In this document: piece by piece, positions 1 through 64,000 of the stretch | Layout: the number at the start of each line of letters is the position of its first letter | Position numbering within the stretch: position 1 is the first letter of the stretch | From: Sinomonas sp. R1AF57 | GTDB lineage: Bacteria > Actinomycetota > Actinomycetes > Actinomycetales > Micrococcaceae | NCBI RefSeq assembly: GCF_002224485.1 | Contig: NZ_CP022463.1 | Location: forward strand, 1,014,644-1,078,643 | Direction of reading: 5' to 3' | DNA length: 64,000 bases | Notes under the pieces: generated by a model | The model's input: only the letters and a program-made list of their open reading frames with translations | The model's database searches: none | Told to the model about the DNA's origin: nothing | Translations under genes and position numbers: made by a program

Positions 1-477
1 CACCTGCTCGAGCACTTCCCGAGCCTGCAGCACGGCCTGGTCATGGTCCAGGAGGAGGTCGCCGACCGACTCGCGGCCGGACCCGGATCGAAGACCTACG
101 GCGTTCCGAGCGTCAAGGCCGCGTGGTACGGGACCATGCGGAAGGCCGGCGTCATCGGCATGAACGTCTTCTGGCCCGCCCCCAAGATCCACTCGGGCCT
201 GGTCGCCTTCACGCGCACCGCACCGCCGCCCACGACGGCGCCCCGCGAGGAGGTCTTCGCCGTGATCGACGCCGCGTTCGCCCAGCGGCGCAAGACGCTC
301 CGTGCGGCCCTCTCCGGCTGGGCCGGGTCCGGGGCCGAGGCCGAGGCGATCCTCCGCGCCGCCGGCGTGGACCCGAGCGCGCGCGGCGAGGTCCTCGGCG
401 TCGCGGAGTTCGCGCGCATCGCCGAGGAGAAGCGCGCCGCAGGCTCCGCATCCGCCGCCGCGGAGGCCCTCGGCTAG
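1..477 (+). CDS. rsmA: 16S rRNA dimethyladenosine transferase RsmA/KsgA, C-terminal part
   Basis: This is the last 158 codons of the enzyme that dimethylates two adjacent adenines in helix 45 of 16S rRNA. The start and the SAM-binding core lie outside the window. The visible part has the family's late core and helical C-terminal domain: [23 protein letters not shown], then [12 protein letters not shown], which is the usual PxPxVxSxxV segment, and [10 protein letters not shown]. The reading frame is open from base 1. ispE follows 10 bases after the stop, the common actinobacterial order. The identification is firm; only the N-terminus is missing. Confidence 0.95.
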
Positions 478-487
478 CGTGGGGACC
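475..487 (+). promoter_or_regulatory. Candidate -10 element (TAGCGT) giving a leaderless ispE mRNA
   Basis: TAGCGT at 475-480 includes the rsmA stop codon and ends 7 bases before the ispE ATG, so transcription would start at or next to the start codon. There is no convincing Shine-Dalgarno sequence before ispE. No good -35 hexamer is visible, so the assignment is tentative. Leaderless mRNAs are common in actinobacteria. Confidence 0.35.
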
Positions 488-1438
488 ATGAGCACCCCCC
501 GTCCCCGCTCCGTGAAGGTCAAGGCCCCCGGAAAGGTCAACGTCTCCCTGCGGGTCGGCCCGGCCCGCCCGGACGGCTACCACTCCGTGGCCAGTGTGTA
601 CCTCGCCGTGTCCCTCTTCGAGGAGGTCACGGCGACGAGCACGCCCGAGCCGGGGGTCACCGTCAGCCTCAGCCCGGACAGCACGCTCGACCTCGACGAG
701 CTCGACATCCCCCTCGACGAACGCAACCTCGCGGTCAGGGCGGCCCGGCTCATGGCCGAGGTCACCGAACGGCCCACGGGGGTCCACCTCGAGATCACCA
801 AGCGCGTCCCGGTCGCCGGCGGGATGGGCGGGGGTTCTGCGGACGCCGCTGCTGCCCTCCTCGCCTGCGACGCCCTGTGGGACTCCGGCCTGTCGAAGGA
901 GGAGCTCGCCCACCTCGCGGCCGAGCTCGGCGCCGACGTCCCCTTCGCGCTCCTGGGCGGCGCCGCCGTCGGGCTCGGGGTCGGCGACCAGCTCTCGCCG
1001 GCGCTCGCCACGACACGGCTCGACTGGGTCCTCGTCCCCGCGGAGTACGGCCTCAGCACCCCGCGGGTCTTCGCCGAGCTCGACCGGCTGCGCGCGGCCG
1101 AGGGGTTCGACGCTCCCGAGCCCACCGACGTCGAGCCCGGGATCCTCACCGCGCTGCGCAGCGGCGACGCCGGCGGGCTCCGCCACCTGCTCGTGAACGA
1201 CCTGCAGCGGGCCGCCGTCGAGCTCGCGCCGCAGCTGCGCGACACCCTCGGCTGGGCCGACTCCCACGGCGCGCTGGCCTCGATCGTCTCCGGCTCCGGC
1301 CCGACGGTCGCGCTGCTCGCCGTGGACGCCGCCGCCGCCCAGGACCTCGTCGACTCGTTCGCGCGCCAGGGCGTCGAGGCGCTCGCCGTGCACGGGCCGG
1401 TCGCCGGCGCCAGGATTGTGAGCGACACCGTGCTGTGA
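488..1438 (+). CDS. ispE: 4-diphosphocytidyl-2-C-methyl-D-erythritol kinase IspE
   Basis: This is a GHMP-family kinase of the MEP isoprenoid pathway that phosphorylates CDP-methylerythritol at the 2-hydroxyl. It has 316 residues, normal for IspE. Visible motifs are the N-terminal KAPGKVNVSLRVG substrate segment, the GHMP ATP loop PVAGGMGGGSADAAAAL near residue 100, and the C-terminal IVSGSGPTVALL glycine loop. The start is the ATG in VPW-distal position encoding MSTPRPRSVKVKAPGK; longer readings run into rsmA. It follows rsmA by 10 bases and is followed by an ABC-F gene, the conserved order in Micrococcaceae. Confidence 0.95.
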   Translation: MSTPRPRSVKVKAPGKVNVSLRVGPARPDGYHSVASVYLAVSLFEEVTATSTPEPGVTVSLSPDSTLDLDELDIPLDERNLAVRAARLMAEVTERPTGVHLEITKRVPVAGGMGGGSADAAAALLACDALWDSGLSKEELAHLAAELGADVPFALLGGAAVGLGVGDQLSPALATTRLDWVLVPAEYGLSTPRVFAELDRLRAAEGFDAPEPTDVEPGILTALRSGDAGGLRHLLVNDLQRAAVELAPQLRDTLGWADSHGALASIVSGSGPTVALLAVDAAAAQDLVDSFARQGVEALAVHGPVAGARIVSDTVL

Positions 1439-1442
1439 CGGC

Positions 1443-1448
1443 TAGGCT
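1443..1448 (+). promoter_or_regulatory. Candidate -10 element (TAGGCT) before the ABC-F gene
   Basis: TAGGCT lies just after the ispE stop and about 40 bases before the ABC-F start. TAGGMT-type -10 boxes recur before several genes in this window. No clear -35 box at 16-18 bases is visible, so this is a weak call. Confidence 0.3.
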
Positions 1449-1489
1449 TCTGTCGTCGCTTTCCCCAGCACAGTGAGGACCCCCATCCC

Positions 1490-3321
<1,832 letters not shown>

Positions 3322-3334
<13 letters not shown>

Positions 3335-3351
3335 CCGGTCCTCGAGTAGCC
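3322..3351 (+). repeat. 15-bp tandem duplication across a stop codon
   Basis: GGTCCTCGAGTAGCC occurs twice without interruption (3322-3336 and 3337-3351). The first copy holds the TAG stop of the ABC-F gene, so the second carries a duplicate stop downstream. A similar 17-bp duplication ends the next gene. Confidence 0.85.
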
Positions 3352-3418
3352 GGTGGTTCCTCCGGACGACCGCCCCGGATGTTCACCTCGGCGTCATCCT
3401 TTCGGCACACCCGCTGCG

Positions 3419-3424
3419 TAGGCT
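3419..3424 (+). promoter_or_regulatory. Candidate -10 element (TAGGCT) before the small hypothetical gene
   Basis: TAGGCT lies 42 bases before the ATG at 3467. It fits the TAGGMT -10 pattern seen elsewhere in this window, but a -35 box is not clear. Confidence 0.3.
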
Positions 3425-3466
3425 CGGGACCGGCTGCCGAACGGCAGCGGCAAGGGGGGGAAGGCC

Positions 3467-3670
3467 ATGGGCGCGCGCGGCGACGACTTCGCACTGGTGC
3501 TGCCGGGTGACCCGGTCACCGTCACGGCGCGCGGACGCCTCGCGGTGTCCGGAACGGTCGACGCCGTGGCTCCGGACGGATCGGTCCTGTGGGTCATCGA
3601 GGACGGCGGCCAGGGACGCCACATGGTCCACTGCACGGACCAGGCGACGGTCGTCCGCCACGATCCCTGA
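3467..3670 (+). CDS. Small hypothetical protein (67 aa)
   Basis: This is a short acidic protein with no signal peptide and no membrane segment. It starts MGARGDDFALVL and contains a beta-rich middle (DPVTVTARGRLAVSGTVD) that reads like one small beta-barrel. A purine-rich AGGGGGGAAGG ribosome site lies 5-15 bases before the ATG, and a TAGGCT box lies further upstream, so it looks expressed on its own. I do not recognise a named family, and its function is unknown. Its stop codon lies inside a 17-bp tandem duplication. Confidence 0.65.
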   Translation: MGARGDDFALVLPGDPVTVTARGRLAVSGTVDAVAPDGSVLWVIEDGGQGRHMVHCTDQATVVRHDP

Positions 3671-3692
3671 GCCATCACGATCCCTGAGCCAT
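3659..3692 (+). repeat. 17-bp tandem duplication across a stop codon
   Basis: CACGATCCCTGAGCCAT occurs twice in tandem (3659-3675 and 3676-3692). The first copy contains the TGA stop of the small gene at 3467. This is the second stop-codon duplication within 350 bases. Confidence 0.85.
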
Positions 3693-3712
3693 CACGCGTC
3701 TGCTCCTGCGGC

Positions 3713-3741
3713 TGGCACGCGGGGTGGGCTCGCCCTAGGAT
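3713..3741 (+). promoter_or_regulatory. Promoter of the DedA gene, TGGCAC-17-TAGGAT, leaderless
   Basis: TGGCAC (3713-3718) and TAGGAT (3736-3741) are separated by 17 bases, the optimal sigma-70-type spacing. The -10 box ends 6 bases before the GTG at 3748, so the predicted transcript begins at the start codon. No ribosome-binding site precedes the GTG, which agrees with a leaderless mRNA. Confidence 0.5.
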
Positions 3742-3747
3742 CGACCG

Positions 3748-4383
3748 GTGGGTGACATCGTTGCCGCGGTCCTCTCCATCCCGCCGCTCGCGGCCTACCT
3801 GCTCGTCTTCGCCCTCGTCTTCGCCGAGGACGCGGCCTTCGTCGGCTTCGTGGTCCCCGGGGAGACGGCCGCCGTGGTCGGGGGCGTCATCGCGAACCAG
3901 GGCAAGGCCGACATCTGGGTGATGGTCCCCCTCGTCGTGGTCGCGGCGGTCGCCGGGGACACCGCCGGCTACGAGGTCGGCAAGCACCTGGGCCCGAAGC
4001 TCCTGGGATCCCGCGCCCTGCGCCGCCACCGCGAACGCCTCGGCGACGCGCAGGAGTTCCTGGCGAGGCGCGGGGGATGGGCGGTGTTCCTCGGCCGCTT
4101 CGTCGCCTTCTTCCGGGCCGTGACCCCCGCGCTCGCCGGCGCCTCCCACATGCGCTACCGGACATTCCTCGCCTACAACGCCCTCGGCGGCCTCGTGTGG
4201 GGGATCGGCTTCACCCTGCTGGGGTACCTCGCCGGCGCCTCGTACGAGGCGGTGGCGAAGACCGTGGGGCGGGACGTCGCCGCCGTCGTGGTCGCCGTCG
4301 CGCTCGTCGTGGTGATCGTGTGGCGCGTCCGCAGGTCCCGCCGGAAGCGCCGCGTCCAGCGGCGCAGCGGGGGAGGCCAGTAG
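3748..4383 (+). CDS. DedA family membrane protein
   Basis: This is an integral membrane protein of 211 residues from the DedA/SNARE-associated family, whose members are linked to lipid (undecaprenyl phosphate or phospholipid) flipping. An early hydrophobic helix is followed by the acidic FAEDAAFVGFVVPGE segment and a reentrant region, then the family motif FLGRFVAFFRAVTPALAG (about residues 112-130), YNALGGLVWG, and a final helix VVVAVALVVVIVW. The C-terminus is a basic tail rich in Arg and Lys. The gene stands alone behind its own promoter. The exact lipid substrate cannot be read from sequence. Confidence 0.88.
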   Translation: MGDIVAAVLSIPPLAAYLLVFALVFAEDAAFVGFVVPGETAAVVGGVIANQGKADIWVMVPLVVVAAVAGDTAGYEVGKHLGPKLLGSRALRRHRERLGDAQEFLARRGGWAVFLGRFVAFFRAVTPALAGASHMRYRTFLAYNALGGLVWGIGFTLLGYLAGASYEAVAKTVGRDVAAVVVAVALVVVIVWRVRRSRRKRRVQRRSGGGQ

Positions 4384-4481
4384 GCCGGGCGGGGCACCGG
4401 GCCATCCGTGGCAGAATTGGTCTCTGTGCCGCGCGCCGCGGGCCGTCCCCGTCCTTCCGGGGCCGGGCTGCTGCACAGCAC

Positions 4482-4553
4482 TCCGCCCTGGTGTAATGGC
4501 AGCACGCCGGCCTTTGGAGCCGTGCAGTCTAGGTTCGAATCCTAGGGGCGGAA
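4482..4553 (+). tRNA. tRNA-Gln (anticodon UUG)
   Basis: A cloverleaf of 72 bases folds well. The 7-bp acceptor stem TCCGCCC/GGGCGGA (4482-4488 with 4546-4552) is followed by the discriminator A at 4553. The anticodon loop CTTTGGA carries TTG at positions 34-36. The T arm is CTAGG-TTCGAAT-CCTAG. CCA is not encoded. It stands alone between the DedA gene and glmU. No integrase or duplicated 3-prime end is nearby. Confidence 0.95.
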
Positions 4554-4585
4554 CGTGGCCGCCCCGCCCCCGCGGACGGCGCGGA

Positions 4586-4591
4586 TAGAAT
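4586..4591 (+). promoter_or_regulatory. glmU: Candidate -10 element (TAGAAT) for glmU-prs
   Basis: TAGAAT lies between the tRNA and the glmU GTG, about 48 bases upstream of the start. The surrounding sequence is very GC-rich, so the box stands out. No matching -35 hexamer is visible. Confidence 0.35.
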
Positions 4592-4639
4592 GGCGGAGCC
4601 ACACGCGCCTCAGCCGATCGATCAGGAGAGCCAGCGACA

Positions 4640-6244
4640 GTGAATGCGGACATGCCCGGCAACAGCGTCAACGCACCCGGTGCGGAGTCCGCACAGACCC
4701 CAGAGCGCTCCGAACCCGGCCAGGCGTCGGCAGCCCGGGTCGCAGCCGTCGTCGTCCTCGCGGCCGGCGCCGGGACGCGCATGAAGTCCCGCACTCCCAA
4801 GATCCTCCACGAGCTCGGCGGGAAGTCCATGGTCGCCCACGCGCTCGCGGCAGCCCGGGGCCTCGCGCCCGAGCGCCTCGCCGCTGTCGTGCGGCACGAG
4901 AGGGACCGCGTTGCCGAGCACATCGCGTCCGTGGACCCGGACGCCGTCATCGTGGACCAGGATGAGGTGCCCGGCACGGGCCGGGCGGTCGAGGCCGCGA
5001 TCGAGGCGCTCGACGCCGCCGTGGCCGCCGAGGGCGGCTCCCTCGCCGGCACGGTCGTGGTCACCTACGGCGACGTGCCCCTGCTCACCACCGAGCTGCT
5101 CGCCGAGCTCGTCCGCGAGCACGAGGCGGGCGGCAACGCCGTCACGGTTCTCACGGCCGTCCTCGACGACGCGACCGGCTACGGCAGGATCCTGCGGGGC
5201 GGCGACGGCACGGTGACCGGCATCCGCGAGCACAAGGACGCCACCGAGGACGAGCGCGCGATCCGCGAGGTGAACTCCGGGATCTACGCCTTCGACGCGG
5301 CAGTCCTCCGCGACGCGCTCAAGCAGGTCACCACCGAGAATGCCCAGGGCGAGAAGTACCTCACCGACGTGCTCGCGATCGCCCGCGAGGCCGGCGGCCG
5401 GGTCGCGGCGCTGGCCACGACGGACCGCTGGCAGGTCGAGGGCGCCAACGACCGCATCCAGCTCCAGGCGCTCGCCGCCGAGCACAACCGCCGCACCGTC
5501 GAGGCGTGGATGCGCGCCGGCGTCACCGTGGTCGATCCTGCGACGACGTGGATCGATGCGACCGTCCGCCTGGCCGAGGACGTCACCGTCAAGCCCAACA
5601 CCCAGCTCCACGGGGGCACGGTGATTGAGCGCGACGCGGTGATCGGCCCGGACACCACGCTCACCGACGTGCTGGTGGGGGAGGGTGCCACCGTGAAGCG
5701 GACCGACGGCACGAAGGCCGAGATCGGCGCCGGTGCGACGGTGGGCCCGTTCACCTACCTCCGCCCCGGCACCAGGCTGGGCCCGGAGGGCAAGATCGGC
5801 GCGTTCTACGAGACGAAGAACGCCGTGATCGGGCGCGGCGCGAAGCTCTCGCACCTCGGCTACGTCGGCGACGCCGAGGTGGGCGAGGGGACCAACATCG
5901 GCTGCGGCAACATCACGGCCAACTACGACGGGGTCAACAAGCACCGCACCGTGATCGGGGCGCACGTCCGCACCGCGTCGAACACCGTCTTCGTGGCCCC
6001 CGTGACCGTGGGCGACGGCGCCTACACGGGCGCGGGCGCCATCGTGCGCAAGGACGTGCCGGCCGGAGCCCTGGCCCTGTCCGTCGCGCCGCAGCGCAAC
6101 GCGGAGGGGTGGACGGAGGCGAACCGCGCCGGCTCGCCGTCCGCCGCGGCGGCTGCCCAGGCCCGCACCGCTGCCGCGCAGGCCCGCGAGGCCGCTGAGA
6201 CTTCCCAGTCCGCCGCATCCCCGACGAAAGAAGAAGGCAAGTAG
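4640..6244 (+). CDS. glmU: Bifunctional UDP-GlcNAc pyrophosphorylase / GlcN-1-P acetyltransferase GlmU
   Basis: It makes UDP-N-acetylglucosamine for peptidoglycan: the C-terminal domain acetylates GlcN-1-P and the N-terminal domain uridylates the product. It has 534 residues, a little longer than the usual 450-490. Motifs are the nucleotidyl loop LAAGAGTRMKS near residue 45, YGDVPLL, NSGIYAF, then a left-handed beta-helix of hexapeptide repeats with KLSHLGYVGDAEVG and NITANYDGVNKHRT. The extra length is an Ala-rich N-terminal lead and a C-terminal Ala/Gln/Glu-rich tail (about the last 45 residues). The start is a GTG preceded by AGGAG. It is immediately followed by prs. Confidence 0.96.
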   Translation: MNADMPGNSVNAPGAESAQTPERSEPGQASAARVAAVVVLAAGAGTRMKSRTPKILHELGGKSMVAHALAAARGLAPERLAAVVRHERDRVAEHIASVDPDAVIVDQDEVPGTGRAVEAAIEALDAAVAAEGGSLAGTVVVTYGDVPLLTTELLAELVREHEAGGNAVTVLTAVLDDATGYGRILRGGDGTVTGIREHKDATEDERAIREVNSGIYAFDAAVLRDALKQVTTENAQGEKYLTDVLAIAREAGGRVAALATTDRWQVEGANDRIQLQALAAEHNRRTVEAWMRAGVTVVDPATTWIDATVRLAEDVTVKPNTQLHGGTVIERDAVIGPDTTLTDVLVGEGATVKRTDGTKAEIGAGATVGPFTYLRPGTRLGPEGKIGAFYETKNAVIGRGAKLSHLGYVGDAEVGEGTNIGCGNITANYDGVNKHRTVIGAHVRTASNTVFVAPVTVGDGAYTGAGAIVRKDVPAGALALSVAPQRNAEGWTEANRAGSPSAAAAAQARTAAAQAREAAETSQSAASPTKEEGK

Positions 6245-7225
6245 ATGACCGACATCACGGCACACGGCGAGAAGCGCCTGGTCCTCGCCTCCGGGCGAGC
6301 CCACCCGGAGCTCGCGCAGGAGATCGCCAAGGAGCTCGGCACCGAGCTGCTGCCGACGTCGGCGTATGACTTCGCCAACGGCGAGACGTACGTCCGGTTC
6401 GAGGAGAGCGTGCGCGGCACGGACGCCTTCGTGATCCAGGCCCATCCGGCGCCGATCAACAACTGGATCATGGAGCAGCTCATCATGATCGATTCGCTCA
6501 AGCGCGCGAGCGCCAAGCGGATCACGGTCGTCTCCCCGTTCTACCCGTACGCCCGGCAGGACAAGAAGCACCGCGGCCGCGAGCCCATCTCGGCCCGCCT
6601 CATGTCGGACCTGTACAAGACGGCCGGCGCGGACAGGCTCATGAGCGTGGACCTGCACACGGCGCAGATCCAGGGCTTCTTCGACGGCCCGGTCGACCAC
6701 CTCATGGCGATCCCGCTGCTGGCCGACTACGTGCGCACCCGCGTGGACCTGAACAAGGTCACGGTCGTCTCCCCGGACACCGGCCGAGTCCGCGTCGCGG
6801 AGCAGTGGGCCGAGCGCCTCGGCGGCGCCCCGCTCGCCTTCGTCCACAAGTCGCGCGACGTCAACGTCCCCAACTCGGCGGTGTCCAAGACCGTGGTCGG
6901 CCAGATTGAGGGCCGCGACTGCGTCCTCATCGACGACATGATCGACACCGGCGGCACGATCTCGGGCGCCGTGACGGTCCTGAAGAACGCCGGGGCCCGC
7001 TCGGTGATCATCGCCGCGACCCACGCCGTGTTCTCCGATCCCGCGGCGCAGCGGCTCGCCGAGTCGGGCGCGCGCGAGGTCGTCGTCACGAACACCCTCC
7101 CGATCCCGCCGGAGAAGCGCTTCGAGCAGCTCACGGTGCTCTCGATCGCGCCGCTCATCGCCCGCGCGATCCACGAGGTCTTCGACGACGGCTCCGTCAC
7201 GAGCCTCTTCGACGGCCGCAGCTGA
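6245..7225 (+). CDS. prs: Ribose-phosphate pyrophosphokinase
   Basis: It makes PRPP from ribose-5-phosphate and ATP for nucleotide, histidine and tryptophan synthesis. It has 326 residues, normal for class I PRPP synthetases. Visible motifs are FANGETYVRFEESVRG, the ATP loop YARQDKKHRGREPISARL, the VDLHTAQIQGFF metal-site segment, VVSPDTGRVRVA, and the PRPP-binding loop CVLIDDMIDTGGTISGA. The ATG directly follows the glmU stop with no gap, so the two are cotranscribed. The glmU-prs pair is the standard actinobacterial arrangement. Confidence 0.96.
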   Translation: MTDITAHGEKRLVLASGRAHPELAQEIAKELGTELLPTSAYDFANGETYVRFEESVRGTDAFVIQAHPAPINNWIMEQLIMIDSLKRASAKRITVVSPFYPYARQDKKHRGREPISARLMSDLYKTAGADRLMSVDLHTAQIQGFFDGPVDHLMAIPLLADYVRTRVDLNKVTVVSPDTGRVRVAEQWAERLGGAPLAFVHKSRDVNVPNSAVSKTVVGQIEGRDCVLIDDMIDTGGTISGAVTVLKNAGARSVIIAATHAVFSDPAAQRLAESGAREVVVTNTLPIPPEKRFEQLTVLSIAPLIARAIHEVFDDGSVTSLFDGRS

Positions 7226-7242
7226 TATGGAGTAGTCCGCTG

Positions 7243-7969
7243 TCAAGTGGGCATGGCGAGGCGCTGCCGGGAGGAGTCCTGGCGGCGCCTCTTTGCTCCG
7301 CTGGAGGGGTGGTCGGCGAGCGTGTCGTTGGGCGACGCGCGGTCAGGCTGATAAGCCCACCCACCGGGCGTGCAGGCGCCTGTTGCCCTCATCGCCGCAG
7401 AACCGTGCCGCGGTCGCGCATCGTCTTCCCGACCGTGTAGCGGGCCCGGTGGTGTCAGGCGGCCTCGACCGGGAGCCGGCGGACGTGGGCGTTGCCGGTC
7501 TTGGTGATCGGCCCTTGCGCGCGGGAGGCGCCCGAGGAACGCTCGGAGGGGCAGGCCGACGAAGGAGCCGACGTGGTCCCGGTGAACCGGTGCCAGTCCC
7601 CGATCTCCACCGCGAGGGCGAACCCGGTCAGCGTGCTCACCCCCGCAGGCAGCCCAGACGGTGCTCGTCCGGGGCGACCTCGCTGCCGGCTCCCCGATCG
7701 CATGGTCGAGCCGGTCGCTGCGGGCCCTGACCGTCAGCACAGCCTCGCAGTGGAGTCGAAGGCCATCCGGGTCGCCCTCGAGCCCAGCGCCGGGGCCACC
7801 TCGCGGCGAAGCCATGCGTCATGGGTCCCGGTCCAGGCCTCTCCGCCCCTGTGATAGACGATCCCGTGGCGCAGCAGCAGCTTCGATAGCCGGTGCCGGG
7901 CCCGCCCCAGGTCTTCGCGGCAGTCCTCCTGCGCCCGCACCAGATCCCGCGCGGCCTCCTGTGCGAGCG
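7243..7969 (-). pseudogene. Degenerate IS110-family transposase (C-terminal part)
   Basis: The minus strand encodes, in several shifted frames, the C-terminal half of an IS110/IS116/IS902 DEDD transposase. Pieces include EDCREDLGRARHRLSKLLL with the RHGIVYHRGGEAWTGTHDAW region (about 7740-7940), LTVRARSDRLDHAIGE, then GVSTLTGFALAVEIGDWHRF and GPITKTGNAHVRRL (about 7455-7640), and finally RRLHARWVG near 7360. At least three frameshifts and stops separate these blocks, and the N-terminal catalytic part is absent. The piece is joined near 7970 to an IS256 remnant. It cannot make a functional transposase. Confidence 0.8.
7258..7294 (+). terminator. Hairpin after prs, possible intrinsic terminator
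   Basis: GAGGCGC (7258-7264) pairs with GCGCCTC (7285-7291), and the inner GCC-GGA and TCC-GGC arms extend it to about 15 pairs with wobbles and a GGAG loop, followed by TTT. It begins 33 bases after the prs stop. It may lie in IS-derived DNA, so its role in ending glmU-prs transcription is inferred. Confidence 0.45.
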
Positions 7970-8583
7970 TCGTAGACGGACTTGAGGCCCCGGGAGATCG
8001 CCCCCCAGTCCTGCCGGGACGCGTAGCGGAAGCTGTTGAGCATCAGGTGCACGATGCAGGTCTGCACGATCGTGGCCGGGCACACATTGCCCACCGCGTC
8101 GGGGAGCCCCTTGAGGTCGTCGCAGACGAGCCTCAGGACGTTCTCGAGGCGGTTGCGGATCTCGGCGAGGACCTGCTGCCAGTACTTCGCGCCTTTGCCA
8201 CCGTCCCCGGCCCACCCGCCCAGGATGTCCCAGTTCCCCTCGGTGGTGACGGCGAGGGCGATATAGATCGGCCGGTCAGCTGCCTGCCCGTCGCGGACGT
8301 TGGCGCGGATGCGGTCGATGAACACCCCCGGGCAGACCGGGTCCAGTGGATGTGGACATCGGCCAAGTGGACCGAGATGCCCCGGTGCGTCACCCCCCGC
8401 GCGCTGAGCGAGAGGACGATGTCCTCGATCGAGCCAGCCCCCGCAGCCGCTTGGCCATGGCCACCGGCTCAAACGTGCCCGCCCGGTCCCGGGCCAGGTC
8501 GATCTGAAGCGGTCCGGGCTTCGTCAGGCCGTCTTGGACCGCACCTCCTGCGTCGGAGTTGCCACCTTTGAAAGTGCAGTCCC
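7970..8583 (-). pseudogene. Degenerate IS256-family (mutator) transposase, left copy
   Basis: Reading leftward from an IS-like end at 8583, the frames encode DLARDRAGTFEPVAMAKRL, then VFIDRIRANVRDG, YIALAVTTEGNWDILG, AKYWQQVLAEIRNR, LVCDDLKGLPDAVGNV and ATIVQTCIVHLMLNSFRYAS. These are the core DDE region of IS256/mutator transposases. The N-terminal DNA-binding block is deleted, one or more frameshifts occur around 8390-8470, and the coding sequence is cut near 7970, where IS110 sequence begins. It is a nonfunctional remnant. Confidence 0.85.
8543..8583 (-). repeat. IS256-like terminal end, left copy
   Basis: On the minus strand this 41-base stretch starts GGGACTGCACTTT and ends GACGCAGGAGGT. 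It matches the plus-strand sequence at 10449-10490 with a handful of differences, so the two ends form an inverted pair around the gene at 8701. Confidence 0.75.
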
Positions 8584-8700
8584 GGCGCCTAGAATAGTCC
8601 GATCCGCGAGCCGGGTCAGGGTCTGAAGTTGATCGGCTGGACCGGCCTGAACGTTCCGTAAACTGTCCACTTGTCTGGCCGCTGCGAATGAGGGGAGACA

Positions 8701-10335
8701 TTGAGGGACGCAATTGGCTTCCGGCCTCTCTGTGCCGGTTGGTGGCCCTCTGGAGTCCGCCCTCGCGTGGTGTTAGGCGTAGCACTCGTCGTCGGGGTGG
8801 TCGTCCCGCTGGGGTTGGCTGTTCTGACCCGCAGTATCGCGATTCCCCACAATGACGCGTGGTCTCATGCAATAATCGGGCGCACCTTTGCCGAGACGGG
8901 GCAGATCGTACTGGTGGGTTGGAACCGGTCGTCCTTGGTCGGTCAGATCGTCGCGCTGGGTCCACTCGCCGGGTCCGTGGTGGCTGAGCAGGTCTGGGTC
9001 GCGATCATGGCCGCGGTTGGGCTTATAGCGACCCAACGGTTTGTCACGGCACGGGGAGGCGACGATGCCGGAGCCTTCGCGGCACTGGCCGTAGCCGCCG
9101 TCCCGGAGTTTGGCCTGCTTGGCACCTCCTATATGGCGGACATGCCAGCCTTCGTTGCCGTGATCCTGGCCGCAACGGTCGCCGACACCGCCCTCGCTTC
9201 CAGTAGACAGTGGGTGCTGTCCGTCGCGCTGGCCGTGGGGCTATGGGGAGTCACGATCCGTGAGCAAGCGCTCATCGCCCCGGTCGCCATCGGCCTCGCA
9301 GCGGTCTGGATCATGCGTGGCCGGTCTCGCGTGCTCGCTCTGGTCCAGTCGATCGCGTTCGGCGTCGCATTCATCGTGTTCGAGCTGTGGCGGCGTTCTC
9401 TTCCGTTCGGCGATCCACCGAGTTTCCAGCCGAGTGTGGGGCACCTAATCGCTGTCTCTGTGGCGGGTGCCTTTACATTGGGGCTGATCGCGAGCCCTCT
9501 GATCCTAGGGACCCGGGTCAGTTTGAACTGGCGCCACTGGGCTACGTGGGTATTCGTTCCCGCGAGCGTAGCAGTCTCGGCGATATGGGTCGTGGTTCGC
9601 TGGCCCAACACGCTGATGGGCAACTACATGGGGGTCGGGGGAGCATATGCCGCGGCCTCGGTTGGGACGCGGAAGGTCTTGCCCGATGGCGTGTGGGCTG
9701 CCACGATGGCGCTCGCTGTGCTCTCGGCGGGAATGGTGTGTGCGATTCTCCTGCGAGCACTGTCTCACCTGTGGCAGAACCGGCGCCGCCAGAGCAACAA
9801 GGTTCTGCGAGATCCCCTGCCGACCCTAATGCTGTCCATGCTTCTCATAGGGACATTGATCCAGGCCGCCATGGGACAAGAGATCTTCAGTCGATACTTT
9901 CTGCCCGTTGTCCCCCTGGCGGCGGCCCTTCTGATGCCATTCTGGAGGACTATTCCCCGCATCGCCTACGCGGCGGTTACGATCAACGTGGGACTGGGCC
10001 TACTACTCACCAGCGATGCACTGTCCTATGACGCGGCGCGCTGGCAGGCCGCCGAGCAACTGGTGGCACAAGGAGTGCCGCCCACAGCGATCAACGCAGG
10101 ACTTGAGTGGATTGGCACCCATGCCGAACTACCAGCTGACCGGCGAGGACTTGAAACCCACCCCAATTCGGCGCTTCCCCGCATCCTTAACATGTTTCCA
10201 GAATCCACCGAGTGCTATGTGATCAGCGGAGACCCAACTCTCCAGCTTCCACAAGTTGCCGGCCTCGAGTACCGGCGCTGGGGCGTGTCCGGGCGAGCGC
10301 AGGTGTACGTGTACGCACAACGCCCGTGCCGATGA
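8701..10335 (+). CDS. Integral membrane protein, probable lipid-linked-sugar glycosyltransferase (GT39/ArnT-like)
   Basis: This protein of 544 residues has roughly ten or more hydrophobic segments, beginning VVLGVALVVGVVVPLGLAVL. After the first helix comes IPHNDAWSHAIIGRTF, with an acidic residue in the first outside loop, the position of the catalytic Asp in polyprenyl-phosphate-dependent GT-C enzymes. Other segments are LLGTSYMADMPAFVAVIL and FSRYFLPVVPLAAALLMPFW. The start appears to be TTG at 8701 with GGGGAG upstream. It is clearly lower in GC and uses more A/T-ending codons than its neighbours. It is bracketed by two opposed IS256 ends, so it is probably acquired DNA. Family assignment is by topology and the loop motif; the substrate is unknown. 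Confidence 0.7.
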   Translation: MRDAIGFRPLCAGWWPSGVRPRVVLGVALVVGVVVPLGLAVLTRSIAIPHNDAWSHAIIGRTFAETGQIVLVGWNRSSLVGQIVALGPLAGSVVAEQVWVAIMAAVGLIATQRFVTARGGDDAGAFAALAVAAVPEFGLLGTSYMADMPAFVAVILAATVADTALASSRQWVLSVALAVGLWGVTIREQALIAPVAIGLAAVWIMRGRSRVLALVQSIAFGVAFIVFELWRRSLPFGDPPSFQPSVGHLIAVSVAGAFTLGLIASPLILGTRVSLNWRHWATWVFVPASVAVSAIWVVVRWPNTLMGNYMGVGGAYAAASVGTRKVLPDGVWAATMALAVLSAGMVCAILLRALSHLWQNRRRQSNKVLRDPLPTLMLSMLLIGTLIQAAMGQEIFSRYFLPVVPLAAALLMPFWRTIPRIAYAAVTINVGLGLLLTSDALSYDAARWQAAEQLVAQGVPPTAINAGLEWIGTHAELPADRRGLETHPNSALPRILNMFPESTECYVISGDPTLQLPQVAGLEYRRWGVSGRAQVYVYAQRPCR

Positions 10336-10448
10336 GGGCCGCAGTCGAGCGCCATCGGAGGAACTGAGGTGCGCAGGTCTGTTGCCGCTCCTGGGCGGGC
10401 ATCTGTGCCTGAAAACCTACGTCGGACTGATCCAGTCCGTTCCCGGCC

Positions 10449-10490
10449 GGGACTGCACTTTTGACGGTGTCTAACTCTGACGCAGGAGGT
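10449..10490 (+). repeat. IS256-like terminal end, right copy
   Basis: This stretch begins GGGACTGCACTTTTGACGG and ends GACGCAGGAGGT. It is the mirror partner of 8543-8583. The transposase remnants read outward from both ends, away from the gene between them. Confidence 0.75.
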
Positions 10491-10890
10491 ACCCAAGGGA
10501 GTTGATGCTGAGCCGCCTGCTGAGTCGGTCGCGGAGGAACTGAACGTTGCCGCCCGCGGGATGCCGAGCGGCCTGCCGTGGCGGTCGTGGGACCGAGCGC
10601 TGATCGCGCGGCTCGTAGGCGACGCGCAGCGACAGGGGGCTCGCGATCGATGGGGAGGCTGCTGGCGCAGCTAACCAAGCTCGTGGTCGAGTCCGCCCTC
10701 GAGGGCGAGCTGACCGCGCCCACCTGGGCTACGAAGAGTCATCGAACGGGTCCGGGCCGGCTTCCGCCCAACGGTGGAGCTTGGCGTGCATCTCCGATAC
10801 CGGCGACCCTGCCCACTGAGGGGCATGGTCGCGGGCACCACCGTTCGGCCGCGCGTCTTCCGGCAGCGAAGGTCTCCCACCTCCACTCGA
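10449..10890 (+). pseudogene. Degenerate IS256-family transposase, right copy (5-prime end only)
   Basis: Following the terminal repeat, the plus strand encodes the N-terminal block typical of IS256 transposases, LAQLTKLVVESALEGEL, at about 10660-10715. A shifted frame then continues with HLGYEESSNGSGP, the family's HLGY segment. After this point the sequence loses recognisable similarity, and the DDE region is missing. It is the complement of what survives in the left copy, which has the core but lacks this block. No transposase could be made. Confidence 0.75.
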
Positions 10891-10996
10891 AATAACAGCG
10901 CCTCACGGCGCAAACCGAAAGGTTGATGGTCTCCCACCTCAGATGGGTACCCGGCGTCGTGCGCCCGCCGCGCGCTTTCCACCGTCGGCGGGCTGG

Positions 10997-11002
10997 TAGG
11001 AT
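10997..11002 (+). promoter_or_regulatory. rplY: Candidate -10 element (TAGGAT) for rplY
   Basis: TAGGAT lies about 150 bases before the rplY start. If used, it gives a leader of about 140 bases with a strong hairpin at 11023-11058. No good -35 box is visible. Confidence 0.4.
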
Positions 11003-11022
11003 GGACGGCGAACCTTGGCGAG

Positions 11023-11058
11023 GGAGCGTCCTTCCTGCAGCAGTGCAGGCGCCGCTCC
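11023..11058 (+). promoter_or_regulatory. Two-tier hairpin in the rplY leader
   Basis: GGAGCG (11023-11028) pairs with CGCTCC (11053-11058). Inside it, CCTGCA (11034-11039) pairs with TGCAGG (11044-11049) around a GCAG tetraloop. It lies in the predicted 5-prime leader, 92 bases before the start codon. A regulatory role is possible but unproven. Confidence 0.4.
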
Positions 11059-11150
11059 GTGATCGACTGGGTCAGATCTCCTTCGGCGGCGTGCTGGAGG
11101 CCGTGAAGACTCGTCCTGTCGGCCTCGCCCCGAACCTCGAAGGAGCCACT

Positions 11151-11765
11151 ATGAGCGAGAAGCTCGCAGCCGAGAAGCGCACCGAATTCGGCAAGGGCTA
11201 CGCCCGCCGCATCCGCGCCGCCCACAAGATCCCTGCCGTCATCTACGGCCACGGTGCCGAGCCGATCCACGTCGCCCTCCCGGGCCACGAGACGATGATC
11301 GCCGTCCGCGTCCCGAATGCCCTCCTCACGCTCGACATCGAGGGCGAGGAGCACCTCGCGATCGTCAAGGACATCCAGCGCAACGCGATCCGCCAGACGA
11401 TCGAGCACATGGACCTCCTCACGGTCCGCCGTGGCGAGAAGGTCACGGTCGACGTCCCCGTGCACGTGGCCGGCGAGGTCGCACCCGGGTTCGTCGCCAC
11501 CCAGGAAGCCGTGACCGTCTCGGTCGAGGCTGAGGCGACCCACCTGCCCACCGCCCTCGAGGTCAGCGTCGAGGGCCGCGAGGCCGGCCAGCACATCCAC
11601 GCCTCGGACATCGCGCTCCCCGCGAACGTCACGCTCCTGGCCGACCCCGAGACCCTCGTGGTGAACGTCTCCGAGGCTGTCGCCGCCGAGCAGGAGGAAG
11701 CTCCCGCCGAGGGCGCCGAGGCCGAGGCCGCCGAGGCTCCGGCCGAAGAGGCCGCGGCCGAGTAG
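11151..11765 (+). CDS. rplY: 50S ribosomal protein L25/general stress protein Ctc
   Basis: This is the 5S rRNA-binding protein of the large subunit, in the long L25-TL5-CTC form. It has 204 residues. The N-terminal L25 domain (about 1-95) contains [24 protein letters not shown], read here as the family's typical F-G-K-G-x-x-R-R-x-R-x-x-x-x-I-P-A-V-x-Y-G pattern, and the [19 protein letters not shown] strand opens the C-terminal TL5 domain. The tail is Glu/Ala-rich. The ATG at 11151 has AGGAG 5 bases upstream. A longer in-frame reading starting near 10923 runs through unconserved DNA and is rejected. A strong terminator follows, and then pth, the usual neighbour. Confidence 0.95.
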
Positions 11766-11784
11766 TCTCGCACCCGGGACTCGA

Positions 11785-11820
11785 GGCGGCCCGTCCCACC
11801 CGGGGCGGGCCGCCTTTCCC
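11785..11820 (+). terminator. Intrinsic terminator after rplY
   Basis: GGCGGCCCG (11785-11793) pairs perfectly with CGGGCCGCC (11806-11814) over a 12-base loop and is followed by TTTCCCTTG. It starts 20 bases after the rplY stop, so pth probably has its own or read-through transcription. Confidence 0.75.
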
Positions 11821-11883
11821 TTGTCCAGTCCCTTGTCCACGTCCCACCGGACCTGTCCACGTCCCCTCTTCAGGAGCGCATCC

Positions 11884-12471
11884 ATGACCGACACCTGGCT
11901 CATCGTGGGCCTCGGCAACCCGGGCCCCGAGTACAGCGGCAACAGGCACAACGTGGGGCAGATGGTCCTCGACGAGCTCGCGGGCCGGATCGGCGGGAAG
12001 TTCACCTCCCACAAGGGAGCGCGCGCCGTCGTGCTCGAGGGGCGGCTGGGGATCGGCGGCTCGCGCGTGGTGCTGGCCAAGCCCCTGACGTACATGAACG
12101 TCTCGGGCGGCCCGACGTCCTCGCTCGCGAAGTACTACGGGATCGACCCCGACCATGTCATCGCCGTGCACGACGAGATCGACATCCCCTTCAACTCCAT
12201 CAAGCTCAAGCTGGGCGGTGGGGAAGGAGGCCACAACGGCCTGAGGGACATCTCCAAGGCGCTCGCCACGAAGGACTACCTGCGGGTGCGCGTGGGGGTG
12301 GGCAGGCCTCCGGGCCGGATGGACGCGGCCGACTTCGTGCTGCGCGACTTCGGCACAGCGGAGAGGAAGGAGCTCCCGTTCCTCCTCGACGAGGCCGCCG
12401 ACGCCGTCGAGGCGCTCGTCCGCGACGGCCTGCTCGACGCCCAGCAGCGATTCCATCCGGCCAAGGCGTGA
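11884..12471 (+). CDS. pth: Peptidyl-tRNA hydrolase
   Basis: It cleaves the ester bond of peptidyl-tRNAs released from stalled ribosomes. It has 195 residues, the usual length. Key motifs are [18 protein letters not shown] with the catalytic His, [19 protein letters not shown] with the catalytic Asp, and the [13 protein letters not shown] substrate loop. The ATG at 11884 follows AGGAGCGCATCC. It follows rplY across a terminator. The gene at 12584 begins 112 bases downstream in the same direction. Confidence 0.96.
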
Positions 12472-12583
12472 TCCCGCCCGCCAATATGTGACGTTAGACC
12501 CTGCGGTCCCGCGGAGCGTGGCTGTATCGTTTTCCCTGCGACGTTCTATGGGGGACGTGCCGACGCGCTGGGGCGGAGGTTCT

Positions 12584-15307
12584 ATGGGGATCAAGCTCGA
12601 CGTGCCCGGGTCAGGGCACCTCGTCCGCGAGGCCAGGGAGAGGTCGGCCGACAGGCTCCGCTGGGCGCGGACAGTCCGCGGCAAGGAGATCGCGGAGGCC
12701 ATCGCCGTGCTCCGGGATCCGAGGTCCTACGGCGTCGTGCTCACCGGTGACGCGAGCCTCGGCAAGTCTGCCGTCGCCTCCGCCCTCGTCTCGGAGCTCG
12801 ATGCCACCGCGCACACCGTCCGCCTGCGCAGCACGATCGTCGGTCGGGAGACGCCCTACGGCGCTCTCGCCCTCCTGCTCGCCCGCCTCCCCGAGGTCGA
12901 CCAGGGCGACCCCGGGTCGATCATGCGCGGCATCCTCAAGCTGCTCGCGGCGGATGCGGGAGGCCGCATGTCGGTCGTCGCGCTCGAGACGGCCAACAAC
13001 CTCGACGAGCTGAGCACGGCGACGCTCGTCAACGTCATGGTGACGGGCACGTCGAAGCTCATCATCGTCGCCGACCGGGCCAGCGACCTCCCCGTCGACT
13101 TCCACTGGATGATCGCCGAGGAGCGGCTCCGCGAGGTCCCGCTCGCCCCGCTCGCGCCGGAGCAGACCCTCTCTGCGCTCTCCGAGCTGCTCGGCGGGCT
13201 GGTGCCGCGCACGGTGGGCCTCCAGCTCCACGCGATGTCCCGCGGCAACCCGCAGGTCGCCCTGCTGACCGTCTCCGAACTCCTGCAGAAGGGACTCCTC
13301 GCCGAGGCCGACGGCGTGTGGAGGCTCTCGCCCGACGCGGACACGGGGTCGATCCGCCAGCTCGACGACCTGGTCCGTGCGAGGATCGAGCGGGAGCCGG
13401 CCGACGTCCAGACCGTCATCGAGGCGCTCGCGTGTGCGCGCCGCATCTCCCTCGAGCGGCTCGTCCTGGCGTTCGGCGGCGAGGTGATCGCGCGCATGGA
13501 GGACGCCGGGCTCATCGCCGTGGACGAGGGCGGGCGCCATTCGACGGCGCTCACCGACCCCCTCGTCGGGGACGTCGTGCGCGGTTGGCTCTCGGTGCCA
13601 CGGAGGCGCGAGCTGCGCAGGCTCCTCCTCGCAGACGGAGAGCCTCCCCTCGAGGTGATCACGACGGTCGAGCTCCTCGGCCTCGCCGCCTGGACCAGGG
13701 AGTGCCACACGCCGCTCCCCGTCGCCCACGCGGTCGCCGCCGCCGCCGCGTCGCTGCGCCTCTACGACCCCGGGTTCGCCCTCGAGTGCCTCGACAGCGT
13801 CGAACGCGAGCCCTCGACCTGGCCCACCGTCCAGCGGCTCAGGGCGCGCGCCTCCCTCGCCCTCCAGCTCCCGCGCCAGGCCCTGCATTACCTCGAAGAC
13901 GTGACCGAAGAGGAGCTCGACGAGCTCACTCCCACTGCCGCGGCCAAGTTTGCCGTCTCCCGCGCGGAGGCGACGCGATGGGTCCCGGGGCGGGGCGGGG
14001 AGGTCGCAGGACTGCTCGCGGACGCCCGGGGCGAGGTGCTCCTGCGCATCGGCATGGGAGGGGCGGACGACGCCGAGGCGCGCCATGCCATGGCGCTCCT
14101 GGACCTGGCCGAGTTCGAGCACGCGGCGTTCACCGGGGACTACGCCGGCGTCGTCGACCGCCTCGAGGCCATGGCCGCAGGCAGGGGCGCGCCCGACGAC
14201 GAGCTGCGGCTCATCGCCGCCTGCATCCTCATGGAGGCACGCACCGTGCTCGGCCGCGAGCAGGAGGCGCTCGCGCTCATGCACGAGATCGCGAGCCAGC
14301 TCGACCGCCACCCCACGTCCGCGCGCCTGCGGCACGAGTACGGCTCGCGAGCGTTCATCGTCCTGCTGTACAACGGGCACTGGCGCCAGTGCCTCGCCCT
14401 CCTGAAGGGGATGCCGCAGTGGCCGCTCGCCCGCCTGCGCACTGCCGGGGCGTCGGTGGAGCTCGCGATGGGCCTCGCCTACGTGTACGCGGGGCGGGGG
14501 AGGGACGCCCTCTCCTACCTGCTCTCCGCGACAGCCCTCCTCGAACAGCAGCCGGTCCTGAACTCGCTGGGCTCCGCCTACGCCGCGACGGCGTTCGCGT
14601 ACGCCCAGCTGGGGGACGCCGTCGGCGCCCGGCTGTGGCTTTCCCGACTCGATGGGCTGGCCCTTCCGAGCAGCTCCGCAGCCCAGACCGTCACCGAGTT
14701 CTGCGCAGAGATGGCGAGGCGCTGGATCGGCGATCCGGGCGCATCGCGCCGGCTCGTGGCCTCAGCACAGGAGGACATCCTGCGCGGTCGCTGGAACCGG
14801 GCGGGGATCAAGCTCGTGGGTGCCACCGTCGAGGGCGGCCCGGAGGAGCTCAGGCTGCTCGAGGCGGTGTGCGCGCGCCGGCAGGGACCCCTCGCGGAGG
14901 TCGGGCTGTTCCTCGCCCGCGGCTCCCGCACCGGTGACCTCGCGGAGCTCACCCGTGCGGCCGACCTCGCCTCCAGCCTCGAACTCGACGCGCTCGAGTC
15001 CCGCTGCGCCGCCGTCGCCCTCGAGAAGGCCAGCGAGCAGGGCGACACCGTCACCCTGCGCCTCATGCAGGCCCGCCTCGACGCCCTCGCCGGACGGCTG
15101 CCGCTCCTCCCCGTGGCGCCGAGCAGGGCCCTGCCGGTGCTCACCATGCGTGAGCGGGAGGTCGCCGTGCTCGCGGCGAAGGGGACCTCGAACCGGAAGA
15201 TCGCCGAAGACCTCGGGCTCTCGGTGCGCACGGTCGAAGGCCACCTGTACCAGGTGTTCGCCAAGCTGTCGGTCTCGACCCGGAGCGAGCTGGCAGGCAT
15301 CCTGTGA
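12584..15307 (+). CDS. Large LuxR-family STAND ATPase regulator, first of pair 1
   Basis: This 907-residue cytoplasmic regulator is of the LAL/MalT type: an N-terminal ATPase module, a helical TPR-like middle and a C-terminal LuxR DNA-binding domain. The P-loop GDASLGKS is at residues 55-62. The Walker B position reads VVALETANNLD (131-141), so the usual double Asp is missing. The HTH at the C-terminus has LTMREREVAVLAAKGTSNR and SVRTVEGHLYQVFAKL. The ATG at 12584 has GGAGG just upstream; an in-frame ATG at 12548 is the alternative. The next regulator follows 22 bases later. It most resembles the gene at 20187 in its active-site change and HTH ending. The ligand and targets are unknown. Confidence 0.88.
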   Translation: MGIKLDVPGSGHLVREARERSADRLRWARTVRGKEIAEAIAVLRDPRSYGVVLTGDASLGKSAVASALVSELDATAHTVRLRSTIVGRETPYGALALLLARLPEVDQGDPGSIMRGILKLLAADAGGRMSVVALETANNLDELSTATLVNVMVTGTSKLIIVADRASDLPVDFHWMIAEERLREVPLAPLAPEQTLSALSELLGGLVPRTVGLQLHAMSRGNPQVALLTVSELLQKGLLAEADGVWRLSPDADTGSIRQLDDLVRARIEREPADVQTVIEALACARRISLERLVLAFGGEVIARMEDAGLIAVDEGGRHSTALTDPLVGDVVRGWLSVPRRRELRRLLLADGEPPLEVITTVELLGLAAWTRECHTPLPVAHAVAAAAASLRLYDPGFALECLDSVEREPSTWPTVQRLRARASLALQLPRQALHYLEDVTEEELDELTPTAAAKFAVSRAEATRWVPGRGGEVAGLLADARGEVLLRIGMGGADDAEARHAMALLDLAEFEHAAFTGDYAGVVDRLEAMAAGRGAPDDELRLIAACILMEARTVLGREQEALALMHEIASQLDRHPTSARLRHEYGSRAFIVLLYNGHWRQCLALLKGMPQWPLARLRTAGASVELAMGLAYVYAGRGRDALSYLLSATALLEQQPVLNSLGSAYAATAFAYAQLGDAVGARLWLSRLDGLALPSSSAAQTVTEFCAEMARRWIGDPGASRRLVASAQEDILRGRWNRAGIKLVGATVEGGPEELRLLEAVCARRQGPLAEVGLFLARGSRTGDLAELTRAADLASSLELDALESRCAAVALEKASEQGDTVTLRLMQARLDALAGRLPLLPVAPSRALPVLTMREREVAVLAAKGTSNRKIAEDLGLSVRTVEGHLYQVFAKLSVSTRSELAGIL

Positions 15308-15329
15308 GGGCCGGCCCCGGGAGCCGGAG

Positions 15330-17972
15330 GTGAAGACCGAGCGGGTGGTGGGGCGTGTCCGCGACGTCGAGCGCACCACCGCGCTGCTGCGGCGCCCCGG
15401 GACCGCCGCGGTCCTCGTCATGGGGGAATCCGGCTACGGGAAGTCCATCCTGCTCGACGCGACCGCCCGGGCGTTCGACGGCGAGCTCGAGCCCCTGCGC
15501 ATCCACGGCAGTCCCGCGCTGGCCAAGGTCCCGTTCGGGGTGCTCGCGCCCTTCCTCGGGGGCCTGCCCGCTGAGGAGGCAGGTTCCCGGGTCGAGGTCC
15601 TCCGGGCGTTCTGGCGCCAGGTCGAGGACCTCACCCGGGTCCGCGAGCGCGGCCTGCTGCTCGTGATCGACGATGCCCACGAGCTCGACGACTCCTCGAG
15701 TGAGGTCGTGGCCGAGGTCGTGTCGGCGCGGTGGGCCAAGGCCATCGTGGCCGCTCCGAGCGGCGCCGCGCTCCCGAGGCCGCTCCGCGAGCTCTGGCTG
15801 GACGGCGGGGTGGAGCGCCTCGACCTCGTCCCGCTGCGCCTCGAGGAGGCGAGGGACTACCTCGAGTCCACGCTCCTGGGCCGGTTCCTCCCGTCGGTGG
15901 TCCGGGTGCTGTGGCAGGAGTCCAATGGCAACCCGCTCGTCCTCGGCAGCCTCGTGGACGAAGCGCGCCGCGAGGGCTCCCTGATCCAGCGCGGGGGAAC
16001 CTGGATCCTGGCCGGCGAGCTCCCACGGCGGGCCGACGGGCTGCTGGGGCTGGCCCGTGCGCAGATCGCGCGGCTCTCCGCCGAGGAACGGGACTGCCTG
16101 AGCCTCATCGTCGTCGCGGAACCGGCGCCGCTCGAGCTCGTGGAGCGCGAGTGCAGCCCGGAATCGGTACGGGAGCTGGTCGCCAAGCGCCTCGTGCGCC
16201 AGCCGGAGGGGGCCCACGGGGTCCTCCGCCTCAGGCACCCGGTCTACGGCGATGCCCTCGTCCAGCTCATCCCCCGCACCCGGGCGATCCAGCTGCACCA
16301 GTCCGCGGCGGCGTACGTGCATGAGCAGACCTCGACCGCTGAAGGGCTCCTCCGAGCCGTCTCCTGGGCCCTCGACAGCGGCTTCGAGACCGATGACGCC
16401 ACGCTCCTGCGCGCGGCCTCCCTGTCCGTGCGGCTCTTCGAGAACGCGCTCGCCGAGCGCGCCGCGAAGGCGGTCCAGGAGCCCCAGGCGCGAGCGCGCG
16501 CCAAGGAGATCCTCGGACAGATCGCGTTCAACCGCGGCGAGTACGCGGAGGCACAGGCCGTGCTCGCCCCGACCGTGGGGCGGGACGGCAGGGTCCGCCC
16601 CGGGCTCGGCGGCTGCCTCATCTGGCTCATGAGCCGCGCCCTGCTCCGCCACGACCTGACGGCAGTGCGGAGGGACGCCGAGGCCCTGGGCGCGGGGGAC
16701 CCCGGCACCGGGCGCCTCCTTGCCCTGGCCGCGGACTTCCTCAAGGGCGACGTCGACAGCGTCAGGACTGGGCTCGTGACGCTGCTGGCCGAGGAGCCGG
16801 AGTACGACGACGAGGCCGGCGTCGTGCTCGCTGTCCTCGAGGCGCAGGTGGCCGTCGCGCAGGGCCGCCCCGTGCACGCCCTGGCCACGGTGCGGAAGGC
16901 CGTCGAGCGCCTCGCGGGGGACAGCTCGGCCGATCCCTTCGTCGTGGGCCTCGGCGCCGCGAGCATGGTGGCTGCGGCGCAGGCCGCGGGTGACTGGGCG
17001 GCGGCAGAGGACGCGCTGACGCGGTACCTGACCGCATCGAATGCCGGCCTCATCTGCGCGGGGGCCGCGGCGGAATGCGCCCGCGGACTCGCGCTCGTGC
17101 GGCGCGGGCGGTTCCGGGAGGCGTGGCCCCTCCTCGCCGTCGCCGTCGACGGCCTGCGCGAGCGCGACCCGCAGCGCGTCCTGCGGCTCGCGGAGGCCCT
17201 GGCCGCCTACGCCGGGGCCGGCGCCGGGCGGCAGGCCGAGGCCGAGGACCTCATGCGCGAGGCGGCGGCGGGGGACGGGCAGGGCGCGGGCTTCGCGGAG
17301 CCGCTCGCCGACCTCTTCCTCGCGGCTGCAGCGCACTCCCTGGTCCCTGACGCCCGCAGGCGGCGCGCACTGGCCAAGCTCGTGGCCTCGGCCGAAGCGG
17401 GGACGAGGCAGGACGTCGCGCTGCAGGCAGAGCTCCTCTGGTTCGAGGCGGGAGGGCGCGATCGGCTCGGCCGGCTGGGACGGCTCGCCGGAGGCGTCGA
17501 GGGCCCCTGGGCCCTGGCGGCCGCCACCCTGGCCGACGCCCTCGTGGAGGGGGAGGCGGAGGACCTCCTCGCCGCCGGCGAGCAGCTCTTCGCTGCGGGA
17601 TACGAGCGGTACGCCCGGGAATGCTTCACCGAGGCGTCGAAGGCGCTTGACCGGGGGCTGCGCAGAAGCGACGCGAGGGCAGTGTGGGCGCGGAAGACGG
17701 CGTGCGACACGCTGCTCGGCGACGAGGGCGGTCCCATCGCCGCCACCGACCCGCGTTCGCTGACCAAGCGCGAGCGCGAGATCGCCTCGTTCGCCGTGGC
17801 GGGGCTGAGCGACCGGGAGATCGCCGACAGGCTGACGGTCTCGGTCCGCACGGTCGAGGGCCACCTCTACCGCGCCTACGCGAAGCTCGGCGTGACCAGC
17901 CGGGAGCAGCTCGCCTCGTCACTGGGCCGCAGCCGCCAGAGAACCGAGTACACCGCCGGCGGGGCCAAGTAG
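15330..17972 (+). CDS. Large LuxR-family STAND ATPase regulator, second of pair 1
   Basis: This is an 880-residue LAL-type regulator. The P-loop GESGYGKS (32-39) and Walker B LLLVIDDAHELD (109-120) are both canonical, so this is the one member of the four with an intact ATP site. A long helical repeat region follows, and the C-terminal LuxR HTH contains LTKREREIASFAVAGLSDR and SVRTVEGHLYRAYAKLGV. The GTG start (MKTERVVGRV) lies 22 bases after the preceding regulator, with GGGAGC and GGAGG nearby; GTG codons at 15345 and 15348 are alternatives. The two genes are almost certainly cotranscribed. It is the counterpart of the gene at 22918. Confidence 0.88.
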   Translation: MKTERVVGRVRDVERTTALLRRPGTAAVLVMGESGYGKSILLDATARAFDGELEPLRIHGSPALAKVPFGVLAPFLGGLPAEEAGSRVEVLRAFWRQVEDLTRVRERGLLLVIDDAHELDDSSSEVVAEVVSARWAKAIVAAPSGAALPRPLRELWLDGGVERLDLVPLRLEEARDYLESTLLGRFLPSVVRVLWQESNGNPLVLGSLVDEARREGSLIQRGGTWILAGELPRRADGLLGLARAQIARLSAEERDCLSLIVVAEPAPLELVERECSPESVRELVAKRLVRQPEGAHGVLRLRHPVYGDALVQLIPRTRAIQLHQSAAAYVHEQTSTAEGLLRAVSWALDSGFETDDATLLRAASLSVRLFENALAERAAKAVQEPQARARAKEILGQIAFNRGEYAEAQAVLAPTVGRDGRVRPGLGGCLIWLMSRALLRHDLTAVRRDAEALGAGDPGTGRLLALAADFLKGDVDSVRTGLVTLLAEEPEYDDEAGVVLAVLEAQVAVAQGRPVHALATVRKAVERLAGDSSADPFVVGLGAASMVAAAQAAGDWAAAEDALTRYLTASNAGLICAGAAAECARGLALVRRGRFREAWPLLAVAVDGLRERDPQRVLRLAEALAAYAGAGAGRQAEAEDLMREAAAGDGQGAGFAEPLADLFLAAAAHSLVPDARRRRALAKLVASAEAGTRQDVALQAELLWFEAGGRDRLGRLGRLAGGVEGPWALAAATLADALVEGEAEDLLAAGEQLFAAGYERYARECFTEASKALDRGLRRSDARAVWARKTACDTLLGDEGGPIAATDPRSLTKREREIASFAVAGLSDREIADRLTVSVRTVEGHLYRAYAKLGVTSREQLASSLGRSRQRTEYTAGGAK

Positions 17973-18273
17973 TCCTCGCGGCAACGGCGTAAGAAAAACA
18001 AGTACCAAGTACCCATGTGCTCCCGCCGCCACGGTGTCACAGTGGATGTGTAGCCGGAGCCGCGAGGCTCAGTCTACAGACCCGAAGGACAGGGTCGGCG
18101 ACGTCGGAACCTCCCCGAGACCAAGGTTCCTCCCCCCAGCCGTCGCCGGCCCTCCTTTGGTGTCTGCAGGGGTTCGTGACCAGTCGTGGGACAATGGATT
18201 GCGCCATATCCGTATGCCGTAATTGATAGTGCTGCCGCCGAGCAGCTTTGTCCCGCCCGAAGGAGCCCAGCCC
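17973..18273 (+). other. 301-base gap before sufS
   Basis: No coding potential stands out. The first part is unusually A-rich (TAAGAAAAACAAG) and contains a direct repeat AAGTACC-AAGTACC at about 18001-18014. An imperfect inverted repeat built on GAGACCAAGG and CCTTTGGTGTC lies at about 18117-18166. A candidate promoter lies at 18199-18227. Confidence 0.5.
18199..18227 (+). promoter_or_regulatory. Candidate promoter of sufSU, TTGCGC-17-ATTGAT
   Basis: TTGCGC (18199-18204) and ATTGAT (18222-18227) are 17 bases apart in a locally AT-rich stretch, 46 bases before the sufS start. The -10 match is partial. Confidence 0.35.
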
Positions 18274-19620
18274 GTGGCCCTGGTCAAGACCCCCATGACC
18301 CTCCAGCACGCCCCGTCCGGCGTGGACGACGCCGAGGCCGAGCGCATCCGCAATGACTTCCCCGCGCTGGCCCAAGAGGTCCACGGCCACCCCCTCGTCT
18401 ACCTCGACTCGGGCGCCACGAGCCAGAAGCCACGCAGCGTGCTCGAGGCCGAGCAGGAGTTCTACGAGCAGCGCAATGCCGCCGTGCACCGCGGCGCGCA
18501 CGAGCTCGCCGTCCGCGCCACGGACGCCTATGAGGACGCTCGGGCCACCGTGGCGCGGTTCGTGGGGGCCGATCCCGATGAGATCGTGTGGACCTCGAAC
18601 GCGACCGAGGCCATCAACCTGGTCGCCCAGTCGCTCGCGACCGCCTCGCTCTGGGCCGAGCGCGGCCGCGGCGGCGCGGACACGCGCCGCCTTGCGATCG
18701 GGGCGGGCGACGAGATCGTCGTCACCGAGCTCGAGCACCACGCGAACCTCATCCCGTGGCAGGAGCTCGCGTTCCGCACGGGAGCCACGCTGAGGTGGAT
18801 CCCCGTGGACGACTCGGGCCGGCTCCGGATGGACGAGGCCGAACGCGTGATCGGACCCCGCACCCGCGTCCTCGCCTTCGCGCACGCCTCCAACGTCCTC
18901 GGCTCGGTCGCCCCGGTCCAGGAGCTTGTCGCGCTGGCCCGGCGGGTCGGCGCCTTCGTGGTCCTCGACGCGTGCCAGTCCGCCCCGCACCTCCCGCTCG
19001 ACCTGGCGGCGCTCGACGTGGACTTCGCGGCCTTCTCGGGCCATAAGATGCTCGCCCCGACCGGCATCGGCGCCCTCTACGGGCGGCGCGAGCTCCTCGA
19101 CGCCCTCCCGCCGTTCCTCGTGGGCGGGTCCATGATCACGACCGTGACCATGGAGAGGGCCGAGTACATGCCGGCGCCGCAGCGGTTCGAGGCAGGGACC
19201 CAGCGCATCTCGCAGGCCGTCGCCTTCGCGGCCGCAGTGGACTACCTCTCGCACACCGGCATGGAGCGCATCCACGCGTGGGAGTCCCAGCTGGGCGCGC
19301 GGCTCGCCGAGGGCGTCGCCTCCATCCCGGGGGTCCGGCTCCTGGGCCCGGCGCCGGGGGAGGAGTGGCACGGCAGCGGCCGCATCGGCCTTGCGGCGTT
19401 CGACGTCGAGGGCGTCCATGCGCACGACGTCGGGCAGTTCCTCGACAGCGCCGGGATCGCCGTCCGCGTCGGCCACCACTGCGCCCAACCCCTGCACCGG
19501 CGGCTCGGCCTCACCGCCTCCACCCGGGCGAGCGCCTACCTGTACACCACGAGCGGGGACGTCGAGGCCTTCCTCGGCGCTCTCGCCGAGGTCCGCGGCT
19601 ACTTCGGGGCGACGCGATGA
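18274..19620 (+). CDS. sufS: Cysteine desulfurase SufS
   Basis: This is a PLP enzyme that takes sulfur from cysteine for iron-sulfur cluster assembly. It has 448 residues. Visible features are LVYLDSGATSQKP near the N-terminus, NAAVHRGAHEL, TSNATEAINLVA, ELEHHANLIPW with the PLP-contacting His, FSGHKMLAPTGIGALYGR with the Schiff-base Lys, and RVGHHCAQPLHRRLG with the active-site Cys. The GTG at 18274 has AGGAG 8 bases upstream; an ATG at 18295 is possible. It overlaps sufU by 4 bases. The usual sufB, sufC and sufD neighbours are absent from the window. Confidence 0.95.
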   Translation: MALVKTPMTLQHAPSGVDDAEAERIRNDFPALAQEVHGHPLVYLDSGATSQKPRSVLEAEQEFYEQRNAAVHRGAHELAVRATDAYEDARATVARFVGADPDEIVWTSNATEAINLVAQSLATASLWAERGRGGADTRRLAIGAGDEIVVTELEHHANLIPWQELAFRTGATLRWIPVDDSGRLRMDEAERVIGPRTRVLAFAHASNVLGSVAPVQELVALARRVGAFVVLDACQSAPHLPLDLAALDVDFAAFSGHKMLAPTGIGALYGRRELLDALPPFLVGGSMITTVTMERAEYMPAPQRFEAGTQRISQAVAFAAAVDYLSHTGMERIHAWESQLGARLAEGVASIPGVRLLGPAPGEEWHGSGRIGLAAFDVEGVHAHDVGQFLDSAGIAVRVGHHCAQPLHRRLGLTASTRASAYLYTTSGDVEAFLGALAEVRGYFGATR

Positions 19621-20060
19621 GCCTCGACTCGCTGTACCAGCAGCTCATCCTCGAGCACGCGAAGCAGCGCCACGGCAGTGGCCTCGCGGGCGAGCCGGGC
19701 CCGCACGAGGGGCAGTCGCACCAGCTCAACCCCGTGTGCGGCGACGAGGTGACGGTCCGCGCCCAGGTCGCGGACGGCGTCGTACGCTCGCTGCGCTGGG
19801 AGGGGGCGGGCTGCTCGATCTCGATGGCCTCAGCCTCGGTCCTCCACGACATGGCGGAGGGGACACGCACCGACGAGTTCGCTGCGCTCGTGGATGCCTT
19901 CCGGGAGATGGTGCGCTCCCGCGGGACGGTGGCCGCGGACCCAGAGGTCCTGGGTGACGCGGCGGCGTTCGAGGGCGTCTCCCGCTACGCGGCACGCGTC
20001 AAGTGCGCCATGATCGCGTGGGTTGCAGCCGAGGACGCGGTGCGCAAGGCGCAGAGCTGA
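19617..20060 (+). CDS. sufU: SufU zinc-dependent sulfurtransferase
   Basis: This is the partner that accepts persulfide sulfur from SufS in Gram-positive bacteria. It has 147 residues. The three zinc and sulfur-accepting cysteines are present in NPVCGDEVTV, GAGCSISMASASV and ARVKCAMIAW, with the Asp ligand in CGD. The ATGA overlap with sufS shows translational coupling. It is a typical SufU, longer than IscU and carrying the insert between the second and third Cys. The next gene is the third large LuxR regulator, after a 126-base gap. Confidence 0.94.
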   Translation: MSLDSLYQQLILEHAKQRHGSGLAGEPGPHEGQSHQLNPVCGDEVTVRAQVADGVVRSLRWEGAGCSISMASASVLHDMAEGTRTDEFAALVDAFREMVRSRGTVAADPEVLGDAAAFEGVSRYAARVKCAMIAWVAAEDAVRKAQS

Positions 20061-20109
20061 CCCATTGCCCCGTGCAGATCCGCCACTCGGTGGATTTTCG
20101 TGAGGCCTG

Positions 20110-20142
20110 TTGTACCGTCAAGCGCACGGCTACCCTAAGGGT
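20110..20142 (+). promoter_or_regulatory. Promoter/operator region before the third LuxR regulator
   Basis: An inverted repeat ACCCT-A-AGGGT at 20132-20142 overlaps a possible -10 (TACCCT). TTGTAC at 20110-20115 could serve as a -35 but with only 15 bases of spacing. The palindrome is a candidate operator 45 bases before the start codon. Confidence 0.35.
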
Positions 20143-20186
20143 GCGCCGGACCATTGAGCCATGGTGGCCGGCGCAGGAGGCTAAGC

Positions 20187-22943
20187 ATGGGGACAATGGC
20201 CTATGAGTCCGTCGCTGACAGTGGCGTGGCCGAGGGGCACGGCACAGAGGCGAAGGGCCGCCAGACGGAGCGCGTCCGCTGGTCCGTTCTGGCACGGCCG
20301 GCCGAGACCGAGGCTGCGCGCGCCGCGCTGACCGCGTCCGGCTCGCTCGGGATCGTCATCACGGGGCCGCCGGGAGTGGGGAAGTCCTTCCTCGCCAGCG
20401 GCATCGCGGGCACGTTCGGCCGGGGGGCGCACACAGTCCACATCAGGAGCACCGAGGCCGCGTCGCGCGCAGACTACGGGAGCCTGGGCTTCCTCCTGGC
20501 CCGGCTGCCGGCCGGGGCGACCGACTCCCGCCCGGGGCTCCTCCTGGCTGCCGCGGACATCCTGCGGCGCGACGCCCAGGGCAGGCCGGTCGTCCTCCTC
20601 ATCGAACTCGCCGCGCCCCTGGACGAGGCGAGCGCCGGCGTCGTGCTGCACCTGCTGCTCTCCCACACGGCCCGCGCCATCGTCGTCGCCCAGCGCGCGG
20701 CCTTCCTCCCGCCAGACCTGCTCAGGCTGCTGCGCCGCGGACGGCTCACCGAGGTGCCGCTCGCGGGAATCGGTGTCCAGGACCTGAAGAGGCTCGTCGT
20801 CGGCCTGCTCCACGGAAGAGTCACCGCCGGCGCGCTCGGCGCGCTGCACGAGGCGTGCCACGGCAATCCCGCCGAGCTCCAGTCGATCATCACCGAGGAA
20901 CGCGAGAGCGGGAACCTCCACCTCCACTCCGGCGTGTGGACCCTCAGGGGGCCGATCGTGCCGCGCCACGGGACAGGGTACGACGACCTGCTCAGGGCGC
21001 GCTGGGCCCGCGAGGCGCAGGACGTGCGCGAGGTGATCGAGCTGCTGTCCGTGGCCAGGCGGGTGCCGCTCACGGACCTCGCGGACCTCTTCGGCAGCGA
21101 CGTGCTCGTGGACATGGACGACGGCGGGCTCATCCTCACCGAGGCCGGCGACCGACGCTGCGTCATGCTGCGCGAGCCGCGCATGGCCGAGCTCGTGCGC
21201 GCCCGGCTCAGCGCCGAGCGCTCGCGGGAGCTGATCAGCCTGCTCACGGGTCGGGACGCCGGCCGGCCGCCCGAGGCGCTCAGCCGCTCGGAGCTCGTCG
21301 CCGATGCGGAATGGGCCCTGCGCTCCGGGGACACGATCTCCCCCGAGGTGGCCGTCGCGGCCGCCCACGCCGCCGTCGCACTGTTCGAACCCGAGAAGGC
21401 GCTGCGGTTCACCGGCCTCGTCCCGGAGCAGCACGCCCTGCGCGCCGTCGCCGCCCGCCACCGGGCCGCCGCGCTGTCGCTGCTCGAGCGGACCGGAGAG
21501 GCGCTCGAGGTGCTCCGCGGCGTCCGCGAGGACGCGCTCGAGAGGGTCAGCGCCGTCGACGCTGCGCGGCACGCGGTCGCGCTCGCCGCACTCCTGCGGA
21601 CGATGCCGGGACACGGGAGGCCCCTCGAGGTCCTCGCGGACGCCCAGAGGGCCCTTGCCCTGCGAGAGGGGAGCGAGGGCGGTGTGCGGCCCGGCGGCAC
21701 GGTCCGTGACGGGCCCGACAGCCTGGCCGAGGCCGCAGAGGTCCTCGAGTCCGCCCGCTACGCGGAACTGTGCTTCGCCGGGGACTTCGCCGCCGCTATG
21801 CCGGGACTCGAGGATGCCATGGCGAGGCCGGGGGTGAGCGAGCGCTTCCGCCGCGCCTGCACGGTCATGCTCGCCGACGCGTGGAGCGCGTGCGGGCGGG
21901 AGGACGACGCCGAGCGGCTGCTGGACAGCCTCGGCGACCCGCAGGACTGGGCAACCGGCCAGGACGCCGACGCGTTGGCCGGGAGCGCCTTCACCGTCTG
22001 GCTGTGGACCGGCCGGTGGCAGCGGTGCGTCGCGCTGACGGCCCACTACCTCGAGCACAACGCCCAGCGGCTCGCGTTCCGCGGCGGCATAGCCGAGATG
22101 GCCCTCGGGCTCGCGTACGTGACGGCCGGACGCGGGGACCTCGCAGCCGATCCGCTCATGGCAGCGTGCGCGCAGCTCGAGCGCACCCAGGCCGGGAACG
22201 CCTTGGCCACGGCCCAGGCAGCCGCCGCCTTCGCGTTCGCCCAGACGGGAGAGCGCGCCGAGGCCGAACGGTACCTCGCGCTCGCCGCCCAGAGCCGCCG
22301 CCCGACCTCCTGGCGCCTCGAATGGACCGCCGACTTCTGCGCGTCCATGGCGCGCCGCTGGCTCGGCGATCCGGAAGCCTCCGCGGCGCTGCACCGCCTC
22401 GCCGAGAAGGACGAGGCCGCGGGGCGCGTCTCCGCGGCCGGCATCGCCCTCTTCGGCGCCAGCGTCCCCGGGACCGAGGAGGAGTTCCGCGCGATCGAAC
22501 GCCTTGCCGCCCAGCGCCAGGGCCCCCTCGCGATGGTCAGCGGCCTCGTGGCCCAGGGCAGCCGGCTCAGGGATGCAGGCCTCCTGCTCAATGCCGCGGA
22601 GCTCGCCCACGGCCTGCTGCTCGACGCGGTGGAGGCCCGCTGCGCTGCGCTCGCCGTCGACTTCGCGCGCATGGCCGGCGACCAGACCCGCGCGGGCGAG
22701 GCCCAGGTGCGTCTGGACCGGCTCACGCGCACCTTGCCCGCCCTGCCGATCACCCCACAGGTTCCTGCGCCCATGTTGACCGAGCGCGAGCACGAGGTGG
22801 CCCGGCTCGCGGCCAACGGGGCCAGCAACAGGGAGATCGCGGCCGCGGTAGGACTGTCCGTGCGGACAGTCGAAGGACACCTGTACCAGGTGTTCACCAA
22901 ATTGGGGGTGACGTCTCGTGGCGGTCTTGCCGGCTTGGTATGA
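20187..22943 (+). CDS. Large LuxR-family STAND ATPase regulator, first of pair 2
   Basis: This is a 918-residue LAL-type regulator. The P-loop GPPGVGKS is at residues 60-67. The Walker B position reads VVLLIELAAPLD (135-146) and lacks the catalytic Asp pair, the same defect as in the gene at 12584. The long middle is helical, and the C-terminus carries a LuxR HTH with LTEREHEVARLAANGASNR and SVRTVEGHLYQVFTKLGV. The ATG at 20187 has a perfect AGGAGG 6 bases upstream; an in-frame start at 20154 is less likely. It overlaps the next regulator by 26 bases. Confidence 0.88.
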   Translation: MGTMAYESVADSGVAEGHGTEAKGRQTERVRWSVLARPAETEAARAALTASGSLGIVITGPPGVGKSFLASGIAGTFGRGAHTVHIRSTEAASRADYGSLGFLLARLPAGATDSRPGLLLAAADILRRDAQGRPVVLLIELAAPLDEASAGVVLHLLLSHTARAIVVAQRAAFLPPDLLRLLRRGRLTEVPLAGIGVQDLKRLVVGLLHGRVTAGALGALHEACHGNPAELQSIITEERESGNLHLHSGVWTLRGPIVPRHGTGYDDLLRARWAREAQDVREVIELLSVARRVPLTDLADLFGSDVLVDMDDGGLILTEAGDRRCVMLREPRMAELVRARLSAERSRELISLLTGRDAGRPPEALSRSELVADAEWALRSGDTISPEVAVAAAHAAVALFEPEKALRFTGLVPEQHALRAVAARHRAAALSLLERTGEALEVLRGVREDALERVSAVDAARHAVALAALLRTMPGHGRPLEVLADAQRALALREGSEGGVRPGGTVRDGPDSLAEAAEVLESARYAELCFAGDFAAAMPGLEDAMARPGVSERFRRACTVMLADAWSACGREDDAERLLDSLGDPQDWATGQDADALAGSAFTVWLWTGRWQRCVALTAHYLEHNAQRLAFRGGIAEMALGLAYVTAGRGDLAADPLMAACAQLERTQAGNALATAQAAAAFAFAQTGERAEAERYLALAAQSRRPTSWRLEWTADFCASMARRWLGDPEASAALHRLAEKDEAAGRVSAAGIALFGASVPGTEEEFRAIERLAAQRQGPLAMVSGLVAQGSRLRDAGLLLNAAELAHGLLLDAVEARCAALAVDFARMAGDQTRAGEAQVRLDRLTRTLPALPITPQVPAPMLTEREHEVARLAANGASNREIAAAVGLSVRTVEGHLYQVFTKLGVTSRGGLAGLV

Positions 22944-25761
22944 GCCACATCAGGGGGGTCCGGCGTGGCCCCCGCGCGGATCAGAGGGGACCGAGGGGCC
23001 CAGAGCGCTCGGCTCGGCGGCCGTGGTCGACGCCGCCGTGGCGTCGCTGAGGTCCGGGGATCTCGGCGCGGTCCTTGTCGTCGCGGAGGCTGGCGCCGGG
23101 AAGGCAGACGTCGCCGAGTCGATCGCCGGGGCGCTCGAGGGGGAGTTCGCCGTCGTCCGGCTGCTGGCGAGCCACGCCCTCAAGGGGGTGCGGCACGGTG
23201 CGCTCCTGTCGATCCTCGACTCGCTGGAGCCCGCCGACTTCCTGGCACCCCACGGTGCGGCCGGAACAGCCAACGGGAGCACCGCCAACGGGAGCACCGC
23301 CAACGGGCGTGCCCGCGCCGCGGCCCCGGACCGGGGCATGGCGGGGCATGTGGCCGTACTGCGGTCGCTGTGGGCCATGGTCGACACGAAGGCGCGCGAC
23401 GCCGGGCGCCCCGTGCTCATCGTCGCTGAAGACATGCACTACGCGGACGAGGGAACCGCATCCGTCCTCGCCGAGGCCGTCTCCTCGCGATGGGTCAAGC
23501 TCGTGGCCACCGCCCGCCTCCGGCCGGGCATGCCGCCCGGCCTCCTCGAGCTCTGGCACGACGGCCTGGGCGAGCGGCTGGAGCTCGGGCCCATGGACCT
23601 GGCTGGAAGCCACGCCATGTCCGAGGCCCAGCTCGGGGGTGCCGTCTGCAGAGCGGCCGCGGCCGTCCTGCACCATGTGAGCGGAGGCAGCCCCGAGCGG
23701 CTCCCGCTGGTGATCGGCGAGGCGCTGGGCAAGGGAGCCCTCGTCGCCCGGCGGGGCATCTGGGTCCTCGCCGCCGACTTCGTCAGCAGCGGGGCGGCCC
23801 TCGAACAGCACGTCCGCGCCGACCTGGACACGCTCAGCCCGGCGCAGCGCTCGGGCCTCGCGCTCATCGCGCATGCGCAGCCCCTGCAGGAACAGTCCGC
23901 CCGGGCCCTCATTCCGGAACACGTCCTGATCGAGCTCGGCGAGCGCGGCTGGCTCGCCGACCGGGAGGACGGGTTCGTGCGGATCCGTTCGGCGCTCGTC
24001 GCCGACGCCATCCGGATGCTCACCTCGATCCCGCGCAAGCTCCAGATCCACCAGAAGCTCGAATCCCTGGGCGAGCCGTGGGGTCCCGACCGGCCCAATG
24101 CGCTCGGGCGCATCGCGCTCGCGCTGGACGTGGGCGCCGAGGTGGGCGACGCCCAGCTGGCCGCGGGTGCCGAGCTCGCCGTGCGCCAGTCCGAGAACGC
24201 CCTCGCCCTGCACTGCATCAGGCTCATCGGCGACGAGGGCATCCGCTCGCGGCTGCGCGGGGCCCGTGCCCGCGCGCTCTTCAACAGGAGCGACTACTCG
24301 GCATGCCTCACGTCCCTCCTCTCGGGGCCGCGGCGCAAGACGGACGCCCACGACCTGCTCGTCGGAACCCTCCTCCTCTCGCACGTGCGCTCCGTCCTCG
24401 GCCAGGCCCACGCCAACCCGGGCGACGCCGACCAGCTCGCGGCGATCGCCCGGGAGCTGCCGCCGGACTTCCCGCCGGACCGGGCAGACGGCCCGCGCTA
24501 TGCCATCGAGCGGAGGGCACGCCTGCTGAAATCCATGGCGCTCGCCTACGGGGGAGACTTCCATCGGGCGCTCGCCGCCGACCCCGCCCACGGGCGAGCG
24601 TTCGACGGCGGAGGGGAGCCCGCCGTCGAACGCGCCATCTGGTCCCTCATGCGGGCGGAGGCGGACATCGTGGGCGGCAGGTTCGAGGGCGCGATGCGCT
24701 CCGCCGGCGCGGTCCTGGCCCGGCCCGTGGAGGATGACGAACACTATCCCCTCGAGGGGCACGCGCTCATGCGCTATCTGGTCGCGGCGATCCACGTGGG
24801 CTCCTGGGAGGCCGTCGACTCCGCGGTCGAGGCCTACGGGACCGGGCGCACGTGGCCGGTCGTGGTCTGCGGGCCGGCCCTGTACACCGCCCAGGCCTAC
24901 GCGCTGGTCCGCCAGGAACGCGTCGACGAGGCCCTCCAGGTACTGCCCGAGATCATCGAGTGCCTCCGCGTGGGGGACCCGTACAAGCTCCTCGGCCTCA
25001 CCCTCGCCCTCGCCGCCTATGCTGCGGCGGCCGCCGGGCGGACCGAGGAGGCCCAGACGTGGCTCGAGGAGGCGGAAGCCGCGGCCAACGTGGGGCGCGC
25101 GCTGACCGGCTGGCTCGCCCGGCTGCACCGGATCGCCGCCGAGGTCCGGCTGGGGGTGCCCGACGCCGCGGGCCGCCTCGTCGAGTTCATCGAGACGCTG
25201 CGCCAGGACGGGCACGTCGGGATCGAGATGGCGGCGCGCGCGGTGGCCCTGGAACTGGACCTCGAGGCCGGCCACGGCCCCGATCCGCTCGAGGCCGCCG
25301 AGCTGGCGCCCGCGTGCGAGGGCCGCTGGACGGCCGCGATGGGCGCCTGGGCGCGAGCGATCGTCAGCGGCAAGGCCGAGGACCTCATGCAGGCCGGCGA
25401 GCTCCTGCGGGAGCTGGGCCTCCTGGGACGCGCGCGGAGGGCCTTCGCCCGCGCAGCGGCCGCCTTCGACGACGCAGGCGACCGCGCGAACGCGCGCCTC
25501 GCCGGCCAGGCAGCGCGCCGCTGCGAGGCCCCCGGCAGCCCGGCCCCCGCCGACGACGCGGGCGAGGCGGTGCTCGCCTCATTCCAGCTCACCCCGCGGG
25601 AACAGGACATCGTGGGGCTCGCGCTCGACGGACTCAGCGACCGGCAGATCGCCGAGAAGCTCCACCTGTCCGTGCGTACCGTCGAAGGGCACCTCCACCG
25701 CAGCTATGCCAAGCTCGGCGTCGCCAGCCGCGCCGAACTCGCGGCCGCTGTCGAGGACTGA
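22918..25761 (+). CDS. Large LuxR-family STAND ATPase regulator, second of pair 2
   Basis: This is a 947-residue LAL-type regulator. The P-loop position reads AEAGAGKA (56-63): the first Gly and the final Ser/Thr are both replaced, so nucleotide binding should be weak or absent. The Walker B position VLIVAEDMHYAD (166-177) is near normal. Residues 117-130 are a TANGS repeat made by a 15-bp tandem repeat. The C-terminal LuxR HTH contains LTPREQDIVGLALDGLSDR and SVRTVEGHLHRSYAKLGV. The GTG at 22918 lies inside the previous gene with GGGGGTG upstream; a later in-frame GTG near 23023 is possible. It matches the gene at 15330 in position and HTH ending. Confidence 0.85.
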   Translation: MAVLPAWYEPHQGGPAWPPRGSEGTEGPRALGSAAVVDAAVASLRSGDLGAVLVVAEAGAGKADVAESIAGALEGEFAVVRLLASHALKGVRHGALLSILDSLEPADFLAPHGAAGTANGSTANGSTANGRARAAAPDRGMAGHVAVLRSLWAMVDTKARDAGRPVLIVAEDMHYADEGTASVLAEAVSSRWVKLVATARLRPGMPPGLLELWHDGLGERLELGPMDLAGSHAMSEAQLGGAVCRAAAAVLHHVSGGSPERLPLVIGEALGKGALVARRGIWVLAADFVSSGAALEQHVRADLDTLSPAQRSGLALIAHAQPLQEQSARALIPEHVLIELGERGWLADREDGFVRIRSALVADAIRMLTSIPRKLQIHQKLESLGEPWGPDRPNALGRIALALDVGAEVGDAQLAAGAELAVRQSENALALHCIRLIGDEGIRSRLRGARARALFNRSDYSACLTSLLSGPRRKTDAHDLLVGTLLLSHVRSVLGQAHANPGDADQLAAIARELPPDFPPDRADGPRYAIERRARLLKSMALAYGGDFHRALAADPAHGRAFDGGGEPAVERAIWSLMRAEADIVGGRFEGAMRSAGAVLARPVEDDEHYPLEGHALMRYLVAAIHVGSWEAVDSAVEAYGTGRTWPVVVCGPALYTAQAYALVRQERVDEALQVLPEIIECLRVGDPYKLLGLTLALAAYAAAAAGRTEEAQTWLEEAEAAANVGRALTGWLARLHRIAAEVRLGVPDAAGRLVEFIETLRQDGHVGIEMAARAVALELDLEAGHGPDPLEAAELAPACEGRWTAAMGAWARAIVSGKAEDLMQAGELLRELGLLGRARRAFARAAAAFDDAGDRANARLAGQAARRCEAPGSPAPADDAGEAVLASFQLTPREQDIVGLALDGLSDRQIAEKLHLSVRTVEGHLHRSYAKLGVASRAELAAAVED
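23269..23307 (+). repeat. In-frame 15-bp tandem repeat inside the fourth regulator
   Basis: GCCAACGGGAGCACC occurs at 23269-23283 and 23284-23298, followed by nine more bases of a third unit. It encodes TANGS repeats in a loop between the P-loop and Walker B positions. Unit-number change would keep the frame. Confidence 0.85.
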
Positions 25762-26054
25762 GAGTCCCCCCACCGCGCCTCTGCGTAGTCGCCACGCCCA
25801 TGAGTGGCTGACGCCCAGTGGTCCGCGTACCCCACCGAGGGGGCATCCGAGTACCGTTCCGGGGTCCCCACGGGACACACCCGGGTAATGTCGGGTACCC
25901 GCTACGGATGCGCTGCGTACAGCCCGGCGAGTCTACTGGTTGTGGGAATCCGCCGGCCGAGGCGACGACGCCGGCGGTTCCCGCCAAGTTCTCGCGGGGG
26001 CGAGCAAGACGCGCACCCGCGTGAAGGAACCACTCGCAGCCAGAGGGGACCGCC
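25762..26054 (+). other. 293-base region before the polysaccharide operon
   Basis: No gene is evident. The stretch has several GTAC-centred motifs: GCGTACCCC at about 25836, GAGTACCG at about 25850 and the palindrome CGGGTACCCG at about 25892. It is the natural place for the promoter and operators of the operon that starts at 26055. I cannot assign a -35/-10 pair with confidence. Confidence 0.4.
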
Positions 26055-27602
26055 ATGTCGTCAGCCCCGGCCGGTGCACGCCACTCGACTCTCATGCCCA
26101 CCGGCCTTCCCTTCACCCGGGACCACGCCACTGGCCTCGGCGCCTCCGGCCCGCTCAGGCGGGCCCTCCCACTCCATCCGGACCATGCGCGCATCGCCCG
26201 CTCGGCCGCGGCCTCGGCCTGGCCTCGCCGCTACGGCCTGGCACTGCGCGTGGTCGACACCGCCGTCGTCCTCGCAACGCTCTCCGTCGCCGCCGCCTCC
26301 GTGGCTGACAGCCCCAGTGCGCTGGCCCTTCTGGCAGCGCTCGCGGTCATCTGGCCCGTGGCCCTCGGCGCCTACCGCAGCCGCGAGCCCGCGGTCTTCG
26401 GCGCGGGGGCCGAGGAGTACCGCCGGGTCGCCACGGCGTCGGTCCACATCGTCGCGCTGCTGGCCCTCGTCGTCGTGCTCTCCGGGGTGGCGACGCCGCC
26501 GGCCCTCGTCGCGACGATGCTGCCCCTCGGCGTCGTGGGACTCCTCGCCGGACGGTGGGCGTCCCGCCGCTGGCTGACCCACGAGCGGGCCAACGGGCTG
26601 TGCCTCACGCCGGCCGTCGTCGTGGGGGAGCCCGAGGACGTCCGGTACGTGATCCGCCGCATCGCGGCGGCAGCCGGTGCCCCCTACAACGTCCTCGGCG
26701 CGGCGCTCCCGGGCGGCCGGCGCGGGCAGACCCTCGCGGTCGACGCCGAGCGCGTGCCCGTCCTGAGCTCGATCGACGACGTCGTGCGCACCGTCGCGCT
26801 GAAGAAGGCCGCGGCGGTCATCATCGCCGGGCCCGTCCCGGGCGGGAACCAGTACGTGCGGGAGCTCGGGTGGCGGCTCGAGGAGCACGACGCCGAGCTC
26901 GTCCTCGCCTCGTCCCTGACCAACGTCGCAGGTCCGCGCATCCACTGGCGCCCCGTGCAGGGGCTGCCGCTCATGGAAGTGGACCTCCCGCAGTACTCCG
27001 GCGGCAAGCATCTCGTGAAGCGCGGCATGGACATCGTCCTCTCCGCGGCGGCCCTCGCCGTGCTCGCCCCGGTCCTCGGGGTGCTCGCGCTCATCGTCAG
27101 GCTCGATTCGCCCGGGCCCGTCATCTTCCGCCAGGAGCGTGTGGGCCGGGGTGGAACCCCGTTCACCATGCTCAAGTTCCGTTCGATGGTGCACGATGCC
27201 GAGGCCCGCCGCACCGCGCTGGCGGAGCAGAACGAGGGAAGCGGCGTCCTGTTCAAGATGCGCACCGATCCGCGGGTGACCAGGTGCGGCCGGTGGATGC
27301 GCAAGTACTCGCTCGACGAGCTGCCCCAGTTCGTGAACGTCCTCATGGGGGACATGAGCCTCGTGGGGCCGCGCCCGCCCCTGCCCCGCGAGTTCGGAGC
27401 CTACGAGTCGTACACGTTCCGCCGGATGCTCATCAAGCCCGGGATCACGGGGCTGTGGCAGATCAACGGCCGCTCGGACCTGGAATGGGACGACGCCGTG
27501 CGGCTCGACCTCTACTACGTCGAGAACTGGTCCCTCACCGGGGACCTCATGATCCTGTGGCGGACGCTCAAGGCCGTCATCACCCCGGTCGGAGCGTACT
27601 GA
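26055..27602 (+). CDS. Polyprenyl glycosylphosphotransferase (priming sugar transferase)
   Basis: This membrane enzyme of 515 residues starts repeat-unit synthesis by moving a sugar-1-phosphate onto undecaprenyl phosphate. Four N-terminal helices (about 65-175) are followed by a CoA-binding-like soluble part, a further helix (VLSAAALAVLAPVLGVLALIV, 21 residues, shown here as VLSAAALAVLAPVLGV) and the catalytic domain. That domain has FRQERVGRGGTPFTMLKFRS, KYSLDELPQFVNVLMGDMS, LVGPRPPLP and PGITGLWQINGRSDL. The ATG follows AGAGGGGA. It is the first gene of a long same-strand operon. The sugar it transfers cannot be read directly. Confidence 0.93.
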   Translation: MSSAPAGARHSTLMPTGLPFTRDHATGLGASGPLRRALPLHPDHARIARSAAASAWPRRYGLALRVVDTAVVLATLSVAAASVADSPSALALLAALAVIWPVALGAYRSREPAVFGAGAEEYRRVATASVHIVALLALVVVLSGVATPPALVATMLPLGVVGLLAGRWASRRWLTHERANGLCLTPAVVVGEPEDVRYVIRRIAAAAGAPYNVLGAALPGGRRGQTLAVDAERVPVLSSIDDVVRTVALKKAAAVIIAGPVPGGNQYVRELGWRLEEHDAELVLASSLTNVAGPRIHWRPVQGLPLMEVDLPQYSGGKHLVKRGMDIVLSAAALAVLAPVLGVLALIVRLDSPGPVIFRQERVGRGGTPFTMLKFRSMVHDAEARRTALAEQNEGSGVLFKMRTDPRVTRCGRWMRKYSLDELPQFVNVLMGDMSLVGPRPPLPREFGAYESYTFRRMLIKPGITGLWQINGRSDLEWDDAVRLDLYYVENWSLTGDLMILWRTLKAVITPVGAY

Positions 27603-27667
27603 GGATGCGCTTCGGGCGGGCAGGCAAGGTGCCATCGGACCGGGTGGCCCACAGCATGGGAGGCAGC

Positions 27668-28873
27668 ATGGAGACTTCGCACCCTGTCCTCCATCTGCAG
27701 GAGCTCGAGGAGCGACTGCGGGTGGCCGTGATCGGGGCCGGCTACTGGGGGCCCAACCTCGCCCGGAACTTCCGGGCGAGCCCCGACTGGGAGCTCGCGG
27801 CGATCTGCGACCTCGACACCAGGCGCGCTTCGGCGCTCGCCGCCTCCATCGGCGGCGCCCGCGTCGTCGGGTCTCTGGACGAGCTGCTCGACACGGTCGA
27901 GGTCGACGCCGTCGCGATCGCGACGCCGGCACGCACCCACCACGGGGTGGCACTCACGGCCCTGCGGGCGGACAAGCACGTGCTGGTCGAGAAGCCCCTC
28001 GCGGACAGCCTCCCGCGCGGGAGGGACATGGTCGCCGAGGCTGCCGCCCGGGGCCTCGTGCTCATGGCCGACCACACGTACTGCTACACCCCGGCAGTCC
28101 AGAAGATCCGCGACCTGGTCCGGGCGGGCGAGCTCGGCGAGATCCTCTACGTGGACTCCGTCCGCATCAATCTGGGCCTCGTCCAGCCGGACGTCGACGT
28201 CTTCTGGGACCTGGCTCCCCATGACCTCGCCATCCTCGACTACGTGCTTCCGGGCGGACTGCACCCCGCGGAGGTGTCCGCCCACGGCGCGGATCCCCTC
28301 GGGACGGGCCACGACTGCGTGGGGCACGTCACCTTCGCCCTGCCGGACGAGGCCATGGCGCACATCCACGTCAACTGGCTCAGCCCGACCAAGATCCGCC
28401 AGATGGTCCTCGGGGGCACCGAGCGGACCCTCGTCTGGGACGACCTGAACCCCCAGCAGCGCCTGAGCGTGTACGACCGGGGCGTGCAGATGCCCACTCG
28501 CGGGGCGAGCCGTCAGGACCGCCGTGCGGCCGCGATCTCCTACCGGCTCGGAGATACGTGGTCGCCGGCCCTGCCGGAGCACGAGGCGCTCTCGCTCATG
28601 GTCTCCGAGTTCGCCACATCCATCCGCCAGAACCGTCCCGCCGCCACGAGTGGCGCCTCGGGGCTGCGCGTCCTCGCCGTGCTCGATGCGGTGAGCCGCA
28701 GCGTGGTGGACGGCGGCGGCGTGGTCTCCGTGGACGACGGCGCGTTCGCACCGCCGGGGGCGTCCTCCGCGCAGACGGCGGCAGTGGGCGCCCCGGGTTC
28801 CCCGCCGCTCGCATCGCCGGCCGCGTTCGCCGCGGCGGCGCGGACGCTTCCGGCGCAGGAGGTGCTCAGATGA
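27668..28873 (+). CDS. Gfo/Idh/MocA oxidoreductase, WlbA-like
   Basis: This is a 401-residue NAD(P)-dependent sugar dehydrogenase. The N-terminal Rossmann fold has VAVIGAGYWGPNLARNF, then AICDLDTRRASALA, ATPARTHHGVALTAL and the catalytic EKPLADSL Lys motif. The GYWGPN form is typical of WlbA-type UDP-sugar-uronate 3-dehydrogenases, which work with a DegT aminotransferase and an acetyltransferase, both present downstream. The chosen ATG at 27668 has GGGAGG 4 bases upstream; ATGs at 27605 and 27656 are alternatives. The C-terminal 40 residues are Ala/Pro-rich. It overlaps the next gene by 4 bases. The substrate is inferred. Confidence 0.85.
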   Translation: METSHPVLHLQELEERLRVAVIGAGYWGPNLARNFRASPDWELAAICDLDTRRASALAASIGGARVVGSLDELLDTVEVDAVAIATPARTHHGVALTALRADKHVLVEKPLADSLPRGRDMVAEAAARGLVLMADHTYCYTPAVQKIRDLVRAGELGEILYVDSVRINLGLVQPDVDVFWDLAPHDLAILDYVLPGGLHPAEVSAHGADPLGTGHDCVGHVTFALPDEAMAHIHVNWLSPTKIRQMVLGGTERTLVWDDLNPQQRLSVYDRGVQMPTRGASRQDRRAAAISYRLGDTWSPALPEHEALSLMVSEFATSIRQNRPAATSGASGLRVLAVLDAVSRSVVDGGGVVSVDDGAFAPPGASSAQTAAVGAPGSPPLASPAAFAAAARTLPAQEVLR

Positions 28874-29865
28874 GCGTGCTTGCCGGAGCGGACGTCCTGG
28901 TCACGGGCGGGGCGGGGACCATCGGCTCGACGATCGTGGACCAGCTCCTCGACGCGGGCGCAGGGCGGGTGGACGTCCTCGACAACCTCGTGCGCGGGCG
29001 CACCCAGAACCTGTCCCGTGCCCTCGCATCCGGGAGGGTCCGCCTCATCGAGGGGGACATCCGGGACCGCGACCTCGTCCACGACCTCACCGTGGGCAAG
29101 GACCTCGTGTTCCATGAGGCCGCGCTGCGCATCACGCAGTGCGCCGAGGAGCCGCGGCTCGCGCTCGAGGTACTCGTGGACGCCACCTACACGGTGTTCG
29201 AGGCCGCGGCCCAGCACGACGTCGACAAAGTGGTGACGGCGTCGAGCGCTTCCGTCTACGGGATGGCGGACGAGTTCCCCACCACCGAGCGGCACCACCA
29301 CCACTCCAACGACACGCTGTACGGGGCGGCCAAGAGCTTCTCCGAGGGCCTGGCACGGAGCTTCCACAGCATGTACGGCCTCGACTCCGTCGCCCTGCGC
29401 TACTTCAACGTGTACGGGCCGCGGATGGACGTCCACGGCCTGTACACGGAGGTCCTCGTGCGCTGGATGGAGAGGATCGACGACGGCCGGCCTCCCCTCA
29501 TCTTCGGCGACGGGAGCCAGACGATGGACTTCGTCTTCACGGAGGACGTGGCCCGTGCGAACATCCTCGCCGCCGTGAGCGGCGTCCGCCACGGGGAGTA
29601 CAACGTGGCCAGCGGCGTGGAGACAAGCCTCCTCGCGCTCTCGGTGGCCCTGCTCGGAGCCATGAAGTCCGATCTCACGGTCGAGTTCGGGCCCGAGCGG
29701 GCCGTGAACGGTGTCCAGCGCAGGCTCGCCGACACCGCCGGTGCCCGACGGGACCTCGGCTTCGTGGCGCAGGTACCGCTCGACGAGGGGCTCCGGAGGC
29801 TCGTGGAATGGTGGCGGCCGCTGCGCGAGGAGATCGCGGCCGCGAGAGTGCTGGCTGCCCAGTGA
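28870..29865 (+). CDS. NAD-dependent nucleotide-sugar epimerase/dehydratase
   Basis: This 331-residue extended-SDR enzyme is probably a UDP-sugar 4-epimerase or similar. The cofactor loop VTGGAGTIGST is at residues 9-20, with DNLVRGR and GDIRDRDL following. The SSASVYG segment and YGAAKS with the Tyr-Lys pair form the active site. RYFNVYGPRMD and the DFVFTEDVARA segment are typical of sugar epimerases. A HHHH run precedes the active-site Tyr. ATGA overlaps the upstream oxidoreductase, and the next gene starts at a GTGA overlap, so it is translationally coupled on both sides. Confidence 0.88.
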   Translation: MSVLAGADVLVTGGAGTIGSTIVDQLLDAGAGRVDVLDNLVRGRTQNLSRALASGRVRLIEGDIRDRDLVHDLTVGKDLVFHEAALRITQCAEEPRLALEVLVDATYTVFEAAAQHDVDKVVTASSASVYGMADEFPTTERHHHHSNDTLYGAAKSFSEGLARSFHSMYGLDSVALRYFNVYGPRMDVHGLYTEVLVRWMERIDDGRPPLIFGDGSQTMDFVFTEDVARANILAAVSGVRHGEYNVASGVETSLLALSVALLGAMKSDLTVEFGPERAVNGVQRRLADTAGARRDLGFVAQVPLDEGLRRLVEWWRPLREEIAAARVLAAQ

Positions 29866-31142
29866 ACGCCGCCCAGCCCGTGGACGCGGTCGAGCCCGTG
29901 GACGTCCCCCAGCCCCGGAGCTCCGGCGGCGAGCGCATCAACGTCATGAAGCCGTGGATGGGCCGCGAGGAGGCGGAGGCCGTCGCGGAGGTCATCGCCT
30001 CCGGCTGGGTGGCCCAGGGACCGCGTGTTGCGGAGTTCGAGCGGGCCTTCGCGGACGCGGTCGGCGTCGCGGAGGGCGTCGCGGTGTCGAGCTGCACGGC
30101 GGCCCTGCACCTCGCGCTCGCTGTCGCCGGTGTCAGGCCGGGCGACGAGGTCGTGGTGCCGTCCTTCTCGTTCATCGCCACCGCCAACGCCGCCCGGTAC
30201 CTCGGAGCGCGCCCCGTGTTCGCCGACGTCGACCCCCTCACCGGCAACCTCACCGAGGCGAGCATCTCCGAGGCGATCAGCGGGCGGACGGCGGCGGTCG
30301 TCGTCGTCGACCAGGGCGGGATGCCCGCCGACGTCGGCCCCATCGCCGCGCTGTGCCGCCCGCTCGGGATCGCCGTGGTCGAGGACGCCGCATGTGCGGC
30401 AGGCTCGCGCTACCGGGGGGAGCCGGTGGGGCGGGCGGCGGATGCCGCGGCATGGTCCTTCCACCCCCGCAAGGTCCTCACGACGGGGGAGGGCGGCATG
30501 CTCACGACGCCGATCTCCGCCTGGGCTGAGCGTGCGCGTCGGCTGCGCCAGCACGGTGCCTCGGTGCCCGCAGACGTGCGGCACGCGAGCGTCCTCGCCC
30601 CCGAGGAGGAGTACGGCGAGCTCGGGTTCAACTACCGCATGACGGACCTCCAAGCCGCCGTCGGGCTCGTGCAGCTGGGGCGCCTGGCCGAGATGGTGGC
30701 GCGGCGCCGCCAGCTCGCAGGGGTGTACCGCGAGGCCCTGTCCGGCCTTCCCGGGCTGCGGCTCTCGGCCGATCCCCAGCACGGGCAGAGCAACTTCCAG
30801 TCCCTCTGGCTCGAGGTCCTGCCGGAGTTCCCCCTGGACCGGGACGGCCTCCTGGCCGCGCTCGCCGAGGACGGCATCTCCGCCCGGCGGGGCATCATGG
30901 CGGCGCACAGGCAGCCGGCGTTCGCCGGGATCGCTGCCGGGCCGGACGGCGGCCCGACGCTGCCGCTGCCCAACACCGAGCGTCTCACCGATTCGACGCT
31001 CATCCTGCCGCTCTACCACGAGCTGCGCCGCGACGAGCTCGAGCGGGTCGTCGACTCGATCCGCCGGGCGGCCGCATCTTCGCGGGGTCGTCCCGGCTCG
31101 TCCCTGAACCCCGGCCCTTCCCGTAACGGGAGGACCGTGTGA
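29862..31142 (+). CDS. DegT/DnrJ/EryC1 aminotransferase (first)
   Basis: This PLP-dependent sugar aminotransferase of 426 residues converts a keto-sugar nucleotide to an amino sugar. The family pattern is clear: INVMKPWMGREEAEAV, SGWVAQGPRVAEFERAFA, SSCTAALHLAL, VVVPSFSFIATANA, VVEDAACAAGS, and the PLP Lys in SFHPRKVLTTGEGG. It starts with GTG in a GTGA overlap with the epimerase. The first 25 residues are a Pro/Val-rich extension. The following acetyltransferase suggests the amino group is then acylated, as in PglE-PglD pairs. Confidence 0.9.
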   Translation: MNAAQPVDAVEPVDVPQPRSSGGERINVMKPWMGREEAEAVAEVIASGWVAQGPRVAEFERAFADAVGVAEGVAVSSCTAALHLALAVAGVRPGDEVVVPSFSFIATANAARYLGARPVFADVDPLTGNLTEASISEAISGRTAAVVVVDQGGMPADVGPIAALCRPLGIAVVEDAACAAGSRYRGEPVGRAADAAAWSFHPRKVLTTGEGGMLTTPISAWAERARRLRQHGASVPADVRHASVLAPEEEYGELGFNYRMTDLQAAVGLVQLGRLAEMVARRRQLAGVYREALSGLPGLRLSADPQHGQSNFQSLWLEVLPEFPLDRDGLLAALAEDGISARRGIMAAHRQPAFAGIAAGPDGGPTLPLPNTERLTDSTLILPLYHELRRDELERVVDSIRRAAASSRGRPGSSLNPGPSRNGRTV

Positions 31143-31813
31143 GCGAGCTGCTGATGGTCGGGGCGAGCGGGCTCGCGCGTGAGGTCATGGCGTCGGTGAG
31201 GTCCGGGAGCGACTTCGACATCCTCGGACTGCTCGACGACGATCCCGCGAAGGAGGCCGCCGAGATCGACGGAGCCCACGTCCTGGGCTCCCTCGAGGCC
31301 GTCACGCGGTTCCCCCTCGCGCGGGTGGTCCTGTGTGTCGGGGCCGGGACGGGCCGGGAGCGGCTTGCCAGGCGCCTCGCGGGCCTGGGCCTCGGCCACG
31401 ACCGCTACGCGACCATCATCGACTCGTCCGCCCGCGTCCCGGAGGGGTGCCACGTGGGCGCGGGCAGCATCCTCCTCGCCCACGTGACGCTGACCGCCGC
31501 TGTCCGCCTGGGCCGGCACGTCGTCGTCATGCCCCACGTGACGCTCACACATGAGGACGACGTGGACGACTTCGTGACCCTCGCCGCCGGCGCCTCGCTC
31601 GGCGGCGGCGTCCGCGTGGGCCGATGCGCCTACCTCGGCATGAACTCGTCGGTGCGGCAGCAGGTCGTGGTGGGCGACAACGCCGTGGTCGGGATGGGAG
31701 CCGCCGTGCTCGACGACGTTCCGCGCGGCGAGGTCTGGGCCGGTGTGCCGGCGCGGCAGCTCTCCGTGAGCGGCGCCGGGAGCAACGGCTCGCTCGGGAG
31801 GGAGGCGTCATGA
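31139..31813 (+). CDS. PglD/NeuD-like sugar acyltransferase
   Basis: This is a 224-residue acyltransferase with an N-terminal Rossmann-like substrate domain (LLMVGASGLAREVM, ILGLLDDDPAKEA) and a C-terminal left-handed beta-helix built from hexapeptides (VPEGCHVGAGSILLAHVTL, LGRHVVVMPHVTL). The conserved His in HVTLTHEDDV is the expected catalytic base. Such enzymes N-acetylate the amino group made by a neighbouring DegT enzyme. It is linked by a GTGA overlap to the aminotransferase upstream and an ATGA overlap to the second aminotransferase downstream. Confidence 0.87.
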   Translation: MSELLMVGASGLAREVMASVRSGSDFDILGLLDDDPAKEAAEIDGAHVLGSLEAVTRFPLARVVLCVGAGTGRERLARRLAGLGLGHDRYATIIDSSARVPEGCHVGAGSILLAHVTLTAAVRLGRHVVVMPHVTLTHEDDVDDFVTLAAGASLGGGVRVGRCAYLGMNSSVRQQVVVGDNAVVGMGAAVLDDVPRGEVWAGVPARQLSVSGAGSNGSLGREAS

Positions 31814-32958
31814 CCATCAGCGCGGCGCGTGCCGCCCATGCCTCTGTGCCGTTCGTGGACTTGGCGGCGCAGCACCGGGAGATCGCCGACGAGGTCCTCG
31901 GCGAGGTGCAGCGGGTCCTCGAGGAGGGCGCCTTCATCGGCGGCCCGGCCGTCGCGGGGTTCGAGGCCGAGTACTCAGCCTTTCTTGGGGTGCGGCACTG
32001 CGTGGGCGTGGCGAACGGGACGGATGCGCTCGAGCTGGCGCTGCGCGCCGTCGGCGTGCAGGCAGGGGGAGAGGTGATCCTCCCTGCGAACACGTTCGTG
32101 GCGACCGCGGAGGCCGTGATGAGGGCCGGTGCCCGGCCGGTGCTCGTCGATGTCGATCCGGTGCACCTGCTCATCGATCCGGAGGCTGTGGAGCGGGCCG
32201 TGGGGCCGCGGACGCAGGCCATCGTCCCGGTGCACCTGTTCGGGCAGACCGCCGCGGTGGAGCGGCTGACGCCCGTTGCCCTGGAGCGCGGCGTGGCCAT
32301 CGTCGAGGATGCAGCCCAGGCGCAGGGGGCGCGCCGGTTCGGCCGCGCCGCCGGGACGCTGGGGGACGCGGCGGCGACGAGCTTCTACCCCGGCAAGAAC
32401 CTCGGTGCTGGGGGTGATGCTGGCGCGGTTACGACCAACGACGGCATCCTCGCCGACGAGGTGCGGCTTCTGGCCGCGCACGGCAGCCGCGCCAAGTACG
32501 TGCACGAGCGCGTCGGCGTGAACTCGCGTCTGGATGCGCTCCAGGCTGTGGTCCTCCGCGCCAAGCTGCGGCGCCTCGAGGCATGGAACGCACGGCGGCG
32601 CGCGGCGGCGGAGCTCTACGGGCAGCTGCTCGCTGGGGTACCCGGTCTGGTGGTGCCGCGGAGCATGGCCGGCAATGAGGACGTGTGGCACCTGTACGTG
32701 GTGCGGGTGCTGGGGGAAGGGCGCCGCGAGAGCGTCCAGGCCGCGCTTGGTGCTGCGGGCATCGCGACCGGCGTCCACTACCCCACGCCGGTGCACCTCA
32801 CTCCGGCTTTCAGGTTCCTCGGCTACGGGGCCGGCACATTCCCCGTAGCCGAGGCCGCCGCCTCGCAGATCCTCTCGCTGCCGATGCACCCGCATCTGAC
32901 GGCGGAGCAGGTGGAGCGGGTGGCGGGGGCGGTCCGGGCGGCGGTGGTGGGATGCTGA
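31810..32958 (+). CDS. DegT/DnrJ/EryC1 aminotransferase (second, WlbC/FdtB-like)
   Basis: This is a second PLP sugar aminotransferase of 382 residues. PFVDLAAQHREI at the N-terminus and GAFIGGPAVAGFEAEYSAFL are typical of the 3-aminotransferase branch (WlbC/WbpE, FdtB). VANGTDALELAL, LPANTFVATAEAV, VEDAAQAQGAR and the PLP Lys in SFYPGKNLGAGGDAGAV follow. GGGAGG precedes the ATG. With the WlbA-like oxidoreductase it could make a 3-amino sugar nucleotide, while the first aminotransferase may act at C4. This division of labour is inferred. It overlaps the following glycosyltransferase by 7 bases. Confidence 0.9.
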   Translation: MTISAARAAHASVPFVDLAAQHREIADEVLGEVQRVLEEGAFIGGPAVAGFEAEYSAFLGVRHCVGVANGTDALELALRAVGVQAGGEVILPANTFVATAEAVMRAGARPVLVDVDPVHLLIDPEAVERAVGPRTQAIVPVHLFGQTAAVERLTPVALERGVAIVEDAAQAQGARRFGRAAGTLGDAAATSFYPGKNLGAGGDAGAVTTNDGILADEVRLLAAHGSRAKYVHERVGVNSRLDALQAVVLRAKLRRLEAWNARRRAAAELYGQLLAGVPGLVVPRSMAGNEDVWHLYVVRVLGEGRRESVQAALGAAGIATGVHYPTPVHLTPAFRFLGYGAGTFPVAEAAASQILSLPMHPHLTAEQVERVAGAVRAAVVGC

Positions 32959-34004
32959 GGATCAAGGCGCGGCCGCTAAGTGGACGACCGCTCGTATCGG
33001 TGGTGGTGCCGTGCTACAACTACGGTCGTTTCCTCCCCGACGCCTTGGGCAGCGTGCTCGACCAGCCCGGTGTCGAGGTCGAGGTGATCATCGTCGACGA
33101 TGCGTCCACCGATGGGAGCCAGGCCGTCGCGGAACAGCTTGCGGCTTCGGACAGCCGTGTCACGCTCGTCCAGCACGAGCGGAACCAAGGGCACATCGCG
33201 ACCTACAACGACGGGCTCGGGCGGGTGAACGGCGACTATGTCGTCCTGCTCTCCGCGGACGACTTGCTCGCGCCCGGCTCGCTGGCCAGATCGGCCGCCC
33301 TCTTCGAGGCTTGTCCAGAGGTAGGACTGGTTTACGGGTTCGCGCCGTCATTCGAAGGCCGCGCGAATGCTGTACCTCGTCGGCACGGCCAGCTGACGTG
33401 GAGCGTATGGAGCGGCCGGGAGTGGACAACTCGAGTGTGTGAACGCGGCACGAACACGATTGTCAATCCCGAGGCGATGGTGCGCCGAACCGTCCTCGAT
33501 GCCGTTGGCGGTTACGACGAGGCTCAACCACACGCCGCGGACATGCACTTCTGGCTCAGCGCCGCCGCTCGCGGAGCCGTCGGGCGCGTCAACGGTCCCG
33601 ACCAGGCCTACTACCGGCTCCACGGCGGCAACATGCACTTGAGTACATTCGAGGGGTTGTATACCGATGCCTCCCACCGCCGACGCGTCTTCGACTCGAT
33701 GCTACGAGGCGGTGAGTTGACTCGGAGTCTTCATCGGCGCGCGCTGCGATCTATTTCTGCGGAGTGCCTTCGCAATGCGCGGCTGAGTGCCGGGCGAGGC
33801 ACCGGGCAGGGCAGGCAGAACGCCGTCGCTCTCGAGTCACTCGCGCGGGAGTGTCACCCAGGCATTGAGGGCACCCTGCGATGGGACCTCTATCAGGCTC
33901 TAGGCGGCGCATACCGTCAGGGACCCGTTGCTGGAGTGGAGACACTTCTCGACCGCGCGCTGTGGTCGCTCGCCTGGCGTCGATGGCGGAGGCGAGGGAT
34001 ATGA
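32952..34004 (+). CDS. Family 2 glycosyltransferase
   Basis: This 350-residue GT-A fold enzyme starts VSVVVPCYNYGRFLPDALGS, then VEVIIVDDASTDGSQ and LLSADDLLAPGSL, where the metal-binding acidic pair sits. A YGG-like DAVGGYDEA and DMHFWLSAAARG follow, the acceptor-side motifs of GT2 enzymes with the His in DMHFW. No membrane segments are seen. From about here GC content seems to fall and codon use becomes less strict than in the operon's first six genes. It overlaps its upstream and downstream neighbours. The donor and acceptor are unknown. It is a paralogue of the gene at 35461. Confidence 0.88.
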   Translation: MLRIKARPLSGRPLVSVVVPCYNYGRFLPDALGSVLDQPGVEVEVIIVDDASTDGSQAVAEQLAASDSRVTLVQHERNQGHIATYNDGLGRVNGDYVVLLSADDLLAPGSLARSAALFEACPEVGLVYGFAPSFEGRANAVPRRHGQLTWSVWSGREWTTRVCERGTNTIVNPEAMVRRTVLDAVGGYDEAQPHAADMHFWLSAAARGAVGRVNGPDQAYYRLHGGNMHLSTFEGLYTDASHRRRVFDSMLRGGELTRSLHRRALRSISAECLRNARLSAGRGTGQGRQNAVALESLARECHPGIEGTLRWDLYQALGGAYRQGPVAGVETLLDRALWSLAWRRWRRRGI

Positions 34005-35464
34005 CCGCGACTCTCCCGGGGCGAGTGCGCTCTGGGTTCGCGTGGAGCATGGCGTCGAACATAGTCCTCCGCATCGGAAGCCTTGCCATCGGAATCATTC
34101 TGGCCCGGCTTCTCGCTCCCGAGGTGTTCGGCGTGTACGCAGTCGCGCTGACCGCGCAGTCAATTCTGATGGCTATTGCGGACCCCGGACTCACCGCAGT
34201 GCTGATTCGCACTCCGGACTTCGGACGGCTGGCTCCGACGACCGCGACCCTCGGCCTCTTCTGCGGAGTAGGGCTTGCTTCAGTCATGGCTGCCACTTCG
34301 CCGCTGATCGCCGATGCGATGGAAACCCCCGCTGCTTCCCCGGTCATCGGGGTGCTGTCGTTGACGCTCGCGCTGGCGGGGATTGGCGTCGTACCGCTTG
34401 CTCGACTTCAGCGCGACTTCGCGCAAAAGAAGGTCTTCGCTATTTCAGCCGCCGACTTCACCGTTAGCACGATCGCAACCATCACACTTGTGCTCGCGGG
34501 GGTCGGCCCGATGGCGCTGGCCGTGGGTCGTGTGCTCGGACAGGCGGTGACGACGGCACTCCAGTTTGTCCTCGCGCGCCAGCGACCGGTGCTGGGGTGG
34601 GACAGAGCCCAAGCTGCGCCGGTGCTCGCCTTTGGCGCGCCCCTTGCCTGCGCAAACCTCGTCTCGTGGGTTGTCATCAGCGCGGACAACGTAGTGATCG
34701 CCCGCATGGCAGGCCCGACGGCGCTGGGGCTCTACGTGCTGGCATTCAATATCGCCAGCTGGCCCATGAACGCGCTCGGCCAAGCTGTGCGGGCTGTCGC
34801 CCTGCCTGGATTTGCCCAGAGCGAGGACGCGTCCCGGGCGTTCCAGAGTGCGGTGACACTCACCTGGGCCGCGGCCGCAGGAGCGGGAGCGCTCATCGCA
34901 GCATTGGCCGGGCCGGTCATCGCCGTGCTGTATGGCGACGCGTGGGCGCGATCAGGCCCAATCCTTGCCGCGCTCGCAGTCTTCGGGGCAATGCGCACTG
35001 TGTTTGACGTCGTAAGTGGTTATCTGATGGCGCGGGGCCGGTCGAGGGCCGTCCTGATGGTGCAGATGACGTGGTGCGTGGTCTTGGTCCCCGCGCTTAT
35101 CATCGGGATCCAACTCGATGGGGCAACCGGAGCAGGATGGGCCCACGTCGTCGTCGGGGTTGTCGTCCTCGGCGTGTTCGGCGCCGTCCTCCGCGGAGCG
35201 GGTGTTCGGAGGATGGTCCGAGCGAGCGTCTACCCGACCGTCGTCGCGGCCGGTGCCGGTGCAGTTTCCATCGGTGTCGTGGCTGTCCTCTCAACAGCCA
35301 CCGCCCCAGCACCCATCGTCCGGCTCGCAGCGGGCGGAGTCGCGGGAGGCCTCGTTCTAATCGCAGGGTTGTCGCCTTGGGCTTTGCCGCGGATCCGGGC
35401 GAGCCAAATGCACGGGACGACGCTCCGCGCAACACCCAGACCCAATGTGGCAGAAGGGGAATGA
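34001..35464 (+). CDS. Polysaccharide flippase (Wzx/MOP family)
   Basis: This integral membrane protein of 487 residues has about 12-14 hydrophobic helices, beginning GFAWSMASNIVLRIGSLAIG, the usual MOP start. ILARLLAPEVFGVYAVAL and VISADNVVIARMAG are conserved family segments, the second placing an Asn/Asp pair in a helix, and LGLYVLAFNIASWPMNAL is typical of the RfbX/TuaB group. It should carry undecaprenyl-linked repeat units across the membrane. ATGA overlap with the preceding gene fixes the start; ATG 33983 is an alternative. Confidence 0.88.
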   Translation: MTATLPGRVRSGFAWSMASNIVLRIGSLAIGIILARLLAPEVFGVYAVALTAQSILMAIADPGLTAVLIRTPDFGRLAPTTATLGLFCGVGLASVMAATSPLIADAMETPAASPVIGVLSLTLALAGIGVVPLARLQRDFAQKKVFAISAADFTVSTIATITLVLAGVGPMALAVGRVLGQAVTTALQFVLARQRPVLGWDRAQAAPVLAFGAPLACANLVSWVVISADNVVIARMAGPTALGLYVLAFNIASWPMNALGQAVRAVALPGFAQSEDASRAFQSAVTLTWAAAAGAGALIAALAGPVIAVLYGDAWARSGPILAALAVFGAMRTVFDVVSGYLMARGRSRAVLMVQMTWCVVLVPALIIGIQLDGATGAGWAHVVVGVVVLGVFGAVLRGAGVRRMVRASVYPTVVAAGAGAVSIGVVAVLSTATAPAPIVRLAAGGVAGGLVLIAGLSPWALPRIRASQMHGTTLRATPRPNVAEGE

Positions 35465-36552
35465 TGAGTGGACTGAAGAGTCGAGTTCGGGTCCGGCCAG
35501 TATCAGAGTCGGCAACGCCGGGATCCGTCAGCGTTGTGATTCCGTGCTACAACTACGCGCGCTACGTGGAAGACTGCGTCGCAAGTGTATTGAGTCAGAC
35601 AGGCGCTCAGGTCGAGGTCATCGTCGTGGACGATAAGTCCACTGACGAGAGTCTCTCAGTCGCTACCGCGCTTTCTGCCCGAGACCCGCGCGTTGTCGTC
35701 CTCGCGAACGAGCGCAACTCCGGCATGGTCGAAACCTTCAACAACGGACTGAGCATCGCATCGGGAGAGTTCCTCGTCCGCCTGGATGCGGATGATCTGC
35801 TGACTCCGGGGTCGTTGGAGCGCGCGCTCGCAGTGTTTCGAGCTTTTCCCTCCGTCAGCCTGGTCTACGGCCGACCGCTCCACTTTGAGGGATTAGTGAT
35901 TCCCCCGGCCCGGACTGAAGCGAGGGCGTGGACAGTGTGGCCAGGGCTGGAGTGGCTCGCTGATCGGTGCCGCTCGGGGGTGAACGTCATTACCTCGCCG
36001 GAGGTTGTCATGCGGATGTCCGCCGTGCGTGCGGCAGGCCCGCAGAAGGCGCTCAACCACACCCCGGATATGGAAATGTGGTTCCGGCTAGCAGCGTACG
36101 GTGATATTGCCTACATCCACGGCGTCGACCAGGCCTGGCACCGCGAGCACGCGGCAAGCATGTCCGCCATTGAGGTCGATGACGCAACTGATCTCGTGGA
36201 CCGGTACGAGACGTTCATCGAACTTTTCACCGGCGCGGTTGGACGTGTGCCCGGAGCCGAGCAGATGAAGGCGGCCGCACTCCAAGCGCTCGCCCGCGAA
36301 GCGCTGATGCGTGCTTCGCGGGAGTACGACTGCGGCCGCGGGGACTCATCGGCCGCCCATGCCCTTGCTGGCCTTGCAGCCCACTTCGTCGACGACCCTG
36401 CCAATGTTCCGGGCTGGAACGGGCTCCAGCGGAGGATTCAGTGTGGTGCGTCACGGTCTGGCCGCGGCATGCATTCGATGGGGCGCCGACTGACGCGCCG
36501 GATATCGACCGAACTGCGCGGCCTCCGTTGGCGTCGTGACGGAATCTACTGA
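35461..36552 (+). CDS. Family 2 glycosyltransferase (second)
   Basis: This is a 363-residue GT2 enzyme with SVSVVIPCYNYARYVEDCVA, VEVIVVDDKSTDESL and the DxD-like RLDADDLLTPGSLERAL. It is similar along its length to the gene at 32952, including the NxGHI/NSGMVETFNNGL segment and PDMEMWFRLAAYG, so the two probably arose by duplication. ATG at 35461 overlaps the flippase stop; ATG 35464 is equally possible. The substrate is unknown. Confidence 0.87.
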   Translation: MMSGLKSRVRVRPVSESATPGSVSVVIPCYNYARYVEDCVASVLSQTGAQVEVIVVDDKSTDESLSVATALSARDPRVVVLANERNSGMVETFNNGLSIASGEFLVRLDADDLLTPGSLERALAVFRAFPSVSLVYGRPLHFEGLVIPPARTEARAWTVWPGLEWLADRCRSGVNVITSPEVVMRMSAVRAAGPQKALNHTPDMEMWFRLAAYGDIAYIHGVDQAWHREHAASMSAIEVDDATDLVDRYETFIELFTGAVGRVPGAEQMKAAALQALAREALMRASREYDCGRGDSSAAHALAGLAAHFVDDPANVPGWNGLQRRIQCGASRSGRGMHSMGRRLTRRISTELRGLRWRRDGIY

Positions 36553-36559
36553 GGATCTG

Positions 36560-37801
36560 GTGGTGTCTCGTATGTTTCAAGATCTTGCGTCGGTTCGTGC
36601 GCGCGCCGTCTCCGCATGGCGCGCAGGAGGATCGAGCGGACTCCTCGCGAGTGGCCGCAGGTGGCTCAAGCGCCGGCTCGGCCCCGATGGTGAGCATCTC
36701 GGGATTCTGCCGAGCGACCTCGCGTCCCGGTCTCCCGAGTGGAGCCTGCGCCAGAGGTACGAGGGGGAGCCACTCACCGTTACCTGGGTCATCACCCCGC
36801 CGGGCCCAGGCTCAGGTGGCCACACAACGATCTTTCGTATGGTGAGAGCCCTCGAAGAGGCAGGGCATCGGTGTCGTCTCGCCGTATACGACGTTGAAGG
36901 TCGTCCGGCGACCCGCCACACTGAGACCATCCGGTCATGGTGGCCCGACATTGAGGCTCCGCTTGTTGGCCTCGACCCGAACAGCATGGACACGGACGCT
37001 TTCATCGCGACGGCTTGGCAGACGGCGCATGTCGTTGCGAACATGCGGACCCGGGGAGCGCGTCTCTACTTCGTCCAGGATTATGAACCGTGGTTCTACC
37101 CGCGTGGAGCGGCTTCCGAGCTCGCTGACCAGACGTACCGGTTCGGGTTCGAGACGATCGCCATCGGGCGAGCGCTTGCGGACGAGTTAGCCAACCGTCA
37201 CGGGATTGAGTCCGTCGCCGTCCCCTTCGGGTGCGACCACAGCGTGTACTGGGTCGAGGCTGACGGCGCTCCACGGGACAGCGTTGTCTTCTATTCCCGA
37301 CCCGGCGTGGCCCGTCGCGGCTTTGAAGTCGCCGTTCCGGCGCTCGAGGCCTTTCACGAGCTGAGGCCAGAGGCGACCATCCACGTCGTTGGTTCGCTGC
37401 CCGGGAATCCAAGGTTTCCGGCTGTGGTACATCCGACGCTGAGCCCCGCCGAGCTCAATTCCCTGTACCAGCGCTGCGCCGCAGGTCTTGCCCTCTCCTA
37501 CACGAACGTGTCACTTGTGCCGTTTGAGCTCCTCGCGGCAGGTGTTGTGCCGGTCATGAACGACTGGAAGCCGGCACATGCCGTGATCGATGCTGCGCAT
37601 GCCGTGTGGGGGACACCGACCCCTTCGGGACTTGCCGAGGCGCTCGTTGAGGGGTTCGACCTCCAGAGGCAGGTCGGGGCGTTCGCAGTCGCCTCCGACG
37701 TCATCCATGTGGATTGGGCGGTCACTGGGAGGGCGTTCGTGGGAGCTGTAGAGCGTCTGTGCGAAGTCCCGCGGATTCGGGAGAGGGCTACTCATGTCTG
37801 A
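36560..37801 (+). CDS. Glycosyltransferase family 4-like (WsaF-type)
   Basis: This is a 413-residue GT-B fold enzyme. After about 70 poorly conserved residues the catalytic part begins with VTWVITPPGPGSGGHTTIFR, then LYFVQDYEPWFYPRG and YRFGFETIAIG. The C-terminal domain has VVFYSRPGVARRGFEVAVPA, VHPTLSPAELNSLYQRC and ALSYTNVSLVPFELLAAGVV. These segments are characteristic of WsaF-like rhamnosyltransferases. I prefer GTG 36560, 5 bases after a GAGG site; GTG 36536 (inside the previous gene) and ATG 36572 are alternatives. Rhamnose as the donor is a family-level guess. Confidence 0.82.
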   Translation: MVSRMFQDLASVRARAVSAWRAGGSSGLLASGRRWLKRRLGPDGEHLGILPSDLASRSPEWSLRQRYEGEPLTVTWVITPPGPGSGGHTTIFRMVRALEEAGHRCRLAVYDVEGRPATRHTETIRSWWPDIEAPLVGLDPNSMDTDAFIATAWQTAHVVANMRTRGARLYFVQDYEPWFYPRGAASELADQTYRFGFETIAIGRALADELANRHGIESVAVPFGCDHSVYWVEADGAPRDSVVFYSRPGVARRGFEVAVPALEAFHELRPEATIHVVGSLPGNPRFPAVVHPTLSPAELNSLYQRCAAGLALSYTNVSLVPFELLAAGVVPVMNDWKPAHAVIDAAHAVWGTPTPSGLAEALVEGFDLQRQVGAFAVASDVIHVDWAVTGRAFVGAVERLCEVPRIRERATHV

Positions 37802-38693
37802 GCCGGTCCATGACCATGTTCTGCTGACGCGCTTCAACCTGCCCTCGCGTGGATTCGAGTCCTCAGTCAGGTCCCGCGAAGGGTGGCTCGAGTCCCGAAT
37901 CGGGCTCTTCGAGAGATACTGCTTGACGTCAGTGTCCGGCCAAAGCGACCGCGACTTCGCGTGGATCGTCTACTTCGATCCCGAAAGTCCGACATGGCTT
38001 CGTGAACTTATTGAGAAGTGGCAGGGCCGCGGGAACCTGACCCCGATCTTCCGCGCTTCAGTGAGCGCTGCTGATCTGCAGCATGACCTGCGCTGCGTGT
38101 CTGGGAGTGGTCGTGAGAGGCTCCTCACGACCAATCTGGACAACGACGACGCCCTCTCCTCGGACTTCATCGCTCGGCACCGTGCGCTCTCCTTGACGGG
38201 GGGAGCAACCGCCGTCTACCTCGCGCACGGTCTGATCGCGCGCGGTGAGAAGCTGTATCGCCGGACGGACAGGGCCAACGCATTCTGCAGCGTCTCGGCC
38301 CCGTGGTCGGCACCCGAAACGTGCTGGGCAGACTGGCACAACGCGCTCGGTGATCACATGCCCGTTGTCCTCAAGTACGACCAGCCTGCGTGGCTCCAGG
38401 TGGTGCACGGACGCAATGTGAGTAATCGAGTCCATGGCACCCTCACCTCGCCGTCGCGCTACGCCGGCCTCTTCCCCCACCTGCTCGACGATATGCCGGA
38501 ACCGACAACCACGGATCTGGCAAAGGACCGCATGGTGGGCGTGCCGGTGCGCTTCGTCCGCGAGGCTGGTCGAGCGGCGGCGAAACGCGCAATCGTCGCC
38601 GCAGCGGGCCGCGATGGTCTGGACACTGTACGACGGACTGCTCACCGCGCGGAAGCGCTGTCGGGCCCGCGTGAGAAGGGCGACCGCACATGA
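37794..38693 (+). CDS. Putative rhamnosyltransferase-like protein (PF11316-like), first
   Basis: This 299-residue protein resembles the putative rhamnosyltransferase family of soluble GT-A enzymes. It shows HVLLTRFNLPSRG, SRIGLFERYCLTS, FAWIVYFDPESPTWL and LLTTNLDNDDALSSDFI, where the DNDD pair is the likely metal site. PAWLQVVHGRNVSNR is conserved in its paralogue at 41521 as LWLQVIHGGNVLTEL. It overlaps the upstream gene by 8 bases and is coupled to the next by ATGA. The exact sugar is uncertain. Confidence 0.8.
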   Translation: MSEPVHDHVLLTRFNLPSRGFESSVRSREGWLESRIGLFERYCLTSVSGQSDRDFAWIVYFDPESPTWLRELIEKWQGRGNLTPIFRASVSAADLQHDLRCVSGSGRERLLTTNLDNDDALSSDFIARHRALSLTGGATAVYLAHGLIARGEKLYRRTDRANAFCSVSAPWSAPETCWADWHNALGDHMPVVLKYDQPAWLQVVHGRNVSNRVHGTLTSPSRYAGLFPHLLDDMPEPTTTDLAKDRMVGVPVRFVREAGRAAAKRAIVAAAGRDGLDTVRRTAHRAEALSGPREKGDRT

Positions 38694-39505
38694 AGCTCAG
38701 AACGCTTGGCGCGGCTATAGTACGTCGGTGGTACGTGTTCATCGCCGGCATCCTTGCGGTGGGCGGCTTGAGTTATCTCATGTATGGCATGATTCCGGTC
38801 GACTACAAGACCACCGGGAGTCTCGTGCTCCTGCCTTCGGCGAAGGCCGTGGGCATCGACGGCAACCCCTACCTGTTCCTCGGTGGGCTGGGGCAGGCCA
38901 TGGATGTCCTCACCCGTAGAATCACAGCTGCGGACGTCACCGACAGACTCACAGGCCCATACCCGAAGTCGAGTTATACGGCCCTGCCGGATGTGACGGC
39001 GGGCAGCTCCATTATGGTTGTGACCGTCAAGGCGCACACCGCCTCGGAATCCACCCGTCTCCTGACCGCGATCCTCGTTGAGGCGCCGAAGCAGCTTGCC
39101 GCGATGCAGGACGAGCTCAAGGTGCCAGATGGCTCCAGGATCTCGTCGATGCAGGTGGCTGAGCCGACAGAACCCGTCGTCGACGGCAAGCCGCGACTCC
39201 AAGCTGTCGCCGGTGCCGGGGCCGCGGGGCTGCTGTTGGTTCTCCTTATGACGGCGACCTTCGACGGCGCCATGCTGCGGCGACGGGCGCGGCGTGGTGG
39301 CGCCGCAAAGGTCGATACCACCGACGCCGAGTCCCAGATGACACCGCCGGTCGTGGCTGAGGGCACCGGACGTATCCACGTGCTGGCCGGCAGCATCAGT
39401 CAGGACGGAGAATCCCCCAGCGCGGATCCCGACGCGGCCACCGCGAGCAGCGATGAACCCGTGCCACTCCGCCGTCGGAGGGCGGCTACCGGTGACCACC
39501 GCTGA
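38690..39505 (+). CDS. Wzz/polysaccharide co-polymerase-like membrane protein (first)
   Basis: This 271-residue protein has a transmembrane helix at about 13-33 (WYVFIAGILAVGGLSYLMYG), an extracytoplasmic part with the strand VDYKTTGSLVLLPS, and a second helix at about 172-190 (VAGAGAAGLLLVLLMTA). This two-helix layout is that of chain-length regulators such as Wzz or Wzc N-termini. No ATP-binding kinase domain is attached; the C-terminal 80 residues are polar and disordered-looking. It overlaps the next, similar protein. A role in chain-length control is inferred from topology and operon position. Confidence 0.7.
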   Translation: MKLRTLGAAIVRRWYVFIAGILAVGGLSYLMYGMIPVDYKTTGSLVLLPSAKAVGIDGNPYLFLGGLGQAMDVLTRRITAADVTDRLTGPYPKSSYTALPDVTAGSSIMVVTVKAHTASESTRLLTAILVEAPKQLAAMQDELKVPDGSRISSMQVAEPTEPVVDGKPRLQAVAGAGAAGLLLVLLMTATFDGAMLRRRARRGGAAKVDTTDAESQMTPPVVAEGTGRIHVLAGSISQDGESPSADPDAATASSDEPVPLRRRRAATGDHR

Positions 39506-40175
39506 AGCGCTCCGAGTTATGGCCCGGCGATGGTATGTCGTTGTAGTAGGGCTCATCCTTACCGCTGCCTGGACTTGCAATTCGTGGTCGCCGCGCCCCG
39601 TCTACTCGGCTCGCGTGTCGGTCGTATTCCTATGGCCGGGGACGATTCCACTACAACGGACGGAAGACGGCGGCCTTGGCCCCCTGGTGAACTTTGCAGC
39701 CATTGTGCGGCGCGCTCTTCCGATCGACGACGGCGAGGCGCTGGCAAGCGCATCGTTCGGCGGGACGTTGGCTGGCGCAGGGGTACGATCGGGCTACACC
39801 GTTGACTTGCCGAACTCCGGCGGGCAGTGGGCTCGCTCCTATGATGAGCCTCGTCTCGTGGTCGTGGGCATCGGAAGTACTCAGCAAGAGGCGGTCGCAT
39901 ACGTCCGGTCAGTGATGGCCAGGGTAGACGAGACCGCGTCCACGCTCCAGGCCAGGCAGGAAGTCCTGCCAGCCGACCGGATCATGACTTCGTGGACTGG
40001 CCCGATCGAAGTCACGACCCAGTCCTCGACACCCGCCACACGCGCGCGCGGAGGCGTTGTGTTGGGCGCCGCCGGGGCGATGGCGACCGCGCTGTGCGCC
40101 ATTGCACTCGACAAGGCGCGCCGACGGACGCGGCCGCACGGCCGGCGCGTGACCCCTCGGGGCGGGGCGACATGA
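39492..40175 (+). CDS. Wzz/polysaccharide co-polymerase-like membrane protein (second)
   Basis: This 227-residue protein has the same topology as its upstream neighbour: a helix near residues 12-30 (WYVVVVGLILTAAW), an outside beta-rich part (YSARVSVVFLWPG) and a helix near 188-208 (GGVVLGAAGAMATALCAIAL), then a basic tail. It lacks a kinase domain. GTG 39492 has GGAGGG 9 bases upstream; an in-frame ATG at 39453 would give 13 more residues but a deeper overlap. Two adjacent Wzz-like subunits may form a hetero-oligomer; this is inference. Confidence 0.65.
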   Translation: MTTAEALRVMARRWYVVVVGLILTAAWTCNSWSPRPVYSARVSVVFLWPGTIPLQRTEDGGLGPLVNFAAIVRRALPIDDGEALASASFGGTLAGAGVRSGYTVDLPNSGGQWARSYDEPRLVVVGIGSTQQEAVAYVRSVMARVDETASTLQARQEVLPADRIMTSWTGPIEVTTQSSTPATRARGGVVLGAAGAMATALCAIALDKARRRTRPHGRRVTPRGGAT

Positions 40176-41524
40176 GCTCCCGGCAGGTGAGGCAGCCGCG
40201 CCGCGAGGCGATGCGTGTCGTCCGACAGTATCTGGATGCCAAGAGCGTGCTCACGGGGTACCTCGTTCTCTGTTTCATCCCGAGCTACTTGACAATCACG
40301 GTCATTGGGGCGCTCGGCCGCCCGACGATTCTGATGTCCCTCGCCATGCTCGCGTGGTGGCTCGCGCACCAGCTCCAGCGGCCGTTCCCTGTCCGGACGG
40401 GGACCCAGCCCCTTCGGTGGATGATGGCGATTGTCTTCCTCGCTGTCCTGATGAGCTACGCACTGGCGATGTTCAGGGGCATGCCGGCAAGCGAGGTGAG
40501 CCCGGCAGATACCGGCTTGCTGCGGGCAGCCAGCTGGGCCGGTCTGTTCCTCGTGGCGCATGACGGGCTGCGCACATGGAAGAATCTGCACATTACGATC
40601 CGGCGCGTCGTCGCGGCGGCCGGGGTGATGGCACTGCTCGGCCTGCTCCAGTTCCTCACGAAGAATCCCCTGTTGTCCTGGCTATCCATCCCAGGAATGT
40701 CCGGCGATGGGCTGGGGGCGATCGACCAGCGGGGCGGCTTCGTCCGCGCAGCCGGTACCTCCGCCCACCCTCTCGAGTACGGCATGGTCTTGTGCGTCAC
40801 GCTGCCACTTGCCCTCACGCTCGCCATGGAGGACCGTGAACGACGCCCGCTCGCACGATGGTGGCCGGCAGTAACCATCACAGCTGCGTCTGTCCTGTCT
40901 GTGTCACGCTCTGCATTGCTGGCTGTCGCTGTTGCACTCGCGGTGCTCTCGTTCGCGTGGACGAGGCGCCAAAAAATCATCGCGGGAGGTGTGGCACTTG
41001 TCGGATTCGTCGCAGTGTGGGCGGCCGTGCCGGGCATGGCGGGGACCATAGTCGGGATGTTCACTGGTGCTGGACAGGATTCGAGCGTGGCCTCTCGGGT
41101 CAACGGCTATGACGTCGCCTTCGGTATGGTGTCCCGGCTGCCCGTCTTTGGGCGCGGGTTGGGGACGTTGCTTCCCACCTACGTCTATCTTGACAATCAG
41201 TACCTCGGCACCGTCGTCGAGCTCGGGCTCGTAGGGCTCGGGTCATTCCTCGCGTTCTTCGGGCTGGCTGCCGTCCTCGTCTGGGGCACGCATCGGCGCC
41301 TTCGGGGCGGGGACCCGCTGATGGACCAGCTGGCCGCGGCGCTCGCCGCTGGGCTCTGCTCGGGCTCACTCTCGTTCACGTTCTTCGACGCATTGACCTT
41401 CCCCCTTTCCGCAGGGTTCATGTTTCTCATGCTCGGCCTGGCAGGGGCCTACTGCCGGGTAGTGCGCAATCAGTCCGTCGACAACCCATTGTCCACAGCA
41501 CGGTTCAAAGGAGCGCTGAAATGA
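40172..41524 (+). CDS. O-antigen ligase/polymerase-like membrane protein (Wzy)
   Basis: This 450-residue protein has about 10-12 membrane helices and a large outside loop before the C-terminal helices, the Wzy/WaaL layout. Clear segments are YLVLCFIPSYLTITVIGAL, SVSRSALLAVAVALAVLSF, and the loop region RVNGYDVAFGMVSRLPVFGR-GLGTLLPT with the conserved Arg and Gly residues of the Wzy_C family. It should join repeat units outside the membrane. ATGA overlaps link it to the Wzz-like gene upstream and the glycosyltransferase downstream. Confidence 0.83.
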   Translation: MSSRQVRQPRREAMRVVRQYLDAKSVLTGYLVLCFIPSYLTITVIGALGRPTILMSLAMLAWWLAHQLQRPFPVRTGTQPLRWMMAIVFLAVLMSYALAMFRGMPASEVSPADTGLLRAASWAGLFLVAHDGLRTWKNLHITIRRVVAAAGVMALLGLLQFLTKNPLLSWLSIPGMSGDGLGAIDQRGGFVRAAGTSAHPLEYGMVLCVTLPLALTLAMEDRERRPLARWWPAVTITAASVLSVSRSALLAVAVALAVLSFAWTRRQKIIAGGVALVGFVAVWAAVPGMAGTIVGMFTGAGQDSSVASRVNGYDVAFGMVSRLPVFGRGLGTLLPTYVYLDNQYLGTVVELGLVGLGSFLAFFGLAAVLVWGTHRRLRGGDPLMDQLAAALAAGLCSGSLSFTFFDALTFPLSAGFMFLMLGLAGAYCRVVRNQSVDNPLSTARFKGALK

Positions 41525-42381
41525 TCACGAGTGAACCCGCGGGCAGCAACGCCGGTGCCACGTTCGAGCACTTCGTCCTCACCCGCTTCAACGTCCGAAA
41601 TCGATACTATGCGGGCAACCCCGGCGACATCTGGCTCCGAAGCCGCCTCGCGCTCTTCGAGAAGTACACGGCCGCCTCCTTCGGAGCGCAAACCGTCAAG
41701 GACTTCAGATGGCTTGTTCTCGTCGACTCCGAATCGCCACAGTGGTTCCGCGCCGAACTAGGGGTGCTCGGCAGGGAGCTCTTCGAGATCGTAGACATCA
41801 AGGGTGCATTCAACGCACAAGCTGCGGCCGGCGTCGTGGCCTCCCGGCTCAGGACTCCATTCATCCTCACGACGCGGGTCGACAACGACGACGCTGTGGC
41901 GCGGGACTTCATAGAATCGATCCAACGGGCGTGGCGGCCCGTGCACCAACCATACTTCATCAATCTCGTGAAGGGTGCCCAGCTTGCCGATGGCCGGGTC
42001 TACCGCAGGCCCTACACTCAGAACCCGTTCGTGACTCTGAGCGAACCGCGGTCAGCCGACGGGCTCGCCACCGTGTTCGTGCGCCGCCACTATGAAGTTC
42101 AGGCGTATGCTCCCGTGACCAACGTCGGGTCAGATCATCCACTCTGGCTTCAGGTTATCCACGGGGGGAACGTCCTCACCGAGCTGGTCGGAATGCGGAC
42201 GCGCGCCAGAGCGGTGGAACCTTGGTTCGCCTGCGATCTCGGCGCCAGAGACCGGCCTCTTGAGTTCGCCAGAGAGGTGATGAGCGGAACAGCCAGAATC
42301 GCTCTGCGGCTTGCACTCAAGCCGCGGCGTGTGGTCAACCTTGGGCGCGCTCTTGTGGCCCGGCCAATTCGGGAGCCGTAA
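41521..42381 (+). CDS. Putative rhamnosyltransferase-like protein (PF11316-like), second
   Basis: This 286-residue paralogue of the gene at 37794 has FVLTRFNVRNRYY, SRLALFEKYTAAS, FRWLVLVDSESPQWF and ILTTRVDNDDAVARDFI with the likely DNDD metal site, then LWLQVIHGGNVLTEL. It is the last gene of the rightward operon and ends 15 bases before the end of the leftward GH gene, so the two transcription units converge here. No clear terminator lies in the 15-base gap. Confidence 0.8.
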   Translation: MITSEPAGSNAGATFEHFVLTRFNVRNRYYAGNPGDIWLRSRLALFEKYTAASFGAQTVKDFRWLVLVDSESPQWFRAELGVLGRELFEIVDIKGAFNAQAAAGVVASRLRTPFILTTRVDNDDAVARDFIESIQRAWRPVHQPYFINLVKGAQLADGRVYRRPYTQNPFVTLSEPRSADGLATVFVRRHYEVQAYAPVTNVGSDHPLWLQVIHGGNVLTELVGMRTRARAVEPWFACDLGARDRPLEFAREVMSGTARIALRLALKPRRVVNLGRALVARPIREP

Positions 42382-42396
42382 ACGGGCGGGGCTGTC

Positions 42397-43905
42397 TCAG
42401 GGGAGGCCGAGGGCGAACATTGCACCAGCAGGCACCGACACGACAAACGGATCACCCTGTGCGCTCACGGTCGATAAGCCAACGCCCGCCACGGCTGGAT
42501 CGACTACAGACAGGGTGGTGGGGGCCTTTGACGGCGTTCCCTGGACCGCCACGCGGAAACGCTGCACCGAAGACGACCTGTTGATTCCGACCACGGTGAT
42601 CTCGCCGCTGGATGGTACGAGGAAAGCATCCGCGTCGACAGAGGCCGCACCGCTCGTGGAGAGGCGAACGGCTCCGGGCGGGATGTTCTTCACGGCCAGT
42701 GCGAGAACGTCGAACGACCGTCGCGGGGTGTAGGCGCCACTCCCTGCGTCGTAAGCGAGAGCCCCCCAGTAGCCCACTGAGCTGTGATGCTCGTAGTACC
42801 CATCCCAGGCATCGTAGAGCTGGGCGCCAGTCACGCCTTGGTCGATCATCGCGAGCAGATCGTGGGCCATGGCACTCGCCTGATCCCAGGCGCCGGGAGG
42901 AGGTGCGCCAGAGTCGCAGGCATCACACCACGCATTGAACTCGGTTGCCCAGACCCCGGCGTTCGCGAGCGGGCCCACATGGACTGACTGCGGAACCCCA
43001 GCCGAGTCGCCTGAGTATGAGTGGATACCGATCCGCGCGATCTTGGCCACGACTGAGGGGTTCGCCAGCAGCGCGGGCATGTACTGGGATCTCGCGGCCT
43101 CGGCGTTCGCCGTGTCCGGCACTACGAACCTGACATCGCCGAGACCGAGGTCATCGAGCCGCTTACCGAGCTTGTCGAGAAGCCTCGTCATCTGTACGGG
43201 GTCAACCTTCGGCCCCTCGATTCCGTTCCAATCAGGCTCGTTGAACGGGCTCACGAGCTCCACACGGGCATGCCGCTCCCTACTTCCGTAGTCAAGTAGG
43301 GAAGCGAGCATCCGGACCCAATATTCCTCCTTGTCCGTTTCGATATGGTTTCCTCCCATCCAGTCTGCCACCCCGCCCATAATGCTCAGAGACACCGCCT
43401 GTCCCGGAAAGGACTCGATGTAGTCGATTGTGTCCCAGAGGTCCTCCATCTTGCCCGCTGAGTAGATCCGGTTGTAGTAAGCCTCGTCGATGACATCCGG
43501 ACTTCCATACTGGGACGGTTCCCAGTCCGCCTTCTCGATGATGACCCGCCACGTCATCGGGCCGAGATGCACGTAGCGGTCGATTGCTGGCTTAAGCGCA
43601 CCGTTGTGCCAGCTGTGGACATTGGCGTCCACCCCGATCCCAGTCATGGTCTGCCCACGCGATCCTGGATCGATGACGAGAGCACCGGTGGTGAGCGGAC
43701 CCGCGGCGGACGGTGCGGGCAGCATCGGTGGGACCGTGTCCGGATCTAGCAGCGGCGCAGCGCCCAGCTGACGGTCCGGCGCCGAGGACGGGCCTTGGGT
43801 GCCCGTTTGGCCGCTGGACGGGCCGCTCGGATCAGAGCACCCCCCGATGGCGAGGACAGCGCCGGCGACCAAGGTCCGGATGAGCGTTCGAACGTAGTGA
43901 CTCAT
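42397..43905 (-). CDS. Secreted lipoprotein glycoside hydrolase (clan GH-A, GH30/GH39-like)
   Basis: This is a 502-residue lipoprotein. The N-terminus has a short charged start, a hydrophobic stretch (TLVAGAVLAIGG) and a Cys at IGGC, so it is probably lipid-anchored. A Ser/Pro/Gly linker follows. The catalytic domain has GQTMTGIGVDANVHSW, VELVSPFNEPDWNG, where NEP carries the acid/base Glu, and AGVWATEFNAWCD with the likely nucleophile Glu. The C-terminal part (SSGEITVVGINRSSSVQRF) resembles the beta-sandwich of GH30 enzymes. ATG 43905 overlaps the upstream gene. It may trim the polysaccharide made next door; the substrate is unknown. Confidence 0.78.
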   Translation of the reverse strand: MSHYVRTLIRTLVAGAVLAIGGCSDPSGPSSGQTGTQGPSSAPDRQLGAAPLLDPDTVPPMLPAPSAAGPLTTGALVIDPGSRGQTMTGIGVDANVHSWHNGALKPAIDRYVHLGPMTWRVIIEKADWEPSQYGSPDVIDEAYYNRIYSAGKMEDLWDTIDYIESFPGQAVSLSIMGGVADWMGGNHIETDKEEYWVRMLASLLDYGSRERHARVELVSPFNEPDWNGIEGPKVDPVQMTRLLDKLGKRLDDLGLGDVRFVVPDTANAEAARSQYMPALLANPSVVAKIARIGIHSYSGDSAGVPQSVHVGPLANAGVWATEFNAWCDACDSGAPPPGAWDQASAMAHDLLAMIDQGVTGAQLYDAWDGYYEHHSSVGYWGALAYDAGSGAYTPRRSFDVLALAVKNIPPGAVRLSTSGAASVDADAFLVPSSGEITVVGINRSSSVQRFRVAVQGTPSKAPTTLSVVDPAVAGVGLSTVSAQGDPFVVSVPAGAMFALGLP

Positions 43906-46900
43906 GGGACCGACATAACGACGTCCACCCAATAATTTGTCGCGTTGTAGCTGCTCGAGGGGAAACCCGACGTGCCGTACTTGTACACGCCATTGGGGTG
44001 GCCCGAAGTGTTCGCCAGGCCGTGAAGTGGCGGGGCATCGGCAGCCGTGGCGAAATAGCTGCCGCTGGCGGAGTAGAAACCGTTAGGCGCGTAGTACGAG
44101 ACGACATAGGTGGTATTCGCGGCAATCGACACTGGGTTCGACAGCGTGGCCGTCTGCCAGCCGCTGGCGCTCTCACCGCTGAAGGTCACCGTGGCCAGCA
44201 GTGTTCCGTTCGCCGTCCATAGATGTCCCACGTGGGTACCGGTGTTCTGGGAACCCTTGTAGAACTTGATCGCGGTGACCGAACCCGCCACGTCGGAGGT
44301 GAACTGCATGCCGAGTTCGACGGCATTCGCGTCGTTCACGGTAGGGACTGCGGGCACTGCTGAGGAGCTGAAGAGGCTGCAGGGGCACGTATATCCGGCC
44401 GCTCCAGTTGTGAAGGTCCAGCTGAAGGTGGACGGCATGACCTGCCCGGTTCCGCTCTTCACACCCGATACTGCCGCGGTGTAGGTCGTGTTGCCCGCAA
44501 GAGGAGCGCTCGGGCTGAAGGTATACGTCCCCGTGGAAGCCACAGAGCCCGTGCTGCCTGTCACCGCGGTCCCGCCGCTAGGCGTCAGCGTGAATGACGC
44601 CGCGGAAGTGTCGATGGCCTGATCGAACGCCGCCGAGACGGTGGCGGTCACGGGAACACCGGTCGAGCCCTGGGCCGGCGAGCTGGTGAGCACCTTGGGT
44701 GCAGCTGGCGCGCCGGGATTGAAGACGGCGTCAACCCAGTAGTTCGTAGCGTTATAGGTGCTGATTGGGAAGCTCGAGGCCGCGCCGTACGCGAACACAC
44801 CATTGCCGCCTGATGGCCCGTTCGCCAGTCCGAATATCGGCGAGGAACCCTGTTGGCTGGCGAAACCATTGCCCGTGTAGGCATAACCGCCGTTGGGCGC
44901 GTAGTAGGAGACTACGTAAACTGTGTTCGCTGTGACCGAGACGGGTGAGGAGAAGTACGCCTGCTGCCATCCGGTGGCCGATTCGCCCACGAACGTCACC
45001 GTCGCGAGCTTCGTGCCGCCCGAGGACCAGAGGCTGCCGACGTGGGTACCGCTGTTGACTGAGCCCTTGTAGAAGCGCACTCCAGTGACCTGTCCATCGG
45101 CATCTGTCTGGAACTTCATCCCGAGTTCGACGCCGCTCGTGTCGTTCGCGCTGGCCACTGCCGGCGTGGCGCTCGCTGGGAATACCGAGCACGGGCAGGT
45201 ATAGGCCGTCGCGGTCGTGAAGCTCCAGCTGTAGGGAGACATCGTCTGGCCCGTTGCGTTCGTTGCGCCGCTGACCGTTGCTGTGTATTGCATGCTGTTG
45301 GTCAGGACCGCCGTCGGCGTGAAGGTTACCGTCGTCGTCAAACTCGAATAGGAAACGGAGCCTGCAACCGCTGATCCCGTGGTGTCCTTGAGCACGAACT
45401 GGACCGACGATGGCGCCACGTCCTGGCTGAAGGTCGCGGACACGGACGCGGTCGGCGACACCCCAGTTGCCCCAGACGGCGGGCTGGTCGAGGAAACCGC
45501 GGGAGCGGGGGGAGCCGCCAAAGTGGTGAAGCTCCACGTATACGGAGCTGCCATCGTCTGGCCAGTCGAGTTGGTCGCGCCGCTGACAGTTGCCGTGTAG
45601 GTGGAATTGTATGCGAGTGCGGACGACGGCGTGAACGTTGCCACTGTGCCGCTGCTGTCCAAGGATGTGGTGCCTGGGACGGAGGAACCGCCCGGATCCT
45701 TCAAGGTGAATGCTATCGAGGACGCGACGACCGGCTGACTGAAGGTTGCGCTGGGGGCGATCGACACCGCGACGCCCGTCGCATTCGGTGCGGGGCTCGT
45801 CGCGGTGACCGCCGGGGCAGGGGGAGGTGCGGACGTCGTGAAGGTCCAGGAATAGGGGCTCGCCATCGTCTGGCCCGACGCGTTCGTTGCCCCGCTCACC
45901 GTGGCCGTGTAGGTGGTGCTGTACGTCAGCGCGGACGACGGCGTGAAGGTTGCCACATTGCCCGCGCTGCTCAGGCTCGTTGACCCCGCAACGTTCGAGC
46001 CGGCGCTGTCCTTGAGCGTGAAGGACACCGAGGAAGCCGTGACGGACTGGTTGAAGGTGGCTGTGGGCGCCACACTCGGTGCGACTCCTGTTGCACCCGA
46101 CACTGGAGACGTGCCCGTGACTGCGGGAACGGGATTGGAGGCCGGCGAGAACACGGGGTCCACCCAGTAGTACTCGGCGTCGTAAATGTTGTTCGGGAAG
46201 GTGGACGCTCCGCTGTAGAAGTAGAAACCGTTCGGAGTGCCAGGGAGACTGCGGGTGAAGTGCAGCGGGGGAGCATCGACCGAGCCCGACCCAGCAGGCG
46301 GCGGCGATGGATTGTTGTAGAAGTAGCCGGACGTCTGCGTGTAGTGGCCCTTCGGCGCGAAGTACGAGATCACGTACTTGGTTCCTGCCGTGATCGAGAC
46401 CGGAGAGGAGAAGGTCGCCGTCTGCCACCCCGATGAAGTCTCGCTGCTGAAGGTCACGCTGGCCAGCTTCGTGCCGGAGGCTGTCCACAAGTTGCCGACG
46501 TGGGTTCCGGTATTGGTGCTGGCCTTGTAGAAGCGCACACCCGTGACCGTGCCGGCAACATCGGAGTAGAACTGGGCACCGACCTCGACCGAATTGGAGT
46601 CTCCGGAGTCTGCGGCCGCGGGCTTCGTGTTGGTTCCGAACAGCGAGCAGGGGCATGAAACGGAGAGTGAAATGCCTCCCCCCGGCTGTTCAAGGTTGCC
46701 GCTGTCGTCGACCGCTCGGGTCTTGATAGTCGTCGATGGGCTGCCATGGGCGATCCACGAATACGTCCAACTAGTCGTGCCTGTCGCGGGATGCCATGTG
46801 GTACCGCCGTCCGTGGAAATCTCGACGCCCGCCACTACACCGCCCGAATCGGAGGCGGTGCCCTTGATCGTCACGGCAGTCCCGTCTGTGAACGCGGTTC

Positions 46901-48629
46901 CATTGGCGGGGGAGGTCACCACCGACGTTGGCGCCGCGGAATCGCTGGAAGCGGTTGCCGCCACCAGTCCGGAGATGAGCGTGACTGGCTGGACGCCCAT
47001 GTCAGCGAAGAGATTGACTGTTGCCTGCTGCATGGCCGGGTCCGGGCTCTTGCCGGTGGTGAAACCGTCCAGGCCCCAGGACCACTGTACGGTTCCGGCC
47101 CCGAAGACCAGAGCTCCGCTCTTGGCCCTGTACATCGTCAGGCTGTGGGTCGCCGTTTGGCCACCGAGAGTCGTCGATCCGTAGTCGGTGAAGATTTCAG
47201 CATTGCTGTTGGTAGTGAGCGAGAGATCGAAGAGGCCGGCGGGCCTGAACCCATTGTCGGCGTCGAGATCCCATTCGTACCCGAGTGTGCCGAGGCCGGC
47301 TCCGAGGGTGGCTGACTGGGTCCCCGTGAGATTGGCCACTCGCGTATTGCGCCAGGGACGAAGCTTCGCGAATTGGGCGGGAACTGTGATGTCGGTTGTG
47401 CCCGAGTTCACATTGAAGAACTGGCCGCTGAGCGAGTTCTGGGGGTTTCCCGCCCCTCCTGCCGTTCCGTAACGCGGGTCAGCATATGTCCCGGTCCAAG
47501 TGACCGGGTCCGTCGGGGCGTTGAAGTGGGTGTCCTTATAGGCCACCAAGGTTCGACCCGTAGTCGTGGGCCCGGCTTGGCTGCTTTCCCATCGCGTTCT
47601 CCAGAAGATCTCGTTTCCGGTGAACATGGCGACATTCACACCCTTGTCTCGGGCAGCCTCGACATTGGCCCGCTGATCATAGGACCAGTACTCATCGTGG
47701 CCCGCGGTCAGGAACACCTTGTGGTTGGTCAGAAGGCCGCCACGCGTGGCCACGTCAATCCCGGCCATGTAGCTCAGGTCGTAGCCGTTCGCTTCCATGA
47801 AGCGGATCATGGGAATCTCCGCATACGTCAGCCAGCTTCGCCCACTGTCATCGAGAGCGCTGTGGAAGGGCCTGTTGTATGAGACCTTGAACGCTGCCTT
47901 GTAGGCTTGGGGGTTCCCGGGGGGACACGCGACATTGCACTGGTACAGGCTGTTGCCGCCGTAGCTGTTGTACGCCTGCCACGTTTCGTCGTCGGTCTGC
48001 ATCACCATGGTCGTCGACGCCGCGTCGTTGCGAACAACGAAAGGAATCCAGCTGCTTCCGCCCGTGTCGTTGCGCACAAGATGCGCGATATACACCCCGG
48101 AGACTGCAGTAGTCGGAACTCCCCAGGCCGCAGAGGCCGCCCAGTTCCCGCAGTCAATGAGACCAGTGTCGGAAAAGGTCTGGCAACTTGGCTGGGCCTG
48201 CGGAAGCGCCGCGCTTGGTGACAAATTCGCTGCAATCTTGCGGGCGCCGTTCCCTTGGTAGTAACCCAGCCGGAGGATGTCGAAGTGGTAAGCCTTGGCC
48301 GTCGTGTTCACCTTGAACGTCACGGTCTCGCCCACGTTGACGCTCATCTGCGTTGCGTAGCCCTGGATGGTCGAATCGCCAGCGCCCGAGACCATCCAGT
48401 CGCTCTGGGGCGTGCCCGTTTGCGTGTTCTCGCAGGCGACAGCGCTCGTGACGGGAGCTGCGCACGGGTTCGTCGCCGCCTGAGCTGGGGCGACTGAGAC
48501 CACCGGATTCAGGCCGACAAGCGCCGCCGCGACAAGCAGTATCGGGAGCCACCCGGCGATGCCGCTGTGCACCAGATGCTTGAACTGCCTGTTGTGAGGA
48601 TGAGGCTGACGGTTGCCTGGCTTGCCCAC
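43902..48629 (-). CDS. Giant secreted multidomain protein (DMFA-like, DUF4082 x3, Ig-like x5)
   Basis: This 1575-residue exported protein has a signal peptide (about 24-51, ending AQA-AT). Residues about 90-560 resemble the large C-terminal domain of N,N-dimethylformamidase: YHFDILRLGYYQGNGARKI, MQTDDETWQAYNSYGG, LTAGHDEYWSYDQRAN, FTGNEIFWRTRWE. An Ig-like domain (565-650) and three DUF4082 domains follow (about 658-825, 1140-1295, 1405-1575), each opening with CPCS and containing a VRFYK-type segment and a THVG-L motif. Four Big_5-like repeats fill the gaps. The GTG start follows GAGGAG. It is cotranscribed with the GH gene. Function is probably surface or polysaccharide binding, possibly enzymatic. 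Confidence 0.8.
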   Translation of the reverse strand: MGKPGNRQPHPHNRQFKHLVHSGIAGWLPILLVAAALVGLNPVVSVAPAQAATNPCAAPVTSAVACENTQTGTPQSDWMVSGAGDSTIQGYATQMSVNVGETVTFKVNTTAKAYHFDILRLGYYQGNGARKIAANLSPSAALPQAQPSCQTFSDTGLIDCGNWAASAAWGVPTTAVSGVYIAHLVRNDTGGSSWIPFVVRNDAASTTMVMQTDDETWQAYNSYGGNSLYQCNVACPPGNPQAYKAAFKVSYNRPFHSALDDSGRSWLTYAEIPMIRFMEANGYDLSYMAGIDVATRGGLLTNHKVFLTAGHDEYWSYDQRANVEAARDKGVNVAMFTGNEIFWRTRWESSQAGPTTTGRTLVAYKDTHFNAPTDPVTWTGTYADPRYGTAGGAGNPQNSLSGQFFNVNSGTTDITVPAQFAKLRPWRNTRVANLTGTQSATLGAGLGTLGYEWDLDADNGFRPAGLFDLSLTTNSNAEIFTDYGSTTLGGQTATHSLTMYRAKSGALVFGAGTVQWSWGLDGFTTGKSPDPAMQQATVNLFADMGVQPVTLISGLVAATASSDSAAPTSVVTSPANGTAFTDGTAVTIKGTASDSGGVVAGVEISTDGGTTWHPATGTTSWTYSWIAHGSPSTTIKTRAVDDSGNLEQPGGGISLSVSCPCSLFGTNTKPAAADSGDSNSVEVGAQFYSDVAGTVTGVRFYKASTNTGTHVGNLWTASGTKLASVTFSSETSSGWQTATFSSPVSITAGTKYVISYFAPKGHYTQTSGYFYNNPSPPPAGSGSVDAPPLHFTRSLPGTPNGFYFYSGASTFPNNIYDAEYYWVDPVFSPASNPVPAVTGTSPVSGATGVAPSVAPTATFNQSVTASSVSFTLKDSAGSNVAGSTSLSSAGNVATFTPSSALTYSTTYTATVSGATNASGQTMASPYSWTFTTSAPPPAPAVTATSPAPNATGVAVSIAPSATFSQPVVASSIAFTLKDPGGSSVPGTTSLDSSGTVATFTPSSALAYNSTYTATVSGATNSTGQTMAAPYTWSFTTLAAPPAPAVSSTSPPSGATGVSPTASVSATFSQDVAPSSVQFVLKDTTGSAVAGSVSYSSLTTTVTFTPTAVLTNSMQYTATVSGATNATGQTMSPYSWSFTTATAYTCPCSVFPASATPAVASANDTSGVELGMKFQTDADGQVTGVRFYKGSVNSGTHVGSLWSSGGTKLATVTFVGESATGWQQAYFSSPVSVTANTVYVVSYYAPNGGYAYTGNGFASQQGSSPIFGLANGPSGGNGVFAYGAASSFPISTYNATNYWVDAVFNPGAPAAPKVLTSSPAQGSTGVPVTATVSAAFDQAIDTSAASFTLTPSGGTAVTGSTGSVASTGTYTFSPSAPLAGNTTYTAAVSGVKSGTGQVMPSTFSWTFTTGAAGYTCPCSLFSSSAVPAVPTVNDANAVELGMQFTSDVAGSVTAIKFYKGSQNTGTHVGHLWTANGTLLATVTFSGESASGWQTATLSNPVSIAANTTYVVSYYAPNGFYSASGSYFATAADAPPLHGLANTSGHPNGVYKYGTSGFPSSSYNATNYWVDVVMSVP

Positions 48630-48641
48630 GGTGACTCCTCG

Positions 48642-49070
48642 TTAGGACCTGGTGGAGCTATTCGACAGTTGAGGGCGGGCTACCGCACGAGCCGCGATGC
48701 GGTGTTCAAGCACCCGCAGCCAGATCGAGCACAGCAGGACGCCTAACACGGCGCCGGCCGTGTTGGTGATGGCGTCCCGGACGTTGCCGGAACGACTGGA
48801 CAGAAACGCGAACTGGACGGTCTCGATGCCAACTGAAAGCGCGCTGCACGCGCCAACGGCGAGCCATCGCCGCCCCAGCGGCAGGAGACTCGCGACGAAG
48901 AACCCCAGGGGCATGAAGACCGCCACATTGGCCGCGGCCTCGACCGCCCCTGCGCTGACCCCTGCTGGCAGATGGACGCCACGCAGGCTCGGGCCAACCG
49001 GGCTGAACACCAGCACGGCGAGCAGCGCCCCGTAGATCCCCAGCCCCCACAGCGCCGTTCCCCGCCTCAT
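48642..49070 (-). CDS. VanZ-like membrane protein (first)
   Basis: This 142-residue protein has four hydrophobic segments: ALWGLGIYGALLAVLVF at the N-terminus, AANVAVFMPLGFFVASLL with the family's N-x-x-x-F-x-P-x-G motif, WLAVGACSALSVGIETVQF with an E-x-x-Q pair, and NVRDAITNTAGAVLGVLL with the D-x-x-x-N-x-x-G pattern. These are the VanZ family hallmarks; its general role is unclear, with links to glycopeptide resistance and envelope. ATGA overlap couples it to the glycosyltransferase fusion upstream. Confidence 0.85.
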   Translation of the reverse strand: MRRGTALWGLGIYGALLAVLVFSPVGPSLRGVHLPAGVSAGAVEAAANVAVFMPLGFFVASLLPLGRRWLAVGACSALSVGIETVQFAFLSSRSGNVRDAITNTAGAVLGVLLCSIWLRVLEHRIAARAVARPQLSNSSTRS

Positions 49071-51730
49071 CGCCGGCTGCTCTCGTCCCGCTCCCAGCGG
49101 GACACGCCGCGAGCGGATGCAGACTGCCGCCGGCCCATCAGTGCGAAGGACGCGTAGACGGCCGCGTCGACCAGAGAGAGTGGTCCCCGCACCGAGGCGA
49201 CGAGGCCACCCAGGGTGCGTGCCGGCGTCGCCCGCTGGCCCGATTCGGCCGGTGCGCGGTACACCCGGTGAAGGGTGGAGAGGAGCGAGCCCGCCGTCCT
49301 GGGGGGACGTACGACGACGGGCTCGCAGTCGAGGAGGACCTTCTGCTCGGCACTGAACAGGGTGTCCACGTAGAAGTCGTCGGGTGCGCCGTCGGGGAAG
49401 GCCCCGAGGCGATCGTGCCCGGCTTCGGTCATGGCATAGCAGCCGGCTCCCCACAGGGCCTCGCGGGTCGGGGGGACCCGCACGCGTGCCCGGTAGTAGG
49501 CGCCGACGAGCGCCCCGCAGCCGGAGGTGTCGTACCGGAAGTCGGGCCGGCCGGCCAGGTACCGCCCACGGCCCAGCTCGGCGAGCACGCTCCTGAGGGC
49601 CGCAGGCGGAATCTCGATGTCGGCGTCCAGGTACACCCGCGGCCAGCGCGTGGCCACGGCGTCGGCCGCGTTGAGGGCATTGGTCTTGCCGGGCGCGACC
49701 AGGTCGAGGACGCGCACGCCGGGAACGTCGGCGGCGATCGCGGCGGTGCGGTCGGTGCACCCGTTGCACGCGACGATCACCTCCACCGCGCCGCTCTCCA
49801 GCGCTGGCCGCAGGCCCCCGAGCGTCCGCCCGATGACGGCTTCCTCGTTGTGGGCCGGGATGATCACGCAGCCCTCGGGATGCGCGGCGCCGTCGCCGGT
49901 CGCGCCCTCCGCGGGCCGCGTGGCGTGCGGCAGCGTCCCCCAGGTCCACGGTGCCAGGAGGGTCGCGAGCGTCCGGCGGTGGCCGGCGTCGCCCGCCCTC
50001 AGCACCTCGCGCACGACGACGCCGCCCGCCCCGAGCGCGGCCCGCGCCGGAGTCGCGTGCTTGCGCAGGTACCGGACCTTGTTGACGGCCATGAGGGCCG
50101 CGAGCTCCCCGGAGGAGCCGGACCCGGCGCCGGCGTGGCGCACGCGCGCGGCAGGTTCGAACCAGACTTCGTACCCCAGCTGGCGCAGCGTCCGGCAGTA
50201 GTCCGTCTCCTCGGAGTACATGAAGTACCGCTCGTCCCAGGGCCCGGCGGCGGCTGCGGCGTCGGCGGAGACCAAGATCGCCGCGCCGGTGGCCCAGTCG
50301 ACGGTGTGCGCGTGGGCGTAGCTCTCGTCGTGGAAGTCGGTCTCCGCGCACCACTGTGGCCGCCCCGGGAAGCGGGCGCCGAAGAGCGCGTCGCCCCACG
50401 CCCGTGCAGCCGTGGGTTCGCGGCGCAGCGAGGGGTACCGCTCGCCGTCGTCCGTGAGCATGAGGGGCACGACGGCGCCCGCCCCCGCCCGCAATCGCGC
50501 GAGCATCGCGTCGACGGCGCCGGGCAGCACCATGGTGTCCGGGTTGAGCACGAGGTATCCCTCGGCCTGGCCCGCGGCGGCCATCGCCGCGTTGATCCCT
50601 CCCGCGTACCCGAGATTGCCGCCCGTTCCGAACGCGACGACGTCGGGATGTGCGGCGAGCGCCTCGAGCGTCGAAGGATCCGGCGAGTTGTCCGCGACGA
50701 CGACCCGCAGCCGGACGCTCCGCGCGGCCCCGCGCAGGGAGTCGATGAGGGGGCCGAGGGCGTCGGCGCTGCTGTAGGCGACGATGAGCGCCGCAACGTC
50801 GGCCGGCTCGTCCACCGGAATGAAGCCGCCGTTGGGCCGGGGGCGGGGGCTCCCGGGCTCCAGCCCCCGCCCCGCGGGATGGGCCGCCCGCGACGCATCG
50901 CGGGCGGCCGCCGCTCGGGCCGCCGCCGTCAGCGCGACCGTGCCCGGGGCGCTGTTCCGCCGCAGGCGCAGGTAGGCCTCCGGCCCCTGCACCAGGTACC
51001 GCTCGGAGAGCCGCGCCGGCTCGAGGGCGAGCCTCCACGCCCACTCGAGTCCGTGGTCTGAGACCCACACGGGGGCCCTCCGTATGCGTTCGGCGAGGAA
51101 GTCGACGACGGCTCCGAACGCGAGCAGGACACGCGCGCCCGTCTCGGCGCCGTGTTCCGCGATCCAGAGCTCCTGGCGCGGCTTGCCGAGCCCGACGACG
51201 AGGAGGTCCGTGCCGGCGTCCGCGATCCGGCTTGCCACAGCCCGGGACATCCGGGGATCCTCGAGCTCGCCGCGGCTGGGACCCCAGAACCCTGCGATGC
51301 GCAGCGCCGGCCGCTGTTCGGCGAGCCGGCCGCGCAGGAGCTGGTGCGCCTCCGGGAGGCCTCCGAGGAAGCCGACCCTCAGCCCATCCGCCTCGGCACG
51401 GTCGAGGAGCGGACCGATGAGGTCGCTTCCCGCGAGCCGGGGCCACTGCTGGCCCGTGATGCGCTCGGCCGCCGAGGCGAGGGGCGCGCCGTCGAGCAGG
51501 GTGAGCCACTCGAGGCCCTCCACCGCATCGAGCGTGCGCTCCCAGCGCCCGCCGGAACCGAAGTGGTAGACGTGGTCGAGGTTCGCCGACACGACGCCGA
51601 GCGGCAGCTCGCGCTCGAGGCACCCGCCGAGTATGGACTCGACGGCCTCGCTGCTGTCCAGCAGCGTGACCTTGGTGCCTCCGAGCGTGACGTCGAGGCT
51701 CCTCGCGCCTGTCGGGTGGATCCGGGCCAT
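49067..51730 (-). CDS. Three-domain glycosyltransferase fusion (TagA/WecG + GT2 + GT2)
   Basis: This 887-residue protein joins three catalytic modules. Residues about 10-262 are a WecG/TagA/CpsF (GT26) domain with VSANLDHVYHFG, LRVGFLGGLPEAHQL, VVGLGKPRQELWIAEHG and LLAFGAVVDFLAERIRRAP. Residues about 310-560 are a rhamnosyltransferase-like GT2 (VAALIVAYSSADALGPLIDS, GTGGNLGYAGGINAAM, LVLNPDTMV, RYFMYSEETDYC). Residues about 610-830 are a second GT2 (CVIIPAHNEEAVIGRTL, VIVACNGCTDRTA, VYLDADIEIP). ATG 51730 has a GGGAGG site 4 bases upstream; two earlier in-frame starts are less likely. It should build several linkages of a wall or surface glycan. Substrates are unknown. Confidence 0.87.
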   Translation of the reverse strand: MARIHPTGARSLDVTLGGTKVTLLDSSEAVESILGGCLERELPLGVVSANLDHVYHFGSGGRWERTLDAVEGLEWLTLLDGAPLASAAERITGQQWPRLAGSDLIGPLLDRAEADGLRVGFLGGLPEAHQLLRGRLAEQRPALRIAGFWGPSRGELEDPRMSRAVASRIADAGTDLLVVGLGKPRQELWIAEHGAETGARVLLAFGAVVDFLAERIRRAPVWVSDHGLEWAWRLALEPARLSERYLVQGPEAYLRLRRNSAPGTVALTAAARAAAARDASRAAHPAGRGLEPGSPRPRPNGGFIPVDEPADVAALIVAYSSADALGPLIDSLRGAARSVRLRVVVADNSPDPSTLEALAAHPDVVAFGTGGNLGYAGGINAAMAAAGQAEGYLVLNPDTMVLPGAVDAMLARLRAGAGAVVPLMLTDDGERYPSLRREPTAARAWGDALFGARFPGRPQWCAETDFHDESYAHAHTVDWATGAAILVSADAAAAAGPWDERYFMYSEETDYCRTLRQLGYEVWFEPAARVRHAGAGSGSSGELAALMAVNKVRYLRKHATPARAALGAGGVVVREVLRAGDAGHRRTLATLLAPWTWGTLPHATRPAEGATGDGAAHPEGCVIIPAHNEEAVIGRTLGGLRPALESGAVEVIVACNGCTDRTAAIAADVPGVRVLDLVAPGKTNALNAADAVATRWPRVYLDADIEIPPAALRSVLAELGRGRYLAGRPDFRYDTSGCGALVGAYYRARVRVPPTREALWGAGCYAMTEAGHDRLGAFPDGAPDDFYVDTLFSAEQKVLLDCEPVVVRPPRTAGSLLSTLHRVYRAPAESGQRATPARTLGGLVASVRGPLSLVDAAVYASFALMGRRQSASARGVSRWERDESSRR

Positions 51731-51953
51731 TCGTCCTCCCATGCCGGGTACCACTGCAGGGGTCTGCGCCCCTGGTTCACGGTCGCCGTGGGGGAGGATG
51801 CGGGACAAGGACGATGGGTCGAAACGCGTCCTGACAGGCGTGGAAACGAGTGGTCAGGCGGGGGCTCTGCGTGGTGGACGAGTACGTGCCGCGGAGTCGG
51901 CCAAGTAGTGCGGAGGCGAAGGCGGGTGGGGAGTGAGTACCCGGGCGCCCCGG
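51731..51953 (-). promoter_or_regulatory. Leader region of the glycosyltransferase fusion
   Basis: This 223-base gap separates the fusion from nhaA, both leftward. A hairpin CAGGGG/CCCCTG (51757-51762 with 51769-51774) lies 27 bases from the fusion start codon, and GTACC-type motifs (GGGTACCA, GAGTACCCGGG) are present at about 51746 and 51936. I see no clear promoter hexamers and no terminator after nhaA. Confidence 0.35.
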
Positions 51954-53291
51954 CTACTGGGGGTCCCGCTGGAACACGTCCGGGATGCCGTCGCGGTCCG
52001 CGTCGACGAGCTCCGCCTGCTCGACGCGGCGGTAGTGGCGGTTCCGGATGCGGAGCACGACGGCGGCGAGCAGCGCGGCGGTGAGGGAGCCGGCGAGGAT
52101 CGCCGTCTTGGCATGCTCGCCGTGGGGGCTCGACCCGAAGCTGAGCTCTGCGATGAGCAGCGAGACGGTGAAACCGACACCGGCCAGCAGCGCGATGCCG
52201 AACACGTCGACCCACTTCAGGTCCGGGTCCAGGCTCGCATGGCGGGTCTTGGTCACCAGCCAAGTCGACCCGAAGACGCCCACGGACTTGCCGACGACGA
52301 GCGCGACGGCGATGCCCACCGCGATCGGGTCGGTCGCAGCTGCAGCCATCCCCTCCCAGCCGCCGAGGGTGACGCCTGCGGAGAAGAAGGCGAACACCGG
52401 TACCGCGATCCCCGCGGAGAGCGGGCGCACCCTGTGCTCGAGGATCTCGGCGAGGCCGGGGCCGGCCTCCGGCCCGCCGTTCTTGGCGCTGCGCAGGACG
52501 GGGACGGTGAAGCCGAGGAGGACTCCGGCCACGGTCGCGTGGATGCCCGAAGCGTGCACGAGCCCCCACGTGGCGACGGCCAGGGGCAGGAGCAGGTACC
52601 ACGCATGGATGCGCTTCTGGACGAGGAACGCGAAGAGCCCGAGCGGGATGAGGGCGAGGCCGAGCAGTCCGGGCTGCACGCCCGTGCCGTAGAAGAAGGC
52701 GATGATGGCGATCGCGATGAGGTCGTCCACCACCGCGAGCGTCAGGAGGAAGGTGCGCAGGGCCGCGGGCAGGTGCGTGCTGATCACGGCGAGGACAGCG
52801 AGCGCGAAGGCGATGTCGGTCGCGGTGGGGATGGCCCAGCCCTTCAGGCCGTCCGAACCGGTCCCGAGGATGATGCCCGCGTAGATGAGCGCGGGGACCA
52901 GCACCCCGCCGCAGGCTGCGACGATCGGGACGGCGGCGGTCGAGGGCCGGCGCAGGTCCCCGGCCACGAACTCGCGCTTGAGCTCGAGCCCCGCGACGAA
53001 GAAGAAGATCGCCAGCAGACCATCCGAGGCCCAATGGCCGATGCTGAGCTCCAGGTGCCACGGCTCGTAGCCCACGCGGAAGTCGCGCAGGGCGAAGTAG
53101 GCGTCGCCGGCCGGGGAGTTGGCCCAGACGAGGGCGGCCACCGTGGCGAGGAGCAGGAGCGCCCCGCCGACCGTTTCCTTCCTCAGGATCCCGGCGATGC
53201 GCTGGTACTCGAGGTAGCTGCCGCGGGCGAGGGTCCAGCGGTGGGCGCCCGGGCCGGGCGGGCCCGCGGGTGTTTGGCTGCGGCGGTCCAT
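51954..53291 (-). CDS. nhaA: Na+/H+ antiporter NhaA with a calcium-loop-like tail
   Basis: This 445-residue membrane antiporter exports Na+ in exchange for protons. Core motifs are [19 protein letters not shown] with the family Asp, [14 protein letters not shown] with the two ion-binding Asp residues, [13 protein letters not shown], and [19 protein letters not shown] near the C-terminus. About 12 helices are expected. The start ATG is at 53291. The last residues read [15 protein letters not shown], a DxDxDGxxD loop like those of thrombospondin type 3 repeats, which bind calcium. This tail is unusual for NhaA. Confidence 0.93.
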
Positions 53292-53430
53292 GGGAATCCC
53301 TAACGTCGAAGAAGAGGTCCTGAAGGGTCCTCGAGGACAACGCCGACCAGACTTCCCGGCACACCGGAAGCCAGTCTACAGGCGGTTCTCAGGGCCTTCG
53401 AAGATTACGAAATGGTAAAGTTGACAGCCT

Positions 53431-54645
53431 ATGCAGATGGTGACGACGACTTCACGGGGCCCACAGGAACGCGAGCAGAGCCTTCGGGCGCGGGAGGGAA
53501 CTCGGGGCGCTCCGCCCTCGTCACGGCTGGCTTCGCTTGACGGCCTGCGCGGCGTGGCCTCTCTGGTCGTCCTGGTCTGCCACACGCTGCTGACCGTCCC
53601 ACGGCTGGCCGAGACCGGCTTCCAGTCCGGCAGCGCAGCACCGGGCTCGTGGGAGTGGTGGCTCGTCACGACGCCCCTGCACGTGCTGTGGGAGGGCACC
53701 GGCGCGGTCTACCTCTTCTTCGTGCTCTCCGGCTTCGTTCTCACGCTGCCGTTCACGAGGCCTGCGGACCGGCTGCCGTCCTGGCGCTCGTACTACCCCA
53801 AGCGACTCGCCCGCCTCTACCTGCCCGTCTGGGCGGCCGTGGCGTTCGCCGCGGCGCTCTGGGCCGTCGTCCCGCGCCCCAAGACCGGAAGCGGCTGGAT
53901 CGACGCGATGGGGGCAGGGGTAACGCCCGAGCGGATCCTCGGCGATGCGACGCTCCTGTTCACGGACGGCCTCGTGGTCCCGCCCCTGTGGTCGCTGCGC
54001 TGGGAGATGTGGTTCTCGCTGCTGCTGCCCGCCTACGTGCTCGTCGCCGTCTCCCTGCACCGCGCCGCCCGTGCTCCCTGGATGCGCTGGGCCCAGTGGG
54101 CCGCCGCCGCCGCGCTGGTCGGCGTCGGGACCACCACCGTCAACGGGTTCGTCCGCGACCTGCCCCTGTTCCTCCTCGGAGCGCTGCTGGCCGCGCACCG
54201 CGAGGAGCTCGCGGCCACAGTGGCGCGCCTTCCCCGGTGGATGATGCCCACCGTCGCCGCCCTCGGCGTGGTCGGCCTGTGGCTGCCCTGGGTCGTGGGA
54301 TCCGGCTCGCCCGCCGCCCACATCTCGCTGTCGGCCGCCGCAGTGGCGCTCGTCGTCGTCGCACTCCACTGGCGCCCGGCGGTGCGGGCGCTCTCCGGCC
54401 GCGCCGCGGCCTGGCTCGGCGCGGTCTCCTTCAGCCTCTACCTCACGCACGAGCCGATCGTGGTGGCCGCGTACCACCTCATCGGTCCGCTCCTGCCCGC
54501 GCAGACGCCCATCGGCCCGGCCGCGCTGTGGGTCTCCATGCCGGTCGGCCTGGCCGTGTCCCTGGCCGTCGCCGCGGCGTTCCACTGGATGGTCGAACGC
54601 CCCAGCCACCGCGTCGCGCAGTGGCTGGGGCGCCGGTTCGCCTGA
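53431..54645 (+). CDS. Acyltransferase family 3 membrane protein (OafA/YrhL-like)
   Basis: This is a 404-residue membrane acyltransferase with about 10-11 helices. The family start LASLDGLRGVASLVVLVCH, where the His is the proposed catalytic residue, lies at about 33-51. YLFFVLSGFVLTLPF, SYYPKRLARLYLPVW and WSLRWEMWFSLLLP with a conserved Glu follow, and SFSLYLTHEPIV is the C-terminal family signature. Such enzymes O-acetylate surface polysaccharides. It diverges from nhaA across a 139-base, relatively AT-rich gap. ATG 53437 is an alternative start. The glycan target is unknown. Confidence 0.88.
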   Translation: MQMVTTTSRGPQEREQSLRAREGTRGAPPSSRLASLDGLRGVASLVVLVCHTLLTVPRLAETGFQSGSAAPGSWEWWLVTTPLHVLWEGTGAVYLFFVLSGFVLTLPFTRPADRLPSWRSYYPKRLARLYLPVWAAVAFAAALWAVVPRPKTGSGWIDAMGAGVTPERILGDATLLFTDGLVVPPLWSLRWEMWFSLLLPAYVLVAVSLHRAARAPWMRWAQWAAAAALVGVGTTTVNGFVRDLPLFLLGALLAAHREELAATVARLPRWMMPTVAALGVVGLWLPWVVGSGSPAAHISLSAAAVALVVVALHWRPAVRALSGRAAAWLGAVSFSLYLTHEPIVVAAYHLIGPLLPAQTPIGPAALWVSMPVGLAVSLAVAAAFHWMVERPSHRVAQWLGRRFA

Positions 54646-54654
54646 CGGCCGCTC

Positions 54655-54876
54655 CTAGGAGACGAGCGCCCTGACTCCCACGATCGCGACCGCGACCCCG
54701 AGGGTCACCGAGATCGCGACGAGGAACAGGTGGACGGTCAGGAACCGCGTCGGGCGGCCCTGCTCGTCACGTGCCCGCGGATCCTTCATGACCCGGCGGA
54801 GGAACTGCGGCCACACCACGAGGTTCCACACGCCGGCCACGATGAGCAGCCAGGACAGGGCGACGGGGAGCTGCAT
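54655..54876 (-). CDS. SCO4848-family small membrane protein
   Basis: This 73-residue protein has two membrane helices. QLPVALSWLLIVAGVWNLVV and PQFLRRVMKDPRARDEQG, then RPTRFLTVHLFLVAISVTLG, match an uncharacterised actinobacterial family (SCO4848 type). ATG 54876 overlaps the DUF2505 stop by one base (TGATG), so the two genes are coupled. A longer start at 54900 is possible but lacks support. Function is unknown. Confidence 0.75.
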   Translation of the reverse strand: MQLPVALSWLLIVAGVWNLVVWPQFLRRVMKDPRARDEQGRPTRFLTVHLFLVAISVTLGVAVAIVGVRALVS

Positions 54877-55379
54877 CAGACGGTCTCCCCGGCGAGCCAC
54901 GCCTCGGCCTGGGTCGCCTGGATGTTGAGGGCCTTGCCGACCATGGGCTCGGCGGCCGAGGCGATCTTGCCGCCCAGGAGCGGGACGGAGGAGCTCACGG
55001 TGCCGTTGAGCTCGACGCGGGTGGCCCCGCCCTCGGCGGCGAGGCGCTGGACGGCGGCCACGTCCACCGGGGCGCCGGCGACCTTGACGGTGATGTCCGC
55101 CTGGCGCGAGCCGTCGGCCTCGGGCGCCGCCCAGGTCTCGGTCTGCGTGACGTTGACGAACTCGCCGACGACCTTGCGGGCGATCTCAGGCAGGCGCTGG
55201 GTCGGGAGCTGGCGGACCACGGTGGCGGTGAAGGCGCCGGCAACGTCGCCGTCGAGCGTGAACGACTCGAGGCGGCCGCCCACGAGCTCGCTCACGTGGC
55301 GCTGGAATGCCTCGTCCGCGAACACGGCGGCGACGCGGTCGACGGGGTAGTTCAGGGTGGTGCTGGCTGAAAGTGCCAA
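54876..55379 (-). CDS. DUF2505 family protein (SRPBCC/START-like)
   Basis: This is a 167-residue soluble protein. ALSASTTLNYPVDRVAAVFA at the N-terminus is typical of START/SRPBCC ligand-binding folds, with FQRHVSELVGGRLESF and the C-terminal LNGTVSSSVPLLGGKIASAA, as in actinobacterial DUF2505 proteins. The start is a TTG with AGGAAGGA 6 bases upstream; there is no ATG in a suitable place. It precedes and is coupled with the SCO4848-like gene. The ligand is unknown. Confidence 0.8.
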   Translation of the reverse strand: MALSASTTLNYPVDRVAAVFADEAFQRHVSELVGGRLESFTLDGDVAGAFTATVVRQLPTQRLPEIARKVVGEFVNVTQTETWAAPEADGSRQADITVKVAGAPVDVAAVQRLAAEGGATRVELNGTVSSSVPLLGGKIASAAEPMVGKALNIQATQAEAWLAGETV

Positions 55380-55464
55380 GGTGGTCCTTCCTAGAGAGGC
55401 TGGGGGCCGACCGGGCGCTCGCGGCGCACCGGTCGCAGGGGCGCGAGGAGCGCCGAAGACCATC

Positions 55465-55971
55465 CTAGGGCCGTGCGGGAGTGCTGTCGGACCGCCCAGC
55501 GGGCCTCGGCGCCGTCGGCCTGCGGCGCACGACGGCGACCGTAGCCAGCGTGCCGAGCAGTGCCCCGATCGTGTTCGCGGCGATGTCCGCGAAGGACGCG
55601 GTCCGCTCGGCCAGGAACAGGAACTGCGCCGCTTCCGCCGCGCAGGACGCGGCGAACCCGCCCAGGACCGCGACCCACGCCCGGAACCCCAGCAGGACCG
55701 CGAACACGCCGAACGGGACGAAGAAGGCCACGTTCGCCAGCCACTCGAACTGCCCGTACCCGAACCAGCCCGGAACCCCGTGGCGGTGGAGCCAGCTGAA
55801 CATCCGGGCGAGGCTGCCCGCCGCCGGACGGTCCACGGGGGCGGGCCAGAGCACGACGGCGGCGACCCCGGCCAGGTACGCGAGGGCTCCGGCCCAGAGG
55901 GCGGCCCGACGGCGCGCGGCCCGGGCGCCGGGCCGGACGGGCCGGGAAGGAGTCGTCTCCACGCGTCCCAT
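55465..55971 (-). CDS. VanZ-like membrane protein (second)
   Basis: This 168-residue protein has four hydrophobic segments and the VanZ pattern: FEWLANVAFFVPFGVFAVLL, AVLGGFAASCAAEAAQFLFL with an acidic residue and Gln, and SFADIAANTIGALLGTLATV. It is similar in layout to the gene at 48642 but not identical. Both ends carry disordered charged extensions. It is 85 bases upstream of the DUF2505 gene on the same strand and diverges from mfd. Confidence 0.83.
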   Translation of the reverse strand: MGRVETTPSRPVRPGARAARRRAALWAGALAYLAGVAAVVLWPAPVDRPAAGSLARMFSWLHRHGVPGWFGYGQFEWLANVAFFVPFGVFAVLLGFRAWVAVLGGFAASCAAEAAQFLFLAERTASFADIAANTIGALLGTLATVAVVRRRPTAPRPAGRSDSTPARP

Positions 55972-56009
55972 GCTAGGCCGCCGGCCCTGCCATCGCCTGT
56001 GGAGTTGGC

Positions 56010-56047
56010 TAAGCTGGGAACACCCCCGGCCTCAGCGAGTGCCGGGG
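56010..56047 (+). promoter_or_regulatory. mfd: Candidate promoter and leader hairpin of mfd
   Basis: TAAGCT (56010-56015) could be a -10 box. CCCCGGC (56024-56030) pairs perfectly with GCCGGGG (56041-56047) over a 10-base loop and is followed by TTGTTGT, so the leader starts with a terminator-like hairpin 39 bases before the GTG. An attenuation role is speculative. Confidence 0.4.
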
Positions 56048-56086
56048 TTGTTGTGCTGTCCTGCTGTCTTCCGTGAGGAGCCCACC

Positions 56087-59000
56087 GTGACCGTCGACGT
56101 TCTGCGTCCCTCAGGCCTTGAGGGCCTGCCCGCCCTCGACGGGCTCCGCCGCGCCGTGGGCGAGGACGCAAGCCTCGCGCGGCTGCGGGAGTACGCCTCC
56201 AAGCCCGCCGCGCGGCGCAGCCAGGACCTCCAGGTGGCCGCACCGGCCGGCCTGCGACCGGTGATCGTCGCGGAGGTGCTGGAGAGCCTTCCGGAGGCGG
56301 GCGGCGTCGTGCTTGCCGTGACCGCTACCGAGCGGGAGGCGGAGGACCTCGTCGCAGCGCTCGGCGCGTACCTGCCGGTGGGCGCGGTCGCGCTGTTCCC
56401 GAGCTGGGAGACGCTCCCGCACGAGCGGCTCTCGCCGCGCTCGGACACCGTGGGCCGCCGCCTCGCCGTCCTGCGCGCGCTCTCGCACCCCGAGACGCAC
56501 GCTGGGCAGCCCCTGCGGGTCGTCGTCGCCCCCGTGCGCGCCGTCCTGCAGCCGCTCGTCGGAGGCCTGGGCGACCTCGCGCCCGTCTCCCTCGCGATAG
56601 GGCAGGACGCGCCGTTCGACGATGTGGTGCATGCGCTGGCGGACGCGGCCTATGCGCGGGTGGACATGGTCACCCGCCGCGGCGAGTTCGCCGTGCGCGG
56701 CGGCATCATCGACGTCTTCCCGCCCACCGAGGACCACCCGGTGCGCATCGAGTTCTTCGGCGACGAGGTCGAGCAGATGCGCTGGTTCGCCGTCGCCGAC
56801 CAGCGCTCGCTCACCGGGCCCGGCATCCACCACCCCACGTCCCTCTACGCCCCGCCGTGCCGCGAGCTGCTCATCAGCCCAGCCGTCATGAGCCGCGCGG
56901 CCCGGCTCAAGGACCGCCTGCCCGCCGCCGCCGAGATGCTCGAGAAGATCGCCGGCGGCATCGCGGTGGAGGGGATGGAGTCCCTCGCTCCGCTGCTCGT
57001 GGACCGCATGGTGCCGTTCATGGACGAGCTGCCCGAGGGCTCGCTCGCGCTCGTCATGGAGCCGGAGAGGGTCCGCGCCCGCGCGCACGACCTCGCCGCG
57101 ACCAACGAGGAGTTCCTCGCCGCGGCGTGGGCCACCGCGTCCGACGGCGGCGCCGCGCCCCTCGATGTCAGCCTCGCCGGCGGCGCGGGGTCGGGGGAGG
57201 ACGCGGAGCACGCCGGGCGGCTCGAGGACGCCTCGTTCCGCACGCTCGCCCAGACCCGCGCCGACGCGCAGGGCCACGGGGTCTCGTGGTGGTCCATCAC
57301 CTCGCTGGGCGTCGACGAGGAGACGGTGCTCGACGTCGACGTGGTCACGATCGCCGCGCGGGAGCCCCGCGGGTATCAGGGGGACGTGGCCGAGATGATG
57401 GAGTTCATCGGCTCCCGGGTGCGCGACGAGTGGCGGATCGTCGTCGCGACCGACGGCCCCGGCCCCGCACAGCGCCTCGCCGAGCTCTTCCACGACGCCG
57501 GCATCCCGTGCAGCCGAGTGGAGGGCCTCGACCGTGGGCCCGAGCCGGGCATCATCGAGATCACCAAGGCCCCCACGGGCAAGGGATTCGTCCTCGACGG
57601 GCTCAAGCTCGGGCTGCTCACCGAGGCGGACCTTCTCGGCCGCGCGAGCGCGGCCGGCACCCGCGACATGCGGAAGATGCCCTCGCGGCGGCGCAACGCC
57701 GTCGACCCCCTCTCGCTCCACGCCGGGGACTTCGTGGTGCACGAGCAGCACGGGATCGGGAAGTTCGTGGAGCTCGTGCAGCGCAAGGTGTCCGGCGGCG
57801 CGCCCGGCGCGGCCCCGACGCGCGAGTACATGGTCCTCGAGTACGCGCCGGCCAAGCGCGGCGCCCCGGGGGACCGGCTCTTCGTGCCGACGGACCAGCT
57901 CGACCAGGTGACCCGCTACGTGGGCGGGGACGCGCCGTCGCTCTCCAAGATGGGCGGGGCGGACTGGGCCGCGACCAAGTCCAAGGCCAAGAAGGCGGTC
58001 AAGGAGATCGCGGGGGAGCTCATCCGCCTGTACTCCGCCCGGATGGCCTCGCGGGGCCACGCGTTCGGGCCGGACACGCCGTGGCAGCGCGAGCTCGAGG
58101 AGGCCTTCCCGTACATCGAGACGCCGGACCAGCTCACCACCATCAACGAGGTCAAGGCGGACATGGAGCGCGAGGTGCCCATGGACCGGCTCGTCTCGGG
58201 TGACGTGGGCTACGGCAAGACCGAGATCGCCGTCCGCGCCGCCTTCAAGGCCGTGCAGGACGGCAAGCAGGTGGGCGTGCTCGTGCCGACCACGCTCCTC
58301 GCCCAGCAGCACTTCGAGACGTTCTCCGAGCGGTTCTCCGGCTTCCCGGTGCGGGTGCGGGCGCTGTCCCGGTTCCAGACGGCCGCCGAGGCGAAGGAGA
58401 CGCTGGAGGGGATCAAGAACGGATCGGTCGATGTCGTGATCGGCACGCACCGGCTCCTGTCGAAGGAGGTCGAGTTCAAGGACCTCGGACTCGTCATCAT
58501 CGACGAGGAGCAGCGCTTCGGCGTGGAGCACAAGGAGGCGCTCAAGAAGATGCGCACCAACGTGGACGTCCTCGCGATGTCCGCCACGCCGATCCCGCGC
58601 ACGCTCGAGATGTCGCTCACGGGCATCCGCGAGACGTCCACGCTCGCGACCCCACCCGAGGAACGGCACCCCGTGCTCACCTACGTGGGCCCGTACACGG
58701 ACAAGCAGGTCTCCGCCGCGATCCGGCGCGAGCTCATGCGCGAGGGGCAGGTCTTCTTCGTGCACAACCGCGTGTCCTCCATCGAGAAGCAGGCCGCGGC
58801 GATCCGGGAGCTCGTCCCCGAGGCCCGGGTCGAGGTGGCGCACGGGCAGATGTCCGAGTCCCGGCTCGAGAAGATCATCGTGGACTTCTGGGAGAAGCGC
58901 TTCGACGTGCTCGTGTGCACCACGATCATCGAGACCGGTCTGGACATCTCCAACGCCAACACGCTCATCATCGACCGGGCCGACTCCTACGGACTCTCGC

Positions 59001-59755
59001 AGCTGCACCAGCTGCGCGGGCGGGTGGGCCGCGGGCGCGAGCGCGCCTACGCCTACTTCCTGTACCCGTCCGAGAAGCCGCTCGGCGAGGTCGCGCTCGA
59101 GCGGCTCAAGGCCGTCGCAGCGCACAACGAGCTCGGCGCAGGCATGCAGCTGGCCATGAAGGACCTCGAGATCCGCGGCGCCGGCAATCTGCTCGGCGGC
59201 GAGCAGTCGGGCCACATCCAGGGCGTCGGGTTCGACCTCTACATCCGCCTCGTGGGGGAGGCCGTGGCCGACTACCGCGGCGAGGGGGAGGAGAAGGTGG
59301 CCGAGATGAAGATCGAGCTGCCCGTCAACGCCCACCTCCCGCACGACTACGTGCCGGGGGAGCGGCTCCGGCTCGAGGCGTACCGCAAGCTCGCCGCCGC
59401 CAACGACGACGCCGCGATCGCCGAGGTCATGGAGGAGCTCACCGACCGCTACGGCGAACCGCCCGCGCCCGTGGCCAACCTGGCAGCGGTTGCGCGCTTC
59501 CGGGTGCGGGCCCGCGCGGCCGGGCTCACCGACGTCGCCCTCCAGGGGAACATGGTGCGGTTCGCGCCCGCGGACCTGCCCGAGTCAAAGCAGATGCGGC
59601 TCACGCGCATGTACAAGGGGGCCCAGTACAAGCCGGCGCTCAACGCGGTGCTCATCCCGAAGCCCAAGACCGCCCCCATCGGCGGGCACGACCTCGCCGA
59701 CGGCGAGATCCTCGACTGGGCCGACCAGGTGGTGCAGGCGATCTTCACCCCCTGA
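56087..59755 (+). CDS. mfd: Transcription-repair coupling factor Mfd
   Basis: This 1222-residue DNA translocase removes stalled RNA polymerase and recruits UvrA. The N-terminal UvrB-like domain contains FPSWETLPHERLSPRSDTVG and GGIIDVFPPTEDHPVRIEFFG. The RNA polymerase-interaction domain begins at GDFVVHEQHGIGKFV. The helicase core has SGDVGYGKTEIAVRAAF (Walker A), IIDEEQRFGVEHKE (DEEQ box), SATPIPRTLEMS, HNRVSSIE, and the RGRVGRGRERAYAY motif; the TRG region and C-terminal domain (EVMEELTDRYGEPP) follow. The GTG at 56087 has GAGGAG 6 bases upstream. A longer in-frame reading upstream is rejected. Confidence 0.97.
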   Translation: MTVDVLRPSGLEGLPALDGLRRAVGEDASLARLREYASKPAARRSQDLQVAAPAGLRPVIVAEVLESLPEAGGVVLAVTATEREAEDLVAALGAYLPVGAVALFPSWETLPHERLSPRSDTVGRRLAVLRALSHPETHAGQPLRVVVAPVRAVLQPLVGGLGDLAPVSLAIGQDAPFDDVVHALADAAYARVDMVTRRGEFAVRGGIIDVFPPTEDHPVRIEFFGDEVEQMRWFAVADQRSLTGPGIHHPTSLYAPPCRELLISPAVMSRAARLKDRLPAAAEMLEKIAGGIAVEGMESLAPLLVDRMVPFMDELPEGSLALVMEPERVRARAHDLAATNEEFLAAAWATASDGGAAPLDVSLAGGAGSGEDAEHAGRLEDASFRTLAQTRADAQGHGVSWWSITSLGVDEETVLDVDVVTIAAREPRGYQGDVAEMMEFIGSRVRDEWRIVVATDGPGPAQRLAELFHDAGIPCSRVEGLDRGPEPGIIEITKAPTGKGFVLDGLKLGLLTEADLLGRASAAGTRDMRKMPSRRRNAVDPLSLHAGDFVVHEQHGIGKFVELVQRKVSGGAPGAAPTREYMVLEYAPAKRGAPGDRLFVPTDQLDQVTRYVGGDAPSLSKMGGADWAATKSKAKKAVKEIAGELIRLYSARMASRGHAFGPDTPWQRELEEAFPYIETPDQLTTINEVKADMEREVPMDRLVSGDVGYGKTEIAVRAAFKAVQDGKQVGVLVPTTLLAQQHFETFSERFSGFPVRVRALSRFQTAAEAKETLEGIKNGSVDVVIGTHRLLSKEVEFKDLGLVIIDEEQRFGVEHKEALKKMRTNVDVLAMSATPIPRTLEMSLTGIRETSTLATPPEERHPVLTYVGPYTDKQVSAAIRRELMREGQVFFVHNRVSSIEKQAAAIRELVPEARVEVAHGQMSESRLEKIIVDFWEKRFDVLVCTTIIETGLDISNANTLIIDRADSYGLSQLHQLRGRVGRGRERAYAYFLYPSEKPLGEVALERLKAVAAHNELGAGMQLAMKDLEIRGAGNLLGGEQSGHIQGVGFDLYIRLVGEAVADYRGEGEEKVAEMKIELPVNAHLPHDYVPGERLRLEAYRKLAAANDDAAIAEVMEELTDRYGEPPAPVANLAAVARFRVRARAAGLTDVALQGNMVRFAPADLPESKQMRLTRMYKGAQYKPALNAVLIPKPKTAPIGGHDLADGEILDWADQVVQAIFTP

Positions 59756-59760
59756 CCCTC

Positions 59761-59832
59761 TCGGGTACGCCAAACCCGCCCTCACACCGTCTCGGGTACG
59801 CGAAATCGTGGTGAATTGCGTCTCGGGTACGC
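59761..59832 (+). repeat. Three copies of TCGGGTACGC after mfd
   Basis: TCGGGTACGC occurs at 59761-59770, 59792-59801 and 59823-59832, each within a CTCGGGTACGCSAAA context; the second and third share the longer GTCTCGGGTACGCGAAATC. The spacing is 31 bases each time. More copies lie beyond the nuclease-like gene. Confidence 0.85.
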
Positions 59833-59868
59833 GAAATCTCAACATTCGCTGCCGAGGGACTCAGGGGT

Positions 59869-60822
59869 TCAGCCCCTGTAGCCGTGGGCCCGAAGGGCCT
59901 CGCGGACCTTCGCGACGACGTACGCCTCGCCCTTGGCCATGTCCTCCTTGGTGATCTTCACCTGGAGCCACCCCGCCGCGCGCGTGCGCCGGTCACGGAC
60001 CGCATCGAAGGCCTTCTGCTGATCGGTCAGGTGGTGCTCGCCCTCGTACTCGACCGAGACACGGAACTTCGGGTTCCCCAGATCGACCCAGAGGGTCACG
60101 CCCCAGGGGTCGGTCACCGGGCAGTTGGGGATGAACAGCGGAAGCCCGGCCCGCTCGAGCATCTGGCGCAGGTAGGACTCCTGGGGCGAGTCGACACCGA
60201 CGGCCAGGAGCTCGAGCGCCACACGCGCCCGCCCGAGCCCGACCACGCGATGCCGGCTCTCCACGAACGAGCGGAGATCGGCAAGAGGCACGACTGCGGT
60301 CCGGGGGTAGTAGGCGCGCTCGTGCTCCGAGACGAGGTACTCGCCGGCAGCAATGACGTCGTCCATGGTCAGGCGCCGGACTGAGCAGAGGTCCAGCCAC
60401 GTCCTGGACGGAGTCGTGATGCGGGTTCCCTCCAGCGACATGACCTCGTCGTCCTTCAGCCGCAGACGGTGCCCTCGGACTTCGGCGCGCCGGGGCTGGC
60501 CCAGGCGTTCGTGCTTCGGGTCGTCGGGCGTGCCCGCCCGCGAAAGGTCCAGGAGCGTCGCGTCCTGCGCCCATGCCGGGAGCGGGATCCTGTGCGCCAT
60601 CGCGGCGCTGAGGTGAGTGAGCGCCGTCGTGCGGTGGAGCGCGGTGTACGGCCTTGCCCGCTGGAGGAGGGTCTGCCGGGCTAGCTCTGGGGTGCGGATG
60701 CCGCAGCTCGGCATGAACAGGTCATCCGCGCTCAGCCTTCGCCTGTCGACGCCGAGGCGGAGCGCCTCGTCCGCCGTGAACGAAGCGGCGGCCAAGGACG
60801 GCGGCAGGGGCTCACGAGGCAT
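59869..60822 (-). CDS. Nuclease-like protein (DUF559/PD-(D/E)XK-like) of unknown function
   Basis: This is a 317-residue soluble protein. The N-terminal part resembles AbiEi-type antitoxin helical regions (LTHLSAAMAHRIPLP, TTPSRTWLDLC). The C-terminal part has SPQESYLRQMLERAGLPLF, VTLWVDLGNPKFRVSVEYEG, EHHLTDQQKAFDAVRDRRT and GWLQVKITKEDM, which fits the restriction-endonuclease-like fold of DUF559 proteins; D, E and K positions are plausible catalytic residues. Such genes are common as solitary copies in actinobacteria. It is enclosed on both sides by copies of the TCGGGTACGC repeat. The activity and partner are unknown. Confidence 0.7.
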   Translation of the reverse strand: MPREPLPPSLAAASFTADEALRLGVDRRRLSADDLFMPSCGIRTPELARQTLLQRARPYTALHRTTALTHLSAAMAHRIPLPAWAQDATLLDLSRAGTPDDPKHERLGQPRRAEVRGHRLRLKDDEVMSLEGTRITTPSRTWLDLCSVRRLTMDDVIAAGEYLVSEHERAYYPRTAVVPLADLRSFVESRHRVVGLGRARVALELLAVGVDSPQESYLRQMLERAGLPLFIPNCPVTDPWGVTLWVDLGNPKFRVSVEYEGEHHLTDQQKAFDAVRDRRTRAAGWLQVKITKEDMAKGEAYVVAKVREALRAHGYRG

Positions 60823-60881
60823 GGGCTCATTGAGCCACAGACGCCCGCACGGCCGCCGAGGTTATCCACAGGACGCGCATT

Positions 60882-60999
60882 TCGGGTACGCGAACGCAAG
60901 GTGCAATCGATGGAGAGATGCGAAATGCCCGACCGGTCATGGCCCGGCCGGGCATTTCGCGTACCCGAGACGCCGTGGGTGGGGGTCTGGTGTACCCGA
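60882..60999 (+). repeat. Further TCGGGTACGC copies, two inverted, around a hairpin
   Basis: A direct copy TCGGGTACGC is at 60882-60891, an inverted copy GCGTACCCGA at 60959-60968 and an inverted variant GTGTACCCGA at 60990-60999. Four direct and two inverted copies, three on each side, thus enclose the nuclease-like gene. Confidence 0.8.
60920..60960. repeat. Long perfect hairpin beside the nuclease-like gene
   Basis: GCGAAATGCCCG (60920-60931) pairs perfectly with CGGGCATTTCGC (60949-60960). After one mismatch four inner pairs extend the stem, leaving the loop TCATGGC. The outer arm runs directly into an inverted TCGGGTACGC copy. It could act as a REP-like palindrome or a bidirectional terminator. 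Confidence 0.8.
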
Positions 61000-61003
61000 G
61001 AGG

Positions 61004-61231
61004 TCAGCGGTGGTCTCCGCCGGCGTCGGAGCGGCCGAGGAACGTCATCGGGATGAAGTACGCGAGGGCGAAGAGCAGGATCAGCGCCGCCATGGGCCAC
61101 ACGCTGGTGAAGTCGAGGAACTGGACGAGGTAGAGGCCGACGAGGAACACGACCATGAGGACCGCGAAGATCACGATGCTCCCGCCCATGGTGTTCTCGT
61201 TCTCGAGCGGGCGCTTCTTCGACTCGTCCAT
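61004..61231 (-). CDS. Small two-helix membrane protein
   Basis: This 75-residue protein has a polar start (MDESKKRPLENENTMGGS), then two helices (IVIFAVLMVVFLVGLYLV and WPMAALILLFALAYFIPM), and a short charged end. ATG 61231 follows GAGGGAGAG. It lies 22 bases after deoC on the same strand, so it is probably cotranscribed. I do not recognise a named family. Confidence 0.65.
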   Translation of the reverse strand: MDESKKRPLENENTMGGSIVIFAVLMVVFLVGLYLVQFLDFTSVWPMAALILLFALAYFIPMTFLGRSDAGGDHR

Positions 61232-61253
61232 CTTCTCTCCCTCTTCGGTGCGA

Positions 61254-61949
61254 CTAGTAGCCCCCGGCGGCTGGCTGGCCGGAGACGATGGCCACGCCGG
61301 AGCTGGCTCCGATCCTCGTGGCACCAGCAGCAATCATAGCCCGAGCATCGTCGGCGGTTCGCACACCGCCGGACGCCTTGACACCGAGGTCGGGACCCAC
61401 CGTGGCGCGCATGAGCCTGACGTCCTCGACCGTCGCGCCGCCGCCGTTGAAGCCCGTGGACGTCTTCACGAAGTCCGCCCCCGCCTCCACTGCCGCCTCG
61501 CACGCGAGCACCTTCTGCTCGTCCGTGAGCAGCGAGGTCTCGATGATCACCTTCAGGATCGACGAGCTTCCGTGCACGGCCTCCGCGACGGCCTGGATGT
61601 CCTCGACGAGGGCGCCGCGGTCATTGGCCCGGGCGGCGGCGATGTTGATCACCATGTCGACCTCGTCCGCGCCGTCCAGCGTCGCACCGCGGGCCTCGAA
61701 GACCTTCACGTCGGTCGGGGTCGCCCCGAGCGGGAAGCCCGCCACGGCGCACGTGAGCACGCCTGAGCCCCTCAGGGCCTTCGTCGCCGTCTTGACCCAG
61801 ACCGGATTCACGCACACCGACTTGAAGCCGAACTGCACGGCCTCGCTGCACAGCTTCAGGATGTCGGCCTCGCTCGCCTCCGGCTTCAGGAGGGTGTGGT
61901 CGATGTAGCCGGCGAGGTCCGCGGGGCTCAGCTCAGGCTCGGAAGACAC
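61254..61949 (-). CDS. deoC: Deoxyribose-phosphate aldolase
   Basis: It cleaves 2-deoxyribose-5-phosphate to glyceraldehyde-3-phosphate and acetaldehyde in deoxynucleoside breakdown. It has 231 residues, normal length. [19 protein letters not shown] opens the barrel, [10 protein letters not shown] and [13 protein letters not shown] follow, [14 protein letters not shown] holds a conserved Glu, [14 protein letters not shown] carries the Schiff-base Lys and [14 protein letters not shown] the second Lys. The GTG at 61949 has AAAGGA 9 bases upstream; a longer reading to 62009 lacks support. Confidence 0.95.
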
Positions 61950-62028
61950 GTCAGCGTCCTTTCCGTCGGGGTCGTACAGGGCGTACCGGTGCACCCCATA
62001 CTGGCACACCGCGCCCCGCGCCGAACCC

Positions 62029-63186
62029 CTAGCCCACCACGCGCAGCCGGTACCCCCGCTTCACGACCGTCTGGATGAGCTCCCCGTCCGGAAGGGAGGC
62101 ACGCAGCCGGTTCACCGCCATGTCGAGCGCGTGGTTGGACGCGGTGGTCGAGACGAGCCGCGCGAGGGTCTCGCGGGGCACGACGGCGCCGCCGGCGTCG
62201 AAGAGCGCGCGGAACAGGAGCATCGCGGCTGGGGGGAGGATGAGCTCGTCCCCGGCGATCGCCATGGTCCGCCCGCGCAGCTCGACAGGACCGGCCGTGG
62301 TCTCGAGGCGCCGCACCTTCCGCCGGGACAGGTTGTCCGTGACGAGCTTGATGAGCGCGCCCATCCGGAACCGGTCCGGCACCCAGGGCCGCAGCCCCGC
62401 GGCCTCGAGCGGGGCCGCCGTCACGGGCCCGACGGCGGCGGTCGCCACCCGCTGCCGGAAGGCGGCCAGCAGCTGGGCGTGGACCCCGAGCTCGTGCGCG
62501 GTGCTGAACAGCGCGTCCACCGCGGGCGCGCTCGTGAAGGTGACGACGTCGAGCTCCCCGGCGCAGACCGCGGCGATGAGGGCCTCGAGCCGGTCGCCGC
62601 CCTCGGGCCGCACCCAGCGGTACGGGGTGACGGTGATGAGCTCCGCGCCGGCGTCCCGCAGCCGGTCGAGCTGGACGCGGTCCGTGTAGCCGTGCAGCTG
62701 CATGACAACCGTCTGCCCGTCGAGCCGGCCGCCCGCGTCGCGCAGGACCAGGTCGACGAGGGTCGCCGTGGTCTCGTCGTTGGAGATGCCGACGTCGGCG
62801 AGCCCGGCTGCGCGCACGGCCCCCCGGGCCTTGGGCCCCCGCACGTACAGCCGCGCGGCGCTGAGCGTCGCCTGGAGCTCGTCGCCGAGCCCCGCGGCGT
62901 CGGCGACCTCGAGCCAGCGCCGCATGCCGTACGCGGTCGTGACGATGCACAGGTCGGGCCTGGCGGCGATCGTGCGGTGGGTGTCCTCGATGACGCCGAG
63001 GTCCTGGTCCACGGGTGCGATTGTCAGCACGGGGGCGTGGAGCACCTCCGCGCCGCGCCTCTCGAGGGCCTGGATCAGGTCCTCGGCGCGGCGGTGCGAG
63101 GTGACGCCCACCCGGAAGCCCTTGAGCGCCGTCGTGAGCTCGGTCCCGACCTCGGGTTCAGACGCCACTGCCACTGCTCCGTCCAT
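62029..63186 (-). CDS. Uroporphyrinogen-III synthase fused to an OmpR-type DNA-binding domain
   Basis: This is a 385-residue fusion. The N-terminal about 270 residues are HemD-like: [60 protein letters not shown] and [18 protein letters not shown]. The C-terminal about 100 residues form a winged helix of OmpR type ([45 protein letters not shown]). Such fusions are known in actinobacteria next to nitrite assimilation genes. ATG 63186 follows GAGG. The SUMT gene ends 5 bases upstream, so the two probably serve siroheme synthesis together. Enzymatic activity, regulation or both remain open. Confidence 0.88.
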
Positions 63187-63191
63187 GTGCC

Positions 63192-64000
63192 TCACCTGCG
63201 CGTGCCTGACGACGATTCCATCATGAACGCGGACGCGAACCCCTCGAGGTCCTCGCGTGTGACGCCGCCCGCGAGCCCGGTCGCCGCCGCGGCCCGCACG
63301 ACCTCGCCGACCACGATCACGGCGGGGTTGCCGCACGCCGCCGTGTCCGGCTCGGCGGTGCCGAGCTCGGTCACCGTGGTGCGCTGGCCGGCCTGGTGAC
63401 CGCGCTCGACGACGGCGAGCGGCGTGGCGGGGGAGAGCCCCGCCCGTCGCAGCCCGGCGGCGAGGTGCGGGAGGTTCGCGACGCCCATGAGCACGACTAT
63501 GGTGCCCCCTTCGGCGGCGAGCCCGGCGAGGTGGAGGTGCTCGGCGTCGGTGAGGGGAGCGTGGCCGGAGATGACGGTGAACGAGTGGCTCACGTTGCGG
63601 TGCGTGACCGGGATGCCTGCCGCGGCGGGCACCGCGATCGAGCTCGAGATGCCGGACACCACCCGCACGGGGACGCCGGCCTCGGCGCAGGCCGCGGCCT
63701 CCTCGGCGCCGCGGCCGAACACGAACGGGTCCCCGCCCTTGAGCCGGACCACGTTCGCCGGCCGCCCGTCGACGCCGTACAGCGCGTAGTCGACGAGCAG
63801 CCGGTTGATCTCGTCCTGGGGAACCCTGTGGTGGCCGGGGAGCTTGCCCACGTCGATGAGCCGCGCCGTCGTGAGGCCCTCGAGCTCGCGCCAGGGGGCG
63901 AGCCTGTCGAACAGGACGACGTCGGCGTCCCGCAGGGCCTCGACGGCGTCCACCGTGAGCAGGCCGCGGGAGCCCGGGCCCCCGCCCACGAGTGTGACGT
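63192..64000 (-). CDS. cobA: Uroporphyrinogen-III C-methyltransferase (SUMT), start outside the window
   Basis: This SAM-dependent enzyme methylates uroporphyrinogen III to precorrin-2 for siroheme or cobalamin. The window holds its last 268 codons; the start lies beyond 64000, so a fused CysG-like N-terminal domain cannot be excluded. Visible motifs are TLVGGGPGSRGLLTVD at the edge, DVVLFDRL, RLKGGDPFVFGRGAEE, VVSGISSSIAVPAAAGIPVTH and PTPLAVVERGHQAGQ-type segment PLAVVERGHQAGQRT. It is followed by the HemD fusion. Confidence 0.9.
   Translation of the reverse strand, partial: VTLVGGGPGSRGLLTVDAVEALRDADVVLFDRLAPWRELEGLTTARLIDVGKLPGHHRVPQDEINRLLVDYALYGVDGRPANVVRLKGGDPFVFGRGAEEAAACAEAGVPVRVVSGISSSIAVPAAAGIPVTHRNVSHSFTVISGHAPLTDAEHLHLAGLAAEGGTIVVLMGVANLPHLAAGLRRAGLSPATPLAVVERGHQAGQRTTVTELGTAEPDTAACGNPAVIVVGEVVRAAAATGLAGGVTREDLEGFASAFMMESSSGTRR

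Follow-up and report, generated by a model that had tools for sequence, protein, structure and literature searches.

The window is a 64,000-nucleotide stretch of the 3.94-Mb single-contig genome of Sinomonas sp. R1AF57, and its locus of interest runs in the order prs, rplY, pth, A1, B1, an RNA hairpin, sufS, sufU, A2, B2, a sugar transferase gene and a polysaccharide cluster, with mfd beyond. A1 (12584 to 15307; 907 residues), B1 (15330 to 17972; 880 residues), A2 (20187 to 22943; 918 residues) and B2 (22918 to 25761; 947 residues) encode STAND-LuxR regulators. All features given with coordinates here lie on the forward strand. The four genes form the two A-B pairs around sufSU that the original prediction described, and the motifs it quoted are present; the proposed B2 frame shares its first 26 nt with the end of A2. 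Directly 5′ of the first pair lies pth (11821 to 12471), a conserved left border. The hairpin element (18076 to 18165), with a GAGACC-containing loop and a C-rich bulge, separates B1 from the open frame of sufS (18223 to 19620; Aminotran_5, PF00266), which is followed by sufU (19617 to 20060; NifU_N, PF01592). On the 3′ side of B2, a PF02397 gene (26055 to 27602), which we take to be a WbaP-like initiating sugar transferase, opens a surface-polysaccharide cluster. The remainder of the cluster (27603 to 42381) was assigned in part by Pfam, its outer limit and other open reading frames (ORFs) being set by eye. A Pfam scan of eight genes after B2 matched seven (sugar transferase, Gfo/Idh/MocA oxidoreductase, NAD-epimerase, DegT aminotransferase, hexapeptide transferase, polysaccharide flippase type and WsaF type) and left one without a match.

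The ATP-site motifs differ among the four proteins. A1 carries the P-loop GDASLGKS and the Walker B sequence VVALETANNLD, A2 has GPPGVGKS and VVLLIELAAPLD, B1 has GESGYGKS and VIDDAHELD, and B2 has AEAGAGKA and VAEDMHYAD. The A proteins had been said to lack the Walker B Asp pair; the second, catalytic acid is indeed gone (E-T in A1, E-L in A2), but the first is kept as Glu. Both B proteins keep Walker B (VIDDAH in B1, AED-MH in B2), as predicted. The P-loop of B2, described as lost, has given up its first Gly and the Ser/Thr but retains the Lys, so that “degraded” fits better. B1 is the only one of the four with both motifs intact, so that the first pair shows no strictly complementary ATP-site defects of the kind originally proposed, and in A2-B2 both members are defective.

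All four proteins end in a GerE helix-turn-helix (HTH) domain (PF00196; 50 to 54 bits against a cutoff of 23.5; residues 852 to 904 in A1 and 810 to 863 in B1). For AAA_16 (Pfam cutoff, 32.6), B1 (37.8) and B2 (32.9) score above the cutoff, and A1 (22.5) and A2 (20.2) score below it. AbsR2 is the top NCBIfam match of each protein, with a best score (102.1 bits, for B1) far below the 850 bits needed for the equivalog NF050132. The best match to the MalT equivalog NF003420 (537 bits needed) reached 34.6 bits, for B2, and covered the HTH only. PADLOC matches to anti-phage STAND defense systems at 0.01 were likewise confined to the HTH, besides a weak match to the A2 P-loop (mad8; E = 0.008), and leave a defense-system identity unsupported. 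AlphaFold2 models of A1 and B1 had mean pLDDT values of 90.2 and 92.1, and the STAND protein 6mfv was the best PDB match of both; MalT (8bob) ranked 2 for B1 and 13 for A1, amid many repeat and AAA+ proteins. As the TM-scores are 0.2 to 0.3, these matches of predicted models support a STAND-like fold class rather than a detailed structure. In both models, judged by strand order, the P-loop and Walker B each follow strands within one predicted NTPase domain.

Within the genus, for which we read 14 stretches besides the window, profile searches found A1 in all 15 genomes and A2 in 14. The order A1-B1-sufSU-A2-B2 is present in 14 of the 15 genomes, the window included, and the exception (G009) has A1-B1 and sufSU without A2-B2. 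Two frames are split and were left unmended, that of A1 in G005 and that of B1 in G003.

The pair is also found well beyond Sinomonas. Among 245 genomes of the family, 108 matched A1 at 1e-20 and 138 matched the B profile at 1e-60. Further stretches were then read (40, 40 and 36 usable), each of at most 20 kb; some neighbors are cut off, so distance and linkage counts depend on where the stretches end. A first alignment held 285 long ORFs from 95 loci and a wider set held 344, 8 and then 16 short or weak ORFs having been left out before the counts. The wider set contains 144 adjacent same-strand pairs in the fixed order A then B, with a median of 118 nt from the A stop to the B P-loop, and at least two pairs occur in 30 loci. 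Other neighbor orders are B then A, where the next pair begins, and A then A. In the family, the pairs span Sinomonas and 12 further genus groups; outside it, they occur in one group (g37) of a second family, f6, which confirms conservation beyond the genus. We found no report of such paired STAND-LuxR regulators in the open-access literature.

Phylogenies separate the two members. In the FastTree tree of 285 ORFs, 138 fell on one side (support, 1.0), all scoring better as B against Sinomonas profiles, and the other 147 comprised 138 with a better A score and 9 with a slightly better B score. The tree of 344 ORFs divided evenly, with 172 on the A side and 172 on the B side (support, 0.987). 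Two of the 144 pairs had gapped motifs and were dropped from scoring; among the remaining 142, the A protein lay on the A side in every pair and the B protein on the B side in 141. One doubtful pair (L165, group g23) had both genes on the A side, including one scored as B. An IQ-TREE quick search on 74 representatives united the A proteins of both families (support, 99) and likewise the B proteins (94), with a support of 71 for the B proteins of the host family alone, and placed ten solitary homologues from other families outside A and B, nearer to B. In the window, A1 clusters with A2 and B1 with B2, as expected of a duplicated two-gene module, and the opposite groupings were rejected by AU tests on a 30-row tree ({A1,B1}, P = 1e-5; {A2,B2}, P = 1e-110). 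On the evidence of these trees, the A and B lineages are paralogous and old, and since the A and B groupings each unite both families, the pair seems to predate the family split. Partners also agree in tier: 72 pairs join main with main and 70 join other with other, with no mismatch in 142. Within the main tier, A and B distances correlate at 0.93 (72 pairs), a figure that includes shared species history.

To compare ATP sites across pairs, we called a site competent if it had GK[S/T] and acids at both Walker B places, a criterion fixed after the first motif list. In the 142 scored pairs, only B is competent in 97, only A in 25, neither in 15 and both in 5, which leaves 122 with exactly one competent member. 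The P-loop Lys is kept in 140 A proteins and 114 B proteins, and an acid stands at the second Walker B place in 31 A proteins against 129 B proteins. As far as motifs can tell, the ATP-site asymmetry between A and B is firm; reciprocity of the defects is suggestive. A strict rule of one working site per pair was rejected. It accommodates the 122 pairs, but 23 of the 25 pairs with only A competent lie in one 24-row clade and 2 elsewhere on the pair tree (read off the tree), so that this state amounts to two role swaps, for which an independent-pairs sign test gives P = 0.5; the 15 pairs with neither site and the 5 with both also fall outside it. The pair tree requires at least 7 motif changes in A and 10 in B. 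The doubly defective pairs are A2-B2 of the window, five of group g32, and L144, L145, L114, L074, L077, L170, L035, L040 and L041, the last three being Sinomonas A2-B2 pairs that count as doubly defective only if Lys-to-Arg is taken as a loss. We make no claim about loss of a sensor Arg from A: the presumed sensor column has an Arg in 42 of 142 A proteins against 83 of 142 B proteins and, when the next column is allowed, in 75 against 83. The original prediction expected such motif changes in pairs rather than in single homologues. This held in part: two lone B-like genes (L142 and L180; lone within the stretch read) have a D-to-N change, as do unpaired extra A genes inside arrays, but both motifs are intact in all ten solitary homologues from other families.

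We then considered what adjoins the pairs, using the 110 loci outside the window with at least one pair. In 73 of these, pth lies directly upstream of the first A-B pair. A WbaP-like gene follows the last B on the same strand within 8 kb in 60 loci, from 13 genus groups and two families, mostly at 0.5 to 1.2 kb; the other 50 have no WbaP-like gene within 8 kb. One or both of the two genes stand beside the pair in 95 loci, and neither is in the stretch read in 15, six of them in group g7. Among fetched Sinomonas loci with A2-B2, the WbaP-like gene lies at 0.5 to 0.9 kb in 12 of 13; in G014 the read stretch ends early, and a genome search puts the gene about 4.8 kb from B2. G009, the genome without A2-B2, is also without a close WbaP relative (best match, 2.3e-80, whereas all 14 others have one at 6.2e-194 or better), a single case. 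The link of a WbaP-like transferase to the cassette is new here. When Sinomonas intergenic regions were aligned to look for an operator, the spaces upstream of A1 and A2 and downstream of B2 showed no clear LuxR box.

The same operator search brought up the hairpin after B1. By pattern, it occurs in all 15 loci of Sinomonas and in two of g9. Of the 89 sources searched with a first covariance model built from these 17 copies, 71 contain the element below 1e-4. We assessed covariation on 86 matches from 73 sources, in an alignment fitted to the model. The structure is satisfied in 92% of cells, and 20 of 24 base pairs have double-sided changes, with 300 double-change cells against 86.5 in shuffled alignments (0 of 500) and no more than 58 in slid controls. 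A MAFFT alignment of the 17 initial copies also has double changes at 7 pairs, with unbroken core stems. Because G-U pairs are frequent, the covarying positions speak for an RNA rather than a DNA palindrome. The window copy folded singly was not significant against shuffles (z = −1.24). The motif GAGAC is present in 83 of the 86 copies and CCCC in the bulge in 75. Fifty-eight copies lie within 1.5 kb after B (median, 326 nt), 13 precede A, and the remaining 15, of which one is on the opposite strand, lie elsewhere. At least four T's follow 10 of the 13 copies before A (e.g., in L102), and a simple scan found no terminator-like T run at the window copy. Rfam searches of the window stretch gave no match at an E value of ≤1 and none at the gathering score, and two relatives gave far subthreshold matches only. 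This covarying hairpin with a GAGAC loop and without an Rfam match is new here.

The element keeps company with B. A broader model found it in 128 of the 245 family genomes at 1e-4; of 297 genomes from the order, 19 matched at 1e-3, 15 belonging to the host family and 4 lying outside it with weak scores; ten f6 loci with a pair gave no match at 0.01. Of 104 genomes with a strong B, 103 have the element, compared with 19 of 34 whose B hit is weaker and 6 of 107 that give no B hit (Fisher's exact test, P about 1e-43, phylogeny ignored), where strong B means an E value below 1e-150, a limit set afterwards from a list scoring three candidates per genome. The window genome has a single copy at 1e-4. 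Some genomes have extra copies elsewhere, of which we read eight; by eye, one precedes a SARP-like gene (L195) and one a SulP-like transporter gene (L190), and the others have no clear target. A further candidate (G000:C1:181548; E = 1.6e-7 with the first model) has a loop without GAGAC, was not listed by the second model at 1e-4 and is not counted. Intrinsic terminators and attenuators, and the EAR of Bacillus eps, an EPS-linked leader RNA, resemble the element as GC-rich hairpins at the entry of a transcription unit; the element is set apart by its conserved GAGAC loop, its C-rich bulge and the absence of an Rfam match. The hairpin is a likely second control point of the transcription units, and it may act as an attenuator, a terminator or a small RNA.

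Several known regulators help to frame the pair. The LAL regulators MilR, PikD and SCO6993 (AbsR2) are like the four window proteins in size, N-terminal P-loop NTPase and C-terminal GerE HTH. An excerpt of PMC5015266 reports that the Walker motifs of MilR (GGPGCGKS and LVIAVDD) are intact and needed: K37A, K37R, D122A and D123A each cut milbemycin production by 98.5 to 99.5%, and S38A cut it by 87%. The same excerpt relates that the second Walker B Asp of PikD was without influence. Judging from the MilR mutants, comparable natural changes should disable a lone regulator of that kind. By the PikD result, loss of the second acid may instead matter little. Unlike MilR, the proteins studied here are two paralogues in a fixed pair with one NTPase degraded. 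SCO6992 and SCO6993 (AbsR1/AbsR2) were rejected as a known LAL pair: SCO6992 is, in an excerpt of PMC9705864, a 359-residue protein with beta-glucuronidase activity that runs in the opposite direction to SCO6993. The Escherichia coli STAND activator MalT, similar in fold through 8bob, cycles between two states, monomeric with ADP and oligomeric with ATP, and MalY holds it in a 2:2 complex (PMC10427625). This nucleotide cycle is our model for A-B, with the difference that MalT self-associates and is restrained by an unrelated protein, the available part of that source mentioning no paralogous partner. BldM-WhiI, described in an excerpt of PMC4125116 as a heterodimer of response regulators, is a precedent for hetero-pairing of transcription regulators, although not of STAND-LuxR type.

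The reading we favor, by a modest degree of confidence, is that A and B, as paralogous LAL-type STAND-LuxR regulators, cooperate in an A·B hetero-oligomer, one subunit of which is a pseudo-ATPase. This subunit, normally A, with its Lys kept and catalytic acid lost, would bind nucleotide and stay ATP bound, and the hydrolyzing subunit, usually B, would time assembly and action on DNA through the LuxR heads. From the MilR and PikD mutants and the MalT cycle, we infer a nucleotide-locked A and a switching B for most lineages. Two lineages would show the reverse, with a motif lost from B and a full Walker B in A. Heteromeric NTPases with dead subunits are familiar from ORC and the clamp loaders, which would share this division of labor among subunits with A-B and are not STAND-LuxR proteins. 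The output would most probably be the adjoining polysaccharide operon, starting at the WbaP-like gene, plus the cassette itself. The terminator-like hairpin, which follows B and in some genera precedes A, would be a likely second point of control at the entry of the unit, possibly by attenuation. In favor of this reading stand the separate A and B lineages, the matched tiers and distances, the close spacing, the motif asymmetry beside intact solitary relatives, the MilR mutants, the fold matches, the WbaP-like neighbor and the covarying hairpin that accompanies B. Against it stand the pairs with neither or both sites competent, a role swap of two events, the PikD result, the unpaired A and lone B-like genes, L165, the loci with neither pth nor a WbaP-like gene, the f6 loci without the hairpin and the extra hairpin copies in some genomes.

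The main rival to the heteromer is that A and B are two cotranscribed, independent homo-oligomeric LAL regulators, adjacent because both act on one operon rather than because they form a complex, with the NTPase of A acting without hydrolysis. Every protein does have the full domain set with its own HTH, doubly dead and doubly competent pairs occur, some extra A genes have no B of their own, and PikD tolerates loss of the second Asp, according to the excerpt of PMC5015266. On the other hand, independent regulators would hardly be expected to keep partners so strictly, with main-tier and other members never mixed in 142 pairs and A and B distances strongly mirroring each other (a match that includes shared species history), or to show A systematically degraded while its solitary relatives are intact. 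We consider this account somewhat unlikely.

Two other explanations turn on the motifs themselves. The 15 doubly defective pairs, scattered over about nine places on the tree by eye and including A2-B2 of the window and the five-member g32 clade, might suggest that ATP control is dispensable and the motifs are decaying at random under relaxed selection. The decay is directional, however, with A losing the acid and keeping the Lys in nearly all cases and B mostly doing the reverse, and long open frames are maintained across genera, which makes random decay improbable. The composite ATP site of the original prediction, built from Walker A of A and Walker B of B in a heteromer, fares worst and is very improbable. 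It would account for A proteins that keep Walker A and mostly lack the catalytic acid, and for B proteins that mostly keep Walker B and lack the P-loop Lys in 28 of 142 pairs. Yet in the 24-row clade in which B has lost the Lys, A is complete alone in 23 of 24; 97 pairs have a B that is complete alone and an A that is not; by strand order, the P-loop and Walker B of a protein fall in the same predicted domain; and in many pairs the defects fail to complement each other, 15 being doubly defective.

Returning to the hetero-oligomer, the larger picture is more tentative, and we regard it as possible but doubtful as a whole: a two-protein STAND switch, made of a locked pseudo-ATPase and a hydrolyzing timer with at least two role exchanges, and an attenuator RNA bracketing the operon, would together gate surface polysaccharide in the Micrococcaceae. 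The RNA element and the polysaccharide link are its most testable parts. Models of STAND regulators such as MalT assume a single protein that switches through its own ATP cycle. A conserved pair in which either member may give up part of that cycle would make it possible to ask which subunit must bind ATP and which must hydrolyze it, a question common to the NLR immunity proteins. For this large soil family, the cassette is a likely marker of surface-polysaccharide control, and it comes with a covarying RNA element that has no Rfam entry and is readily testable.

A covarying RNA hairpin with a GAGAC loop and a C-rich bulge lies at positions 18076 to 18165 of the window, between the regulator gene B1 and sufS. 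The same covarying hairpin is found at A-B loci of other genera, where it is likewise linked to the genes of the two paralogous STAND-LuxR lineages, A and B. A comparison with Rfam returned no family matching the GAGAC-loop hairpin. We treat the hairpin as a component of the A-B module.

Additional hairpin copies are located at a distance from A-B genes in eight loci (L188 to L195). By eye, a SARP-like regulator gene lies downstream of one such copy (L195) and a SulP-like transporter gene downstream of another (L190); for the remaining extra copies in these loci, the target was not evident. The hairpin is also present in six of the family genomes (genus groups g22 and g23) that have no match to the B profile at 1e-60.

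Elsewhere in the window, a minus-strand gene (43902 to 48629) encodes a large protein of the surface type, in which DMFA2_C, Big_5, and three stretches of DUF4082 occur; it is adjoined by a 993-residue open reading frame with VanZ (48642 to 51623, minus strand).

In group g24, two B-like proteins (L142, 7112 to 9823; L180, 8351 to 11098) are unpaired within the stretches read, and both carry an Asn in place of the second (catalytic) Walker B acid, with the P-loop intact. The tree puts both members of a tandem pair in group g23 (L165, 8537 to 13830) on its A side, and the upstream gene lacks every scored motif residue. Three g9 genomes (L067, L083, and L106) have a third STAND gene immediately downstream of the A-B pair; its product is more distant, has both motifs intact, and shows no LuxR ending in the part matched. 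The regulator arrays of group g32 (L103, L126 to L129, L132, L133, L136, and L137) include additional A-type genes, in orders such as A A B and A B A A.
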